57,567 nt of DNA from Acidimicrobiia bacterium (GTDB taxonomy: Bacteria; Actinomycetota; Acidimicrobiia; Acidimicrobiales; AC-14), in the NCBI GenBank assembly GCA_023265025.1, contig JAHFUP010000025.1, forward strand, positions 1-57,567, written 5' to 3'. This document shows, piece after piece, positions 1-57,567 of the stretch; the first letter of the stretch is position 1; the number at the start of each line of letters is the position of its first letter. Under the pieces are notes generated by a model that was not told the origin of the DNA, made no database searches, and worked only from the letters and a program-made list of their open reading frames with translations. The position numbers and the translations under genes are program-made.

Positions 1-758
1 TGTTCCGCCGCCAGGGAGGGCTCGCCGCCCTCAGCAGGGCCCTCGAGCTCGCCGGGCTCGACATCCGCGCCGGCGAGCTGATGCTCGGCGTCGCGTCGGC
101 GTCGCTGGTGCTGCTCGTGCTCGGATGGTTCGTCTTCGCTCCGGTCGTCGGGTTGGCCCTCGCCGTCGCCGCCCCGCTCGTGGCCCGCGCCGTTCTGCGC
201 ATCAAGGCCACGCTGCGACGGAAGAAGTTCACCGACCAGTTGCCCGAAACCCTCCAGATCCTCGCCGGCAGCCTCCGGGCGGGTCACGGCCTGGCCCAGA
301 GCATTGACACCGTCGCCGGAGAGGCGGAGTCGCCCACGGGCGAGGAGTTCCGGCGTCTCACCGTGGAAGCCCGCTTGGGGCGCGACTTCGTGGAGGCCCT
401 CGGCGCCCTCGCCGGCCGCGTGGGCAGCGAGGACTTCGACTGGGTGGTCCAGGCGGTCGAAATCCAGCGCGAGGTCGGCGGTGACCTCGCCGCCATCCTC
501 GACACCGTCGCCGAGACCGTCCGGGACCGCACGCGGGTGCGCCGCCAGGTGTCCGCACTGAGCGCCGAGGGCCGCATGTCGGCGTGGGTCCTCATGGTCC
601 TGCCGTTCGGCCTCGGCGCCATCATGGCCGTGACCAATCAGGGGTACCTCAGCCCGCTGTTCAGCTGGGGTGCGGGCGTGCGCCTCCTCGCCGTGGCCGC
701 GGTGCTCCTCACCGTTGGCGGCCTGTGGCTCCGCCAAATCGTGAAGCCAACCTTCTAA
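1..758 (+). CDS. tadB: Tad pilus inner-membrane protein TadB (5' partial)
   Basis: This is the C-terminal part of a type II secretion system F-family protein, one of the two inner-membrane platform proteins that assemble Flp/Tad pili. The reading frame is open from base 3, and the residues before the first internal ATG at 81 already look like TadB sequence, so the true start lies left of the window. There is a hydrophobic pair near the start of the visible part, then the cytoplasmic T2SSF helical domain (around LPETLQILAGSLRAGHGLAQ and a later EVGGDLAAILDTV), and a final membrane pair near the C-terminus. tadC follows after 11 bases, which is the usual tadBC order. Confidence in the family is high. 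TadB rather than another T2SSF member is inferred from the neighbour. Confidence 0.85.
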   Translation, partial: FRRQGGLAALSRALELAGLDIRAGELMLGVASASLVLLVLGWFVFAPVVGLALAVAAPLVARAVLRIKATLRRKKFTDQLPETLQILAGSLRAGHGLAQSIDTVAGEAESPTGEEFRRLTVEARLGRDFVEALGALAGRVGSEDFDWVVQAVEIQREVGGDLAAILDTVAETVRDRTRVRRQVSALSAEGRMSAWVLMVLPFGLGAIMAVTNQGYLSPLFSWGAGVRLLAVAAVLLTVGGLWLRQIVKPTF

Positions 759-769
759 GGAAGCGACTG

Positions 770-1675
770 ATGCCCTTCTACGTCGTCCTCGCAGCCTTGG
801 CAGTCACCCTGTCGGTTCCTGCCCTCTGGTACTCCCTGAGCCTGGAGCGCGGCACGAGCCGCCAGGTCGGTCGCAACCTCCGCGCCGGGTTGGGTGACGG
901 CGGCGACCTCCGGACGCTCGTCCTGTCACAATCGCCCCTCGATCGCATCGGCCGGCCCGCCCTCCGCTCGGTCGGGGGCCTGGCCCGCAGGCTCAGCCCG
1001 TCGGGCATGGTGTCGGCCCTGGAGCGGCGCGTCGAGCTGTCCGCCGTGGCGTGGAGCGTCGAACTGTTCCTCGTGCTCAAGCTGGTGCTCGCCGTTGGCC
1101 TGCTCACGCTCAGCTTGATCTGGGCCTCGCTCTCCGGGTCCTCGTCCGGCGCGCTGGTGGCCCTGGTCGCCGCCGCGGTCGGGTACCTGGGCCCCGACGC
1201 CGTGCTGTCGCGACTTGCTACGGCGCGTCAACTCAGCATGAGCAACGCCCTACCGGACACCCTGGACCAGCTGACGATCTGCGTCGAGGCTGGGCTGGGA
1301 TTCGACTCGGCCATGGCCCGCACGGCCAAGTCGATGAAAGGGCCCCTGGCCGACGAGATCGGGCGCCTTCTGCAGGACCTCCGGGTCGGCGTGCCCCGTG
1401 CGGAGGCGCTCGACGGGATGCTCGCCCGGACGGACGTCCCCGAGCTGCGCCAGTTCGTCCACGCGGTGATCCAGGCCGAGAGCTACGGCGTGCCCGTCTC
1501 GCGCGTGCTGCGCGCCCAAGCCGTCGAGCAGCGCGAGAAGCGGCGCTTCCGCGCCGAGGAGCGAGCCATGAAGCTGCCCGTCAAAGTCATCTTCCCGCTC
1601 GTCTTCTGCATCCTGCCCGTGCTCTTCATCGTCGTCATCGGGCCGGCCTTCATGCACCTCGACGGAGGCCTGTAG
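770..1675 (+). CDS. tadC: Tad pilus inner-membrane protein TadC
   Basis: This 301-residue T2SSF-family protein is the second inner-membrane platform subunit of a Flp/Tad pilus system. The ATG at 770 is preceded by AAGGA and lies just after the tadB stop; longer in-frame extensions would run inside tadB. A membrane segment opens the protein, a further pair lies near residues 90-140, then comes the soluble T2SSF domain (TLDQLTICVEAGLGFDSAMA, later RVGVPRAEALDGM), and a strongly hydrophobic C-terminal segment (VIFPLVFCILPVLFIVVIG). The arrangement fits TadC. About 100 bases follow before the next gene, with no clear terminator. Confidence 0.85.
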   Translation: MPFYVVLAALAVTLSVPALWYSLSLERGTSRQVGRNLRAGLGDGGDLRTLVLSQSPLDRIGRPALRSVGGLARRLSPSGMVSALERRVELSAVAWSVELFLVLKLVLAVGLLTLSLIWASLSGSSSGALVALVAAAVGYLGPDAVLSRLATARQLSMSNALPDTLDQLTICVEAGLGFDSAMARTAKSMKGPLADEIGRLLQDLRVGVPRAEALDGMLARTDVPELRQFVHAVIQAESYGVPVSRVLRAQAVEQREKRRFRAEERAMKLPVKVIFPLVFCILPVLFIVVIGPAFMHLDGGL

Positions 1676-1774
1676 CCCCGGCCGGCGGTCCCCGAGGCGT
1701 TTCCCGATTAACTTCCGGAGGAACCGCGTCGATTCCTTGAGCAGTCCAGGGGTGCGCAGTCGGGGAGGAGAACG

Positions 1775-2452
1775 GTGGACAACGGCAGCTTCATCACGAA
1801 TGACGGCGCGACCGTGGGCGTCCTGATCGTCGACGACCACCGGATGTTCGGCGAGAGCCTGGCCCGGCTGCTGTCCGACGAGGACGGCATCACGGTCCTG
1901 GGCGTGGCGACGAGTGGCGGCGATGCGGTCGAGGCGGCGGAACGGCTGCACCCCCAGGTCGTGCTCATGGACTACCAGCTGCCGGACCAGGACGGCGTCA
2001 CGGTGGCGGCCGAGATAAAGCGCCGTGATCCCGCGGCCATGGTGGTGATGCTCACGGGGTTGGGTGACGACCGTGTGCTGCTGGCCGCCATCGACGCCGG
2101 GTGCTCCGGGTTCCTGACCAAGGACAGGGCGGCGGCTGAGGTGGCCGAGGCGGTGCGGGCGGCGGCCGCCGGCGAGGCGCTGATCTCGCCGGCACTCCTG
2201 GCCCGGCTGCTTCCGAAGTTGAACCGCACCCACCGGGAGGTGGGCTCCGACCTGACCGACCGGGAACGGGAGATCCTGACCCTGCTGGCCAAGGGTTGGA
2301 GCAACAGGATCATCGCGTCAGAGCTCTTCCTGAGCCTCAACACCATCCGGAACCACATCCAGTCCATCCTGCGGAAGCTCGGCTCCCACTCGAAACTGGA
2401 GGCCGTCGCCACCGCGGTGCGGGAGGGCGTGATCGACTACCCCTCGGCCTGA
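1775..2452 (+). CDS. NarL/LuxR-family response regulator
   Basis: This is a two-component DNA-binding regulator. Residues about 14-130 form a receiver domain with the acidic pair in LIVDDHRMFG, the phosphoacceptor Asp66 in VVLMDYQLPDQDG and the conserved Lys in GFLTKD. Residues about 150-215 form a LuxR-type HTH (LTDREREILTLLAKGWSN, then SLNTIRNHIQSILRKLG). The GTG start at 1775 sits behind a strong GGGGAGGAG ribosome site. The gene ends seven bases before the end of the convergent hybrid kinase gene, so the two could form a pair, but cognate pairing is only an inference from position. Confidence 0.9.
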   Translation: MDNGSFITNDGATVGVLIVDDHRMFGESLARLLSDEDGITVLGVATSGGDAVEAAERLHPQVVLMDYQLPDQDGVTVAAEIKRRDPAAMVVMLTGLGDDRVLLAAIDAGCSGFLTKDRAAAEVAEAVRAAAAGEALISPALLARLLPKLNRTHREVGSDLTDREREILTLLAKGWSNRIIASELFLSLNTIRNHIQSILRKLGSHSKLEAVATAVREGVIDYPSA

Positions 2453-2458
2453 GCCGGG

Positions 2459-4984
2459 TCAGCGTCCCGAGGCGGCGAGGTTGGCGTCGTCGTTGACGCC
2501 GTGCATGACCCGAGTCAGGACCTCTCCGAGCGCGGCGACGGTCACCGGCTTGGTCACGTACGCGTCCATCCCGGACTCCAGGCAGCGGTCCTCGTCGCCT
2601 TTGATGGCCGAGGCGGTGAGGGCGACGATGGGAATATGGCGTCCCGGGGGCTCGGCCCGCCGGATCTCCGCCGCCGCCTCGTACCCGTTCATCTCGGGCA
2701 TCTGGCAGTCCATAAGGACCGCGGCGAACCGGGTGTCGGCCAGCGCCTCGACGGCCTCCCGGCCGTTGGCGACGAGGTGCGGCTGGTACCCCAGGCGACG
2801 CAGCATGGCCGCCGCCACCTTCTGGTTGACGATGTTGTCCTCGGCCACGAGCACCCAGGTCCCGGCGGGCCCGTCTGCGGCCGGCGCCGGCGGTCCGGCG
2901 TGAGCCGTCCGATCGGAGGGGACGACCATGACGGAGGCGATGGTCTCGATCAGCTGCGGCTGGCGCACCGGCTTGGTCAGGTGGGCCGCGACCCTGTCCG
3001 AGGACTCTGACCGGGTGCCGGGGCCGGACGTCAGCATGACGATGCGGAGGCCGTCGAGCGCTGGGTCGGCGGCCACCATGCCGACGAGCTCACGGCCGTC
3101 GACCTCCGGCATCTGACGGTCGAAGAGCGCAAGGTCCGGCAGCGTCCCGGACGCCGCGGCCTGGCGCAGGTGTGCCATCGCCGACATGGCGTCCGCAGCC
3201 AGGGCGGTGCGCACGCCGGCCGCGGTGAGCTGGCGGTGGAGTATCGCCCGGTTGGTGGCGTTGTCGTCGACGACCAGCACGGAGAGCCCCCCGACCGAGT
3301 GCCGTTCGACGACCGGAACGCAAGCGGCCGTGCCCCGCGGCAGGCGGGCAGTGAACCAGAATGTGCTGCCGCGACCCGGTGCGCTCTCCACGCCGATGGT
3401 GCCGTTCATCTTCTCCACCAGGCGCTTGGAGATGGCCAGGCCAAGGCCGGTGCCGCCGTACCGCCGGGTGGTCGAGGAGTCCGCTTGGGCGAAGGACTCG
3501 AACAGCCGCTCCTGGTCGCCGGCGGCGATACCCACGCCGGTGTCGCGCACCTCGAAGCGAACGAGGTCCCCGCCGTCGTTGCCGGAGACCGACACCTCGA
3601 TCTCGCCGCGGTCGGTGAACTTGATGGCGTTGTTCACGAGGTTGATGAGGACCTGGCGTACCCGGGCCACGTCGCCGATGACGACCGCCGGCACCGCCGG
3701 GCTCGTGATGGTGACCAGTTCCAGGCCGCGTTCGTGGGCCAGTGGGGCGAGCAGGCCGCCGACGCCGTCGACCACCTCCCGAAGATCGAACTCGCCGACG
3801 TCCAGCTCCAGACGACCGGCCTCGATCTTCGAGAAGTCGAGGATGTCGTTGATGATCTCCAGCAGGGCCTCGCCGGAGCGCCGCGCCGTCAGTGCGAACT
3901 CCTGCTGGTCGGCATCGAGGCGGGTGTCGAGCAGTAGCCCGGTCATTCCGATGACCCCGTTCAGGGGCGTCCGGATCTCGTGGCTCATGTTGGCGAGGAA
4001 CAGCGACTTGAGCCGGGAGGCCTCGACGGCCTCCTTCTGCGCCAGCTCCAGCGACGCGAGGGACTCCTGCAGCTCACCGGTGCGCTCCTCGACCAGGGCG
4101 AGGGCGTAGTTGCGCCGGCGGACCATCCCGTCCATCACGCCGAAGAGGGCGAGGGACGCCAGCAGGCCGGCGCACAGGACGATCAGTGGCAGCCGGTCGG
4201 TCACCGCGCCCACGAGCGGATCACCCGGAGAGACCACCAGCAGCCACTTGCTGTCGCCGGCGGTGAAGGGCCGAGGCAGGGCGTGCTTCGACGCCGGGTC
4301 GCCGGCGTGGGGGCTGCGCATCACGACCTGCGAGGGATCGGGGGTGGGTGAGGCGTACAGGACGCCGTTCAGCTCCGAGAAGGGTGCGGCAGAGGCCTGC
4401 GTCGGGTTGATCAACGTCTCCCGGTACACGACCGTGCCAGCAGGGGCCGCCGGCGGGCCGAGGGCGAACCCGAGCGACCGGATCCCGTGGTCCTCCATGA
4501 CGGGCGTGCCGACGATGACCGGGACCTCGAGCGCCCGGCGCATGGCGTCGGCCCGGGGCCCGGTGACCGTCTGCCCGACGTCCAGCTTCGGGCCGACGGC
4601 GAGCTGGACGACAAACCCGTCCGGCCCCGGTCGGAGGAGGGCCTGAGCCACGAGCGCCCGGTCGGTCACGGTGGCCAGCTCGGCGAAGCTCGACGGAGAC
4701 TCGCCGCTCACCCTGGCCACGGTGGCGACGAGGGTGAGCCGGGCCGAGACGTTCGCGATGCTGCTGCCCAGCACGACCTGGACCTCGGCGGCCCGCTCGG
4801 TGAGGAGCTTGCGCTCCTGGTTCTCGACGAACCCGTGGACGCTCCACGCTGCGCCCGCGCTCAGCGTGCAGAGGACGACGAGACAGACCAGCGATAGCCC
4901 GCGGAGGCCTCGGCGCCGGTGGCTCGGAATGGCGACACGGTCCGGCGACTGCGCCTCGGCTGGAGCACCGCCCCGGCGCGTCAT
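2459..4984 (-). CDS. Hybrid sensor histidine kinase with two receiver domains
   Basis: This is a membrane-bound sensor kinase of about 841 residues. The order is: a first membrane segment near residues 31-50, an extracytoplasmic sensor of about 210 residues (CHASE-like by position, not recognised by sequence), a second membrane segment near 270, HisKA with the phosphoacceptor His in [14 protein letters not shown], HATPase_c with N-box [11 protein letters not shown] and glycine boxes DTGVGI and GTGLGLAI, receiver 1 ([10 protein letters not shown]; phospho-Asp in [13 protein letters not shown]) and receiver 2 ([23 protein letters not shown]). The frame opens at a GTG at 5011, but the ATG at 4984 has a GGGGAGG site upstream and is preferred. 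A divergent free Hpt gene lies next door, as expected for a phosphorelay. The ligand is unknown. Confidence 0.9.
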
Positions 4985-5046
4985 GGCGCGCTGGGCCTCC
5001 CCACGAGACACGCAGTCGGCGTCACCTAGGGGTCTTCGGCAGCCGG

Positions 5047-5095
5047 CGCCGGCGACTTGAGGGGTTCCCTCGCCACGGGACTCAAGTCGCCGGCG
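5047..5095. promoter_or_regulatory. Perfect 15-bp inverted repeat in a divergent promoter region
   Basis: The arms 5047-5061 (CGCCGGCGACTTGAG) and 5081-5095 (CTCAAGTCGCCGGCG) are perfect reverse complements separated by 19 bases. The element lies between the hybrid kinase start on the minus strand and the Hpt start on the plus strand. That position suits an operator or a 5' transcript hairpin controlling both genes. There is no T-tract, so a terminator is less likely. Confidence 0.5.
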
Positions 5096-5140
5096 AAATC
5101 GGTCGATCCTCTACGTACCTACACTCTGGGGGGGATCGGC

Positions 5141-5536
5141 ATGACACAGGCGGACACGAGTGACCACGTCGACGAGGAGTTGCTCGACGAGGTCCTGACG
5201 TTGCTGGACGACGAGGAGCCCGACGGCCTGCTCCGGGCCTGCGACCTCTTCCGCGCCGCCATCCCAGAGCGGATGCGCGACATCGGCGCCGCGCTGCACC
5301 AGGGGCGCTTCGACGACGCGGCGCGGGCGTCGCACAGCCTCCGCGGGAGCGCCGGTGCGTTCGGAGCACGCCGGTTGAGCAGCCTCGGCGAGCGCCTGGA
5401 GGTAATGTGCCTGCAGCTGGACGGCGAGCCCGCCGGCGTGCTCCTCGACGAGATGCGCGACGAGTTCCGCCTCTTCGACGACATCCTGGACCGGCGCCTG
5501 GCCGAAGTCACCGGCGGGCGGGCACGCGGGGCCTGA
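5141..5536 (+). CDS. Free-standing Hpt (histidine phosphotransfer) protein
   Basis: This 131-residue soluble protein carries a single Hpt domain that relays phosphoryl groups between receivers. The phosphoacceptor is His65 in ARASHSLRGSAGAFGARRL, the typical H-x-L-K/R-G-S pattern. The ATG at 5141 follows a run of seven G residues. It is divergent from the hybrid kinase with two receivers and no Hpt of its own, so it could complete that relay and pass phosphate to the NarL-type regulator upstream. That wiring is inferred from gene order. Confidence 0.85.
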   Translation: MTQADTSDHVDEELLDEVLTLLDDEEPDGLLRACDLFRAAIPERMRDIGAALHQGRFDDAARASHSLRGSAGAFGARRLSSLGERLEVMCLQLDGEPAGVLLDEMRDEFRLFDDILDRRLAEVTGGRARGA

Positions 5537-5643
5537 ACGCCTTCGCGAGTGCCTCGGGCTACCGCCGGCGAGGAGAGCGGGGACCCTGCTGCGGTACGGC
5601 GACGACCGTCGCCACCTCGTGCGGAGGCTCTCGGCCGGCGCCA

Positions 5644-6315
5644 TCAGGCATGGGACGCTCGGGCCAGGACCTCGTCGCGTATGGCGGCCGCGGTGCACAT
5701 GCGCTTGAAGGAGCAGCCGGCACACCTGTCGGGGCGCACCCGGCGAAGCTCGGCGCCCTCGATGTGCCAGCAGGCGGCACAGACCGAGCAGAGGAAGTGC
5801 CTGGTGAACCCGTCGGTGACGGCCAGGAGGTCGCGGGACCCGCACGACGGGCAGGCGGCGACGGGCGTGACGGCCTCCGGACCGGGAACGGGGAGGTGGC
5901 GGACGGCCGCGGGCACGAGACGCCGGCCCGACACCAGCTCGGTGCGGATGCGGACGAAACGGAAATGGCCGGCGGACGCCCATGGCTGCAACGGCAGCGC
6001 CCACGCCCGGGCCAGCTCGTCGGGGTCCTCGATGAGGCCAGCCAAGCCCTGGACCAGCACGCTCCAACCGGTCTGTTGCGCCGGGTCGATCTCGTCGACC
6101 TCGAAGGCCACGACCGCCTCGCCCTCGGCCGCGTTGAGCTTGCTGCCGCCCGTGGTCAGAAACACCACGTCGTCGTCCATCAGCACGAAGTTCACCGGGT
6201 ACGCCGCCGGCAGCGCACGGTCGGTCACGACGACGCGCCCGACCTGGCTGGCCCGGAGAAGTGCCATGCACTCCTCTCGGGAGAGAATCTCGAGTCCGTG
6301 GCGGTCCAGTTCCAT
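5644..6315 (-). CDS. PNPOx-like flavin-binding protein with a C-terminal Cys-rich region
   Basis: This 223-residue protein begins with a pyridoxamine-5'-phosphate-oxidase-like split barrel (SREECMALLRASQVGRVVVT, AYPVNFVLMDDDVVFLTTGG, VVAFEVDEIDP, GWSVLVQGLAGLIED), about residues 1-140. Such domains bind FMN or F420. The last 70 residues contain CPSCGS, CSVCAACW and CAGCSFKRMC, which suggests a zinc ribbon or metal site attached to the barrel. The function is unknown. A shorter PNPOx-like protein without the Cys-rich tail lies at 8562-9026. The ATG start at 6315 fits the family N-terminus. Confidence 0.75.
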   Translation of the reverse strand: MELDRHGLEILSREECMALLRASQVGRVVVTDRALPAAYPVNFVLMDDDVVFLTTGGSKLNAAEGEAVVAFEVDEIDPAQQTGWSVLVQGLAGLIEDPDELARAWALPLQPWASAGHFRFVRIRTELVSGRRLVPAAVRHLPVPGPEAVTPVAACPSCGSRDLLAVTDGFTRHFLCSVCAACWHIEGAELRRVRPDRCAGCSFKRMCTAAAIRDEVLARASHA

Positions 6316-6569
6316 CGCTCAACCATGCGACGGGTCGGCCCCCGCGTGCCAGGGTCCAACGGCCCTCCGGGCGCCGCCGGTCGCCATGAGATCTTCGACC
6401 CGCCGGGAAAGGGCCATCCGGCCCTGCCGCCGGCCGGCAATCCGGCTCAGAATGGACCGATGCGTCGGAGTCAGTCCCCAGGCTGAGGCCAGGACCGACC
6501 GTGCTGCCGGACACCGATCCCGCGACCCGAGAACGTGTGAGCAGTCACCGTGAACCGGAGAAGAGGACG

Positions 6570-8476
6570 ATGATCCGGCCGACCGTCGGGGCCCGGGCCA
6601 CGCCGGCCCGACGGTCGCGACCGTCCCACGCCGGCCTTCGGACGGTGGCCGCCGTCGTGACCGCGACCGCGGTGTCCCTCGTCAGCCTGCTCTGGGCGTC
6701 GACGGTGGCCGGCGAGGAGGTCGAGCGGCGGGCGCTCGCCGGCCTGGCCTCGACGGCGAAGGCCACCGTCCTGCAGGAACAACAGGCCTGGGACGGGGCC
6801 GTTCGCATCGCGGTGTCGGCCGCCGCACGCCCGTTCGCGCTGAGTGCCCTGCAGTCGGGCGACGCCGCGCTGGCCGGCACGGGAGTCGAGAACGTGCTCG
6901 TCACCGGCCCGTTCGCCGTCGTCCGCCTCTATGGCCGCGGCGGCGACCTGCTCGCCACCGCCGCCATCCCGGGCGTGACGCCGACGCCGGTCGACGGCAA
7001 CGCTCCCAGCCGGGTCATCGTCGGCGAGCCCGCCGGCGTGGGGACGCGCACCGCCCGCCAGGTCTCGGTGCCGGTCGGTGCCGACCTGGGCCGGCTGGTG
7101 GTCGACGTCGACATGACCCAGCTCCTCGGCAAGCCGTCGGACCTGGGGTTCGACCGGACCGGCGCCAAGTTCCTCGTCACGCGGGACGGCCTGATCGTGG
7201 CCGGCTCGACCAGCGTGGGCACCCACCTCCTGTCCCCGGTCAACCTGGCCATCGTCGCCGCCGGCGAGCCGGTGACCACCCAGGTCTACAGCCCCTTGTT
7301 CGGGCGGATGACCGTCGAGTCGTTCGAGCCCATCCCCGACCAGGGCGTCGGCATCCTGTTGCAGCAGGCCCGGTCGGAGGTCATGGCCGGGGCCGACAAC
7401 CTTTCGGAATTGCTGCACTGGGTGGCCCTGGCGGTCGGCCTGCTCGGCGCCGCGGTGGCCGTGTCGCTGGGCCTGCTCGTAGGCCGCCGCGGCCGGCGGC
7501 CGGCCGCGACCGAGCGCCGGCTGGTCGAGCACGCCGAGGAGATGCAGCGGGCCGAGGATGCCCAGGCCCGGTTGGCCTCGATCGTGCAGGCCTCGGCCGA
7601 CGCCATCCTCGCCAACACCCTGGACGGCATCGTCACGAGCGGGAACCCCGGCGCCGAGGTGCTCTTCGGCTACGACGCCGGCGCGATGATCGGCAGCACG
7701 ATCGACGGGCTGATCCCGCCCGACCGGCGAGCCGAGGAGACCGAAATGCGGTGCCGGGTGGCCGGCGGAGTGGCCGGTCGGAGGCCGGCGCACTGCGCTT
7801 CGAAGTGGCCGACCATGGCATCGGGATATCGCCGGCCGACCAGCGCCGGCTGTTCCGCGCCTTCGAGCAGGTCGACTCGTCCTCGTCCCGCCGGTACGGC
7901 GGCTCGGGCCTCGGCCTGGCCATCTGCCGCCAGCTGGTCGAAATGATGGGTGGTGAGATCGGTGTCGAAAGCGCCCTGGGCGCCGGCAGCACGTTCTGGT
8001 TCAGCGTCCCCCTCCCGCCGGTCGCACCGGGTCCGGCGGCCACAGAGCCCGCGACCGATGCGGCCGACGCCGGTCTGGCGGAGGAGCCGAAGCCGGCCGG
8101 CGTCCGGCTGCTCGTGGCCGAGGACAACCCCGTCAACCAGCTGGTCGCCGTGCGCATGCTGGAGCGGCTGGGCTACCGGGCCGACGTCGCCGTCAACGGT
8201 GTGGAGGCGGTCGACGCCCTCATGCGCACCGACTACGCAGCCGTCCTCATGGACTGCCAGATGCCCGAGCTCGACGGGTACGAGGCGACCCGGGAGATCC
8301 GGCGGCGGCAGGGCCCGCCGCGCCACACACCGGTGATCGCCATGACCGCCGGAGCGACCCAGGGTGACCGGGAGCGCTGCATCGCCGCGGGCATGGACGA
8401 TTACATCAGCAAGCCCGTGCGGACCGCCGACCTGCGCCTGATCCTGACGAAGTGGGTCGACGGCACGACGCGGTAG
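6570..8476 (+). pseudogene. Hybrid histidine kinase with the central kinase core deleted and a frame change
   Basis: The first frame (ATG at 6570 after GGAGAAGAGG) encodes an N-terminal membrane segment, an extracytoplasmic sensor of about 240 residues, a second membrane segment and the first half of a PAS domain (ASIVQASADAILANTLDG to DGLIPPDRRAEETEMR). Near 7750-7790 coding similarity jumps to another frame, which resumes inside HATPase_c at LRFEVADHGIGISPADQRRL and continues through GGSGLGLAI to a full receiver (phospho-Asp in [13 protein letters not shown]), ending at 8476. The second half of PAS, the whole HisKA domain with its phospho-His, and the N-box are absent. A deletion of roughly 200-250 codons plus a frame change explains this. 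As it stands it cannot autophosphorylate, though the receiver could be expressed from a start near 7751. Confidence 0.8.
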
Positions 8477-8561
8477 ACGCGAGCGGAAGGACCTTTGACT
8501 CTGGCCTCAACGCCGCTGCGGTCCCCATACTCGGGGTGCTACGACGTCAGAGGAGAAGACG

Positions 8562-9026
8562 ATGATGAGCGACGACGGCATCCCTCTCATGGACCTGGTT
8601 CTGGAGGAAATCGCGCGGGACGAGTGCCTGCGCCTGCTCCGGTCGCAGGCGATCGGGCGTCTGGCGGTCGCCGACCACGGGTACTACCCGCCGCACATCG
8701 TGCCGGTGAACTTCGTTCTGGAGGAGGACAACGTGTTGTTCCGCTCCGACGCCGGCGTCAAGTTCAAGCTGTCGATACTCGCGGAGCACTCGGTGAGCTT
8801 CGAAGTCGACGAGATCGATCAGGGCGGGCACATGGCCTGGAGCGTCGTGGTCCAGGGCCGGGCGGAGCTGGTCGGCGAGGACGAGGCGGAGGCGCTCGAG
8901 CACGTCGCATGGCTACATCCCCTCGCGCCGGGCGACCGCCCGCAACTCGTCCGGGTCGTCCCCTACACGATCACGGGTCGACGGCTCCGGCCGGTCCCGC
9001 ACGTCGCCGGTGACGGTTCGCACTGA
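8562..9026 (+). CDS. PNPOx-like flavin-binding protein
   Basis: This 154-residue protein consists of one PNPOx-like split barrel, expected to bind FMN or F420. Visible family segments are LDECLRLL-like IARDECLRLLRSQAIGRLAV, HIVPVNFVLEEDNVLFRSD, VSFEVDEIDQ and AWSVVVQGRAELV. It has no Cys-rich tail, unlike its relative at 5644-6315. ATG codons at 8562 and 8565 are both possible starts behind GGAGAAG. It follows the broken hybrid kinase by 85 bases. Substrate and role are unknown. Confidence 0.8.
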   Translation: MMSDDGIPLMDLVLEEIARDECLRLLRSQAIGRLAVADHGYYPPHIVPVNFVLEEDNVLFRSDAGVKFKLSILAEHSVSFEVDEIDQGGHMAWSVVVQGRAELVGEDEAEALEHVAWLHPLAPGDRPQLVRVVPYTITGRRLRPVPHVAGDGSH

Positions 9027-9114
9027 CGGACCGCGTCGCCCCGTCGGCGAGATCACGGCGGGCACGGCAGAATGAGCGGGACCAAGCCAACGCGCGACGA
9101 GCAGGAGGAGTGGC

Positions 9115-9765
9115 ATGCAGATTGGCGATACCGCGCCGGACTTCGAGGCCGACACCACCGAAGGTACGTTGAAGTTCCACGACTGGATCGGCGACTCCTG
9201 GGCGGTGCTGTTCTCCCACCCCAAGGACTTCACGCCAGTGTGCACGACGGAGCTGGGCTACATGGCCAAGCTCAAGCCCGAGTTCGACCGCCGCAACGTC
9301 AAGATCATCGGGCTGTCGGTCGACCGGACCGAGAACCACGCCCGGTGGGCCGATGACATCGAGGAGACCCAGGGCACACGGCCGAACTACCCCATGATCG
9401 GCGACGCCGACATGGCCATCTCGAAGGCCTACGGCATGCTGCCGGCCAGCGCGTCGGGCGACCCCGCCGACCGGACGCCGGCCGACAACCAGACGGTGCG
9501 CAACGTCTTCGTGATCGGGCCGGACAAGAAGATCAAGCTCATCCTCGTGTACCCGATGTCCACCGGGCGCAACTTCGACGAGGTGCTGCGGATCATCGAC
9601 TCCCTCCAGCTGACCGCGGCCCACAAGGTGTCGACGCCGGTGAACTGGAAGCAGGGCGAGGACGTGATCATCGGCGGCGCGGTGTCCAACGACGAGGCCA
9701 AGCAGCTCTTCGGCGAATGGAAGGCGCCGAAGCCCTACATCCGGATCGTGCCCCAGCCCAGCTAG
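9115..9765 (+). CDS. 1-Cys peroxiredoxin (Prx6/AhpC-TSA family)
   Basis: This cytosolic peroxidase reduces H2O2 and organic peroxides using a peroxidatic Cys. The protein has 216 residues, starting MQIGDTAPDFEADTTEG, with the active-site segment HPKDFTPVCTTEL near residue 45 and the Prx6-type extended C-terminus (STPVNWKQGEDVIIGG, EAKQLFGEW). No second resolving Cys is seen in the C-terminal part, which points to the 1-Cys class. The ATG at 9115 follows AGGAGGAG. A strong hairpin lies just downstream, so it is probably a single-gene transcript. Confidence 0.93.
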   Translation: MQIGDTAPDFEADTTEGTLKFHDWIGDSWAVLFSHPKDFTPVCTTELGYMAKLKPEFDRRNVKIIGLSVDRTENHARWADDIEETQGTRPNYPMIGDADMAISKAYGMLPASASGDPADRTPADNQTVRNVFVIGPDKKIKLILVYPMSTGRNFDEVLRIIDSLQLTAAHKVSTPVNWKQGEDVIIGGAVSNDEAKQLFGEWKAPKPYIRIVPQPS

Positions 9766-9779
9766 ACCGGGACCAGGGT

Positions 9780-9811
9780 CGGACGGGCCTCCTGCAGGCG
9801 GGGCCCGTCCG
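9780..9811 (+). terminator. Stem-loop terminator after the peroxiredoxin gene
   Basis: The arms 9780-9789 (CGGACGGGCC) and 9802-9811 (GGCCCGTCCG) pair perfectly with a 12-base loop, 14 bases after the peroxiredoxin stop. There is no long T-tract, as is common for hairpin terminators in GC-rich actinobacteria. Confidence 0.65.
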
Positions 9812-9907
9812 TTCGACCGCGACGGTAGATGCAGCCCGCAGCTATTGATTCCCGCCGCCGGCGTCAGTAGGACGGTGCTCCACAGAGATCGCTGCCGGGG
9901 GGTTGCC

Positions 9908-11500
9908 ATGGGGAAGGGTGTCGGGCGGCGGTTGGCCGCGGGAGTGGTCGCGTACGCCGCCCTGTGCGGGCCGGCCGCCGGCGCCGCCCAGGAGCCGGTG
10001 GTGACGGCGGCGACGCAGATCACGCCCGACCTCAACCCCGTGCGGGGCCACTCCACCCCCCAGATCGCAAGCAACCCGCGCACCGGTGAGCTGGTCGCGG
10101 TGGAGAGCGATCCCCGGAGCGCCACCCGGTCGTGCGCCGTCCACGTGTCCACCGACCGAGGCCGGAGCTGGTTCGTCGCCGGCGACCCGATGGTGAAACC
10201 GTTCACCGACTGCTCGTTCTACGCCGAGTACGGCCCCTACGCCACGCTGGCCTTCGGGCGCGACGGCACCCTCTACGTGGCGTTCGTGGCCAGCGAGCCG
10301 CTTAACCGCATCCGCAACGAGACGCCGCGGAACGTCTTCCTCGCCCGATCCGAGGACAGCGGCCGCACGTTCGAGACGACGACGGTGTTCAAGGCACCCG
10401 ACGGCAACCAGGACCGCGGGCTGAACAAGGGCCCGATGCTCGCCGTCGACCCCAAGGCGCCGGCCCGGCTCTACGTCGGCTGGCGCCAGGGCATCTTCGC
10501 CACCAACGCGGTCGAGAAGCTGAAGACGAACATCGCCGCCTCCGCCGACGGCGGGCGCCACTTCGGTGATCCGGTCGACGTCAGCGACGAGCGCGGCGGG
10601 GACTACCCGGCCATCGCCGTCGACGGGGACGGCACCGTCCACGCCGTCTACTGGACCCGCACCGGCGTCGCCTCTGCGCCGGCGCCCGCCACGCCGCCGG
10701 TCCGGCCGCTCCAGTACGTCCGCTCGACCGACCGCGGTCGCACGTTCACCAAGCCCGAGCCGATCGACCCCGGCAACCAGCGAGCCGACCGTCCGCCGCT
10801 CCTGGTCGCCGATCCGAAATCGGGCGCCCTCTACATGGTCTGGTACGCCAACGCCGAGGCCAACAACATGGCCCAGGGATTCCGGGGCGACCTGGAGATC
10901 TTCTTCCGGGCGTCCGATGACGGCGGGCGCAGCTGGGGCGACCGGGTCACGCTGAACGACGACAAGGGCGCCAGCAAGGTCCACCAGTCGGACCCGGGAA
11001 TCTCGCTGGCGCCGAACGGGCGGATCGACATCGCCTGGTATGACGCCCGGTACACCCCGGTCGTGGACCTGTCGACCGCCACCGAGAAGGGCTTCCAGGA
11101 CGTCTTCTACACGTCGTCCGCCGACGGAGGCCGCACGTTCACGCCGAACGTGCGCATCACCGACCGCAGCATCGACCGCTCGATCGGCCTGTGGTCCAAC
11201 AACGTCGACAGCCATTACAACGTGGGCATCGCGTCGGCGGACGATGCCGTGTTCTTCGCGTGGCAGGACTCCCGGAACGGCAACGCACAGACCAACGCCG
11301 AGGACGTCTACGTCGCCGCCCTCGAGATCGAGGGCAGCGTGGTCGAGGCGTCGTCCTCGTCGATGCCCTGGGGCTTGATGGCGCTCGGCGTCGCCCTTGG
11401 CCTGGGCGTGGGCATGACCGCAATCGTGCTGTTCAGCCGGCGCTCCGGCACCGCACCAAGGCCGGTCCCGGCCCCGTCGGCAACCGCCGTGAAGCGCTGA
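9908..11500 (+). CDS. Secreted, C-terminally anchored BNR/sialidase-like beta-propeller protein
   Basis: This 530-residue protein is predicted to be exported. A signal peptide (GRRLAAGVVAYAALCGPAAG) is followed by repeated Asp-box motifs (STDRGRSWF, SEDSGRTFE, SADGGRHFG, STDRGRTFT, SDDGGRSWG, SADGGRTFT) typical of BNR/sialidase-type propellers. A motif shared with its relatives, APNGRIDIAWYDAR, lies in the last third. A hydrophobic segment near residues 485-505 and a basic tail suggest a membrane anchor. The ATG at 9908 with a GGGGGG site is preferred over the upstream ATG at 9845 because it starts the signal peptide. The next gene is a full-length paralogue 10 bases downstream. Sialidase activity cannot be claimed, because catalytic Arg/Tyr residues were not traced. 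Confidence 0.8.
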   Translation: MGKGVGRRLAAGVVAYAALCGPAAGAAQEPVVTAATQITPDLNPVRGHSTPQIASNPRTGELVAVESDPRSATRSCAVHVSTDRGRSWFVAGDPMVKPFTDCSFYAEYGPYATLAFGRDGTLYVAFVASEPLNRIRNETPRNVFLARSEDSGRTFETTTVFKAPDGNQDRGLNKGPMLAVDPKAPARLYVGWRQGIFATNAVEKLKTNIAASADGGRHFGDPVDVSDERGGDYPAIAVDGDGTVHAVYWTRTGVASAPAPATPPVRPLQYVRSTDRGRTFTKPEPIDPGNQRADRPPLLVADPKSGALYMVWYANAEANNMAQGFRGDLEIFFRASDDGGRSWGDRVTLNDDKGASKVHQSDPGISLAPNGRIDIAWYDARYTPVVDLSTATEKGFQDVFYTSSADGGRTFTPNVRITDRSIDRSIGLWSNNVDSHYNVGIASADDAVFFAWQDSRNGNAQTNAEDVYVAALEIEGSVVEASSSSMPWGLMALGVALGLGVGMTAIVLFSRRSGTAPRPVPAPSATAVKR

Positions 11501-11510
11501 GGAGCCCGGA

Positions 11511-13085
11511 ATGAAGCGACTGTTCCCCCTCGTCGCCGGCCTCGCCGGCCTCGCGGCGTTCACGCCGGCCGTCGCGGCACAGGCGCCGACCCTGATGCCC
11601 GTCGTCACCGACGCGGTCCAAGTCACCGCCGACCCCCAGCTCGTGCGGGCCCACACGTCGCCGCAGATGGTCCGCAACCCCAAGACTGGCGAGCTGGTGA
11701 TCGTCGAGGGCGACATCCGGGGCTCGCGCCAGTGCAGCACGTACATCTCCGGCGACGACGGGCGCAGCTGGCGCCTCGGCGGGCAGCCCCTCTCGCCACC
11801 GTTCACAGACTGCTCGTTCCACGCCGACTGGGGTCCCTACGCCACGATGGCCTTCGACCGCAACGGCGTCCTCCTGATGGCGATCGAGGCCAGCGATCCG
11901 AAGTTCTTCGACCAGGCCCGCAACGACGCGCCCCGCCACATCTTCCTCGCCCGCTCGGCCGACAGCGGCCGCACGTGGGAGACGAGCCGCATCTTCGAGG
12001 CGCCCGCCGGCGACGGCAACAAGGGCGTCAACAAGGGCGCGACAGTGGCCGTCGACCCGAAGGACCCCCGCTACGTGTACGTCGGGTGGCGCCAGGGCCT
12101 CCAGGGCGGCGCCGAGAAGCTCAAGACCAACATCGCCGCCTCGTCCGACGGCGGCCGCACCTTCGCGGCGCCGGTCGAGGTGAGCGACACCCGGGGCGGC
12201 GACTTCCCGTGGATGACGGTCACCCCAGACGGCGTCCTTCACGCCGCCACCTGGACGCGCATCTTCCCCGCCGTGCCCACCGGCCAGGCGCCACCCGTCC
12301 GCGAGCTGTTCCACGTCAGCTCGGCCGACCACGGCCGGTCCTACGGCGCCCGCACGACCATCGATCCAGGGAACCAGCAGCACGAGCACCCGCCGGTCCT
12401 GGCGTCCGACCCGAGCACCGGCGCCCTCTACGCCGCGTGGTCCGCCCAGCCCGACGCCATGAACCAGGCCACCGGCTACCGGGCCGACCTGGAGATCTAC
12501 TTCCGCTCGTCGACCGACGGGGGGCGGACGTGGTCGGACAAGCTGACGCTCAACGACGACGGCAAGGGCCGGGCCAACCAGATCGACCCCGGCATCTCCG
12601 TCGCCCCCAACGGGCGCATCGACGTGGCCTGGTACGACGGCCGTAACAACCCCGGCAACATCGCCGACCGCACCGAGACCGGTTTCAACGACGTGTATTC
12701 CACCTGGTCGACGGATGGCGGGAAATCGTTCGCCCCGAACGTCCGGGTCTCCGACCGGAGTGCGGACCGGTCGATCGGCGTCTGGGCCAACAACGTCGAC
12801 CAGCGCCTGAACGTGGGCGTGACGTCGTCGGACGAGTCGGCGTACTTCGCCTGGTCGGAGACCCGAAACGCCAACCGGGACTTCCAGCCCGAGGACGTCT
12901 ACATGGCGACGGTGCACCTCGACGGCTCGGCCGCGCCGCTGGCGGCTACCGACGACGACCCGCCGCCGTGGCTGGTCATCGGGGCCGGCCTCGCCCTCGG
13001 CCTCGGCCTGGCCATGGCCCTGGCCGCGCTGCGCCTCCGAGCGGGTGGCGGCAGCCAGGGCCGCGGGGTGCCGGCGCCGGCGTGA
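11511..13085 (+). CDS. Secreted BNR/sialidase-like beta-propeller protein, paralogue of the preceding gene
   Basis: This 524-residue protein has a signal peptide (LVAGLAGLAAFTPAVAAQAP), Asp boxes (SGDDGRSWR, SADSGRTWE, SSDGGRTFA, SADHGRSYG, STDGGRTWS, STDGGKSFA) and the shared APNGRIDVAWYDGR motif. A C-terminal hydrophobic segment (LVIGAGLALGLGLAMALAAL) and short tail match the architecture of the gene at 9908. The two sequences align along their length, for example at the N-terminal RNPKTGELV versus SNPRTGELV, so they arose by tandem duplication. The 10-base spacing suggests one operon. The likely role is a surface-exposed binding or glycan-acting propeller; the substrate is unknown. Confidence 0.8.
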   Translation: MKRLFPLVAGLAGLAAFTPAVAAQAPTLMPVVTDAVQVTADPQLVRAHTSPQMVRNPKTGELVIVEGDIRGSRQCSTYISGDDGRSWRLGGQPLSPPFTDCSFHADWGPYATMAFDRNGVLLMAIEASDPKFFDQARNDAPRHIFLARSADSGRTWETSRIFEAPAGDGNKGVNKGATVAVDPKDPRYVYVGWRQGLQGGAEKLKTNIAASSDGGRTFAAPVEVSDTRGGDFPWMTVTPDGVLHAATWTRIFPAVPTGQAPPVRELFHVSSADHGRSYGARTTIDPGNQQHEHPPVLASDPSTGALYAAWSAQPDAMNQATGYRADLEIYFRSSTDGGRTWSDKLTLNDDGKGRANQIDPGISVAPNGRIDVAWYDGRNNPGNIADRTETGFNDVYSTWSTDGGKSFAPNVRVSDRSADRSIGVWANNVDQRLNVGVTSSDESAYFAWSETRNANRDFQPEDVYMATVHLDGSAAPLAATDDDPPPWLVIGAGLALGLGLAMALAALRLRAGGGSQGRGVPAPA

Positions 13086-13089
13086 CCCG

Positions 13090-13257
13090 GTGAACGAACA
13101 GCCAGGCGGCAGTGTGCGGAACGCCTGCCTCGCGTTCGCCCTCGAGACCGACCAGGAGGACGGTATCTGGGGTGGCAAGGACGAAACCGAACGCCGGCGG
13201 CTGCGCCGGGACTGGCGTCAGGCCCGCCGGTTCACGAGGCGCCCCGTCGGCGCCTAG
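13090..13257 (+). pseudogene. C-terminal remnant of a WhiB-family regulator
   Basis: This 55-residue frame (GTG at 13090) contains VRNACLAFALETDQEDGIWG followed by GKDETERRRLRRDWRQARR. That matches the end of WhiB proteins: the last cluster Cys, the G-[IV]-W-G-G turn and the basic DNA-binding tail. The first three of the four Cys ligands expected for a WhiB [4Fe-4S] cluster are absent, and the sequence upstream is the end of the propeller gene. It is best read as a truncated WhiB gene, although a short protein could still be made because its frame is intact. Confidence 0.65.
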
Positions 13258-13270
13258 GGCGCCGCGGCGG

Positions 13271-13837
13271 TCAGCCCTTCTCGCCGGGCAGGACGTCGGT
13301 CTCCGAGACGTGCCACACCGGGCTGTCGCCGGCGGTCTCGACATTGAAGCCGTAGTCGAAGGCGAGTGAGCCGCCGAGGGTGCCGCCGAGCATGGTGAGC
13401 ACGGCGACGACCAGGCTGAGGGCGGCGATGCGCCCGGGCGTGTGGTCGATGTTGTCGTAGGTGAACCAGCGCAGAGCGATGTCGACCAGTACGAGCACCG
13501 TGACGGTGACCATCGTCCACCCGTGGGCATTGGCGGTGCGGCGGGCCTGCGTGCCCTTCTCGGTCGACTTCAGCCAGTCCCAGAACCCGGTGAGCGCGGC
13601 GAAGACGGACACCACGGCCCCACCGATGAGGGTGAACGTCCCGGCACGGTAGAAGTCCCTGGCCCACTCCTGGTTGCGGCCCAGGTAGGAGATGACGTCG
13701 AAGACGACCACCAGCATGTAGGCGCCGACGGGTACGTCGGTCAGGGGCGGGTGGAACGGCTTCCCGGCCCACCCCCGCAGGCCTTTGAACTTCCGGCCCC
13801 GAAGGGTCAGGGCGGGCCTGAACGAGAGCTTGCGCAT
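13271..13837 (-). CDS. DUF2231-family membrane protein
   Basis: This 188-residue integral membrane protein has the DUF2231 signature near its N-terminus (GKPFHPPLTDVPVGAYMLVV) and about four hydrophobic segments, some with His residues that could bind metal or heme. The ATG at 13837 is chosen because GGGAGG lies just upstream; a longer frame to 14128 would run into the divergent MoxR gene and has no family similarity. The function of the family is not established. It shares a divergent promoter region with the MoxR gene. Confidence 0.75.
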   Translation of the reverse strand: MRKLSFRPALTLRGRKFKGLRGWAGKPFHPPLTDVPVGAYMLVVVFDVISYLGRNQEWARDFYRAGTFTLIGGAVVSVFAALTGFWDWLKSTEKGTQARRTANAHGWTMVTVTVLVLVDIALRWFTYDNIDHTPGRIAALSLVVAVLTMLGGTLGGSLAFDYGFNVETAGDSPVWHVSETDVLPGEKG

Positions 13838-13892
13838 GACGGCCTCCCGACTGCCGGACCATTCGACCCCGGCACCGCTACTATAACCGCGC

Positions 13893-13907
13893 TTGTAGTT
13901 TTTACAA
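13893..13907. promoter_or_regulatory. AT-rich inverted repeat in the DUF2231/MoxR divergent promoter
   Basis: TTGTA (13893-13897) and TACAA (13903-13907) form a dyad around GTTTT. Beyond each arm are CGC on the left and, after one extra T, GCG on the right. The stretch 13880-13920 is strikingly AT-rich for this genome. The spacing and position suit an operator or a promoter core serving the DUF2231 gene (minus) and the MoxR gene (plus). No specific regulator can be named. Confidence 0.4.
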
Positions 13908-13961
13908 TGCGATGAATATCCATGCTCGCGGCGAGGGCGCCGATGCCACCATGGGTCGGCA

Positions 13962-15053
13962 ATGCACAGCTCGATCTCGATCACTCCCGCGCAACTTCCC
14001 GACGTGCTGTTGCACGTCGCGCCGACGCGCCCGGTGTTCATCTGGGGCCAACCCGGGATCGGCAAGAGCTCGCTGGTCGTCGCCTTCGCCAAGTCGCTCG
14101 GCCTCGAATGCGTCAGCCTGCTCGGCACGCAGCTCGCACCGGAGGATCTGATCGGGGTACCGCAGATCTTCGATACGCCGACGGGCCCAAGGAGCCGGTT
14201 CTGCCCACCGTCGATGATCGCCCGCGACGATCCCTACTGCCTCTTCCTCGACGAGCTCAACGGTGCGTCGCATGAGGTGCAGAAGGCGTTCTACAGCTTG
14301 ATCCTCGAGCGCCGGCTCGGTGATTTCCGACTTCATCCGGGCGCGGTCGTCATCGGAGCGGGAAACAGGAGCCAGGACGCCGCCATCGTGCGCGCGATGA
14401 GCTCGGCGCTGGTGAACCGGATGGTGCACGTCCACCTCTCTGCGAGCCCCAGGGACTGGCTCGACTGGGCCCGACGCAGCGGGATCCACCCATGGGTCCT
14501 CGAGTACATCGCGCTCCGCCCCGATCACCTGACGGCGTCGCCGCCGAAGCACGAGGAGCCGTTCTCCACGCCTCGGGCGTGGCACATGGTCTCCGACGCC
14601 CTGTACTCCTTCGGCGACGGCATCACTGACGTCGACCTCTTCGTGCTGGCGGCCGGATGCGTGAGCCCTGCCCACGCCGGCCAGTTCCGTGCGTTCGTGA
14701 AGCAGCTACGCCACGCGTGGGACCTGGAAGGGGTCCTCAAGGGCACGCTGCGGTGGCCGTCGGAGCCGGCCGACCGCGACGTGCTCTTCTTCCTCGCCCA
14801 GAGCCTGCGGGCCCGGTTGGCGAAGGAACTCCCGCGCGAGAAGCGGGGCGGGTCGCACGCAGCCATGCAGCTCGCCCATCGGGCAAAGGCGTTGCTCGTC
14901 GACCTCGCCGACATCAGCCTCGAGATCGCCCAGGTCGTCGTCGCCCCCGAGGGGGCCGACGCGGACGGATCCGACGGCGCCGGGCTTCCCACGTGGTTCC
15001 TGACCGAAGTCGTCCGCGACCTGCCCCGTCTCGTCGCCGGCCGCGAGAGCTGA
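13962..15053 (+). CDS. MoxR-like AAA+ ATPase
   Basis: This 363-residue cytosolic AAA+ ATPase has Walker A in WGQPGIGKSSLVV (about residues 28-40) and Walker B in YCLFLDELNGA (about residues 90-100), followed by sensor-like VVIGAGNRSQD and an arginine-rich lid region. MoxR ATPases act as chaperones that insert cofactors or activate a partner VWA protein. The partner is almost certainly the next gene, three bases downstream, which ends in a VWA domain. The ATG at 13962 is the first start in frame with the family N-terminus. Confidence 0.85.
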   Translation: MHSSISITPAQLPDVLLHVAPTRPVFIWGQPGIGKSSLVVAFAKSLGLECVSLLGTQLAPEDLIGVPQIFDTPTGPRSRFCPPSMIARDDPYCLFLDELNGASHEVQKAFYSLILERRLGDFRLHPGAVVIGAGNRSQDAAIVRAMSSALVNRMVHVHLSASPRDWLDWARRSGIHPWVLEYIALRPDHLTASPPKHEEPFSTPRAWHMVSDALYSFGDGITDVDLFVLAAGCVSPAHAGQFRAFVKQLRHAWDLEGVLKGTLRWPSEPADRDVLFFLAQSLRARLAKELPREKRGGSHAAMQLAHRAKALLVDLADISLEIAQVVVAPEGADADGSDGAGLPTWFLTEVVRDLPRLVAGRES

Positions 15054-15056
15054 CCC

Positions 15057-16886
15057 GTGGCCCCGGGGCGCGACCAGCCGGCGCGTGACCCGAGCGCCGA
15101 AGCCCGCCGGGCCGGCATCGCCGCCATCGCCGGGCACCCGCTTTTCTCCCCTCTTCTGAGTGCGGCGCGGGTGGAGGACGGGAAGGGCGTGAGCATCTGT
15201 CCGCCGGACGGGTGGGCGGTCGTCACGCCGAACGGCACGATCCATCTTCACCCGACCCGGCGGGGATCGGCGGGGGAGTGGACGTGGGTGCTGGCTCACG
15301 GCCTGCTCCACCTGGCCTTCGGCCACGTCGACCCCGGCCCCACCTCGGGAAGGATCGACCGCCCCTACAACGTCGCCGCCTGCCTGTCGGTCAACCGCTT
15401 CCTCCGCTCGCTCAAGGTCGGGCATCCTCCGGCCCAACTCGCGCCCGACCCCGCGCTGCCCGCATGGGTGCCGGCCAGCCTCCTCACCGCCGGCGCCGAG
15501 CATCTCCTCGCCGCCGAGCTCAGGAGCCGGGAGATCCCCGCGGAGCTCACGGCGGCGGGCACCGCGGCCGGCGGCGACTTGGTCGCCGGTCCGTCGCGTC
15601 GCGGACGCGGGTTCGACTGGGACGCGCGGTTCGCAGCCGGACTCGAGGCCGCCGTCGCCGCCGCCGTGGCCGTGGCCGGCGGTCAGCTCGAGAGCCTCAG
15701 CTCGAAGGCTCCCCACCACACGCCTTGGGGCGCGGCCCTCGGGTGGTTCGTGTCGAGCTTTCCGCTGCTCGGCGCCCTGGCTGCCGGCCTTCGTCTCGTC
15801 GAGGACGCCGACGTCTGCGCCGGGATGGACATCGCCGTCGCCGCAGTTTCGCCGATCGCAGGCGAGCTCTACGTCAACCCGATGGCCCACCTCACGCCGG
15901 CGGAGCGGCGGTTTGTGATTGGGCACGAGCTACTGCACGCCGGCCTCCGTCACAACACCCGCGCCGGCGGACGCGACCCGTGGCTTTGGAACGTGGCGTG
16001 CGACTACGTGATCAACGGGTGGCTCGTCGAGATGGGCGCCGGCGAGCTTCCCGATGGGGGGCTCTACGACCCCGCGCTGAAGGGCATGTCGGCCGAACAG
16101 GTCTACGGTGAGATGACGACGAACCTCCGGCGGGCCCGAAAGCTGCGCACCTTCCGCGGCATCGGTGCGCCTGACATCCTCCCCGGCCGACTGCCCGTCG
16201 CCGGCGAGCAGGTCGGCGCCGTCGACCTCGACGAGTTCTACCGCCGCGCCTTGGCGACGGGCCTGGAGCTCCACCGTCGAGCCGGGCGCGGGTTGGCGCC
16301 CGCCGGCCTCGTCGAAGCGATCAACGCGCTGGCCCACGCTCCCATCGCCTGGGACGTCGAGCTGGCGCGGTGGTTCGACGATCACTTTCCGGCTCTGGAA
16401 CGGCGACGGACCTATGCCCGCCTCAGTCGCCGCCAGTCGGCGTCGCCGGACATTCCGAGGCCGGCGCTGCACCTGCCGGACGAGCTCGTGACCCGTCGCA
16501 CGTTCGGGGTGGTCCTCGACACCTCCGGATCGATGGACCGCGTGCTGCTCGGCAAGGCCCTCGGCGCCATCGCCAGCTACGCCGCCACCCGCGACGTCCC
16601 GGCGGCGCGGGTCGTTTTCTGCGACGCCGCCGCCTACGACGCCGGCTACCTGTCGCCGTACGAGATCGCCGGCCGGGTTCGGGTAAGGGGCCGTGGCGGG
16701 ACGGTGCTCCAGCCCGGTGTCAACCTGCTCGAGACCGCGTCGGATTTTCCCGAGGACGGGCCGATCCTGGTCATCACCGATGGGCAGTGCGACCGGGTGC
16801 GAATCCGGCGCGACCACGCCTGGCTCATCCCCGCCGGCGCCCGGCTGCCGGTCTCGCCGCAAGGTCCCGTGTTCTACGTCACCTGA
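15057..16886 (+). CDS. DUF2201-type putative metallopeptidase with a C-terminal VWA domain
   Basis: This 609-residue protein is the partner of the MoxR ATPase upstream. The first 400 residues look like the DUF2201 putative metallopeptidase region. It has two similar hydrophobic His segments: AHGLLHLAFGH near residue 80, where the Glu of HExxH is missing, and IGHELLHAGLRH near residue 288, with an intact HExxH. The last 130 residues form a VWA-like domain with the metal site DTSGSMD and a later LVITDGQCD. The GTG start at 15057 is three bases after the moxR stop. MoxR/VWA pairs usually act in metal insertion or assembly of a large enzyme; the target here is unknown. Confidence 0.8.
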   Translation: MAPGRDQPARDPSAEARRAGIAAIAGHPLFSPLLSAARVEDGKGVSICPPDGWAVVTPNGTIHLHPTRRGSAGEWTWVLAHGLLHLAFGHVDPGPTSGRIDRPYNVAACLSVNRFLRSLKVGHPPAQLAPDPALPAWVPASLLTAGAEHLLAAELRSREIPAELTAAGTAAGGDLVAGPSRRGRGFDWDARFAAGLEAAVAAAVAVAGGQLESLSSKAPHHTPWGAALGWFVSSFPLLGALAAGLRLVEDADVCAGMDIAVAAVSPIAGELYVNPMAHLTPAERRFVIGHELLHAGLRHNTRAGGRDPWLWNVACDYVINGWLVEMGAGELPDGGLYDPALKGMSAEQVYGEMTTNLRRARKLRTFRGIGAPDILPGRLPVAGEQVGAVDLDEFYRRALATGLELHRRAGRGLAPAGLVEAINALAHAPIAWDVELARWFDDHFPALERRRTYARLSRRQSASPDIPRPALHLPDELVTRRTFGVVLDTSGSMDRVLLGKALGAIASYAATRDVPAARVVFCDAAAYDAGYLSPYEIAGRVRVRGRGGTVLQPGVNLLETASDFPEDGPILVITDGQCDRVRIRRDHAWLIPAGARLPVSPQGPVFYVT

Positions 16887-17160
16887 GGCGTATGCGCCGG
16901 CGCAGGCCGGCGGGCCGGAGAGGCCGGCCGGAGATCCGGCGGACGATGAGCAAGCACGGGACGAACGTCGAGCAGAAGGCCAGGAGCGTCTGCCAGCCCA
17001 GGTGGGCGACGATCGTGACGGCAACGGCCAGCACGAGGAACGCCGAGCCCAGGACGTAGACGACTCTGCGGATTCGGACGACTTCCGGGTCGCGCAGGCG
17101 CGAGACGATCGCGTCGAACATGTCGCTGGTGCTCACCGAGCCCAGCGGATCGTCACTCAC
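16879..17160 (-). CDS. Small membrane protein at the end of the fdh operon
   Basis: This protein of about 93 residues has a charged N-terminal half (SDMFDAIVSRLRDPEVVRIR) and two hydrophobic segments (VVYVLGSAFLVLAVAVTIVA and LLAFCSTFVPCLLIV), ending in an Arg-rich tail. The GTG at 17160 is chosen because GGGGAAGGGGG lies just upstream; the frame also extends to a TTG at 17181. It lies 81 bases after fdhD on the same strand and overlaps the convergent VWA gene by eight bases. It is not recognised as a known family. Confidence 0.6.
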   Translation of the reverse strand: MSDDPLGSVSTSDMFDAIVSRLRDPEVVRIRRVVYVLGSAFLVLAVAVTIVAHLGWQTLLAFCSTFVPCLLIVRRISGRPLRPAGLRRRIRLR

Positions 17161-17241
17161 AGCGCCCCCTTCCCCAGGCAAGCTATCGACCCCATCGTAG
17201 AGCCGGCGCCGACCTATGGGATCTGGTGGAGACGATGCCGG

Positions 17242-18106
17242 TCAGGTGATGTTGAGCGCCGAGGGCTGCGCCAGCTTGATCCGTTCGGCGTGCGCGTAGA
17301 CGTTGAACCGCCGGTCACGCAGGAAGCCGACGAGGGTGACGCCGAACCGCTCGGCCAGGGCGACGGCGAGGCTGCTCGGAGCAGAGATCCCGCACACGAT
17401 CCCGACGCCGGCGGTGATGGCCTTCTGCAGGATCTCGTAGCTCGACCGCCCGCTGACCAGGACGAGATTGTCGTGGAGCGGAACCTTCCCCTGCAGCACG
17501 GCCCAGCCGACCAGCTTGTCGAGGGCGTTGTGGCGGCCGACGTCCTCGCGGAGCGCCACGAGGTCGCCGGTGGGGCTGAAGAGCCCGGTGGCGTGCAGGC
17601 CGCCGGTCGATTCGAAGATGCCCTGCGCGGCGCGGAGCCGTTCGGGTAGCCCATAGAGCAGCTCGGCGGTGACCTCGGGTCCGTCGTCGAGCGCCCTGCA
17701 TCCCCGCAGCTCGAGGGCGTCGAGCGAGGCCTTCCCGCACACGCCGCACGCACTGTTCGTGAAGAAGTGGCGCTCCAGGGACCGCAGATCGGGCTTCGTG
17801 CCGCTCGCCAGCTCGACATTGACGATGTTGAACCGCTGGTCGGGCGCCACGTCGCGGTCGATGCAGTAGGTGACGCGCCGGACGTCGTCGCGACCCGAGA
17901 TGATGCCTTCGGAGAAGAGGAAGCCGACCGCGAGCTCGAAGTCCGCGCCGGGCGTGCGCATGGTGATGGCGACGGTGTGCCGGGTGCCGCCGGCGACCAG
18001 ACGAATCTCGAGCGGCTCCTCGGTGGCCAGGTAGTCCGAGCGGGTCCGGGCCTCCCCGTCGACGACCACCCGCACCTGCTTCGGGGTCCGGCTCCCCGGC
18101 CGCCCC

Positions 18107-18114
<8 letters not shown>
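17242..18114 (-). CDS. fdhD: Formate dehydrogenase sulfurtransferase FdhD
   Basis: FdhD moves sulfur from a cysteine desulfurase to the molybdenum cofactor, which formate dehydrogenase needs for activity. The 290-residue protein has the conserved Cys pair in TNSACGVCGKASLDAL near residue 120, the family segments RTPGADFELAVGFLFSEGII, LREDVGRHNALDKLVG and VSGRSSYEILQKA, and the expected length. The GTG start at 18114 lies eight bases inside the end of moaA, so translation is probably coupled. It is the maturation partner of fdhA upstream in the operon. Confidence 0.95.
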
Positions 18115-19089
<975 letters not shown>

Positions 19090-19093
<4 letters not shown>

Positions 19094-19968
19094 ACGCCGG
19101 CGAACGAGGGCACGGGACGGGCCAGCCCCTGCTCCCCCGCCCAGATGTCGAGCATGAGGGTGGCCACGTCGTCCACCAGCGGGACGACGGCCAGCCCGCC
19201 CGGCTCGCGGAGGTCAAAGGTCTTCACGTAGCCATGGCACGTCTGGCAGGCGTCGATGCGCACCCACCGGCTGTCGTCGGCGAAGTAGGAGCCGAGGTTC
19301 CTGGGGTCTTCCTCCCCGCACACCGCGCAGACGGCTCGCGGGAACGGCCACCACGCCGAGCAACGCCCGCACACCAGCGAGCGGGGTGACCCGCCCAGGA
19401 ACTCGCCCGACTCCTCGGCGATGACCGACACCTGGGCCTGGCCGCCGCAGAGGGGGCAGGCACCGCCATGCCACTCCTCGCCGGTCGGTACCCGGAGGCC
19501 GGTGACGGCCCGCTCGAGGAGCGGGGTGGCGGCCACCCGCGTCCAGAAGGCCAGGCGGGGCTCGACGAGCGAGGGGTCGTCGAGCCACGCCTCGATCAGC
19601 TCCCGGCGGTCGGGCCCGGACCAGGTGACGACATCACGGCCGGCGCCCGCCAACGCCTCGGGCACCGTGCTGCCTAGGGCGAGCAGCGACCCCACCGCGA
19701 CGTCGAGCTCGGCCATCACGGGCCCGGCCGCGGCGTCGAGGTCGAGCAGCGGAAAACGGGCGCCGGCCCGGTTGGCCTCGACCGCGGCCCCCAACAGCGT
19801 CGCCTCCGAGCGGATGAGGTCGTTGCCGGCCCGGCGCTCGTGATGACGCAGCACCGCGGCGACGAGGGCGAGCGGGCCGGCGGCGACCCCGTCGGCCACC
19901 GTGAGCTCCTCGGCGCGGGCCAGCCGGGTGGCGACGTCGCCCGGGCCACCCCGCCGGCGACGAATCAC
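19090..19968 (-). CDS. fdhE: Formate dehydrogenase accessory protein FdhE
   Basis: FdhE is a cytoplasmic rubredoxin-like chaperone needed for maturation of exported formate dehydrogenases. The 292-residue protein has the paired zinc/iron-binding CxxC motifs expected of FdhE: CPLCGG, CGRCSAWW, CAVCGEEDPRNLG and CQTCHGYVKTFD. The start is the GTG at 19968, which overlaps the stop of the cytochrome subunit in GTGA; the longer open frame upstream is a shadow of that gene. Confidence 0.92.
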
Positions 19969-20621
19969 TCGCCGGCCCCTTCCTTCTCCCGGAGCCAGCG
20001 GGGGTGGTGCCATGCGGCCCAACCGCGGGTCACCTTGCCGGTCGTCATGGCCGACATCGTCCCCGGCAGCATGACCGTCGACATGTACACGTGGATGATG
20101 AAGCCGGCCAGCATGGCCAGGTACGACGCGTGGTGGATGAGACGCGCCGCCTGGTTCCATCCCGAGCTCAGCATCCACGGGTACCAGAGCGGGATGCCCG
20201 TGACGAACAGGATGAGGCTGAACACGACGACGAACCAGAAGTAGCCCTTCTGGCCGGCGTTGTAGCGGCCGACGTCGACACCGCTGTGGCCGGTGCGCGT
20301 GTAGGCGCGCATCCGGTGCACCCACTCGCGGTCGGTCGGCTCGAAGCGCATCTGGCGGGCCCATTGCACGATCATGAGCACGACCCCGACCGTGAACACG
20401 ACACCGACCCACGGATGGGCGGCGCGCACGGTCTGGCCGCCGCCCAGCCACGTCTGGAGCCAGGCCAGGCGGGGGTAGGCCAGGGCCATCCCACTGAGCA
20501 GAAGGTAGGTGAACGTCAGCGCCACGCCCCAGTGGACCATGCGGTCGAACAGCGGGTAGCGCTCGATCTCGTGCGGCGTGTCCGTCGGGGCGGTGGTGCC
20601 GCGGTTGGCGATGATTGTCAT
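19965..20621 (-). CDS. fdhC: Formate dehydrogenase gamma subunit (cytochrome b)
   Basis: This 218-residue integral membrane protein is the diheme cytochrome b556-like subunit that takes electrons from the FeS subunit to the quinone pool. It has four hydrophobic segments. Likely heme-ligand His residues occur at FDRMVHWGVALTFTYLLLSG, RAAHPWVGVVF, RLIHHASYLAM and FIIHVYMS. ATG at 20621 overlaps the fdhB stop in ATGA. With fdhA and fdhB it forms an FdnGHI-type membrane complex. The symbol varies between organisms (fdnI, fdoI, fdhC). Confidence 0.9.
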   Translation of the reverse strand: MTIIANRGTTAPTDTPHEIERYPLFDRMVHWGVALTFTYLLLSGMALAYPRLAWLQTWLGGGQTVRAAHPWVGVVFTVGVVLMIVQWARQMRFEPTDREWVHRMRAYTRTGHSGVDVGRYNAGQKGYFWFVVVFSLILFVTGIPLWYPWMLSSGWNQAARLIHHASYLAMLAGFIIHVYMSTVMLPGTMSAMTTGKVTRGWAAWHHPRWLREKEGAGE

Positions 20622-21625
20622 GACACCTCCTTCGCCTCGGTGCTGCCGTCGCCCACCACGACCGGCGGTTCCTCGACACCCTCCCCGTTGGCGCCGTTGC
20701 CGGCGTGCTGGCCATTGCCCCCGTGCTGGCCGACGAGGAGCATCTCCTCCACCGCCTCCTCCTCGGGCGGCGGGTTGTGGCGGCCGTTCCGCAACCAGAA
20801 GGCACCCAGGCCGAGCAGGCCGGCCCAGGTGGCGGCGGCTCCGAGCCGGCGCAGGTTGCGGAGCAGGCCGATGAAGCTCACGTTCGACCGGACGTTGGGG
20901 TCACTCGGCAATCCGTACTCGCCCAGCATCTCGCCTCGCGGCACGACGTACATCATGTGGGTGCCGCCCACACCCGCCGGGTTGTAGAGCATGGCGTTGT
21001 CGAAGCCGCGGGCCTGAAGCTTCGCCACCTTGGCCTCGCCGTAGGCGATCATGTCCTCGGTCGCCCCGTACTTGATCGACCCCGTCGGGCACGCCTTCAC
21101 GCACGCCGGCTCCAGGCCGGTCGTGACCCGGTCGACGCAGAGGGTGCACTTGTAGACCTTCTTGGTCGTCGGGTCGAATCGGGGGATGTCGAACGGGCAG
21201 CCGCTCACGCAGTACTGGCAGCCGATGCACTTGGTCTGGTCGAAATCGACGATCCCGTTCTGGTACTGGATGATGGCGCCCGGCGCCGGGCAGGCGGCCA
21301 GACATCCCGGGTCCTCGCAGTGCAGGCAGCTGTCCTTGCGGATCAGCCAGGCGAGGTCGTTGTTCGGGAGCTCCACCTCGTTGAAGCGCATGAGGTCCCA
21401 GGTGGTGGCCGAGAGGTCCTCGTGGCTCTGGTAGCTGCCGAAGTTCGATGTGTCCTCGGCGGGAAGGTCGTTCCACTCCTTGCACGCCACCTCGCACGCC
21501 TTGCAGCCGATGCAGAGGTCGATGTCGACGATCTTCGAGACCTGTGGCGTGTTGGTACGGATGTTCGTGCCTGACGACGGGGTCGCCGATCGCCGGCGCA
21601 CGGCCAGGCCGAGCTCGGTGGACAT
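20618..21625 (-). CDS. fdhB: Formate dehydrogenase beta subunit (4Fe-4S protein)
   Basis: This 335-residue electron-transfer subunit carries four ferredoxin-type clusters. Cys groups are visible in LCIGCKACEVACKEW, CLHCEDPGCLAACP, KCIGCQYCVSGCPFDIPRF and KCTLCVDRV...CVKACPTGSI. A C-terminal hydrophobic stretch (AAATWAGLLGLGAFWL) is the membrane anchor seen in FdnH-type subunits. It is followed by an unusual Gly/Asn/Glu-rich tail of about 50 residues. The ATG at 21625 follows AGGAGG and is 12 bases from the fdhA stop. Confidence 0.95.
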   Translation of the reverse strand: MSTELGLAVRRRSATPSSGTNIRTNTPQVSKIVDIDLCIGCKACEVACKEWNDLPAEDTSNFGSYQSHEDLSATTWDLMRFNEVELPNNDLAWLIRKDSCLHCEDPGCLAACPAPGAIIQYQNGIVDFDQTKCIGCQYCVSGCPFDIPRFDPTTKKVYKCTLCVDRVTTGLEPACVKACPTGSIKYGATEDMIAYGEAKVAKLQARGFDNAMLYNPAGVGGTHMMYVVPRGEMLGEYGLPSDPNVRSNVSFIGLLRNLRRLGAAATWAGLLGLGAFWLRNGRHNPPPEEEAVEEMLLVGQHGGNGQHAGNGANGEGVEEPPVVVGDGSTEAKEVS

Positions 21626-21637
21626 ATGTCGCGCCTC

Positions 21638-24600
21638 CTATGCCTTCTCGACGTCGACGAGGAAGCCCTTGAACTCCGGCGTGCGCACGTTGGCGTCGCC
21701 GATGTAGGGCGTGAGCAGGTTGGCCATCTCGGGCTTGCGGCTGACGGCGCCCTTGCCCCCGGAAAAGTTCCAGTGCAATGGGATGCCCACCTGGTAGACG
21801 ACCTTGCCCTGGCCGATGGTGAGGGGCCGCATGCGCTTGGTGACGATGGCGACGCCCTCGACCTCGCCCCGCTTGGAGCGGACCTTCACCCGCCCGCCGT
21901 TGACGATGCCCTTCTTCTCGGCCAGCTCCACCGGGAGCTCGATGAAGAAGTCGGGCATGGCCTCGACGAGGTAGGGCACGTGCTGGGTCACGTAGTGCTC
22001 GTGCTCGGTGACCCGGTACGTGGTGGCCACGTACGGGAACTCCTTGTCGTCGGTGGCGAAGCTCGCCGCCGCGTCCGTATAGATGAAGGTCGCCGGGTTC
22101 CGCTCCGTCCTGCTCAGGAGGTTGTTGAGCGGGGCCTCCGTCTGCTCGTAGTGCTCCGGGAACGGACCGTCCGTTGTCAGGGTGCCCGGGGCGAACAGCC
22201 GCGCCACACCCTCGCCGGTCATGATGAACGCCCCCTGGTTGGCACTCGGCGCCGACGCCACCGGAAAGTCCGGGACGTCGCCGACCCATGCCTTGCCGTC
22301 CCACTTCACGCCCGGCCGGGTCGGGTCCCAGGGGTTCCCGTTGGCGTCGGCCGAGGCCCGGTTGTACAGCACCCGGCGGTTCAGCGGCCAGGACCAGGCC
22401 CAGTTGTGGAAGTACCCCATGCCGGTGGGGTCGTCGGTCCCCCGGCGGGCCATCATGTTCCCCTCTTCGGGGTACGACCCGGTGTAAATCCAGTCTCCGG
22501 TGGTCGTGGTGCCGTCGTCCCTCAGCAGGGCGAACGACGCCAGACGCCTTCCTGTCGTCAGGTCGACGCCGTTGACCTCCTTGGCGATCTCCTCCAGCGG
22601 CGGGTTGCCCGGGTTGGAGTAGTTCCAGGTCAGGTTCTTGACCGGCTCGGGGAAGGCGCCGCCCTCCTTGGCGTACATGTCGCGGAGACGGAGGAGCAGG
22701 TGCCCGAGGATCCAGTTGTCGTCCCGCACGCCGGCTGGGCCGGGAAGCGCCTTGTACTTCCACTGCGCCCACCGTCCGGAGTTGGTGAACGACCCGGACT
22801 TCTCGATCCAGTGGGTGGCCGGCAGGAACAGGATCTCGGTCTTCACGTCGGCTGGGTCGACGCCCGGCGCCCGCCAGAACTCCGAGGCCGTCGTCGGCAG
22901 CGGGTCCATGATGACGAGCCACTTGAGCTTGCCGAGCGAGTCCGCCATGCGGTTCGAGTCGGGCCCCACGGCGACGCCGTGGAAGCCGCCGTAGATGATC
23001 CCGTCGAGTCGCCCGGAGCGGGCCTCGTCGTGGACCGTGAGCCACGACGAGTTCCCCGCCGGCTTGGGGACCCAGGAGTACGCGAAGTCGTTCTCAGGCT
23101 TGGCCGCGTCGCCGTAGAACGCCTTCAGCGTGCTGACGAGGAACCGCTTGTAGTTCGCACCGAAGAAGTTGATGGACGTCGGCCGCAGCTGCTTGGCCGG
23201 GACGCGGGAGATGTAGTCGTTGAGCGTCTCCATCCCGGGTCGGGGGATGGCCAGATAGCCGGGGAGGACCTCCCACGAGATGGCGTTGTCGGTGTTGCCC
23301 TGGATGTTGGCGTGGCCCCGCTCGGCGTTCACGCCTCCACCGGGTCGCCCGACGTTGCCGAGCAGCAGCTGCACCATGCCGAGCGCCCGGATGATCTGCA
23401 CGCCCGAGGTGTGATGGGTCAGACCGACGGCGTACACGATGCTACCGACCTTGTCCGCCACGCCGGTCGAGCCCATCAGCTTGGCGATCTCGACGAACTT
23501 GCCCTCGGGGATGCCGGTGATCTGCGACACCATGGCCGGCGTGTACCGGGCGTAGTGGGCCTTCATCACCTGGAACACCGAACGCGGGTGCTGCAACGTC
23601 GGGTCGACCTTGGCGAACGCGGCGGACGGGTCGGGCGCGCCCTCCGGTGGGATGTCGCGCTCGTAGTCCCATGACGTCGTGGTGTAGGTCCGCCTGGCCG
23701 CGTCGTAGCCCGAGAACAGGCCGTCGACGAACTTGTAGCTCTCGCTCACCAGGAACGAGGCGTTGGTGTGCAGCTTGACGTAGTCCTCGTGGTAGAGCTT
23801 GTTCTCGAGGATGTAGCTGATCAGCCCGCCGAAGAAGGCGGTGTCAGTCCCGGCTCGAATGGGCGCGTACACGTCGGCGATCGCCGACGTGCGGGTGAAC
23901 CGGGGGTCGACGTGGATGATCTTCGTCCCGTGCTCGTCGCGGCCGATCTGGGCCCACTTCCAACCGCAGGGGTGGTTCTCCGCCGGGTTCGCGCCGATGA
24001 CGAGGATGACGTCACTGTTCTTGAAATCCCGCCAGTGGTTGGTCATTGCCCCTCGACCGAATGAGGCGGCCAAACTGGCCACCGTGGGACCGTGTCAAAC
24101 ACGGGCCTGTTGTTCGAGGTACACAGTGCCCAGTCCCCGCATCAGCTTGGCGGTGAGGTAGCCCTCCTCGTTGCTGATGGTGGCCCCGCCGAGGAAGGCG
24201 AAGCCCGTCTGGCGGTTGACGGTGTTGCCCGCCTCGTCCTTCTCGGTGAAGTGCTTGTCGCGGGCGTCCTTCACCATGCGGGCCATGCGGTCCATGGCGT
24301 CGTCCCAGGAGACCTGCGTCCACTCGGCGGCGCCGGCGGCCCGGTACATCGGGCCCGCCGGCCGGTTGCCGTTGAGGGCCAGCTGGAGCGTCGACGCGCC
24401 CTTGGGGCACAGCGTTCCCGCGTTGATCGGGCTGTCGGGGTCGCCCTCGACGTGCAGCAGCGTGGGCACGGTGTTGGGCGCCTTGTCGCCGAGCGTGTAG
24501 GCGATCATCGAGCAGCCCACCGCGCAGTAGGGGCACACCGTCCGGGTCTCCGTCGCCTGGGAGATCTTGAGCTGGCGGACCTGCGCGTGCGCCGGCTGCA

Positions 24601-24685
24601 GGTCGAAGCCGAACGTCGAGACGCTCGCCGCACCGCCCGTCACGAGAGCCGAGCCCTTCAGGAATTGGCGGCGGGTGAGCTCCAT
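21638..24685 (-). CDS. fdhA: Formate dehydrogenase alpha subunit, selenocysteine-containing, Tat-exported
   Basis: This is the catalytic molybdo- or tungsto-enzyme that oxidises formate to CO2. An in-frame UGA at 24097-24095 would split the gene, but it sits exactly where FdnG-type enzymes have selenocysteine: QARV-U-HGPTVASLAASFGR. Reading through gives about 1015 residues with Sec at 197, very close to E. coli FdnG (about 1015, Sec196). Other features are a twin-arginine signal (LTRRQFLKG), an N-terminal [4Fe-4S] site CPYCAVGC...LCPKGAS, and GRGAMTNHWRDFKNSDVILV with family sequence onward to the stop. The ATG at 24685 has AGGAAAGAGG upstream; an in-frame extension to 24739 lacks Tat-like sequence. 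Export by Tat makes the complex face outward. Sec machinery is not in the window. Confidence 0.93.
24065..24097 (-). promoter_or_regulatory. Sec UGA codon and candidate SECIS hairpin in fdhA
   Basis: The UGA occupies 24097-24095. Eleven bases later, GGTGGCC (24083-24077), loop AGTTT and GGCCGCC (24071-24065) form a 7-bp stem with one G-T pair. The distance from the UGA matches the E. coli fdhF SECIS as remembered, and the GG-T-GGCC stem resembles that element's GG, bulged U and four-pair upper stem. Binding by SelB is an inference from geometry. Confidence 0.65.
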
Positions 24686-24862
24686 GGCGCGGCCTCTTTC
24701 CTGCGGTGGGCCGGGCCCTCCCGCCGAGGCCGAATCCACGCCGCATAATGCTCTTCAGGTTGTACGTCGATGATCGACCCCGGGCCAATGTTCGTCAAGG
24801 AGACATTGCTCCATCTCGGACAGTGCACAAAGACCCCCGGGGCGTGGGACGATGGCTCGCAT

Positions 24863-25951
24863 ATGGTCGACGAGGCCGCGGTGCGGACTGCCCTTGCCGG
24901 CGTCGAACACCCTGAGCTGCGCCTGCCGATCACCGAGCTCGGCATGGTGCGGGGGGTGCTGCTCGACCATGGTCACGCGCAGCTCTCCATCGCCCTCCTC
25001 GCCCAGGGCTACCCGCTCCGTGAGGTCCTGCGGGCGGGCATCGTCGATGCCGTCCGGGCGCTCGGTGTCGAGCGGGTCATGGTCGACTTCACCACGCTCA
25101 CCGATACCGAGCGCAGCGCGCTGCGCAAGCGGCTCCAAACCGACGTGCCGCCCGTCGAGGCGTTCGCGGCGACGCGGGTGTTCGCGGTGGCGTCGGGCAA
25201 GGGCGGGGTGGGCAAGTCGTCGTTGTCGGTCAACCTGGCCGTCGCCATGGCCCGCAGGGGCAAGCGGGTGGCGATCCTCGACGCCGACGTCTACGGGTTC
25301 TCCGTCCCCCGGATGCTCGGTGTCGACCGGACGCCACTGATCCTCGACGGGCTCCTGATTCCGCCGGAGGTCGAGGGCGTCGCAGTGGTGTCGGTGGGCT
25401 TCTTCGTCGACGAGGGGACACCGGTGATCTGGCGGGGGCCGATGCTCCACAAGATGCTCAAGCAGTTCGTCGACGACGTGTGGTGGGGGAAGCCCGACGT
25501 GCTCCTCGTCGACATGCCGCCCGGCACCGGCGACGTGTCGCTCACCCTGTCGGAGCTCCTTCCGACGGCGGAGCTGGTGATCGTCACCACGCCCCAGCCG
25601 GCGGCCCAGCGCGTGGCGCAGCGGGCGGCGTACATGGGCCGGCGCATCAAGATGCACATCGCCGGCGTGGTGGAGAACATGAGCTGGTTCACTGGCAAGG
25701 ACGGCGAGCGCTACGAGCTGTTCGGCCGCGGCGGGGGCGAGCTCCTCGCGGCCGAGCTGGGCGTGCCACTCCTGGGCTGCATACCCCTCGTCCCCGCCCT
25801 TCGCGAGGGTGGCGATCTCGGTACGCCCATCGTCGTGTCCGACCCGACGAGCGAGGCTGCGGTCGCCCTGCACGGGGTTGCCGTGGCGCTCCTGGAGCAG
25901 CGGCCGGCGAAGATCCGCCGTCCCGAGCTTCGGATCCTGTCGACCTCCTAG
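24863..25951 (+). CDS. mrp: Mrp/ApbC-family P-loop ATPase (iron-sulfur carrier type)
   Basis: This 362-residue cytosolic ATPase belongs to the Mrp/ApbC/Nbp35 group, which helps deliver Fe-S clusters. Residues 1-85 form a MIP18/DUF59-type domain (ALAGVEHPELRLPITELGMV). The nucleotide-binding domain has the deviant Walker A SGKGGVGKSS and later DMPPGTGDVSLTLSEL. The two Cys residues that bridge clusters in ApbC are replaced by TGKDG in ENMSWFTGKDGERYELFG, as I recall for actinobacterial homologues. The ATG at 24863 gives the normal N-terminus. It is divergent from fdhA, whose product and partner need many Fe-S clusters, which fits a maturation role. Confidence 0.88.
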   Translation: MVDEAAVRTALAGVEHPELRLPITELGMVRGVLLDHGHAQLSIALLAQGYPLREVLRAGIVDAVRALGVERVMVDFTTLTDTERSALRKRLQTDVPPVEAFAATRVFAVASGKGGVGKSSLSVNLAVAMARRGKRVAILDADVYGFSVPRMLGVDRTPLILDGLLIPPEVEGVAVVSVGFFVDEGTPVIWRGPMLHKMLKQFVDDVWWGKPDVLLVDMPPGTGDVSLTLSELLPTAELVIVTTPQPAAQRVAQRAAYMGRRIKMHIAGVVENMSWFTGKDGERYELFGRGGGELLAAELGVPLLGCIPLVPALREGGDLGTPIVVSDPTSEAAVALHGVAVALLEQRPAKIRRPELRILSTS

Positions 25952-25960
25952 TCTCAGGCC

Positions 25961-26197
25961 GTGACCGACGATCCGGAGAAGGTGTTCGAGGACCTGACCG
26001 CGGCGATGGGCGCCCCCGCCCTCAGCCCCGAGGAGAAGGCGGCCGTCCTGCGCCTGGCCAAGGTGGTGGCCGATGCGTCAGAGCGGCGGTTCGCGCCCCT
26101 CACCTGCTACGCCGCCGGCCTGGTCATCGGCGCCTCCGAAGACCGTCTCGGGCAGTTGCGGGAGATCATCGACCTGGTGCGCACCCAGGGCGACTGA
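25961..26197 (+). CDS. Small DUF6457-like protein
   Basis: This 78-residue soluble protein (GTG at 25961) has a helical sequence with EEKAAVLRLAKVVADASERR and FAPLTCYAAGLVIGA. That resembles the small DUF6457 proteins found beside, or fused to, molybdenum cofactor genes in actinobacteria. This likeness is from memory and is moderate. It starts nine bases after mrp, so the two are probably cotranscribed. The function is unknown. Confidence 0.6.
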   Translation: MTDDPEKVFEDLTAAMGAPALSPEEKAAVLRLAKVVADASERRFAPLTCYAAGLVIGASEDRLGQLREIIDLVRTQGD

Positions 26198-26217
26198 GGA
26201 ATGAGGGCAGCCAGGAA

Positions 26218-26658
26218 GTGAACGTCGACGTCGAGACCGAGATCGTCATCGACCGTCCGGTCGAGGAGGTCGCCGCCTACGCCGCCGACCCGTCCAACGC
26301 GCCCGAGTGGTACGCCAACATCGCGTCCATCGACTGGCAGACGCCGCCGCCGGCAACTGTCGGATCGAAGATGACCTTCGTCGCCCGCTTCCTCGGCCGG
26401 CGGCTCGAGTACACCTACGAGGTGGTCGACCTCGTGCCCGGCGAGCGCCTCGTGATGCGCACCGCTCATGGCCCGTTCCCGATGGAGACGACCTACACGT
26501 GGGCGCCGGCCGGCGCGGGATCGACGCGGATGACGCTGCGCAACCGGGGCGAGCCCGCCGGGTTCTCGAAGGTCATGGCGCCGCTCATGGGGCCGGCCAT
26601 GCGCCGCGCCAACCGCAAGGACCTGGCCAAGATCAAGTCCATCATCGAAGCGGCCTGA
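26218..26658 (+). CDS. SRPBCC-family polyketide cyclase/lipid-binding-like protein
   Basis: This 146-residue protein has the START/SRPBCC fold pattern: an N-terminal strand with a Val/Ile-Asp-Arg-Pro signature (VDVETEIVIDRPVEEV), a helix ending in the conserved Pro-Glu-Trp (NAPEWYANI), central strands (YTYEVVDLVPGERLVMRTA) and a long C-terminal helix. Such proteins bind hydrophobic ligands. The GTG at 26218 follows an AGGAA-like site. It trails mrp and the small protein on the same strand by 20 bases. The ligand is unknown. Confidence 0.8.
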   Translation: MNVDVETEIVIDRPVEEVAAYAADPSNAPEWYANIASIDWQTPPPATVGSKMTFVARFLGRRLEYTYEVVDLVPGERLVMRTAHGPFPMETTYTWAPAGAGSTRMTLRNRGEPAGFSKVMAPLMGPAMRRANRKDLAKIKSIIEAA

Positions 26659-26673
26659 GCGGAGCCTCCCTCA

Positions 26674-26838
26674 TCAGCCCGACCCGAGGGCTCGGTCGTC
26701 GTCCGGTAGCGCCATGGCCAAGACCTGCTCGGGCGTGGCGTCCATGTTGTGCAGGCGCCGGCCGTGCTCCTGCGTCGCGGCGACGACCGCTTCCTCGTCA
26801 CCCTTGGTCTCCCATCCACACACGCAGCGCACTCGCAT
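26674..26838 (-). CDS. DUF1059-like small protein
   Basis: This 54-residue protein (ATG at 26838 after GGTGAGGAC) begins MRVRCVCGWETKGDEEAV and continues with VAATQEHGRRLHNMDATPEQ. Two Cys residues near the start and the later His residues match the compact pattern of DUF1059 proteins, which may bind metal. The rest of the longer open frame upstream is a shadow of the neighbouring gene. It lies 10 bases downstream of the hypothetical gene on the same strand. Confidence 0.6.
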   Translation of the reverse strand: MRVRCVCGWETKGDEEAVVAATQEHGRRLHNMDATPEQVLAMALPDDDRALGSG

Positions 26839-26848
26839 CGTGACGTCC

Positions 26849-27349
26849 TCACCCCAGGTTACGGAACGGTTCCTCAACGTAGTCACTGAGCCCCGCCAAC
26901 CACTCGTCGGAGAGCCGGGAGCGCACCGTTGCATCGTCTCGGGCGAGCCATGCCAGGTGCCGGACCGCGTGCTCCAACACCGCGTTCGTGTCGATCTGAG
27001 CCGGCGCGGTGACCGCACCCGACCTTGCCAGCTCGTGGCGCACCACGACCTGTCTGTCGAACGTCTCCGCCACCGATGGGTCCACGACCACGAAGAAGCT
27101 CAGGATCACGCCGTCGGGACCCTGGCGCCACGACGTCGAATGGACGAGCCGGGGCTCTCCGAATACGTCCGCGACGAGTCTCGTCACGATGTCGACGGGA
27201 TGGTCCGAAGGGATCGTCTCGATGTACCACGGTGCTGCGCCGCAGGGACCGGAGAGCACGATGCCCTCGTGCGTAAGTGCGAGCACGAAGACCTCGGCCT
27301 GGATCGGGCCCTCGATGTCGATGCCCGCCAGTGGATCGTCGCCGGCCAT
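26849..27349 (-). CDS. Hypothetical protein
   Basis: This frame encodes about 166 residues from the ATG at 27349, with CAGGG just upstream. The protein is rich in hydrophobic beta-like stretches (AEVFVLALTHEGIVLSGPCG, ILSFFVVVDPS) and ends in helical sequence (HAVRHLAWLARDDATVRSRL). There is no signal peptide or membrane segment, and no family was recognised. Codon-position GC bias supports this frame over the long overlapping antisense frames. Confidence 0.6.
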   Translation of the reverse strand: MAGDDPLAGIDIEGPIQAEVFVLALTHEGIVLSGPCGAAPWYIETIPSDHPVDIVTRLVADVFGEPRLVHSTSWRQGPDGVILSFFVVVDPSVAETFDRQVVVRHELARSGAVTAPAQIDTNAVLEHAVRHLAWLARDDATVRSRLSDEWLAGLSDYVEEPFRNLG

Positions 27350-27487
27350 GCCCTGACACGGTACGGGATCGGCAGGGAAGCTCCTGGGCCATTGCATCGC
27401 GGCGGCGCGTGAGGGAAGATCGCCCCGCGGCGGTGGGGTGGGTCGGTCGACTCGCCCGTTCCTGTCGCGGGGGGAAGGGGGCACACC

Positions 27488-29168
27488 GTGCCGAAGAGTC
27501 ATCTGTTGGGGGCGCGCGGCGCGCTCGTCGTTGGCGCGGCCGCGCTGGCCCTGACGCTGATCCCGGGGTCGCCGTCGCAGGGTGCGCCGCCGACCGGCCC
27601 GCCGCTCGTCGGTCCGGCCATCCAGGTGACGCCGGACATCGACCCGTAGCGCGCCTACAACCCAGCCCCAGGTCGCGGTCGATCCCACCGACCCCCAGAC
27701 GATCGCCATCATCGGGGCGAACTACAACGCGGGAGCGTGCGGCGTCCAGGTCAGCCTGGACGGCGGCCGCACCTGGCGGGCGGGCAAGGGCAACGCCAAG
27801 CCGGCCGACGACAAGACCTGCGTGCGCAGCGACTCCGGCCCCTACCTCGACGGCGCCTTCGCCGGCGGGACCATCTTCCTGGCCTCGGCTTCGGACGACT
27901 TCGGCGGCCAGCAGGACGTCAACAACCTGTACCTGTCGCGCAGCACCGACCTCGGCGACACGTGGGAGACGACGATTGCCCACAAGGGCGGAACCTCCGT
28001 GGAGTTCACCGAGGTGAACGGGACCAAGAAGATCGGCGGCGAGCACTTCAGCCTCGTGCGCATGGGCATCGACTACGACAATCCGAAGTACGTCTGCGTC
28101 GGCGCCCGCCTCGGGCATGCCGACCGCACGCCCCCCTACGGGCTGTTCGGGAACGTCTCGTTGCGGGCGGTGGTCGTGGCCTCCGAGGACGGCGGCAAGA
28201 CGTGGGGGCCGATGATGGACCTCCTCGCCGGCCTGCCGCGGGACCAGTACGCCGGCTCCCGCCTCCCGGCCATCACGGTGGGCAGCGACGGCACCGTGTA
28301 CGCGTTCACCCGCGAGCGCCCGCCGCCCGCCGACACGGCCAAGCCGGCCAACGCGACCTCGCCGGCGGGGTCGCCCGGCGCCGGCGGTCGGCTGTTCCTC
28401 TCCACCGCCACCGACCACGGCAAGACGTGGACGACGAAGTCGATCGACGAGAGCGGCGTGCCGTGCACCGCCTGCACCGCCGAAGGCGTGTACAACGCCA
28501 AGACCGGCGAGCTGTACGTCGTGTTCGGGCAGCGCGACAACGCCGACGCCGAGCAGAACGTCTGGATCAAGCGGTCGACCGACGGCGGCGAGACGTTCGG
28601 CCCGTCGATCCGGGTGAACCACGACAAGACCGCCCGCGACCACCAGTACCCCCAGATCAGCGTGGCGCCGAACGGCCGAGTCGACGTCGCCTGGCACGAC
28701 TGGCGGAATGACACCCTGTTCAACCCGGCCGGCACCCGGCAGAACCAGCTGTACTGGGACATCTACTACAGCTATTCGAACGACGGCGGGCAGACCTGGG
28801 CCGAGGACATCCGGATGAGCGACCGGTCCATGAACAAGAACGAGGGCTACAGCTTCCACAGCAACTACGGCCTGGGCGGACCGACGGGGATCGCGTCGAC
28901 CGACGCCGCCGCACTGGTCGCGTGGGGCGACTCGCGGCGAGGATCGATCCAGCTCCCCGTGGAGGACTACTACTTCGCAGAAGCCGTCCACGATCGCAAG
29001 GCCCTGGAGGGCGGCGCCGGCGGAGGCGACGACAACACCGCCCGCGACATTGCGCTGGGAAGCGTGGTCACCCTCGTCGTCGCCGGCCTGGTGCTGCTGA
29101 TCGCGGCGACGGGCGTCGGCCGGCGGGCGGAACCGCGCCCGGACCCGAAGGCCACGGCGGCGGCGTGA
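27488..29168 (+). pseudogene. BNR/sialidase-like propeller gene broken near its 5' end
   Basis: A GTG at 27488 opens a signal peptide (GARGALVVGAAALALTLIPG) and mature start QVTPDIDP, which aligns with the paralogues at 9908 and 11511. An in-frame TAG at 27647-27649 then stops it. About ten bases later an extra A around 27658-27660 moves the propeller into another frame, which starts QPQVAVDPTDPQTIAI and runs to 29168. That frame contains Asp boxes (SLDGGRTWR, SEDGGKTWG, STDGGETFG, SNDGGQTWA), the shared APNGRVDVAWHDWR motif and a C-terminal membrane segment. Repairing one base and removing one would restore about 560 codons. A shorter protein could start near 27822, but without a signal peptide. 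Confidence 0.8.
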
Positions 29169-30860
29169 CCATCTCCAAACGGGCGGCGCGGGCCCTGGTC
29201 CCGGCGGCGGCCTTCGCCCTGCTGCCGCCGTTCGCCGGCGGGGCGACTGCGGCCGGGACGGTGCGACTGACCCAACCGGTGCAGACAACGCAGGGCGACG
29301 TCGACCCGGCGCGGACCTACACGTCGCCGTCCATCGCCATCGATCCTGAGAACCCGATGAACGTCGTCATGGCCTACGTCGAGGCCCGGAGCCGGCGGTG
29401 TGGCCTCATGCGCTCGACCGACGGCGGCGACACATGGACCCAGCTCGACGCCTCGCCGGCGACGCCTTCGTTCCCCGTCTGCTTCGTCATCAGCGGCCGG
29501 GTCGACATGGCGCCGGTGGCCTTCGGCCGTCACCACACGCTCTATTACGGGCTGAACGGCTACGACGACACCGACGGTGGGGTCAACAACGGCAACATCA
29601 GCGTGCTGGTGGCCCGCTCCGACGACCTGGGCGACTCGTGGAAGACGACCGTGGTCCACAACGTCCGAGGCAAGCAGCCGCCCGACACCGACTCGGCCCG
29701 GCCCGTGTCGGACCTGGCCGTGGACACCAGCGGAAAGGAGGACGTCGTCTACGTCGCCTGGCGCTCGGAGTACCGAACGTCGGTGGCGCCCAACCTGCGG
29801 CCCCGGGCGCCGCAGGTGGCGGTGTCCACCGACGGGGCCAAGACCTTCTCGCCCGCGTTCAACGTGGCCGCGCCGGCGTGGGCCGATCCCGCCGCACGCG
29901 CCGAGGCGCTGAAGACCACGACGACGGTGCCGGGGACGCCGACCACGACCGCCCCGCCGGCGGGATCGAAGGCGGCCCAGCCCGACCAGGCCGCCAACTT
30001 CGGCGGCAGCAACCCGTCCCTCACCGTCGACGGCAAGGGCAACGTCTACGTCGCGTGGATCACCCACAGCTCGAACATCACGCCGACGCCGCTGCCGGCC
30101 GTGTGGCTATCGAAGTCCACCGACGGCGGCAAGACCTTCGTCGCGTCGGCCATCACGCCGTTCCAGCAGGGCCTGTCCACCTTCGGCTCCCAGCGCATCC
30201 GCTGGGGCCCGGGGGGCGGCCCGTCGGGCACCCTGCACGTCGTCTACGAGGGCACGACCCATCCGGCGGTCGCCGGCGACACCGACACCTTCTACCAGCG
30301 CTCGACCGATGCCGGGCGCACGTGGAGCCCGGCGCGCTCGCTCAACGACGATCCCGCCGACTCCCTGTTCGCCCAGATCTCGCCGAACCTCAGCGTGGCG
30401 CCCAACGGTCGGGTGGACGTCGCCTGGTGGGACACCCGCAACGACCCCGGGTCCGCAGCAACGACGTGCACTACTCCTCGTCGACGGACAACGGGACGAC
30501 GTGGTCGCCGAACACCCGGATCACCGACAGGTCAGTCGATCGGCGGATCGGCATCTGGGCCAACGGCTACGACGTGAACGTGCCGCCGGGGATCGCGTCC
30601 ACGAACAAGTTCCTGGTCGTCGGCTGGGACGACACCCGCACCGGCACGCAGCTCACCCAGACCCAGGACCTCTTCACGGTGGACGCCCAGTTCGAGGAGG
30701 TGGGCGGTGGGACGTCGACCGGGGCAAGGTCGCGCTGGCCGCGGTGGTCGGCATCGCGGTGGTCGGTCTCGTCCTGCTCGCCGTGTCGGTCGCGGGCCGC
30801 CGGCGGGTGCAGCCGGCGCCGGCGCGGCGGGAGGCGGGCGCGGATCCGCTGCCCAGGTAA
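29165..30860 (+). pseudogene. BNR/sialidase-like propeller gene with two frame breaks
   Basis: The GTG at 29165 overlaps the previous stop in GTGA. It starts a signal peptide (LVPAAAFALLPPFAGGATAA) and the typical VDPARTYTSPSIAIDPENPM. Asp boxes include STDGGDTWT, STDGGKTFV and STDAGRTWS. Coding continues to the shared APNGRVDVAWWDTRNDP near 30450, then moves to a second frame (RSNDVHYSSSTDNGTTWSPN). At about 30710 it moves to a third (DRGKVALAAVVGIAVVGLVL, the C-terminal membrane segment), ending at 30860. Both breaks are consistent with loss of one base in G-rich stretches. The three pieces together reproduce the architecture of the intact paralogues. Confidence 0.8.
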
Positions 30861-30925
30861 CGCCCAGGTCTCTCCCAGTTTCGCCTCGTAACCTGCACCT
30901 CACTGGACGAGTGGGGGGCCGGCAC

Positions 30926-31687
30926 ATGACGCGGTACTGGAAGTGGATTCTCGGCGTGATCGTCGCCGTGGCCGTCGCCATCCCCGCTGGGACCTGGCTC
31001 TACATCAACGTGATCGAAGGCGACGCTCCGGCCCCCCTGACGCTCGACACTGCGTCCTCGGGGCAGGTGACGACCACCAGTTCCGTGGCTCCGTCCACGT
31101 CGACGACGGCACCCACGGCCATCGGCGCCACGGTCCCGACCACGACGGCTGCGCCGAGCGAGTCCGCGCTCAGCGGGACCTGGCACCCGACCTCCGGCTC
31201 CGTCCTCGGCTATCGGGTGAAGGAGGTGCTGTTCGGGCAGTCGAACGAGGCCGTGGGCCGGACGAGCGACGTCACCGGGTCAATGACGATCAACGGCGCG
31301 TCCGTGTCGGCGGTCGAACTGGTGGTGAACCTCAAGATGGTGAAGAGCGACAACAGCCAGCGCGACGGTCAGTTCCAGGGCCGGATCATGAACACCGCCA
31401 CCTTCCCGACCGCGACCTTCAAGTTGACCCAAGCGCTCACGCTGTCGGCGGTGCCGACTGACAGCTCGGTCGTCGACGCCAAGGCCACCGGGGACCTGAC
31501 CCTTCGGGGGACGACGAAGACCGTCACCTTCGATCTGAAGGCCCAGCGCGACGGAGCCCACGTGAAGGTCAACGGCACCATCCCGATCGTCTTCGCCGAC
31601 TACAGGATCCCCAACCCGAGCGCCGGCCCGGCCAGCACCGAGGACCGCGGCGTCGTCGAGTTCCTCGTGGTGTTCGCCAAGGCGTGA
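30926..31687 (+). CDS. Membrane-anchored YceI-family protein
   Basis: This 253-residue protein has an N-terminal membrane segment (ILGVIVAVAVAIPAGTWLYI), a Thr/Ser/Ala-rich linker of about 60 residues, and a YceI-like lipocalin domain from about residue 80 (GTWHPTSGSVLGYRVKEVLF, GSMTINGASVSAVELVVNLK, TATFKLTQALTL, GDLTLRGTTKTVTFDL). YceI proteins bind polyisoprenoid or other amphiphilic ligands in the cell envelope. The ATG at 30926 follows GTGGGGGG. The domain would sit outside the membrane. Its ligand is unknown. Confidence 0.88.
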   Translation: MTRYWKWILGVIVAVAVAIPAGTWLYINVIEGDAPAPLTLDTASSGQVTTTSSVAPSTSTTAPTAIGATVPTTTAAPSESALSGTWHPTSGSVLGYRVKEVLFGQSNEAVGRTSDVTGSMTINGASVSAVELVVNLKMVKSDNSQRDGQFQGRIMNTATFPTATFKLTQALTLSAVPTDSSVVDAKATGDLTLRGTTKTVTFDLKAQRDGAHVKVNGTIPIVFADYRIPNPSAGPASTEDRGVVEFLVVFAKA

Positions 31688-31699
31688 CCACGGAATGCA

Positions 31700-32863
31700 T
31701 CACCCACCGGCTGGATCGACCTCCTCGAGGAGCCTGAGCGAGAGGAGCTCCCGGACGAAATCGTCGACGTCGGCTGCCGCCGTCACCGCCTGCACTGCGT
31801 AGGTCGCGACCGTGGCGTCGATCACGTTCTTACGAGACGCGCCGCCGGTCAGGCTCCGCCAGACGAAGGCACCCACCCCATCGAGCACGACGCGCTCGTG
31901 GCGATCCAACTGGACCGCCACCACACTCGCGCCCCGGAACCAGTAGACGGTCCGGGGGGAGATGCGGACGGCCATCGTGCCCTGCCACACGAAGGGGTCC
32001 CGAAACCGTCTGACATCAATCACGGGGCGCGGCTCGGGACGGTGCCGGCGATCGAGGCGTCCGGCCGTGAACCCGGCCCAGTAGTAGAGGTTCGAAATCG
32101 TCTCGGACCGGCTCGGTCGCCGGAGGCCTCGGGGGCTGAACTTTCCCCCGACGCCGTGGCTCATGTAGGCCCCGGTGAGCTGCGCGGCACCGCGGCCGTA
32201 GCGCCAGCCCTTGCGGAGGAACCTGGCCAATGGCTTGCCCTCGTGGTGCACGACGCCGGTTTCCGGCTCGTAGGCGAGGAGCCATCCGGCCAGGACGACA
32301 CGCCACGCGAGGTCCACGTCCTCCGCGGCGGCGAGCGACTCATCGAACATGCCGGCGTCGTCCAACGCGGCGCGCCGGTACATGCAATTGCCGGTCAGCA
32401 GCCAGGGGTAGAGAGACCGCCGGCCGGACACCGTCAGGTCGAGCAGCTCGTCGTCGGAGTGCGCCCCCGATGCGGCGATGAGGGCGTCCACGCGGGGATC
32501 GGTGGCCCCCCTCGACGTCGCGGCCTGGCATCCGCCGAGCTGCGGATCGACGAATCGCGCCGTCAATGCCGACACCCAGTTCGGCTCGGGAATCGAGTGG
32601 GCATCGAGGAAGGCCACAAGCGGCGCGGCGCCGTAGCGGAGCCCGGCGTTGCGAGCGGCAGCGGGACCGGCGCCGGCGCCCCGCAGGACGGTCGCCCCGC
32701 CCCGGCGCGCCACGTCGGTCGTCGCGTCGGTCGACGCGTCGTCGACCACGATGACGGTGATCGGACCCTCGGCGTATGTCTGGGTCGCGAGGGCTGCGAG
32801 GCACTCGCCGAGCTTCGCGGCCTCATTGCGGGCGGCGATGACGACGTCGACGGCGCCGGGCAT
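31700..32863 (-). CDS. Family 2 glycosyltransferase fused to a C-terminal PqqD-like domain
   Basis: Residues 1-230 form a GT2 domain: VDVVIAARNEAAKLGECLAA, VIVVDDASTDAT, FLDAHSIPEPNW at the nucleotide-sugar/metal site, and FDESLAAAEDVDLAWRVVLAG at the catalytic ED region. Residues about 305-382 look like PqqD: ISPRTVYWFRGASVVAVQLD, VVLDGVGAFVWRSLTGGA, and DVDDFVRELLSLRLLEEV. This aligns along its length with the free PqqD protein at 41689-41967. PqqD domains bind leader peptides of modified peptides, so the fusion suggests a glycosyltransferase guided to a peptide or protein. It lies four bases after the HprK-like gene. Reaction and acceptor are not known. Confidence 0.8.
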   Translation of the reverse strand: MPGAVDVVIAARNEAAKLGECLAALATQTYAEGPITVIVVDDASTDATTDVARRGGATVLRGAGAGPAAARNAGLRYGAAPLVAFLDAHSIPEPNWVSALTARFVDPQLGGCQAATSRGATDPRVDALIAASGAHSDDELLDLTVSGRRSLYPWLLTGNCMYRRAALDDAGMFDESLAAAEDVDLAWRVVLAGWLLAYEPETGVVHHEGKPLARFLRKGWRYGRGAAQLTGAYMSHGVGGKFSPRGLRRPSRSETISNLYYWAGFTAGRLDRRHRPEPRPVIDVRRFRDPFVWQGTMAVRISPRTVYWFRGASVVAVQLDRHERVVLDGVGAFVWRSLTGGASRKNVIDATVATYAVQAVTAAADVDDFVRELLSLRLLEEVDPAGG

Positions 32864-32867
32864 ATCC

Positions 32868-33881
32868 CTACGAGCGCCCCGCCACGAGCGATGGGATCAC
32901 GTCGAGGTCATCGTCGCCGAACTCGACGAGGAACGGGTCGGCCCTTTCCGAGAACGACGCCAGCAGCCGGAGGCACCACTGGCTGTAGGTCGCAAAGGTG
33001 TCGTCCCGGAACACACTGGCGCGGAAGACCGTCATCGCCTCGGCGACCAAGCGCCGGAAGACCTCCGCCCGTCGGAGGGCACGGAGACGCGGACGGTCGG
33101 TGGCGTCCCGGCGAAGCTGCACGTAGGTGTCGACGACCACCGGATGTCGCAGCGCCTGGGTCTCGCACGGACGGCGGCTCACCGCGTACTTTCCCCGATG
33201 GTCACGGCCGCCCACCACGCCGTCCGCCAGCTCGGGGAAAAGGGCGAGCGTCGCCGCCGACACATGGAGGTAGTCGAGCGACGAGAGCCCCACCGCACCA
33301 TCGTCGGCCAGCGCGAACAGCGGGCCGTCGTCGGCGAGCAACGCCCATCCGTCGCGCGCGAAGGCCAGCGCGGTCGTCGTCTTCCCGGCGCCCGCGCCCC
33401 CGGCGAGGAAGACGCCACGACCGTCCCGGGCCACCAGCGCGCCGTGCAGGGACGCCAACCCGTGGAACGGGAGCACGAAGCTCTGGAGCAGCGGCCGGAT
33501 CACCCGTCCCACCACGGCCTGCGGATCGCCGGCGAACTCGCCGCCGACGACGGTCCGGAGCCGACCCGCGACTGGGTCGTACTCGATCGCCTGCGGGTAG
33601 GGACCGTCGATTCGGGCGCCGAATCGCCCGTCGGCGAACCAGACCGGTCCACCACAGAGGTTGTTCTCGGCGAACACGGCACCGGGCCGCTCCGTGACCG
33701 AGGGGACCGACGACGGCTCGCCCAGCTCGACGCGCAGCTCGAGGGTGGTCCGCGGCGTGGCGGGCAGCACGTCATCGGGCAGCGCGCTGTCGATGTAGAG
33801 CGCATCGAGGAAGGGTCCGAGGTCGAGCGTCTCACTGGATATGGCGAATCTCAGTGAGTGAAGGTGAAGCGTGCGACGCAT
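32868..33881 (-). CDS. HPr kinase (HprK)-like P-loop kinase
   Basis: This 337-residue protein has a poorly conserved N-terminal half and a P-loop kinase domain related to the C-terminal half of HPr kinase, with Walker A FLAGGAGAGKTTTALAFA near residues 155-172 followed by WALLADDGPLFAL, which carries the Asp pair. Full HPr signalling is not implied. Such HprK-related kinases occur beside PqqD proteins and nucleotidyltransferases in exopolysaccharide loci, and some phosphorylate lasso peptides. ATG at 33881 overlaps the upstream GT4 gene by 50 bases. The substrate may be a peptide or a sugar. Confidence 0.75.
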   Translation of the reverse strand: MRRTLHLHSLRFAISSETLDLGPFLDALYIDSALPDDVLPATPRTTLELRVELGEPSSVPSVTERPGAVFAENNLCGGPVWFADGRFGARIDGPYPQAIEYDPVAGRLRTVVGGEFAGDPQAVVGRVIRPLLQSFVLPFHGLASLHGALVARDGRGVFLAGGAGAGKTTTALAFARDGWALLADDGPLFALADDGAVGLSSLDYLHVSAATLALFPELADGVVGGRDHRGKYAVSRRPCETQALRHPVVVDTYVQLRRDATDRPRLRALRRAEVFRRLVAEAMTVFRASVFRDDTFATYSQWCLRLLASFSERADPFLVEFGDDDLDVIPSLVAGRS

Positions 33882-35265
33882 GGCCCCTTCTTGCCGCGAG
33901 GATCCGGCGGAGCAACGGGACGAAGTCCTCCCGGCCCTCCAGCGCGAACACGACCTGGCACAGGTCGAACGTCGCCCGAAACGCCCGATGGTACTGGGCG
34001 CGGGGATTTCCCAGGTACGGCGCCAGGTCGTCGCGAAGCTCCCGAAGCCGTCCGAGCCCGTCGCAGCCGCCGTCCGTCGCCAGCGCGGCCAGGACCTGCT
34101 CGACCTGGTCCGTCAGCTCGCGGTGGCGGCGGAAGACGGCGATCGGCGTGAAGCCGCCTTCGTCCTCCAGACGGGCGAGGAGGGTCACGAGCGCCGCGGC
34201 GTCCACCGGCACCGCAGGTCGCCGCGCCTGGCGCAGCGCCCGCAACGCGTCCTCGAAGGCGTCGACGCCGGCCTCCCACTCATACGCCGTGCGCACCGTG
34301 TCGAAACCCCCGGCGACCAATCGCTCGGCCAACCCCTGTTCGTCAAGTACCGAAGCCAGCTTGGCGGCCAGATCGTCCGGGTTGTTGGCCTCGGCGAGGA
34401 CGAGGTTCACGCCGTCGACGCCGTACTCGTCCACGCCCAGGCTCTTCGTGGACACGACCGGGACGCCGCAGCAGAATGCCTCCAGCGCCGGCAAACCGAG
34501 CCCCTCGTACCAGGAGCAGCAGCAGTAGACGTCGGCGGAGGCGTAGATGCCCGGCATGGCGTCCTCTGGCGGGCACAGGTGGATGGTCTTGGGATACGGC
34601 AGTTCGTCGAACAGGCTGCGGTTCCGGTCCTCCTGGGTGGCCAGCACCAGCTCGACGTCGTGGTCGGCGCTCAGTATGCGCAGCGCCTCGAAACCGTCGG
34701 CCATGCCCTTGTACGGCATGAGGTAGTTGCCGACGAAGAGGATGCGGGCCGGCCCCGACCGCTCCCGTGGCGCCCGGGGCACGAAGACGTCCTTCCGGAT
34801 CCCGACCGGGGCGTGCCAGGCGTCGCGTCCGGTCCGTTCCCGGATCAACCGCCTCACGACCGCCGACTCGGTGACGATGGGGACCGGGAGTTGGTAGAGG
34901 TCGCGGAACACCGCCGAGGAGGCCATGAACCCTTCGTAGGTGCCGTCGGGCGAGTGATGGAAGCTCTCGTAGTCCTGGGCGTAGAAGACGAGCCGCTCGC
35001 CGGCGAGCGGCAGCAGCAACGGGACAAAGAACGCGTTGGTGGCGAAGACGAAGTCGTAGCGGGACGGATCGATGTCCTCGAGGTCGCGCGACGGGAGCAG
35101 GGGCAGCTCGAGGTCGTGCCAGCGGGGCGGGCCGGCGTAGGAGAACAGCTCGACCGAGTGCCCGCGCCGGGCCAGGCGCGAGGCCACCTCGAACACGACC
35201 TTGACGCCGCCGCTCAGGGCGGACGTGGGCAGGCAGAACAGGAGCCGGAGACGGTCCCCTCTCAT
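33832..35265 (-). CDS. Family 4 glycosyltransferase
   Basis: This 477-residue retaining glycosyltransferase has two Rossmann-like halves. The N-terminal half starts LRLLFCLPTSALSGGVKVVF; the C-terminal half has ARILFVGNYLMPYKG and the nucleotide-sugar motif CSWYEGLGLPALEAFCCGVP, an EX7E-type site. An extra C-terminal region of about 110 residues (from around VTLLARLEDEGGFTPIAVFR) is not part of a usual GT4 and is unrecognised. The ATG at 35265 overlaps the upstream stop in ATGA, so it belongs to the same transcript as the next GT4. Substrates are unknown. Confidence 0.85.
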   Translation of the reverse strand: MRGDRLRLLFCLPTSALSGGVKVVFEVASRLARRGHSVELFSYAGPPRWHDLELPLLPSRDLEDIDPSRYDFVFATNAFFVPLLLPLAGERLVFYAQDYESFHHSPDGTYEGFMASSAVFRDLYQLPVPIVTESAVVRRLIRERTGRDAWHAPVGIRKDVFVPRAPRERSGPARILFVGNYLMPYKGMADGFEALRILSADHDVELVLATQEDRNRSLFDELPYPKTIHLCPPEDAMPGIYASADVYCCCSWYEGLGLPALEAFCCGVPVVSTKSLGVDEYGVDGVNLVLAEANNPDDLAAKLASVLDEQGLAERLVAGGFDTVRTAYEWEAGVDAFEDALRALRQARRPAVPVDAAALVTLLARLEDEGGFTPIAVFRRHRELTDQVEQVLAALATDGGCDGLGRLRELRDDLAPYLGNPRAQYHRAFRATFDLCQVVFALEGREDFVPLLRRILAARRGHASHASPSLTEIRHIQ

Positions 35266-36359
35266 AGGGGCGACTGCAGTGCGGCGGGCAGCAGCGACCG
35301 GGTCCCCGCGCCGGCGATCGGATGCTCGATCGCCTCGGCCATCGCCTCGGCGATGGCTTCGACGTCGCCCGTCGGGACGACGGTGCCGTTCACCCCTTCC
35401 CGCACGTACTCCTTCATGCCCGTGTCCTCGGTGACGACCACGGGCACGCCGGCCGCCAGCGCCTCCAGTGGCGCGAAAGCCAGGGCGTCCTCGAACGACG
35501 GATGGACGAAAAGGTCGGCGCGGTGGAGGTGGGCCAGCGGGTCACCGGCGACGACGGCGATACGTGCATCAGCCCGGCGACGCTCGGTGACGAGCCGCTC
35601 GAAACTGTCGGTGGCGAACCGCCCGACGAGGACGAGGCGGAGGTCGGGCTGGCGCAGCCGCCGGAAGGCGTCGAGCAACAGGGCGACCCCCTTCGTCTGC
35701 TCCAGGCGCCCGACGTAGATCACGGTGAAGACGCCAGACGGCGGGCGGTGCACAGGCGGCGCGTACCGGGCCGGCACCGGGTGTACCCGTCGGACCAGCT
35801 TGTGCTCGGGCACGCCGGCCTCGACGAACGAGGCCCGGGCGTAGCTCGACATCACGCCGATGGTGTCGGCCGCCGCGTACTCGCGGCGCAGCTTGCGCAC
35901 GTGCAGCGGCGTGAGCCAGCTCGGCTCGACGGCGCCGGCGCCGGCCCGGCGGTGGAGGCGGCGGACGTTGTCGACATGGGACGTGGTCGCCTCGAGCGCC
36001 ACCCGAGCCGCGCCCCGCCGGCGGGCGGCGGCGAACGAGTGCAGGCCGGCGCCGTCCAGGGCGACGAAATCCACCTCGTCCAACGCCGCGCCGCGACCGA
36101 GGGACCGGGCCACCTGCCGGTCGAAGAGGTCCCGAGCCGCGAAGTCCCGCCAGCCGGGGCCGGCGGATCGCAACACGCCTCTGGTCACCCACCGCCAGCG
36201 GGAGAGGTCGACGACGTCGGCCGCGCCGTCGCCCGGTCGTCCCGCGGTGCAGTAGTAGCGGAGCAGCACATCCGCGCGCCGGGCATCCTCGACGACTGAC
36301 TGCAGGGCGCGACCGAGACCTCCCTGGCCGTAGGGGACGTGCCCGCTCACGATCCTCAA
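35262..36359 (-). CDS. Family 4 glycosyltransferase
   Basis: This 365-residue GT4 protein starts LRIVSGHVPYGQGGLGRALQ, where the glycine-rich turn is at the expected place. The donor-binding half includes VFTVIYVGRLEQTKGVALLL and HPSFEDALAFAPLEALAAGV. The start is taken as TTG at 36359, which overlaps the upstream nucleotidyltransferase stop in TTGA. A GTG at 36350 is the alternative; the longer open frame to 36629 lies in the neighbour's shadow. It is coupled by ATGA overlap to the following GT4. Sugar and acceptor are unknown. Confidence 0.83.
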   Translation of the reverse strand: MRIVSGHVPYGQGGLGRALQSVVEDARRADVLLRYYCTAGRPGDGAADVVDLSRWRWVTRGVLRSAGPGWRDFAARDLFDRQVARSLGRGAALDEVDFVALDGAGLHSFAAARRRGAARVALEATTSHVDNVRRLHRRAGAGAVEPSWLTPLHVRKLRREYAAADTIGVMSSYARASFVEAGVPEHKLVRRVHPVPARYAPPVHRPPSGVFTVIYVGRLEQTKGVALLLDAFRRLRQPDLRLVLVGRFATDSFERLVTERRRADARIAVVAGDPLAHLHRADLFVHPSFEDALAFAPLEALAAGVPVVVTEDTGMKEYVREGVNGTVVPTGDVEAIAEAMAEAIEHPIAGAGTRSLLPAALQSPL

Positions 36360-37516
36360 GGCCCGACGCCGCCTCCGAGCGCTCGCCGGATACTGGCGTC
36401 TCCTACTTTCGGTGAGGGCGACCCCGCCCAACGCCGCCACCGGAAGCGCACCCAGGTGCGGGCGGTCCCATGGCTGCGCCGGATCATCCGCCGGGCGACG
36501 ACGACGCCGGCGCGCGGACCCCGCTGCTCGATCAGCGCGGCGAGCGTATGGATGCCGGCGGGCATCCTCCGGGAGACGTCCCAACGTCCGCTCGCCGGCG
36601 CAGCCCGGAAGGACCGTCGGGTCACCCACGACGCGTCCAAGGCCCGCAGGCGGCGCAGCAGACGTGTGTCGACCTCGATCCCGGCGAGGGCGCGCAGGTA
36701 GTCGAGGGCGGCGGCGGCCGGCGGACCGAGGCCCTCGGCGGCGGCCAGCTCGACGAACACGTCATGGTCGAGATCCCCGGCGCCGAGGATGGCGAGCGCG
36801 TCGGGCACCCAGCGGACCGACCCACCGCGGAACCGATGGGTGCCGTGGTGGATGACGTGCAGGAGCAGGTCAGCGCGGTGGCCGTCCCGGACCGCGCTAC
36901 CGGCCAGGGTGCCCGGCGTGCTGCGCTGCCATCGGCCGCCCTCGTCGCGGTCGCCCATCGGATCGCGAAACAGGCTCCGATGGAGGTCGATCTCCCGCCC
37001 GGCCGGGTCGATGAGCTCGACGGCGTGATATGGAAAGTCGACAGCCGGCTCCGACCGCGCCGCATACCCGGCCGACCTGAGCACCTCAATGGCGCGGGGC
37101 CACTGGCCGGCGGGCACCAGCAGGTCGACGTCGAGCATCGGCCGGGCCCCGACGTCGCCGTAGTACCGGTCGACGAGTGCCGCGCCCTTGAGGGCCATCA
37201 CAGGAATACCGTCGCGGTGGAGGGAGTCGGCCGCGACTGAGGCGGCGCGCAGGAGCGTGTGGTTGCGGGCCCATGTCGCCCGGTACCGGTCCGCGGCCCG
37301 GGCGACCCACGGCTCGTCGTCGTCGACGCCGAACCGGTGCCGGCGCCGGTAGGCCAGGGCGAGCAGCCGTGCGCTCTCGCTGTCGCATCCATACCGGTCG
37401 GCGTCGTCGGTCCACGCCCTCCATGCCTTGGGGCCGGCGTCGGGCGTGAACAGAGCGACCAGGAGGAGCTCGCTCGGCGGAGAACCGGTCCAGCGCGCCC
37501 GAGCCACGGTCCACAA
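36356..37516 (-). CDS. Uncharacterised nucleotidyltransferase (NTP_transf_5-like)
   Basis: This 386-residue protein resembles the NTP_transf_5 group (PF14907): DGIPVMALKGAALVDRYYG, then the Asp pair in ARPMLDVDLLVPAGQWPRA near residue 130, HAVELIDPAGREIDLHRSLF, and ADLLLHVIHHGTHRF. Members of this group occur with HprK-like kinases and PqqD proteins in lasso-peptide and exopolysaccharide clusters. Their reaction is not established. The frame opens at a TTG at 37516; a GTG at 37507 is equally plausible. Only eight bases separate this from the divergent gene on the plus strand. Confidence 0.75.
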   Translation of the reverse strand: MWTVARARWTGSPPSELLLVALFTPDAGPKAWRAWTDDADRYGCDSESARLLALAYRRRHRFGVDDDEPWVARAADRYRATWARNHTLLRAASVAADSLHRDGIPVMALKGAALVDRYYGDVGARPMLDVDLLVPAGQWPRAIEVLRSAGYAARSEPAVDFPYHAVELIDPAGREIDLHRSLFRDPMGDRDEGGRWQRSTPGTLAGSAVRDGHRADLLLHVIHHGTHRFRGGSVRWVPDALAILGAGDLDHDVFVELAAAEGLGPPAAAALDYLRALAGIEVDTRLLRRLRALDASWVTRRSFRAAPASGRWDVSRRMPAGIHTLAALIEQRGPRAGVVVARRMIRRSHGTARTWVRFRWRRWAGSPSPKVGDASIRRALGGGVGP

Positions 37517-37524
37517 TAGGCTCC

Positions 37525-38226
37525 GTGGTGACGGCGCCGGCCCGGCGACAGCAAGAGACCGAGGACCTCGCCGCCTACCGGCGGCTGGCCGCCCACGCCG
37601 CCCGGGGTCGGGCTCGGCCGGCGGCCCTCCGGGCCTACGCCGCGAGTCCGGCCACCTCGATGCGGGCCGTCCGCTACGTGCTCTCGCTCCCCCGCCTGAC
37701 CCTCCGACCCACGGCGTCGCCGGCGGGAGACAGGGTGCGCGCCGGGATCGCCCGAACCGCGGGGCGATCGGGGTGGGGCCTCCGGCTGGCCCAGCCGGTG
37801 CTGGCGATCCCGCCCACCGAGGCGGCGTACGTCACGGGGAACCGGCGCCAGACGGTCCGCAAGAACGCCCGCAAGGCGGCGCGTGACGGGTACTGCTGCC
37901 GTACCGTCCCCGTCGATGAGGCGCTGACGGTGCACGGGCTGACGGTCCCCGATGGGCGGCTCGTGGCCGTCGCCGAGTCCGCCGACGGAACGCCTCGGGC
38001 CATCACCTTGGCTACCGTCGACGGAGAGTGGGCGCTGCTCGAGGGCATGCTGAAACTCGGCGACGACACGCCGTCGTCGGCCCGCTACCTGCTCCAGCTC
38101 TACCGCCTCGCCGGCGCCCACCACCTCCTGGCCCCCCTCCCGCACCCCGACCGGCCCGGCCTGCGGTACTTCCAGCACATCCTCGGGTTCGTGCCGACCA
38201 ACGTCATCCTGGGACCCCCGACCTGA
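37525..38226 (+). CDS. Acetyltransferase/FemAB-like protein
   Basis: This 233-residue protein contains YVTGNRRQTVRKNARKAARD, a basic helix like that in GNAT/FemAB-related acyltransferases. It also has a C-terminal half with LKLGDDTPSSARYLLQLYRL and PGLRYFQHILGFVPTNVI, which looks like the end of an acetyltransferase fold. The overall match is weak, so the function is tentative. GTG codons at 37525 and 37528 are possible starts. It is divergent from the nucleotidyltransferase gene, and its end overlaps the convergent acyltransferase gene by 23 bases. Confidence 0.5.
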   Translation: MVTAPARRQQETEDLAAYRRLAAHAARGRARPAALRAYAASPATSMRAVRYVLSLPRLTLRPTASPAGDRVRAGIARTAGRSGWGLRLAQPVLAIPPTEAAYVTGNRRQTVRKNARKAARDGYCCRTVPVDEALTVHGLTVPDGRLVAVAESADGTPRAITLATVDGEWALLEGMLKLGDDTPSSARYLLQLYRLAGAHHLLAPLPHPDRPGLRYFQHILGFVPTNVILGPPT

Positions 38227-39034
38227 AGGAGTCTGGCCGGAAGCGCTCGGGCGCCGACGACAGGAAGTCCTCGATCCAGCGCCCGAGTGACTCGGCCATT
38301 CGGAGGTCGACGTCAGAGCCGTCGTCGGGCTCGTTCGTGGCCGGGGCCAGGCCGTCGCCCACCACGACGGTCAGCGCCGGCCGGTACCGGTGCCACCGCG
38401 CGGCTACGGGGAACACCGGCCGCCCCGACCGGCGGGAGAGCGCGAACGCGCCCCTCCGGAACGTGATGGTCTCGCCGAGGACCGTGACGGGAGGGGTGTC
38501 ACTCCCTCGGCGGCCGTCGACGGCAACGACGACCAACCCACGTGCGGCGAGGCGCTCGCGCGCCCGGTCGAGCGCCGCTCTCGAATCGACCCCGACGCGA
38601 ACGAACTCGATGCCCGGCGTGGGCTCCGGATCACCGGCGTGGATGAAGAACAACGCCGGTAGCCCTTGGCCGGAGAGCGCCGGTGCGATGGCCGTGATGG
38701 TCGCTCCCGCGTGCCAGGTGGCCAGCACGCCGCCGGTGGCCCGGAGGCCGGCCACAGGGTTGTCCGGCGCCCAGGCCACGACCCGCCCTATCCGCCCCAG
38801 TCCATAGCGCCGGACCACCGCTTCGAGCAGCCACGTGCGTGCCTCGTTCGCCGCGAGGTCGCCGGCCACACGCGCCGGCCGGCCGCCGTAGCGGCCGGCG
38901 AGGGCTGGCCGGCCGGAGCGCCGCCGCAGGCGCTCCCGCACCCGGTTCACGACGCCGGCGACGGCCAGCGTCGACCGCGGGGCGAGGTGCGCCGGCACTG
39001 CGAGGAGGCCGAGCGCCCGTTCGTGCGCCGTCAT
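38204..39034 (-). CDS. LpxL/HtrB-like (lysophospholipid) acyltransferase
   Basis: This 276-residue protein resembles LpxL/HtrB and mycobacterial PIM acyltransferases: GVLATWHAGATITAIAPAL, where the conserved His-containing box should be, then VVVAVDGRRGSDTPPVTVLG, and FRRGAFALSRRSGRPVFPVA. The HxxxxD/E catalytic box is not in its usual form (WHAGATI), so activity is uncertain. The ATG at 39034 overlaps the stop of the DUF4091 gene in ATGA. It probably adds an acyl chain to a glycolipid or similar envelope precursor made by this cluster. Confidence 0.7.
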   Translation of the reverse strand: MTAHERALGLLAVPAHLAPRSTLAVAGVVNRVRERLRRRSGRPALAGRYGGRPARVAGDLAANEARTWLLEAVVRRYGLGRIGRVVAWAPDNPVAGLRATGGVLATWHAGATITAIAPALSGQGLPALFFIHAGDPEPTPGIEFVRVGVDSRAALDRARERLAARGLVVVAVDGRRGSDTPPVTVLGETITFRRGAFALSRRSGRPVFPVAARWHRYRPALTVVVGDGLAPATNEPDDGSDVDLRMAESLGRWIEDFLSSAPERFRPDSFRSGVPG

Positions 39035-40613
39035 CGGTCGCCGGCGATGGCCTGGAGGGCCAGGGCATGGGACGCCAGCCGGGCGCGGAAGCGGGACAGG
39101 TCACCCCCGGTGAGGTGCGGGTAGGGCTCGGTCGACGTCTCAGAAGCGACATCGACGGCGGTCAGGGAGATCGCCGCCGCCAGCTCGTCGAGCGTCGCCC
39201 GGACCTTCACGCACTCCTCGGCCTTCGGCCCGGCCACCGCGTCAGCCGCGACGAGCAGCTCGTCCACCGTCGTGACATAGCGCAGGTCGGTGATCCCTTC
39301 GCCCATGCCCTCCCACTGCAACGTCGGCACCACGCCGGTGCGGGCGGGATAGGTGGCCAGGTGGTCCTTGTAGTCGTCGGCCGTGCCCCCGATCACGAAG
39401 CCGGGCTCCCAGTCGTCGAAGTCGTCGTACGGCGAGTTCGGGTGCACCGGCAGGTGCTGATAGCAGTAGGGCGCGATGCCGGCGGCGCCGCTCTTCCACA
39501 GGTAGAACCCGGCCAGGACGCGGTGGACGTTCGGCTTCTCCATGTGGGCCGCCCAGTGGTAGTAGACGCCGCCGACGCGGCCGGCGACGAACTCCCGGCT
39601 CCGCGGGAGGTACACACTGACGACGTCGGGGACCGGCCCCAGCTCGGCCAGGCGCGGGAGGAACCCGGCGTCCGCGATCGACGCCATGGTCGGAAGGCCG
39701 AGCCCGGCGGCGCCGGCGAGGTTGCGCCGGTGCCCGTCATGCCACTCCTCGCCCCGTACATCGATCTCGTCACTCACGTACACCACCGGTCGGAGGCCGC
39801 CAAAGTCGGCCGGCGTGATGCCGGCGGGCACCGGTGCGTGGAGCACGACGGTGCCGGCGAACCCGGCCTCACGGGCCAGGCGCGCCGCCCGCCGCACCAG
39901 GGCGGGCCGGCGCTCGTTCAGCGAGATGGCGGTGAACCCGTGGCTGCGGATGTCGGCCAGCTGGGAGCAGAACACGTCCTCGGGCACCCGGTGCTGCGGC
40001 TGGGCGCAGTCGATCGTGCCGCGGTACCAGAGGAACCGTTCTTGCCGAGGTTCACGCAACGCCAACGGGAGGACGGTCACCCCCACGTAGATCTCGACGC
40101 ACGCGCCGCCGGCGGCGCGCACCTCGATGGCGCCGGCGTGATGACCAGCAGCGGCACCGGCCGGTACGGTCGCCGTGACCCAGACCTGCACCGGCTCGCC
40201 CGCAATCACGCCGGCGGTCGCCGGCCCGGTCAGCCGCAACGCCGGCGGTCGGTAGTAGCGAGGCCGCCGGCGCAGGCGGTGGAGATGACGAAGGTGCCCG
40301 CAAAACACGGTGTAGCCGTCGGTCAGCTCCTCTCGGTCGTCCTTGACGAGCAGCTCGGCAACGGGCTTCCGGGGGCCCCGTACACGCCGACGCCGGCCTG
40401 CTCCCAGACCTTCACGACCCATACGTCCAGCCAATCCCCGATGTCGCCCATGGCCCGGATGGTCAGCGGGCCGGCGTTAGCGGCCACGTCGAAGGAGAGC
40501 GCCACCCGTTCACCCGGCGTCGCCGTGGCCGAAAGCCGGCGCACTGGCACCCCGGTCCCACACCGTTCGTAGGGCTCGTGAGCGGACGCCACCAGGCCGC
40601 CTGTCACCACCAC
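39031..40613 (-). pseudogene. DUF4091 (GH123-related) protein with a frameshift
   Basis: The gene reads in one frame from about 40613 (GTG at 40613, 40610 or 40607) to about 40375, with VALSFDVAANAGPLTIRAMG and WLDVWVVKVWEQAGVGVYG. It then moves to a second frame starting RKPVAELLVKDDREELTDGY and running to 39031. The shift falls in GGGGGCCCC at 40371-40379. The later part has SDEIDVRGEEWHDGHRR, a region rich in Trp/Tyr (YCYQHLPVHPNSPYDDFDDW), and a C-terminal TLQWEGMGEGITDLRYVTTV. The last element resembles the DUF4091 C-terminal domain of GH123-like enzymes. The acyltransferase gene overlaps its stop. Confidence 0.65.
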
Positions 40614-40634
40614 GCTGGTACTTTGCAACGAGGA

Positions 40635-41702
40635 ATGGCGACTCCCGGACGGCCGACCGTGGTCGTGACGGTTCCCGTGCGCGACGAGGCCGCCAACCTC
40701 CCGCGCCTGCTGGCCACGACGCTGCTCTGGGCGGACCACGTTGTCATCGCCGACCAGGGCTCCAGCGACGGCTCGGCGGAGCTGGCCCGGTCGTTTCCCG
40801 GGGTGACCGTGGTCGACAACCCGTCGCGGTCATACGGCGAGGACGCCCGGCAGCAGATCCTCCTCGACGCGGCGCGGAAGCTGACGCCGGCGCCCCGACT
40901 CCTCGTCGCCCTCGATGCCGACGAGATCATGTCGGCCAACGTGCTGGAGTCCGAAGAGTGGGACGAGGTCCTCCGGGCTCTGCCCGGCACGAGCATCCGC
41001 CTCGCTCGGGTGGAGCTGGCGGCGGACACCACGCGGTACCTCCGCCACTGGTGGGACGATGCCGGTGTCCGCGGCGGGTTCGCGTACATGGACGACGGCG
41101 CGGCCCACACCGGCCGGCGACTTCATTCGAACCGGCTTCCGGAGCCGCCCGCACCGCGGCTGTCGCTGGAGGACGTGGTCGTGCTGCACTACTCCCAGGC
41201 CAGCCCCCGCCGGGTGGCCAGCCGGGAGCGGTGGTACCAGTGCTTCGAACGGGTGCACTTCCCGGACCAGTACGGCGACGTCGCCATCCGCCGCCGCTAC
41301 GACTGGCTCAAGCGGGCCGGTCCGGACGTGCGCATGCGATCGTGCCCGGCGGCCTGGACCGGGGCCTACGCCCGAGCCGGCATCGACCTGGTGCAGCCTG
41401 CGGAGGACCGCTACTTCTGGACGGACTGGGACGTCCTGCGCATGTTCGACTGCCACAGCACCTCGACATTCCGCTTCCTCGACATCTGGAACTTCGACTG
41501 GGAAGCGGCTCGGGGCGAGGCGGTGGCGCGCGGCATCGCCGGCGTGCCGCCCCGCCCGATCGTGCCTCCGGGTGACGTCGTGAGCCGGAGTGTACGGCGC
41601 TTCCTCGATCTCTCCGCCCGTACCCGTTGGCGGGTCTATACCGATGCCGCGGTGTCCAAGGGGCTGGCAGTCGTCACCCGGTCCCGAAATGGCCACCGCT
41701 AA
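40635..41702 (+). CDS. Family 2 glycosyltransferase
   Basis: This protein of about 355 residues is a GT2-type enzyme: VVVTVPVRDEAANLPRLLAT, VVIADQGSSDGSAELARSFP and LVALDADEIMSANVLESEEW at the Asp-x-Asp-like site. The second half has many aromatic residues (YFWTDWDVLRMFDCHS, FRFLDIWNFDWEAARG) and may form the acceptor side. The ATG at 40635 has an AGGA sequence, but it lies very close to the start codon. The gene is divergent from the DUF4091 gene, and its end overlaps the free PqqD gene by 14 bases, which suggests coupled translation. Confidence 0.82.
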   Translation: MATPGRPTVVVTVPVRDEAANLPRLLATTLLWADHVVIADQGSSDGSAELARSFPGVTVVDNPSRSYGEDARQQILLDAARKLTPAPRLLVALDADEIMSANVLESEEWDEVLRALPGTSIRLARVELAADTTRYLRHWWDDAGVRGGFAYMDDGAAHTGRRLHSNRLPEPPAPRLSLEDVVVLHYSQASPRRVASRERWYQCFERVHFPDQYGDVAIRRRYDWLKRAGPDVRMRSCPAAWTGAYARAGIDLVQPAEDRYFWTDWDVLRMFDCHSTSTFRFLDIWNFDWEAARGEAVARGIAGVPPRPIVPPGDVVSRSVRRFLDLSARTRWRVYTDAAVSKGLAVVTRSRNGHR

Positions 41703-41967
41703 GCTCGGCGACGTGTCGGTGCCGCAGCGCGAGGTGGCATGGGAGGTCGTGGATGGCGAGGCCGTCATCGTGGACGTGACGACAGGCGACTACTTCTCGT
41801 TGAATGCGGTGGGCACCGATGTGTGGACGTCTCTGCACCGTGGCGCGGACGTTCCTTCTATCGTGGCTGCAACGGTAACGAGGTACGGGGTCGACCGGGC
41901 GACGGTTGCTCGCGACGTCGAGGATCTCATCGGTGAGCTGGAGGACATAGGCCTATGGAACCCGTGA
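41689..41967 (+). CDS. PqqD-family peptide-chaperone-like protein
   Basis: This 92-residue protein has the PqqD/RRE fold pattern: VAWEVVDGEAVIVDVTTGDY, FSLNAVGTDVWTSLHRGADV, then helices with ARDVEDLIGELEDIGLW. PqqD proteins bind leader peptides of ribosomally made peptides and hand them to modifying enzymes. Its ATG overlaps the end of the GT2 gene, and its own end overlaps the 48-residue peptide gene by 13 bases, so all three are likely made together. It aligns well with the PqqD part of the GT2 fusion at 31700-32863. Confidence 0.85.
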   Translation: MATAKLGDVSVPQREVAWEVVDGEAVIVDVTTGDYFSLNAVGTDVWTSLHRGADVPSIVAATVTRYGVDRATVARDVEDLIGELEDIGLWNP

Positions 41968-42101
41968 GCGAGTCGGTCGAACCGGTGGAGCCCGACGAGC
42001 ACGCCGCCGACGACCGCGAGCTGCCGCGGTACGAGAAGCCGGTGATTCGGCGATACGACCAGATCGACCAGGTACGGCCGTACGGGCCGAGCGAGGTCTA
42101 A
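41955..42101 (+). CDS. Short peptide, candidate PqqD-bound precursor
   Basis: The 48-residue frame starts with ATG at 41955, 13 bases inside the PqqD gene, and ends with TAA at 42099-42101. It has an acidic N-terminal half (many Glu and Asp) and then YEKPVIRRYDQIDQVRPYG near the C-terminus. Y-x-K-P-x-[IL]-x-x-Y/G is the pattern found in leader peptides of lasso and related PqqD-guided peptides (from memory of the family). There is no lasso cyclase or leader protease in the window, and no obvious core cleavage site. A real gene is supported by the overlap and by codon bias; the precursor role is an inference. Confidence 0.6.
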   Translation: MEPVSESVEPVEPDEHAADDRELPRYEKPVIRRYDQIDQVRPYGPSEV

Positions 42102-42223
42102 GCCGCGTCGCGCAACCTCCGGGGGATAACCGTTGCTAATAGCGGAAGGGCAAATGCTTTAACACTGGTTACCCTCGATGAGAGCACGCCGCTGCTCGAC
42201 CACCAGGACCGAGAGGACGTCCC

Positions 42224-42601
42224 ATGAGGGCATCACTGGAACTGCCGCCTGTTCGTGTGTCACACCTGTCCCGGAACCGCCTGGTCCAGCTTCGGGGCCT
42301 GCTCGTCGCCGAGACGGCCACCCAGGCGGCCCGGCGCGCCGGACATGAGGCGCTGGTCGCCCAGCTGCGCGGCCTGACCGATGCCGACAGCGTTCTCGAG
42401 CGCGAACTGGCCGAGGCGGGTGCGGCGCGGGCTCAGGTGACCGTGGCCGACGTCGAGCAGGCACTGGAGCGCATCGGGAACGGTACCTACGGATGGTGTG
42501 AACGCTGCGACGCACCGATACCCTTCGAGCGCCTCGAGGCCATCCCATCGGCCCGTCTGTGCGTCGCCTGCCCCGGACTCCACGCCGGCTGGCAGCTCTA
42601 G
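42224..42601 (+). CDS. DksA/TraR-family zinc-finger protein
   Basis: This 125-residue protein has a coiled-coil N-terminal region and a C-terminal zinc finger (YGWCERCDAPIPFERLEAIP, then RLCVACPG, a CxxC-X17-CxxC arrangement), as in DksA/TraR proteins that bind RNA polymerase. The acidic DxxDxA tip motif of DksA is not evident. It lies upstream of the Mrp antiporter operon. The 122 bases before it contain AT-rich promoter-like sequence (TTGCTAATAGCGG near 42133, and TTTAAC). Confidence 0.8.
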   Translation: MRASLELPPVRVSHLSRNRLVQLRGLLVAETATQAARRAGHEALVAQLRGLTDADSVLERELAEAGAARAQVTVADVEQALERIGNGTYGWCERCDAPIPFERLEAIPSARLCVACPGLHAGWQL

Positions 42602-42669
42602 TTCTTCGTGCGGAAGGCGGGGAAGGGACCGGCGAGGTGAGACCGGGCTGAGCGGTCGGCGCGGTCAGA

Positions 42670-45450
42670 ATGACCCCAGTGGTGGCGATCCTTGCCCTGT
42701 TCGGGCTGACAGGTGTCTTGCTGATCGCCTTCGGCGAACGGCTCGGGCGCTCGTCGCTCCTTGCGGCGACGGTCGCCCCTGCCGTATCGGCACTCTGGGT
42801 CTGCCTACGGCTTCCGGACGTCCTTGCCGGGCCTGTCGTCTCCGAGCACCTTTCCTGGGTCGGCGGGCTCGGCTTGGCCGTCGACCTCCGCCTCGACGGC
42901 ATGGCCGCCACGATGACGCTGATCGTGTCGGGCATCGGCGTGTTGATCCTGGTCTACGCCTACTCCTACTTCGACGCCGACACGGCCGATCTGGGGCGCC
43001 TGGCGGGACTGCTCGTCCTCTTCGCCGGCGCCATGGTGGGCCTCGTCCAAGCGGATCACCTGCTCCTGCTCTACAGCTGCTGGGAGATCACGTCGGTCAC
43101 GTCCTACCTGTTGATCGGCAATACGCACACGGACGCCAACGCCCGCGCCGCGGCCCTGCACGCGCTGTTGGTGACCAGCACGGGCGGACTCGCCATGCTG
43201 GGCGGGTTCGTGCTCCTGGGCCATGTCGCGGGCACCTACCGCCTGAGTGAGCTGGCGGCCGGCGCACCGCCGACGGCAGGGGCGGCGATCACGGCCGCGC
43301 TCGGGCTGATCCTGCTCGGGGCGTTCACCAAATCGGCCCAGTACCCCTTTCACGCCTGGCTGCCAGGAGCCATGGCCGCGCCGACGCCGGTCAGCGCGTA
43401 CCTCCACTCGGCGACGATGGTCAAGGCCGGCGTGTACCTGATCGCCCGGCTTGCGCCGATCTTCGCGGCCGCCGCCGTCTGGCGACCAACCGTTCTCGCC
43501 GTCGGAGTGTTCACCCTCGTTGCCGGCGGGCTGCGCGCCCTGCGCCAGCATGACCTCAAGCTGCTCCTGGCCTTCGGCACGGTCAGCCAGTTGGGGCTGA
43601 TGGTTGTCCTGTTCGGCGTGGGAACGCCGGCGGCCACCGCCGCCGGCTGGATGCTGCTCGTCGCCCACGCCCTGTTCAAGGCGGCGCTGTTCATGGTCGT
43701 CGGCGTCCTCGACCGCCAGACGGGCACCCGCGACATCCGGGAGCTGCCGGCGCTCGGCGAGAGGTGGCGCCCGGTCGAGATCGTGTCGGCCGTGAGCGCG
43801 GCGTCGATGGCCGGACTGCCCCTCGCAGCCGGCTTCATCGCCAAGGAGTCCGCCTACGGATCCCTCATGGACGCGTCCTTCTCCGCCAGCGACGCCGTGT
43901 TGGTGGCCGTCGTCGGCGGATCCATGTTGACCGCGGCCTACGCCGCCCGGTTCCACTGGGGCGCCTTCATCTCGCCCCGGCGCCGCGCTCGAACCGGGTC
44001 GCCCGCCCCGGCGCCGTCAGTCCTGTTCACCGCTCCGCTCGCCTGCCTCGGCGTCCTCACGGTGCTGCTCGGCGCCGTGCCGTCGGTCGCCGGGCGGCTC
44101 GCCACCGCGGCGGTGCAATCGCTGGACTCAGCCGCAGGGACCGTGCACCTGGCGCTCTGGCACGGGCTCAACGCCCCCCTTGCGCTTTCGGGGATCACGC
44201 TGACCGGAGGGACCGTCCTGGCCCTCGCCAACCGCCGGACCCAGCGCGTCCTCGCCTTCGGAGGCACCGTGCCGAGAGCCGACTCCGCCTACCTCGGCCT
44301 GCTCCATGCACTCGGGGCGACGGCTCGACGGGTGACGGCCGTGGTCCAGAACGGCTCCCTGCCGGTCTATGCGGGAGTGATCCTGACGACGGCTGCGGTG
44401 CTCCCCGCGGTGGCGTTGCTTCGCTCCCTCGACTGGCCGGGGTGGCCGGCGGTGGGAGAGCCGGGCGACGTTCCCCTCGCAGTCCTCTTGATCCTGGCCG
44501 CGCTCGGCGCGGCCACGACGCGCCGGCGGTTTTCCGCTGCGGTGTTCCTCGGCGCCGCCGGCTATGCCATGGCTGCGTTCTTCGTCGCCTACGGTGCCCC
44601 TGACCTGGCCCTCACCCAGATCGTGGTCGAGACCCTGTCGACGGTGGTCTTCGTGCTCGTGCTGCGCCGGCTCCCGGAGCGCTTCGAGCGCCAATCGTCC
44701 GTGCGGCGGCGGGTCTTGCGGTTCGCCATCGCAGGTGTGGTGGGCGCGACCGTGTTCGTGTTCGCCATCGTCGCCGTCGGCAACCGGACCACCGCGCCGG
44801 CGTCCGAGGAGATGGTCGCACGGTCGGTGCCCGACGGCCACGGCCGCAACGTCGTCAACGTCATCCTCGTCGACTTCCGTGGGTTCGACACGCTGGGCGA
44901 GATCACGGTGCTGGCCGTGGCATCCATCGGGGCCGTCGCCTTGGCCAGAGTCGGCCGCCGGAACAACTCGGCAGAGCCGAGATCCCGCCCCATCGAAGAT
45001 CCCGGAGTGCAGCGGATCGTCTTCGTCGACGTGTCGGTCCACGTCATCTTCCACGTCGTCATGATGGCGTCGGTCTGGCTGCTGTTCGCAGGACACAACC
45101 AGCCGGGCGGCGGCTTCGTCGGTGGACTACTGGCCGGCGCGGCCATCACCCTGAATTACGTCGCCGGCGACATCGCCGAGGTTCGCGCCCGATCGCGCTT
45201 CCGGCCCTGGACGGTGCTGGGCGCCGGCCTGCTGCTGGCGGTGGGGACGGCCACCTTCCCACTCCTCACCGGCGGTGCCGTCCTCGATGTGGCCAGCCGG
45301 TCGGTGGAACTGCCCCTGCTCGGCACCGTGAACCTCACCACCGCACTGGCCTTCGACGCCGGCGTCTATCTGGCGGTCGTGGGCGTGGTGCTGATGGCCT
45401 ACGAGGCCTTCGGCGACGCCGCGTCTGCACCAGCCGAAATAGCCGCATGA
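42670..45450 (+). CDS. mrpA: Mrp Na+/H+ antiporter subunit A, fused to subunit B
   Basis: This 926-residue membrane protein has about 20 hydrophobic segments. The N-terminal part resembles NuoL (LLLLYSCWEITSVTSYLLIG with a key Glu; AQYPFHAWLPGAMAAPTPVS and SATMVKAGVY). The last 150 residues contain MrpB-type sequence (NQPGGGFVGGLLAGAAITLN) and a final membrane pair. MrpA and MrpB are therefore fused, a known variant. The protein exchanges Na+ for H+ with its operon partners. The next gene overlaps its end by four bases. Confidence 0.93.
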   Translation: MTPVVAILALFGLTGVLLIAFGERLGRSSLLAATVAPAVSALWVCLRLPDVLAGPVVSEHLSWVGGLGLAVDLRLDGMAATMTLIVSGIGVLILVYAYSYFDADTADLGRLAGLLVLFAGAMVGLVQADHLLLLYSCWEITSVTSYLLIGNTHTDANARAAALHALLVTSTGGLAMLGGFVLLGHVAGTYRLSELAAGAPPTAGAAITAALGLILLGAFTKSAQYPFHAWLPGAMAAPTPVSAYLHSATMVKAGVYLIARLAPIFAAAAVWRPTVLAVGVFTLVAGGLRALRQHDLKLLLAFGTVSQLGLMVVLFGVGTPAATAAGWMLLVAHALFKAALFMVVGVLDRQTGTRDIRELPALGERWRPVEIVSAVSAASMAGLPLAAGFIAKESAYGSLMDASFSASDAVLVAVVGGSMLTAAYAARFHWGAFISPRRRARTGSPAPAPSVLFTAPLACLGVLTVLLGAVPSVAGRLATAAVQSLDSAAGTVHLALWHGLNAPLALSGITLTGGTVLALANRRTQRVLAFGGTVPRADSAYLGLLHALGATARRVTAVVQNGSLPVYAGVILTTAAVLPAVALLRSLDWPGWPAVGEPGDVPLAVLLILAALGAATTRRRFSAAVFLGAAGYAMAAFFVAYGAPDLALTQIVVETLSTVVFVLVLRRLPERFERQSSVRRRVLRFAIAGVVGATVFVFAIVAVGNRTTAPASEEMVARSVPDGHGRNVVNVILVDFRGFDTLGEITVLAVASIGAVALARVGRRNNSAEPRSRPIEDPGVQRIVFVDVSVHVIFHVVMMASVWLLFAGHNQPGGGFVGGLLAGAAITLNYVAGDIAEVRARSRFRPWTVLGAGLLLAVGTATFPLLTGGAVLDVASRSVELPLLGTVNLTTALAFDAGVYLAVVGVVLMAYEAFGDAASAPAEIAA

Positions 45451-45860
45451 CGATCCTCCTCGCCGCCTGCGCCGCCGGGCTCTTCGCCGTCGGCACGTAC
45501 CTCGTCCTGCAACGGAAGTTGAGCCGGATCATCGTCGGCCTCGGGCTGTTGACCCACGGCGCCAACCTGCTCCTCATCGGCTCGGGCCGCCGAGGCAACC
45601 CGCCGATCATCGGCTTCAGTGACGTCGGATCCTTCAGCGATCCGCTGCCCCAGGCCCTGGCCCTGACCGCCATCGTCATCAGCTTCGCAGTGACGACCCT
45701 GCTGCTCGCCCTGGCCTACCGCAGCTGGATGCTGACCCAGGACGACGAGGTGGAGGACGACATCGGCGACCGGGACGTGGCCCGGGCCAGTGTCCTGGAG
45801 GAGGAGATCCACGATCAGGAGACGGCGATGACCGACGGCGTCCTGGACCCCGCGCCATGA
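45447..45860 (+). CDS. mrpC: Mrp antiporter subunit C
   Basis: This 137-residue NuoK-like membrane protein has three hydrophobic segments (ILLAACAAGLFAVGTYLVLQ; IIVGLGLLTHGANLLLI; ALALTAIVISFAVTTLLLAL) and a hydrophilic tail. ATG at 45447 overlaps the mrpA stop, and the end overlaps mrpD by four bases. It is a core subunit of the Na+/H+ antiporter. Confidence 0.93.
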   Translation: MTILLAACAAGLFAVGTYLVLQRKLSRIIVGLGLLTHGANLLLIGSGRRGNPPIIGFSDVGSFSDPLPQALALTAIVISFAVTTLLLALAYRSWMLTQDDEVEDDIGDRDVARASVLEEEIHDQETAMTDGVLDPAP

Positions 45861-47350
45861 GCTGGCTCGTGCCTCTGCCCATCGTCCTGCCCCTCCTGGG
45901 AGCCGCGCTCTCCATTCTCGCTGGGCGGTCCCGCCTGGCCCAGCGGGTCATCGGCGTCACCGTCCTCACCGCCCTGGTCGGCGTGGCTGCGGTGCTGCTG
46001 GTCGCCGTCGATCGCGACGGCACGATCGTCTCCCGCGCCGGCGCATGGCCCGCGCCGCTGGGCATCACCCTCGTCGCCGACCGTTTCGCGGCCACGATGG
46101 TGATGGTCGCGTCAGTCATGCTTCTCGGCGTCCTGCTCTACGCCATCGCCGAGCCCGGCGTGGAACGCAACCATGTCGGCTTCCAGTCCGTCTATCTGGT
46201 GCTGGCCGGGGGCGTCGCCGCCTCCTTTCTCACCGGCGACCTCTTCAACCTGTTCGTCGCCTTCGAGATGATGCTCACCGCCAGCTACGTCCTCCTCACC
46301 CTGGGCGGCAGTCGGGAGCAGGTGCGATCGGGCATGACCTACGTGGTCATCAGCCTGCTGGCGTCGACGCTGTTCGTGACCTCGCTGGCGCTGCTCTATG
46401 CAGCCACGGGGACGGTCAACATGGCCGACCTGGCAGTCAGGATGGCCGAGCTCCCGCCCGGCGTGCGCAGCGCCTTCGCCGTGCTTCTCCTGGTCGTCTT
46501 CGGCATCAAGGCCGCGCTCTTCCCGCTGTTCTTCTGGCTCCCCGACAGTTACCCGATCGCCCCCTCCCCCATCACCGCAGTGTTCGCCGGCCTGCTGACC
46601 AAGGTCGGCATCTACGCCATCGTCAGGACCCAGACCCTGTTCTTCCCGGCCGACAGCCGGCCGGGCACGCTGCTGCTGGTGCTGGCCGGGGCGACGATGA
46701 TCGTCGGCGTGCTCGGGGCCCTCGCCCAAGACGACGTGAAGCGCATCCTGTCGTTCACGATCGTCGGCCAAATCGGCTACCTGGCCTTCGGGTTGGGCCT
46801 GTTCACCGTGGCCGGTGTGGCGGCCGCGGTCTTCTCTATGGTCCACCACATCGTGGTTACGACCGCCCTGTTCCTCGCCAGCGGCCTCATAGAACGCACA
46901 GGAGGATCAAGTCGCCTCACTGCCGTGGGAGGCATGGTCCGGAAGGCGCCCGTGATGGCCGCGCTGTTCCTCATCCCCGCCCTGAGCGTGGCCGGGATCC
47001 CGCCATTGTCCGGCTTCGTTTCCAAGTTCGCACTGATCGACGCCGGCATCGTCGCCCATCAGTACCCGATCGTCGCCGTGAGCCTGGTGGTCAGCCTGCT
47101 GACCCTCCTGTCGATGCTCCGGATCTGGGCGGGCGTGTTCTGGAACCCCGTGGAGGAGCCATCTGTTTCGATCGCCGCCGTCGCGCCGGCGGTGACGAGA
47201 CGACCCGCGATGATGCTCTCTGCCGCCGCGGTGGTCGTCTGCAGCCTGGCGGTCGCCGGCGCCGCCGGTCCGCTCTACGGGCTGAGCAATCGTACGGCGC
47301 ACGACCTGCTCGACCGTACAGACTACATCGCCGAGGTGAGCAGACGGTGA
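45857..47350 (+). CDS. mrpD: Mrp antiporter subunit D
   Basis: This 497-residue NuoM/N-like membrane protein has about 14 hydrophobic segments. Conserved ion-path residues are visible in LFVAFEMMLTASYVLLTLGG (Glu) and KAALFPLFFWLPDSYPIAPS (Lys). The sequence continues with TAVFAGLLTKVGIYAIVR. ATG at 45857 overlaps mrpC and the stop overlaps mrpE in GTGA. It is a second proton/sodium pathway subunit of the antiporter. Confidence 0.93.
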   Translation: MSWLVPLPIVLPLLGAALSILAGRSRLAQRVIGVTVLTALVGVAAVLLVAVDRDGTIVSRAGAWPAPLGITLVADRFAATMVMVASVMLLGVLLYAIAEPGVERNHVGFQSVYLVLAGGVAASFLTGDLFNLFVAFEMMLTASYVLLTLGGSREQVRSGMTYVVISLLASTLFVTSLALLYAATGTVNMADLAVRMAELPPGVRSAFAVLLLVVFGIKAALFPLFFWLPDSYPIAPSPITAVFAGLLTKVGIYAIVRTQTLFFPADSRPGTLLLVLAGATMIVGVLGALAQDDVKRILSFTIVGQIGYLAFGLGLFTVAGVAAAVFSMVHHIVVTTALFLASGLIERTGGSSRLTAVGGMVRKAPVMAALFLIPALSVAGIPPLSGFVSKFALIDAGIVAHQYPIVAVSLVVSLLTLLSMLRIWAGVFWNPVEEPSVSIAAVAPAVTRRPAMMLSAAAVVVCSLAVAGAAGPLYGLSNRTAHDLLDRTDYIAEVSRR

Positions 47351-47880
47351 GGGCCGCGGCGCGTCGGGCCACACTGCTCGTCGCCTTCTGGCTGCTCGCT
47401 TGGGGTCAGGTGTCGGTGGCCAACATCGCCAGCGGGATCGTCGTCGCCGCCGGTCTGCTGGTCGCATTTCCCCCTCACCGTCGGGCGGTCTCGGGTCCCA
47501 GCATCAGCCCGTTGGGGACGGCCAGGCTCGTCCTGTACGTGCTCGGCCAGCTCGTGCCGTCGAATGTGTTGGTGGCCCGGGAGATCCTCAGCCGGCGCTC
47601 CCGGATACGGACCGGCGTGCTCGCCTACACGCTCAAGCAGCCTTCTGACGCGGTGCTCAGCCTGATGGCTCACGTGATCGCCCTGACGCCGGGCACCATG
47701 ACCGTCGAGGCCACCAGCGACCCCCCGGTGCTCTACGTCCACTTCCTGCTGCTCGACGACCTGGCCAGCGCCCGTCGGACAGTGGCCCATCTCGAACGCC
47801 TCGCCGTCGCTGCGCTCGGCCCGCAGGGCCCCCGGCCGCAGAGCGATGACACGGTCGTAACGCCCGGGAGCACGCCATGA
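47347..47880 (+). CDS. mrpE: Mrp antiporter subunit E
   Basis: This 177-residue protein has two N-terminal membrane segments and a soluble C-terminal part (LMAHVIALTPGTMTVEATSD, then VLYVHFLLLDD) typical of MrpE/MnhE. GTG at 47347 overlaps the mrpD stop, and the stop overlaps mrpF in ATGA. It stabilises or assembles the antiporter complex. Confidence 0.92.
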   Translation: MRAAARRATLLVAFWLLAWGQVSVANIASGIVVAAGLLVAFPPHRRAVSGPSISPLGTARLVLYVLGQLVPSNVLVAREILSRRSRIRTGVLAYTLKQPSDAVLSLMAHVIALTPGTMTVEATSDPPVLYVHFLLLDDLASARRTVAHLERLAVAALGPQGPRPQSDDTVVTPGSTP

Positions 47881-48128
47881 CCACAGCCGCTCTGGTGATG
47901 CTCGCGCTCGCCGCCATCTGCTTCTCCTACCGCCTGTTACGCGGGCCGTTGCTCGCCGACCGCGTCATCGCACTGAATGGGCTGACGCTGGTCGGCATGG
48001 CGACCATCGCCGCCCACGCGGCCCACACAGGCAACGGCGCCTTCCTTCCCGCCCTTGTGGCGCTCGCACTTGTGGGCCCGATAAGCAACGGCATGATCGC
48101 CCGCTTCATCGAGGGGCGCGGCGGATGA
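47877..48128 (+). CDS. mrpF: Mrp antiporter subunit F
   Basis: This 83-residue membrane protein has three hydrophobic segments. MrpF-like segments are RLLRGPLLADRVIALNGLTL and ALVALALVGPISNGMIARFI. It overlaps mrpE at its start and mrpG at its end, each by four bases. Confidence 0.92.
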   Translation: MTTAALVMLALAAICFSYRLLRGPLLADRVIALNGLTLVGMATIAAHAAHTGNGAFLPALVALALVGPISNGMIARFIEGRGG

Positions 48129-48475
48129 TCGGTGAGCTCCTGGCTCTGGTCGGCGCGGTCCTCGTCCTGTTAGCCGCGCTTGGTGTTCTGCGATTCGACG
48201 ACCCTCTCGCCCGGATGCATGCACTGGCCAAGGCGTCGACCCTCGGCGTGCTGCTGGTGCTCGCCGGGGCCGCCGTCAACCTCCACACGGTGAACGACAT
48301 CACCTCCGTCGTCCTGGCCGCCCTCCTCCACGTCCTCGTGTCACCGCCGGCGTCCAATATGGTCAGCCGCGCCACCTACCTCGTGGTTGGTGTGCCGCCG
48401 GGAGAGGACACCGTCGACGAGGGGGTCGAGCCCCTGGGCCTGCGCCGCCCCGACGAGCGGGACCTCGAGGGGTGA
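48125..48475 (+). CDS. mrpG: Mrp antiporter subunit G
   Basis: This 116-residue protein has three hydrophobic segments with MrpG-type sequence (LRFDDPLARMHALAKASTLG and LLVLAGAAVNL) and a polar tail. ATG at 48125 overlaps mrpF. It ends the antiporter operon. The 78 bases that follow separate it from the convergent membrane-protein gene, with no clear terminator. Confidence 0.92.
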   Translation: MIGELLALVGAVLVLLAALGVLRFDDPLARMHALAKASTLGVLLVLAGAAVNLHTVNDITSVVLAALLHVLVSPPASNMVSRATYLVVGVPPGEDTVDEGVEPLGLRRPDERDLEG

Positions 48476-48553
48476 CGGCACTGCCTCGCCGTCGCCCGCC
48501 GGCGCCTGCTGCCACTCGGTAAAGAATCCGGCCGCGTCGCCGGCGCCGTTCAT

Positions 48554-49183
48554 CTAGTGCGCCCCGGGGTCGGCGCCGTGCTCATGGCTCTGGCCAAGCA
48601 GGGGCGCATCGACTGGGCGCCCATGGGTGTCGTGGACGTGGGGCGCCGACACCGCGATCGCAGTCAGGAGGGATGCACCGACGACAACGGTTCCGGCCAT
48701 GCGTCTGGCGACGGTGCGGGGCAGCACGGTCGGACTGGCGAACCGGTCCAGCGCGCCGACGATCACGACCACGCAGATCAGACCAATGCCGAAGGTGTTG
48801 GCCACGAGGTCGGCCACGCCGATCTCGGTAGCCTCGGCGGCGCCGGGAATGAACCAGAGGCCGAACGTGCGGGACAGGGCCCAGGTGGCGCCGATGGCGG
48901 CGTGGAGCCCAGCCGCCACGAGAAGCGCGCCGCGTGACGGGCGCCGGAACAGCCACAGGGCGACGACGCACTGGCTGATCCCCATGGCGGCGAAACCCAC
49001 GGCGACCACGTGATACTCGGTGTGGTCCCCGATGACACCCAAGTGGATCACCCCGCCGGCGGCGGCCAGGACGGCGGCAACAGTGGCCAACACCCGCCGC
49101 AGATCAGTCCCGCCGGCCGGCTGGACGGATGGGGCGATCGTCCCCGAATCGACGGCGGCGGACGGGACGAACGACGTGGTCAT
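48554..49183 (-). CDS. Hypothetical membrane protein with a His-rich tail
   Basis: This 209-residue protein (ATG at 49183 after GGAGG) has about five hydrophobic segments, starting LATVAAVLAAAGGVIHLGVI, and a C-terminal stretch rich in His (VSAPHVHDTHGR, LLGQSHEHGADPGAH) outside or at the membrane surface. The His residues suggest metal binding. The family is not recognised. It lies downstream of the lipoprotein gene on the same strand, but a strong hairpin separates them. Confidence 0.65.
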   Translation of the reverse strand: MTTSFVPSAAVDSGTIAPSVQPAGGTDLRRVLATVAAVLAAAGGVIHLGVIGDHTEYHVVAVGFAAMGISQCVVALWLFRRPSRGALLVAAGLHAAIGATWALSRTFGLWFIPGAAEATEIGVADLVANTFGIGLICVVVIVGALDRFASPTVLPRTVARRMAGTVVVGASLLTAIAVSAPHVHDTHGRPVDAPLLGQSHEHGADPGAH

Positions 49184-49222
49184 GAAGGAGAACCTCCAGG
49201 CTGAGGGACTGGCGCGGGCCTG

Positions 49223-49262
49223 GCCCGGTGCTCGGCCATGAGCGTTCGGCCGAGCACCGGGC
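49223..49262 (-). terminator. Perfect 15-bp stem-loop after the lipoprotein gene
   Basis: The arms 49223-49237 (GCCCGGTGCTCGGCC) and 49248-49262 (GGCCGAGCACCGGGC) pair perfectly around a 10-base loop, starting seven bases after the lipoprotein stop. No T-tract follows. The position fits a terminator between the lipoprotein and membrane-protein genes. Confidence 0.7.
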
Positions 49263-49268
49263 GAACTG

Positions 49269-50453
49269 TCAGGCGTTGAACCGGCTGGGGAACGCCGACA
49301 CGATGCCGCCGGTGAGGGTGTCGGACATCTCCAGGATGTGGGACACGATGTGGTCGTACTCGGCGACGCTGCGGGCGTAGTCGCCCGTCAACTGGGCCGT
49401 CGCTTCGGCCAGGGTCTGGTCGAGATGACCCCGCATCATGGCCTTGAGGGAATCGACCGGCCACGCCGGGTTCGCTCGGGCGAGGAACTCGGCGATCTGG
49501 TCCGAGTTGGCGTACCAGGCTGCGCTGGCGTTCGAGACTGCGGCCTTGTCGCCGGCCTTGGCCGCGCCGATCAGGTCGCCGGCCACCAGGATGTGGTCAC
49601 GCAGGAGGGCGGTGAGCGCGGCGCCGGCCTCCTTGCCGTAGAAGGTGGCGACGGCGTCGCCGATGTCGGCTTGGTTCTTCAGCAGCCGTCCGGCCGTGGC
49701 ATCGGTGTCGGGCAGGCCGGCGACGGCGCTGACGATGAACAGCCGGGTCCAGGTCACATGGTCGGTCCACAACTTGCGCATGGCGTTGTTCACGGCGATC
49801 GCAGGCTGAGGAACCGTCGGGACGTGGAACCGGTCAGGAAGCGCCGAGGTGATGCCGGCGGCGAGCGTGTCCGCCATGTCCAGGATGTGGGTGACGATGC
49901 CGTCGTACTCGGCGACGCTGCGGGCGTAGTCGCCCGTCAGCTGGGCCGTCGCCTCGGCCAACGTCTGGTCGAGGTGGCCCCGCATCATGGCCTTGAGGGA
50001 ATCGACGGGCCACGCCTGGTTCGCGCCGGCAAGGAACTCGGCGATCTGGTCCGAGTTCGCGTACCAGGCTGCGCTGGCGTTCGAGACTGCGGCCTTGTCG
50101 CCGGCCTTGGCCGCGCCGATCAGGTCGCCGGCCACCAGGATGTGGTCACGCAGGAGGGCGGTGAGCGCGGCGCCGGCCTCCTTGCCGTAGAAGGTGGCGA
50201 CGGCGTCGCCGATGTCGGCTTGGTTCTTCAGCAGCCGTCCGGCCGTGGCATCGGTGTCGGGCAGGCCGGCGACGGCGCTGACGATGAACAGCCGGGTCCA
50301 GGTCACATGGTCGGTCCACAGGTTCCGCATCTGCTGGCGGAAGGCGACCGCATCGACGGTGGCCGTCGCCTTCTCGGAGCGGGTGGACGAGCAGCCGGCG
50401 GTTATGAGGACTGCCGCCAGCACAACGGCGAGCACTCCTCGACGGGTTCTCAT
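49269..50453 (-). CDS. Lipoprotein made of two near-identical tandem domains
   Basis: This 394-residue exported lipoprotein has a signal with lipobox (VLAAVLITAGCSS). The mature protein is two copies of a helical domain of about 180 residues, each with LWTDHVTWTRLFIVSAVAGL, PDTDATAGRLLKNQADIGDA, FYGKEAGAALTALLRDHILV and SLKAMMRGHLDQTLAEATAQ. Single-copy relatives of this domain, of unknown function, occur in Firmicutes (from memory). The ATG at 50453 follows AGGAGG. At the DNA level the copies repeat every 549 bases. Confidence 0.8.
   Translation of the reverse strand: MRTRRGVLAVVLAAVLITAGCSSTRSEKATATVDAVAFRQQMRNLWTDHVTWTRLFIVSAVAGLPDTDATAGRLLKNQADIGDAVATFYGKEAGAALTALLRDHILVAGDLIGAAKAGDKAAVSNASAAWYANSDQIAEFLAGANQAWPVDSLKAMMRGHLDQTLAEATAQLTGDYARSVAEYDGIVTHILDMADTLAAGITSALPDRFHVPTVPQPAIAVNNAMRKLWTDHVTWTRLFIVSAVAGLPDTDATAGRLLKNQADIGDAVATFYGKEAGAALTALLRDHILVAGDLIGAAKAGDKAAVSNASAAWYANSDQIAEFLARANPAWPVDSLKAMMRGHLDQTLAEATAQLTGDYARSVAEYDHIVSHILEMSDTLTGGIVSAFPSRFNA
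49510..50320. repeat. Direct repeat inside the lipoprotein gene, 549-base period
   Basis: Bases 49510-49771 and 50059-50320 are identical over 262 positions by my reading. Flanking parts of the unit, about 49312-49509 and 49861-50058, are similar with scattered substitutions. The sharp change from identity to about 90% suggests gene conversion, or a very young duplication with a more diverged edge. Confidence 0.85.
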
Positions 50454-50534
50454 CGGGCCTCCTCTATGTCACGTCGACCCACGGTGGATCGACCTTCTAC
50501 TGCTAATACCGCCGAATTATAGAGTCGCGACCTT

Positions 50535-50554
50535 CTAAGTCAAGCGGTTGTTAG
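50535..50554. promoter_or_regulatory. Candidate operator between the lipoprotein and HTH genes
   Basis: CTAA (50535-50538), CAA (50541-50543), TTG (50548-50550) and TTAG (50551-50554) make an imperfect dyad in an AT-rich divergent region. A similar CTAA-CAA-TTG arrangement occurs at 51376-51390, before the transaldolase gene. Both sites border the HTH gene, so it may bind them. Confidence 0.4.
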
Positions 50555-50648
50555 CGTTAGAAACACCCCAGCGTGGACACGCCCGGATCTAAACTGAAGG
50601 CATGTTCGCGATAGATCACGCCGCCTCGAGCCGCGGGCCGGGCTAAGC

Positions 50649-51371
50649 GTGGAGACCCCTCCCGACTCGGGCCCGCTCGAGGATCGCCTCGCGGCGATCG
50701 GATCTCTCCAGGACCCGGTCCGGCGGTCTCTGTATCTGTATGTCGTCTCTCGTGACGGTGAAGTGAGTCGCGAGGAAGCGGCCACGGGCGTCGGCATCCA
50801 GCGGCAGCTCGCCGCGTTTCACCTCGACAAGCTCGTCGATGCCGGGCTTCTGGAGACGACGTACCGCCGGCTCAGCGGACGCACCGGTCCGGGAGCGGGT
50901 CGCCCGGCCAAGCTGTACCGGCGTTCGGGGGCGGAGCACACGGTCAGCCTGCCGCCGCGCAAGTACGACCTTGCCGCCGAGCTGCTGGCCGAAGCCGTCG
51001 AGGAGGCCGGCGACCGACCGGTCCGCGAGGCGCTGCGGAAGGTGGCTCGCCGGTTCGGTCAGCGGGTGGGCGGAGAGCTGGGAGCCCGGCTTGGCACCCG
51101 GGCGGGCCGGGAACGGCGGCTCAGCGCCCTCGCCCAGTCGCTCGATGGCTACGGCTATGAGCCCCGACGCGAAGGATCCTCGCTCCGGCTGAGCAACTGC
51201 CCGTTCCACGCGCTTTCGGAGAGCCATCGCGACCTCGTCTGCGGCATGAACCTCAATCTGGTGGAGGGCATGGTGGAAGGCATGGGCGCCAGTGATCTCG
51301 ACGCCTGTCCGGAGTCCCGGCCGGGTGACTGCTGCGTGACGGTGAAGCTGCGCACGGGCCGGAAGGGCTGA
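50649..51371 (+). CDS. ArsR/SufR-like HTH regulator with a Cys-rich C-terminus
   Basis: This 240-residue protein has an N-terminal winged HTH (SLQDPVRRSLYLYVVSRDGE, REEAATGVGIQRQLAAFHLD, with GAGRPAKLYRRS in the wing). The C-terminal part carries Cys residues in NCPFHALSESHRDLVCGMNL and CPESRPGDCCVTV, the pattern of a metal- or Fe-S-sensing site as in SufR-like proteins. GTG at 50649 fits the N-terminus. The transaldolase gene follows after 84 bases, and the lipoprotein gene is divergent; both may be its targets. The signal sensed is unknown. Confidence 0.78.
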   Translation: METPPDSGPLEDRLAAIGSLQDPVRRSLYLYVVSRDGEVSREEAATGVGIQRQLAAFHLDKLVDAGLLETTYRRLSGRTGPGAGRPAKLYRRSGAEHTVSLPPRKYDLAAELLAEAVEEAGDRPVREALRKVARRFGQRVGGELGARLGTRAGRERRLSALAQSLDGYGYEPRREGSSLRLSNCPFHALSESHRDLVCGMNLNLVEGMVEGMGASDLDACPESRPGDCCVTVKLRTGRKG

Positions 51372-51375
51372 GCGT

Positions 51376-51395
51376 CTAAAACAAGTCTTGGTTGA
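51376..51395. promoter_or_regulatory. Candidate operator before the transaldolase gene
   Basis: CTAAAACAAGTCTTGGTTGA (51376-51395) has the dyad CAAG-T-CTTG at its core, with CTAA on the left and TTGA on the right. It resembles the element at 50535-50554. It lies just after the HTH gene stop. Bases further on (51420-51437, TATGGTTGGTGATAGTAACT region) are AT-rich and may hold the promoter. Confidence 0.38.
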
Positions 51396-51455
51396 CGACA
51401 GTCGTCCGCGCCTCTATGGTTGGTGATAGTAACTTTTAGAGATCGAGGACGCCCG

Positions 51456-52565
51456 GTGACGACCAAGCTGCAGGCCCTCCACGAGGAGCACGATCAGAGC
51501 CCGTGGCTCGACAACATTCGCCGCAGCTACCTGCGCGACGGCACCCTCGCCCGCATGGTCGCCCAGGGCATCCGGGGCATGACCGCCAACCCGACCATCC
51601 TGGCGAGAGCCATCGAAGGATCGAACGACTACGACGAGCAGTTCGCGTCGCTCATGGCGGCGGGCGGCTCGGTGACCGACACCTTCTGGGAGCTGGTGAT
51701 CACGGACATCACCGATGCCCTGACCATCATGAGGCCGGTGTTCGACGAGAGCGGTGGCCGCGACGGGTTCGTCTCCCTGGAGGTGGCTCCCGAGCTGGCG
51801 CAGAACGCTGCGGCGACGATCGCCGCGGCCCGGGCCCTGCACGAGCGGATCGACGCGCCCAACCTCCTCGTGAAGATCCCGGCTACGGCCGAGGGTGTGC
51901 GGGCCATCGAGGCCATGACCGCCGAAGGCCGCAGCATCAACGTCACCCTGATCTTCTCTTTGTCACGGTACGAAGAGGTCATCGAGGCGTACGTGTCGGG
52001 ACTGGAGACGTTCGTCGCCGCCGGCGGGGACCCGGGGAATGTTCACAGCGTGGCGTCCTTCTTCGTCAGCCGCGTCGACGCCGAGGTCGACCGGCGGCTG
52101 GAGGCCGTCGGCACGGATGACGCCTCGGCCCTTCGGGGTCGGGCGGCCGTGGCCCAGGCCAAGCTCGCCTATCAACTCTCCACCAGGCGCTTCTCCGGCC
52201 GTCGGTGGTGGTCCTTGGCCCGGCGCGGCGCACATCGCCAGCGGCCCCTGTGGGCGTCGACCTCGACGAAGGACCCGGCGTACCGGGACACGCTCTACGT
52301 CGACAGCCTCATCGGCCCCGGCACGGTCAACACCTTGCCCGAGGCCACCATCGTCGCCTTCGAGGACCACGGAACCCTGTCCCGCACCATCGACACCAAG
52401 GTCGGGGCCGCCGTCGATGTGATGCACCGGTTGGGCGACGCCGGCATCGACATGGAGGACGTCGGCAGGACGCTCGAGGATCAGGCGATCGCCGCGTTCC
52501 ACCAGTCGTTTCAGGGCGTGCTCGCCGCCCTCGCCGCCAAGGTCCCGGTGACGCTTCCGGGCTGA
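51456..52565 (+). CDS. tal: Transaldolase
   Basis: This pentose-phosphate-pathway enzyme transfers a three-carbon dihydroxyacetone unit between sugar phosphates through a Schiff base on a Lys. The 369-residue protein shows SPWLDNIRRSYLRDGTLARM, GIRGMTANPTILARAI (the T-x-N-P motif), the Lys region NLLVKIPATAEGVRAIEAM, GRSINVTLIFSLSRYEEVIE, SVASFFVSRVDAEVDRRL, and RPLWASTSTKDPAYRDTLYV. Length and order fit the actinobacterial transaldolase class. GTG at 51456 is chosen over an upstream ATG at 51420, which lies in the promoter-like region. Confidence 0.95.
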   Translation: MTTKLQALHEEHDQSPWLDNIRRSYLRDGTLARMVAQGIRGMTANPTILARAIEGSNDYDEQFASLMAAGGSVTDTFWELVITDITDALTIMRPVFDESGGRDGFVSLEVAPELAQNAAATIAAARALHERIDAPNLLVKIPATAEGVRAIEAMTAEGRSINVTLIFSLSRYEEVIEAYVSGLETFVAAGGDPGNVHSVASFFVSRVDAEVDRRLEAVGTDDASALRGRAAVAQAKLAYQLSTRRFSGRRWWSLARRGAHRQRPLWASTSTKDPAYRDTLYVDSLIGPGTVNTLPEATIVAFEDHGTLSRTIDTKVGAAVDVMHRLGDAGIDMEDVGRTLEDQAIAAFHQSFQGVLAALAAKVPVTLPG

Positions 52566-52586
52566 CCACGGGCAGATGCCGGCGCC

Positions 52587-53234
52587 TCAGCGCGCGGGAT
52601 CGACGAGGACCTTGGCGTGGCTGGTGTTCCCGGAGGCCAGGTCAGTCAACACCTCTGCCAAACCATCCAGGCCGACGGTTCCCGTGAGCGACAGGGCCCC
52701 TCCTCGTCGCACCAGGGCCGCGGACGGCTGGAGGAGCCCGGCCACGCCGGTGCACTCGAACAGGACGACGGCCCCAAGTCCGTCGGTGGCCTCACGCATC
52801 GCTTCGGTGAAGGCGTTCCCCGGCTCGAACACGTCAGTGAATCCGACGGCTCGGGCGGCTTGGCGGCGGGCCTCCACCGGCTCGGCGATGATCGTCCGGC
52901 CGGCGCCGGCGGCCCGGGCGTGCTGGGCGGTCAGGTGGCCGATCGGCCCCGCACCCTGGACCGCGACGGTCGAGCCGAGGCGGGAGGCGGTGCGCTTCAC
53001 GGCGTGGAAGGTGACGGCCGGGGGCTCGACAACACCGGCCTGCTCGTCGGAGAGCTCGTCGAGGACCGGCACCACCCGCCGCTCCGACACGGCCAGGTGG
53101 GTGGCGAAGCCGCCGTGGAGAGGGGCATCGGGTGTGACGCCGTTCGCCTCGGCGAACACGGTGGCGCAGTGCTCGGCATAGCCCGCGCGGCACATGGCGC
53201 ACGTGCCGCACTGGGGACCGACCGCAGCCGTCAC
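52587..53234 (-). pseudogene. Zinc-type alcohol dehydrogenase fragment
   Basis: Family sequence starts only at VGPQCGTCAMCRAGYAEHC, the structural-zinc region, and continues through the Rossmann part (STVAVQGAGPIGHLTAQHAR, IIAEPVEARRQAARAVGF) and FECTGVAGLLQPSAALVRRG. It then ends after a short tail. The N-terminal 80-100 residues with the catalytic zinc ligands are missing, and about 60-80 residues between GGALSLTG and the C-terminus also seem lost. An in-frame GTG at 53234 could start a short protein, but the catalytic site would be absent. The open frame to 53576 overlaps the gene at 53412, so it is not a real extension. Confidence 0.65.
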
Positions 53235-53411
53235 CCCGGTGAGGCCGCTTGGTCGCACTGGCGGAGGGCGCCCCGGGAGAACGATGCCCGTCTGATCGGA
53301 ACCGAGCCCAGGAGAACCTCCTCGTGGTTCATGGGCGCCCGCACGAGTCGGTGGTACCGCTCGTCGGCTCTGGGGTCGTCCGCCGGAGACGAGCGGCCGT
53401 ATTGTGTCGGG

Positions 53412-53684
53412 GTGGCCTGCGAGGACTGCGGCAACCCCGACGTCAACACGCGCCTGAGCAATGTGCTCGTCTGCGACCGCTGCGACGACGTCCGCATCGC
53501 CGAGTACACCGGCTTCCCCAATCTTCCCGATCCGCGGTCGCCGGTCGTGCTCGACGGGCCCGACGGAAGGCGCCATCGCCTCCGGTTCAAGATGGAGGTG
53601 TCCGTGGGCGAGGGATTCGGTACCGACGCCGACATCATCGAGCTGCCCGGCCGTGGCGGCAGACCGGAGCCCACCAGTGGGTAA
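53412..53684 (+). CDS. Small zinc-ribbon protein (DUF7713-like)
   Basis: This 90-residue protein (GTG at 53412) starts CEDCGNPDVNTRLSNVLVCD (a CxxC pair followed by a second CDRC), then EYTGFPNLPDPRSPVVLDG and GRRHRLRFKMEV. That matches, from memory, the N-terminal zinc-ribbon region of an actinobacterial family (DUF7713). Its end overlaps the next gene by eight bases. It may be a short form of the family. The function is unknown. Confidence 0.6.
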   Translation: MACEDCGNPDVNTRLSNVLVCDRCDDVRIAEYTGFPNLPDPRSPVVLDGPDGRRHRLRFKMEVSVGEGFGTDADIIELPGRGGRPEPTSG

Positions 53685-54741
53685 GCCGCGCCCGAGTCTG
53701 GAGGCGCGGGTGGTGCGCGCCGCCGAGGCGGCGTTGGCGGAGAATAGCTACGTCAGCCCCATCGACGTGCTCATCGGCGTCGGCTGGCTAACTCCCCAGG
53801 CCGTCGACCTGTGGCGCCAGGGCAGGGCCGAGGACCTGGAGCGGCTGGCCCAGGCCAACCTGCACAAGGTCTCCGAGGCCATGGCCATCTTCCGTCGGTG
53901 GGCGAAAGACCGCGGCCTGCGCCCGAGCGAGACCGCCTACATCGCCCGGACGCGGGACCGCCGCCAGCTCCGGTTCAGCCGCAGCGGGAACGCTGGGATC
54001 GAGGCGGCCTACCGGACGCACTGGGTGTCGTCCGAGCTGTCCGAGGCCAAGCGCCGGCGCATCGAGGAAAAGCAAAGCGCAGCGCCCGATCTTGTCGTCA
54101 TTGCCGCCCTCAACGACTGGACATGCACGGCGTGCTCGGGCACCGGTGACCTGCTGATCATGGAGGGCCCGGGGCCGGTGTGCCTCGTCTGTGCCGACCT
54201 CGACCACCTCGTGTTCCTGCCCGCCGGTGACGCGGCGCTGACCCGCCGGGCCAAGAAGGCGAGCGCTCTCTCGGCCGTCGTGGTGCGCTTCAGTCGGTCC
54301 CGGCGCCGCTACGAGCGCAAAGGGCTCCTCGTGGACGAGGCCGCCCTCGATCGGGCCGAGGAGGAGTGCCTGGCGGACGAGGAGGCCCGCAGCCGGCGCC
54401 GCCAGCGCGAGGAGCAGCGACGCGTCGAACAGGACCTCGGGTTCCAGGCGGAGCTCGCCGCCGAGATACAGCGGCTGTTCCCCGGGTGCCCGCCGGAGCG
54501 CGCCGAGGCCATCGCCCGCCACGCCGGCGCTCGGCGCAGTGGCCGGGTCGGGCGCAGCGCCGCCGGTCGTGTGCTCGACCCCGAAGCCGTCACCATGGCG
54601 GTGGTCGCGTCCGTGCGCCACCTCGACACCCCCTACGACACGCTGCTGATGTCAGGAGTCGCCCGGGCGGATGCCCGCGCCCAGGTCGTCGATCAGGTCG
54701 AGGCCGTCCTGGACTCGTGGAGGTTCGCGATCGTCCGGTGA
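53677..54741 (+). CDS. DUF2293-domain protein with a zinc-ribbon-like segment
   Basis: This 354-residue protein has a helical N-terminal region (SYVSPIDVLIGVGWLTPQAV, HKVSEAMAIFRRWAKDRGLR), a central CTACSGTGDLLIMEGPGPVC plus LVCADLDH (two CxxC pairs), a charged coiled-coil stretch (residues about 220-260, many Arg/Glu), and a C-terminal DUF2293 domain (EIQRLFPGCPPERAEAIARH, GRVGRSAAGRVLDPEAV). GTG at 53677 overlaps the previous gene. DUF2293 proteins are actinobacterial and uncharacterised. Confidence 0.8.
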   Translation: MGKPRPSLEARVVRAAEAALAENSYVSPIDVLIGVGWLTPQAVDLWRQGRAEDLERLAQANLHKVSEAMAIFRRWAKDRGLRPSETAYIARTRDRRQLRFSRSGNAGIEAAYRTHWVSSELSEAKRRRIEEKQSAAPDLVVIAALNDWTCTACSGTGDLLIMEGPGPVCLVCADLDHLVFLPAGDAALTRRAKKASALSAVVVRFSRSRRRYERKGLLVDEAALDRAEEECLADEEARSRRRQREEQRRVEQDLGFQAELAAEIQRLFPGCPPERAEAIARHAGARRSGRVGRSAAGRVLDPEAVTMAVVASVRHLDTPYDTLLMSGVARADARAQVVDQVEAVLDSWRFAIVR

Positions 54742-55083
54742 GCGACCGGGGGGCGATCGTGGCCACGATGTTCAGCTCCCCGTCCTGCCAGGCCGATTGT
54801 TCAGCGATGATCGCGCCTCGCAGTGTGCCGGCGCCGCCGCGTGGTCACTGTTCGACGTCAGCCCCATGGACCAGTATCTCCACGTCGAGTTCGGGCGGGA
54901 AGCCATCCCATCACCGGGCGGCCTGCGCGAAGAGGTCGCGGCGTCGAACTCGATCGGGGGGTGCTCTTGAGCGCGTCCGCCTCGGTCAACTGACACCGTT
55001 GACGGTTCGATCCGGGCGGCCTAGCGTCGGCCGGAGGTCCGCGAGGAGAGGGCGGTTTGTGGACTGGATCGAGCGGGACTTCT
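54742..55083. other. Region without a recognised gene
   Basis: These 342 bases separate the DUF2293 gene from the next CDS. Short open frames exist on both strands (for example a stretch with WSLFDVSPMDQYLHVEFGRE at about 54843-54903), but none has a good start, length or family likeness. That stretch could be a gene remnant. No RNA gene or clear hairpin was seen. Confidence 0.4.
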
Positions 55084-55851
55084 GTGCCTGACGAGGATGT
55101 CGACGACCTCCTGCGGCGATCGCAGTTCGTCTTTGAGGCGACGATCGACGAGGGCGGCCGGTCGACGGTCGCCGACATCCCGGTGGACGACCACACTGTC
55201 GTCGCCCGCGTCGAGCGGGTGCTCCAAAGCCCGGCTGCGCTGGCCCGGGTCGCGGGGTCGCAGGTCACCGTGCAGCTCGTCGAAGGCTCTCCGGTGCCGG
55301 CGCCGGGTGAGAGAACCGTGCTGTTCACCTCGACGCTCGCCTTCGGCGAGGGCATCGCGCTGCGGGAGGTCGGCCGGACGGCGCCGGACATCCCAGGGCC
55401 GACGATCATGGCCGCGGGGCTGGCGCCGACGTTGCCGGGCGCCCGCGCCGGTCGGGCCCACCCGGTGCTGGAGGCCAGCCAGCGCCTCGCCGACGAGGGC
55501 CTCAGAAACCACGCGGCCGTCGCCGCCGCGGTCGTCGTCGGCACGGTGACCGGCATCGAGAAGGCCGGCCCGTTCGTGCCTTCGGAGCACGATCCCGACT
55601 GGTGGCGGGCCACCATCCAGGTGGACCACGTGGAGCGCGGCGACGTCGGAGAACGGGTTGCCGTCCTCTTCCCGAACTCTGCCGACGTGATGTGGTCCGG
55701 CGTCCCCAAGCCTCTCGCCGGCCAGCACGGGCTGTGGCTGCTCCACGGGACCAGCGGTGCCGACGCCGAGCTGGCTCCGTATGCGCTGCTCGACAGCGAC
55801 GACGCCCACCCGGCCGACAACCTCGACCGGTTGCGTCCCGAGGGCACCTGA
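55084..55851 (+). CDS. Hypothetical protein with two similar halves
   Basis: This 255-residue protein (GTG at 55084) has no signal peptide or membrane segment. Two segments look alike: FEATIDEGGRSTVADIPVDD with VVARVERVLQS, and later VVVGTVTGIEKAGPFVPSEH with WWRATIQVDHVERGD. Both have the pattern of small beta domains and may be a duplication. The gene overlaps the start of the downstream propeller gene by one base (TGATG), so the two are surely cotranscribed. No family was recognised. Confidence 0.65.
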   Translation: MPDEDVDDLLRRSQFVFEATIDEGGRSTVADIPVDDHTVVARVERVLQSPAALARVAGSQVTVQLVEGSPVPAPGERTVLFTSTLAFGEGIALREVGRTAPDIPGPTIMAAGLAPTLPGARAGRAHPVLEASQRLADEGLRNHAAVAAAVVVGTVTGIEKAGPFVPSEHDPDWWRATIQVDHVERGDVGERVAVLFPNSADVMWSGVPKPLAGQHGLWLLHGTSGADAELAPYALLDSDDAHPADNLDRLRPEGT

Positions 55852-57242
55852 TGCTGCAGCGGCTGGTGAACATCATCCCGGTGTCGATGTCAGGTGAAGC
55901 CAACCAGGACAGTGAGCCGAACCTTGCCGTCAACCCGGCCAAGCCCACCGACATGGTGGCCACCGCCTTCACTCCCGACCCGATGCACGGAGCCAACGCG
56001 CCGATCTATGTCTCGACGGATGGCGGCCAGAGCTGGTCGCTCCGCACCGTCGTTCCCGGCAACGGTCGGGTCGGCACCGGTGACATCACGGTGGGGTTCG
56101 CCACGACTGGCGGCATGCTCTATGCCGGCATCCTCTCGGCGAATGCCCCCCCAAGGCAGACCCGGCTTCAGATCCTTCGTTCGTCGAACTTCCTGTCGAC
56201 GGCGACGATGCCCGTCCTCGTCGACCGGCTGGGATCCGACCAGCCGTGGGTCGTCGCCGGCACCGTGAAAGCCGGTGCCGCCCGAGCCAGGGACCGCGTC
56301 TACGTGGGCAACAACGACTTCGGTGGCCCTCCGGGACGGACTGCAACCGTGGATCTGTCGCTCGACGCAGCGACTGCGCCCGCCCCGGCCGGGTTCGGCA
56401 GTCACCGAGTGGAGCGAGAAGTGCCGGCGGCTGGTCAGGACGGGCCTCCCGTGCGGCTGGCGGTCCACGCCGACGGCACTATCTACGCCAGTCACCAGCG
56501 CTGGACCGGCGGATCCGGCCGGACCATCACAATGGAGGTGGTCGTCACGCGCGATGACGCCGGCGGTAGCGGCGCCAATCCGTTCGCCGCGCTAAGCGAC
56601 CCCGACGGCAGCGTCGGCCGGCGGGTCGTGAAGGACCGCACGGTCGTGTGGGACGCGATCCTCGGTCAGGAGCGCACCGGCGCGGACAGCGCCATCGCGG
56701 TGGATCCCACCGACAGCGGTGTCGTGTATGTGGCCTGGGGCGACCGCCCGGGCGGCCCGGCGGGCCAGTGGACCCTCCACGTACGCCGGTCGACAGACCG
56801 TGGACGCACGTGGTCACGCGATCTGCGCACCGCTTCGAAGGGCATCAATCCGTGTCTGGCGGTGAACACCGAGGGCCACATCGGGTTCGCCTGCCATCAG
56901 CTGTCGGGGAGCGGCGCCACGCAGCGCTGGGTCACCCGCTTAGAAGTCACGACGGACGCATGGGCAACCCACGTGACGCCCACCGTTCTTCACACAGCGC
57001 TCGCGGCGCGGCCCGTCGCCTCATTCCTGCCCTACCTCGGCGACTACGCCCGCCTACTCACGGTGGGCGAGGACTTCTACGGAGTCTTTTCGGGGAGCAA
57101 CCACCCGGACAAGCGTGACTTTCCGATCGGTGTCGTTTACCAACGTAACGTCGACTGGAACGCCCGAACCCTGCTTGACCTCGACGGCGCGACGCCCGTG
57201 CCCGACTCGATCGACCCGTTCTTCTACCACTGGTCGTCCTGA
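55851..57242 (+). CDS. BNR/sialidase-like propeller protein without a signal peptide
   Basis: This 463-residue propeller (ATG at 55851, TGATG overlap) begins NIIPVSMSGEANQDSEPNLA and has Asp-box-like segments (STDGGQSWS, STDRGRTWS) and SAIAVDPTDSGVVYVAWGDR, which recalls the other propellers in the window. Unlike them it lacks a signal peptide and a C-terminal anchor, so it may be cytoplasmic or act with its partner at 55084. It is more diverged than the 9908 and 11511 pair. The substrate is unknown. Confidence 0.75.
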   Translation: MLQRLVNIIPVSMSGEANQDSEPNLAVNPAKPTDMVATAFTPDPMHGANAPIYVSTDGGQSWSLRTVVPGNGRVGTGDITVGFATTGGMLYAGILSANAPPRQTRLQILRSSNFLSTATMPVLVDRLGSDQPWVVAGTVKAGAARARDRVYVGNNDFGGPPGRTATVDLSLDAATAPAPAGFGSHRVEREVPAAGQDGPPVRLAVHADGTIYASHQRWTGGSGRTITMEVVVTRDDAGGSGANPFAALSDPDGSVGRRVVKDRTVVWDAILGQERTGADSAIAVDPTDSGVVYVAWGDRPGGPAGQWTLHVRRSTDRGRTWSRDLRTASKGINPCLAVNTEGHIGFACHQLSGSGATQRWVTRLEVTTDAWATHVTPTVLHTALAARPVASFLPYLGDYARLLTVGEDFYGVFSGSNHPDKRDFPIGVVYQRNVDWNARTLLDLDGATPVPDSIDPFFYHWSS

Positions 57243-57522
57243 CGCCGCAGCAGCCCGGCGGCGCCGTCCATCCTTGCCGCCGGTCTCATTGGCTGCACGC
57301 CTCTGCTGGGACGGTCTGGCGGGGTGGGTGGGAGCTACTGCCGGCCTGACGGTGGTCGCGATCGGAGCGGGTCCGGCGTCGACCACCCGGCCCGGTTGAC
57401 CGACCGGTCACGCTGGGCGCGGACGCTCTCGATCGGATGGTCGCTGGGACTCTCGCGGCCTACGCGTCCGGTGCCGCTTCGGCCAGCGGGGGCTGCAGGC
57501 TCCTGACCTGGGCTTTTGTGGG

Positions 57523-57567
57523 TGGAGACGATGGGACTCGAACCCACGACCCCCTGCTTGCAAAGCA
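57523..57567 (-). tRNA. tRNA-Ala (anticodon UGC), 5' part beyond the window
   Basis: Read on the minus strand, the visible part contains the anticodon loop TTTGCAA within TGC-loop-GCA, giving anticodon UGC (Ala). It continues through the T arm (GTGGGTTCGAGTCCCAT) to the acceptor end CGTCTCC and discriminator A. No CCA is encoded after it. The D arm and 5' end are outside the window. Confidence 0.88.

Follow-up and report, generated by a model that had tools for sequence, protein, structure and literature searches.

RREs serve as grips for RiPP precursors. The described system closest to the locus analyzed here is that of the linear polyphosphorylated peptides (LPP) of Bacillota, which, in the passages of PMC13381572 that deal with it, combines a YxxP peptide, a discrete RRE, an HprK-like kinase, and an NTP transferase with no cyclase, its genes often lying within glycosyltransferase-rich loci. 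According to the relevant passages of PMC9266682, PsmK and PsmN act on pseudomycoidin, with PsmN credited with adding hexoses to phosphoserine, and in Butyrivibrio an HPr kinase, a nucleotidyltransferase, and a GT2 adjoin lasso genes (a passage of PMC7533575). The passages of PMC9332814 and PMC10040529 concern lasso-type clusters, and RRE–glycosyltransferase fusions are named in passages of PMC7470986 and PMC12710340 (PF00535 in the latter).

Here, we analyzed the window, i.e., the whole 57,567-nt stretch of DNA (a 57.6-kb contig) from an Acidimicrobiia bacterium, in which positions 31700 to 42101 may be a non-lasso RRE locus at least partly descended from a widespread PqqD+tail/HprK/GT2/NTP_transf_5 set (probability roughly 0.4). 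Such a locus likely carries out RRE-guided phosphorylation/glycosylation of a peptide or of a complex holding the peptide. The gene list of a sequence-only reading was borne out for two GT4 glycosyltransferases at 33832–35265 (−) and 35262–36629 (−) (PF00534, 83 and 105.8 bits, respectively), for an NTP_transf_5 nucleotidyltransferase-fold protein at 36356–37516 (−) (PF14907, 115.7 bits; cut-off 31.2), for a separate GT2 at 40578–41702 (+) (PF13704, 37.1 bits; PF00535, 32.4 bits), and for a free RRE (PqqD) protein of 92 aa at 41689–41967 (+) (PF05402, 57.6 bits). The second GT4 ORF as listed extends into the NTP_transf_5 gene, and its true start is probably at ~36350; the sequence suggests the ATG at 40635 as the likely start of the separate GT2. 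The kinase at 32868–33881 (−) is HprK-like in retaining the His-Lys-Asp-Asp of lasso kinases in an alignment, but its PF07475 score of 26.3 bits falls under the Pfam cut-off of 33.3. Of two proteins called acyltransferase-like, that at 38204–39034 (−) comes close (PF01553, 21.1 bits; cut-off 23), whereas that at 37525–38226 (+) is coding-like, has no family near cut-off (best E 0.21), and is only possibly acyl/aminoacyl-transferase-like. The DUF4091 assignment failed, as the Pfam search found no family for the protein at 39031–40434 (−), which possibly forms one gene with 40323–40739 (−). A frame break is suspected near 40370. A promoter/terminator scan gave no signal above shuffles.

At 31700–32863 (−), the GT2–PqqD fusion proposed earlier was confirmed: its GT2 part (~residues 1–230) matched PF00535 with 79.1 bits, its C-terminal RRE (PqqD) domain matched PF05402 with 40.9 bits (Pfam cut-off 23.4), and residues 298–381 aligned with the lasso RRE TbiB1 (5v1u; E 5.9e-6). 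The top NCBIfam match of the GT2 part was the mycofactocin glycosyltransferase MftF (TIGR03965), with 154 bits under a cut-off of 280. In 396 other genomes of the same order, with at most 8 candidates scored per genome, the C-terminal 190 residues found no whole-query match, the longest covering residues 73–185; one genome in this search (G265) had a PqqD match within a 463-aa frame. Among 395 genomes of the phylum, with only 4 candidates scored per genome, the whole fusion had one match at E ≤ 1e-30, to a GT2-only protein, and the viral contigs and plasmids searched contained no relatives. No whole-fusion relative was found in the searched genomes, which counts against the reading given above.

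The free PqqD is a B1-type RRE by PF05402, with all lasso-specific models below cut-off (e.g., NCBIfam lasso_PqqD_Strm, 51.2 bits; cut-off 70). It overlaps by 13 nt, in a differing frame, a 48-aa ORF at 41955–42101 (+) with a GGAGG at 41940–41944, ten bases ahead of its ATG. This ORF has a coding-like composition and is likely coding, in agreement with the overlapping peptide gene claimed before: it alone, among 118 window ORFs of 40–60 aa, reaches GC3 ≥ 0.89 with GC2 ≤ 0.40, thresholds chosen after the ORF was seen. The lasso-leader-like motif ascribed to it is present as YxxPxI, but without the Gly and Thr that lasso leaders usually have, and the ~6–8 residues beyond the motif region leave no lasso-sized core. 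Its final residues are PYGPSEV, with Ser46 close to the C terminus. When 147 other same-order genomes were searched with the peptide, one match at E ≤ 1e-3 came up, in G143; it runs antisense to the beginning of a regulator-like ORF and was taken as chance.

In agreement with the earlier claim of no lasso cyclase, the 57.6-kb contig contained no match to a cyclase, a B2 protein, or an ABC transporter with local profiles built from few seeds each, which, together with a simple gene caller tuned on high-GC DNA, set the reliability of these absences; the cyclase seeds were two cyclases of the same genome and one other, and the B2 seed was a single protein (of L104) that also left B2 undetected in lasso locus L095. 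The same genome's other three PqqD loci (C60, C86, and C163) are lasso clusters, all with Asn_synthase, whereas the local profile found none at this locus. A decayed lasso cluster that has lost its cyclase and protease would fit a genome with three such clusters and an RRE that is lasso-like by NCBIfam, though below cut-off; we consider this very improbable, given intact active sites and coding composition and an NTP_transf_5 protein that groups with other loci (see below) and not with the same genome's lasso loci.

We collected 72 loci, 65 of them from one public-genome scan labelled as ten phyla, in which the RRE protein itself ends in a linker and an aromatic-xx-P tail. The tail pattern is approximately [FYW]xxPxLxK[YF][TDH]D[ML]x[DE]LLLLDP[IV]H[ED]V..GWP; some tails show a shorter variant with ALDPP instead. 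Specifically, F/Y/W and P stand in xxP register in 66 of the 72 aligned tails, 63 tails end in DP[IV]H[ED]V and 9 in ALDPP, and the residue before D[ML] is T in 57, D in 11, and H in 4. Ser or Thr occurs anywhere further on in 51/72 tails, with none strictly conserved, which speaks against the tail being a Ser-kinase substrate. By local profiles, GT2 was present in 56, HprK in 53, NTP_transf_5 in 47, and all three in 43 of the 65 scanned loci, while AsnB and B2 were present in 0/65 each; locus counts cover the fetched PqqD loci only, and PF05402 overlooks some tail PqqDs (none at 1e-5 in G006, in which L100 has one by local profile). In the neighborhoods of tail PqqDs (75 loci), a short YxxP ORF was not recurrent, and no gene outside the profiled families occurred in more than 9 loci; this survey, of mostly lower-GC cyanobacteria, and the absences in the tail loci depend on the same few-seed profiles and high-GC-tuned gene caller. 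In an AlphaFold model of one tail protein (L236), the RRE matched TbiB1 with Z 13.2, a comparison mainly of residues 1–99 with the tail outside it; tail residues 111–120, which hold FxxP, had a mean pLDDT of 95 and a strand at 117–119, and the conserved tail end had low confidence (pLDDT block means of 54–66). In six same-order loci, PqqD and peptide form one polypeptide (L100, L101, L217, L221, L222, and L227; three in G057 and one each in G006, G127, and G044).

The window lacks such a tail on its PqqD polypeptide; the peptide occupies the tail's position after PqqD as a separate ORF, one frame off. The joined PqqD and peptide would measure 137 aa, against 132–161 aa in the six same-order relatives. 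With a tail-family profile, PqqD alone scored 72.2 bits and PqqD plus peptide 87.4 bits (+15.2), and 0 of 1,000 shuffles scored as high (set A2 comprises 52 of the 72 tail proteins, i.e., ORFs of 125–166 aa with L291 left out). A profile from the 46 genome_contigs rows alone gave the joined protein 86.5 bits (0/1,000 shuffles), and one from the six same-order rows alone was weaker (70.6 bits; 9/1,000). A control compared 151 frames downstream of 104 PqqDs, that of the window among them; it was restricted to frames open for at least 25 codons and to tail-less PqqDs in ORFs of at most 250 aa with at most 20 residues beyond the domain. The window frame gained most (12.3 bits; next 4.2). However, one true lasso leader of 14 tried (L140) gained 11.2 bits when joined to PqqD, so that much of the peptide's 15.2 bits may reflect a shared YxxP motif. 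As a free query, the peptide was the best non-tail match to the tail profile, but with an E-value of 0.41, and it lacks the DP[IV]H[ED]V or ALDPP end of which all 72 tails have one. A 17-residue motif score fits it to neither class: against tails it scored −11.6 (40.8–53.2 for the 15 real tails listed), a value exceeded by 7 of 19 lasso leaders, and against lasso leaders +2.5 (4.8–36.5 for 19 left-one-out leaders; the profile omitted 4 of 23 leader peptides, L120, L169, L206, and L188). Although part of this evidence is contrary, the peptide is probably the counterpart of the PqqD-borne tail and not a free lasso-like precursor.

Two other origins of the peptide bear on the same observations. 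It may be a precursor in its own right, giving an LPP-like linear phosphorylated or glycosylated RiPP and following PqqD by chance, which we regard as unlikely. Its own ATG with GGAGG, Ser46, a 17-residue score closer to lasso leaders than to tails, and LPP core genes in glycosyltransferase-rich surroundings with no cyclase are consistent with this origin, but the peptide resembles tails and takes their position, merely ~6–8 residues follow its motif region, the Pfam-scanned cluster proteins (a subset of window ORFs; general Pfam models) showed no peptidase family that would point to an SpI-type peptidase, and the local profile found no ABC transporter. Somewhat less probable still, PqqD and peptide could be a single gene, intact as PqqD+tail, that an error of sequencing or assembly, or else a recent frameshift, has broken in two; the order and approximate length match those of relatives and the break near 40370 would be a second one, but the peptide ORF starts from an ATG of its own with a GGAGG ahead of it, and the C terminus is short and diverged even when joined.

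The trees were built with one row per distinct sequence over length and score limits. In a midpoint-rooted tree of 125 proteins, the window NTP_transf_5, with its KG..DxD motif intact in the alignment, lay inside five nested groups (25 to 45 of 64 PqqD+tail rows; SH-aLRT 82–91) whose other members come solely from PqqD+tail loci, which gives moderate support for an ancestry with those loci; no group holding the window protein was starred, and its best identity was 32%. The window kinase clustered on a long branch with the kinases of L099 and L228 and outside the tail-locus kinases, which counts against descent from the tail family.

Under the reading of a locus derived from the PqqD+tail set, the tail would have become, or would appear as, a separate overlapping ORF with no conserved end; one GT2 bears its own RRE. 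The YxxP segment would be held by either the free or the GT2-borne RRE, bringing the C-terminal end of the peptide, or attached proteins, to the HprK-like kinase, NTP_transf_5 protein, and glycosyltransferases, which may phosphorylate and then glycosylate as PsmK and PsmN do on pseudomycoidin. A more speculative proposal, which we find rather doubtful, is that an RRE fused to its own conserved peptide is, in many phyla, a self-presenting carrier for a phospho-glycan, and that here this carrier has come apart, leaving RRE and peptide each free, a glycosyltransferase having gained an RRE to catch the peptide.

RiPP cores are variable, unlike the tail end, which is strongly conserved across phyla. 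This conservation, together with the lack of a conserved Ser/Thr, would suit an RRE and tail that only assemble surface-glycan glycosyltransferases, kinase, and NTP_transf_5 through docking of YxxP to the domains, with no peptide modified or released. Same-order RREs are also joined to HprK, a methyltransferase, and GT4 (as a C-terminal PqqD at L099 and L212), and no free peptide was seen among the ORFs listed at L099, L100, L101, and L212, in a listing that covers the loci on either side of the stretch from within L147 to L166. We hold this purely structural role to be possible but improbable, since RRE-adjacent HprK-like and NTP_transf_5-type proteins act on peptides in the tested cases described in the passages of PMC9266682 and PMC13381572.

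For the wider claims of the sequence-only reading, the outcome was divided. A PqqD-guided modification cluster gains from the recurrence of HprK, NTP_transf_5, and GT2 around an RRE (43/65 loci), but its peptide is probably a tail counterpart. The search for conservation of peptide and PqqD in relatives was mixed: no orthologous locus was found, six same-order loci have a PqqD-fused peptide, and L099 and L212 show none, fused or free, among the ORFs listed. That the combination was unrecognised is half right, as the LPP passages of PMC13381572 place an RRE, kinase, NTP transferase, and YxxP together with no cyclase, and RRE–glycosyltransferase fusions have been named. Among the literature matches listed, with supplements and most subscription papers outside the search, we found neither a PqqD with such a tail nor, apart from lasso and LPP clusters, genes combined in this way. 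Loci in which the grip brings its own conserved peptide alongside a kinase and sugar enzymes, and in which neither a cyclase, a protease, nor a distinct precursor was detected, would carry RRE-guided chemistry beyond small peptides and into the biology of glycans or carrier proteins; the groups concerned include Cyanobacteria, Chloroflexota, and Actinomycetota. The tail would offer a simple handle on HprK-like and NTP_transf_5 roles outside lasso clusters.

Compared with known systems, the HPr-rel-A models likewise place a kinase and a PqqD-related protein in one neighborhood, although the fit is weak (TIGR04352, 33.8/200 bits; TIGR04353, 24.6/35 bits). The fusions in the passages of PMC7470986 and PMC12710340, which name the fusion only, join an RRE to a glycosyltransferase as here. 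Pseudomycoidin/paeninodin-type lasso clusters, as presented in passages of PMC9266682, share the RRE, an HprK-like kinase with H-K-D-D, and an NTP_transf_5-type protein, whereas no cyclase, B2, or lasso core was found in the window. With LPP, the window shares a discrete RRE, an HprK-like kinase (below the Pfam cut-off, with its motif intact), and an NTP transferase; it differs in having no MsbA-like exporter (no ABC match by local profile) and no real core, and its YEKPVIRRYDQIDQVRPYG departs from the leader consensus YxxPxVLxHQxIxFETxxS given in that part of PMC13381572. Unlike LPP, the window has an RRE fused to a GT2, and in the related loci peptide and RRE are a single protein.

Scans with Pfam and NCBIfam models of the proteins encoded at 31700-42101 confirmed the GT2-PqqD fusion (31700-32863(−)), HprK-like kinase, two GT4s, NTP_transf_5 protein, second GT2, free PqqD (41689-41967(+)) and 48-aa YxxP ORF (41955-42101(+)) proposed in the sequence-only reading. 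Its DUF4091 assignment found no support in these scans, and the assignment of its two acyltransferase-like proteins is weak. The end of the second GT2 gene overlaps the start of the free PqqD gene by 14 nt, while the 48-aa ORF shares its first 13 nt with the end of the PqqD gene and has a GGAGG ten bases upstream of its ATG. Among the 118 ORFs of 40 to 60 aa in the window, it is the only one with a coding-like codon-position composition (GC3 ≥ 0.89 and GC2 ≤ 0.40), with limits chosen post hoc, when the ORF had already been seen. By homology, the C-terminus of the GT2-PqqD fusion is an RRE: residues 298-381 match the lasso RRE TbiB1 (5v1u; E = 5.9e-6), and the preceding linker (211-288) was modelled with a confidence below 50. 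The overlapping ORFs at 39031-40434(−) and 40323-40739(−), for which no Pfam family was found, may together represent a single gene whose frame is broken near 40370.

The genome comprises 5.45 Mb in 185 contigs (the window being contig C118) and encodes five PqqD domains, two of them within the window. The other three PqqD loci, which contain an Asn-synthetase-type cyclase, NTP_transf_5 and HprK, are lasso-type clusters. In the window, family profiles built here from few seeds (local profiles) detected no cyclase, lasso leader protease (B2) or ABC transporter. Elsewhere on the contig, a single in-frame TGA at 24095-24097, which possibly encodes selenocysteine, breaks a formate dehydrogenase-N alpha frame (21638-24739(−)), and five BNR-repeat proteins lie in three places (9845-13085, 27822-30577 and 55602-57242).

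Scoring the first few candidates per genome, we found no relative of the whole GT2-PqqD fusion in 396 other genomes of the order (queried with the C-terminal 190 residues) or in 395 genomes of the phylum (E ≤ 1e-30), the sole other match in the phylum search (G437) covering the GT2 part only. PqqD was present in 99 of 396 sampled phylum genomes (E ≤ 1e-5) and in 64 of 250 genomes of the order (E ≤ 1e-4), and NTP_transf_5 in 95 of 396 sampled phylum genomes (E ≤ 1e-8). We fetched 140 stretches (L093-L232), most around PqqD matches and some around NTP_transf_5 or GT2 matches alone, and annotated them with the local profiles, which revealed several glycosyltransferase-rich loci with PqqD, HprK and NTP_transf_5 and no detected cyclase. 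C-terminal PqqD domains occur on two GT4 proteins of the order (L099 and L212; Pfam scores of 19.6 bits, below the cut-off of 23.4, and 29.3 bits), and further PqqD domains are fused to HprK (L096:16003-17127(+), where L096 and L119 are overlapping stretches of one contig, and L102:10856-12070(+)) and to an FkbM-type methyltransferase (L212:1053-2591(+); 23.3 bits, just under the cut-off). The PqqD at L220:8911-9564(+) precedes a signal-like segment, RRDLLMK, and long repeats of proline and threonine.

Seven of these glycosyltransferase-rich loci, in five genomes (G006, G127, G044, G694 and, with three loci, G057), encode a PqqD with a C-terminal extension of 48-56 residues containing a YxxP-like motif. 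G057, a 3.8-Mb genome of the same order, has thirteen PqqD matches. A profile scan of public genome contigs, seeded with six tailed PqqDs, returned 65 loci, assigned by record labels, many of them of MAGs, to Cyanobacteriota (23), Chloroflexota (13), Pseudomonadota (8), Actinomycetota (7), Planctomycetota, Gemmatimonadota and Acidobacteriota (3 each), and Myxococcota, Bacteroidota and Binatota (1 each), with 2 unplaced. One, L291, is in a MAG record titled Bifidobacterium breve, perhaps mis-binned. PqqD and tail are present in all 65 by the manner of finding; local profiles detected GT2 in 56, HprK in 53, NTP_transf_5 in 47 and all three in 43, with AsnB (the Asn-synthetase-type cyclase) and B2 in 0 of 65, some loci lying near contig ends. 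F/Y/W and P stand in xxP register in 66 of 72 tails, which end in DP[IV]H[ED]V (63) or ALDPP (9). Eight PqqD+tail, kinase and NTP_transf_5 proteins tried against NCBIfam all scored below the cut-offs of its models. Outside the profiled families, no gene is common to more than 9 of 75 loci, and short YxxP ORFs close to a tailed PqqD (eight, within 2.5 kb) are not alike, which leaves the tail as the sole peptide candidate seen in these loci.

Joining the 48-aa peptide to the window PqqD raised its tail-family score from 72.2 to 87.4 bits (0 of 1,000 shuffles as high). The gain persisted with the 46 genome-contig rows alone (0 of 1,000) and was less marked when the profile was limited to the six same-order rows (9 of 1,000). 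Across 151 downstream frames of 104 PqqDs, including the window's, the window showed the top gain (12.3 bits under this test; runner-up, 4.2). The free peptide scored 6.2 bits on the first small tail profile (5 of 2,000 shuffles as high) and 11.1 bits on the tail profile (1 of 5,000), exceeding all 23 leader peptides (next, L140 with 9.3) and ranking as the top non-tail ORF in 141 sequences, but with an E-value of 0.41. Counting against this identification, the lasso leader L140 gained 11.2 bits when joined to PqqD. Also against it, the conserved tail end is absent from the window peptide, and 17-residue motif scores fit neither group (−11.6 against 40.8-53.2 for the 15 real tails listed, with 7 of 19 lasso leaders exceeding the peptide; +2.5 against 4.8-36.5 for lasso leaders). 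On these comparisons, we put slightly better than even odds on the peptide being the tail's diverged counterpart, separated from PqqD either genuinely or through a base error.

In its nested groups, the window NTP_transf_5 has tail-locus proteins as its sole companions; SH-aLRT support is 82-91, with no group starred, and the best identity is 32%. An earlier, smaller tree placed it beside L101 and L100 (84-92). The window kinase clusters, on a long branch, with the L099 and L228 kinases; because it falls outside the tail-locus kinases, the locus may be of mosaic origin. In both enzymes, the active-site motifs are intact.

Published work on pseudomycoidin describes phosphorylation of the C-terminal Ser by an HprK-like kinase and credits hexose addition to an NTP_transf_5-like protein (PMC9266682), and that on linear polyphosphorylated peptides (LPP) of Bacillota describes a discrete RRE binding a YxxP peptide, which is polyphosphorylated (PMC13381572). 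By analogy, either the free RRE or the one fused to the GT2 would hold the window's YxxP peptide, and the window enzymes would act on it there. High AlphaFold confidence for the FxxP segment of one relative (L236, residues 111-120; mean pLDDT 95, strand at 117-119) suggests that the relatives' segment packs against the RRE in the manner of leaders; the confidence of the conserved end that follows is low (54-66). Ser and Thr are poorly conserved in the tails, which speaks for a scaffold as the alternative to peptide modification.

About 50-aa peptides resembling YEKPxMxVMRINRFFFGGCQxxWPNCYSxYLFxPGAARCR lie near B2, PqqD, HprK-like and NTP_transf_5 genes, with no cyclase detected (L116 6537, L120 6452, L122 8923, L125 6200, L126 7055, L127 12796, L133 12224, L135 11488 and L143 6592; looser variants, L169 11369 and L171 6816), and are possibly another non-lasso RRE peptide family. 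In open-licence papers, we found no mention, for loci of the tailed type, of a conserved leader-like tail on PqqD. The window's gene combination had at first been taken as unrecognised; published work already includes RRE-glycosyltransferase fusions as well as the gene set of LPP.
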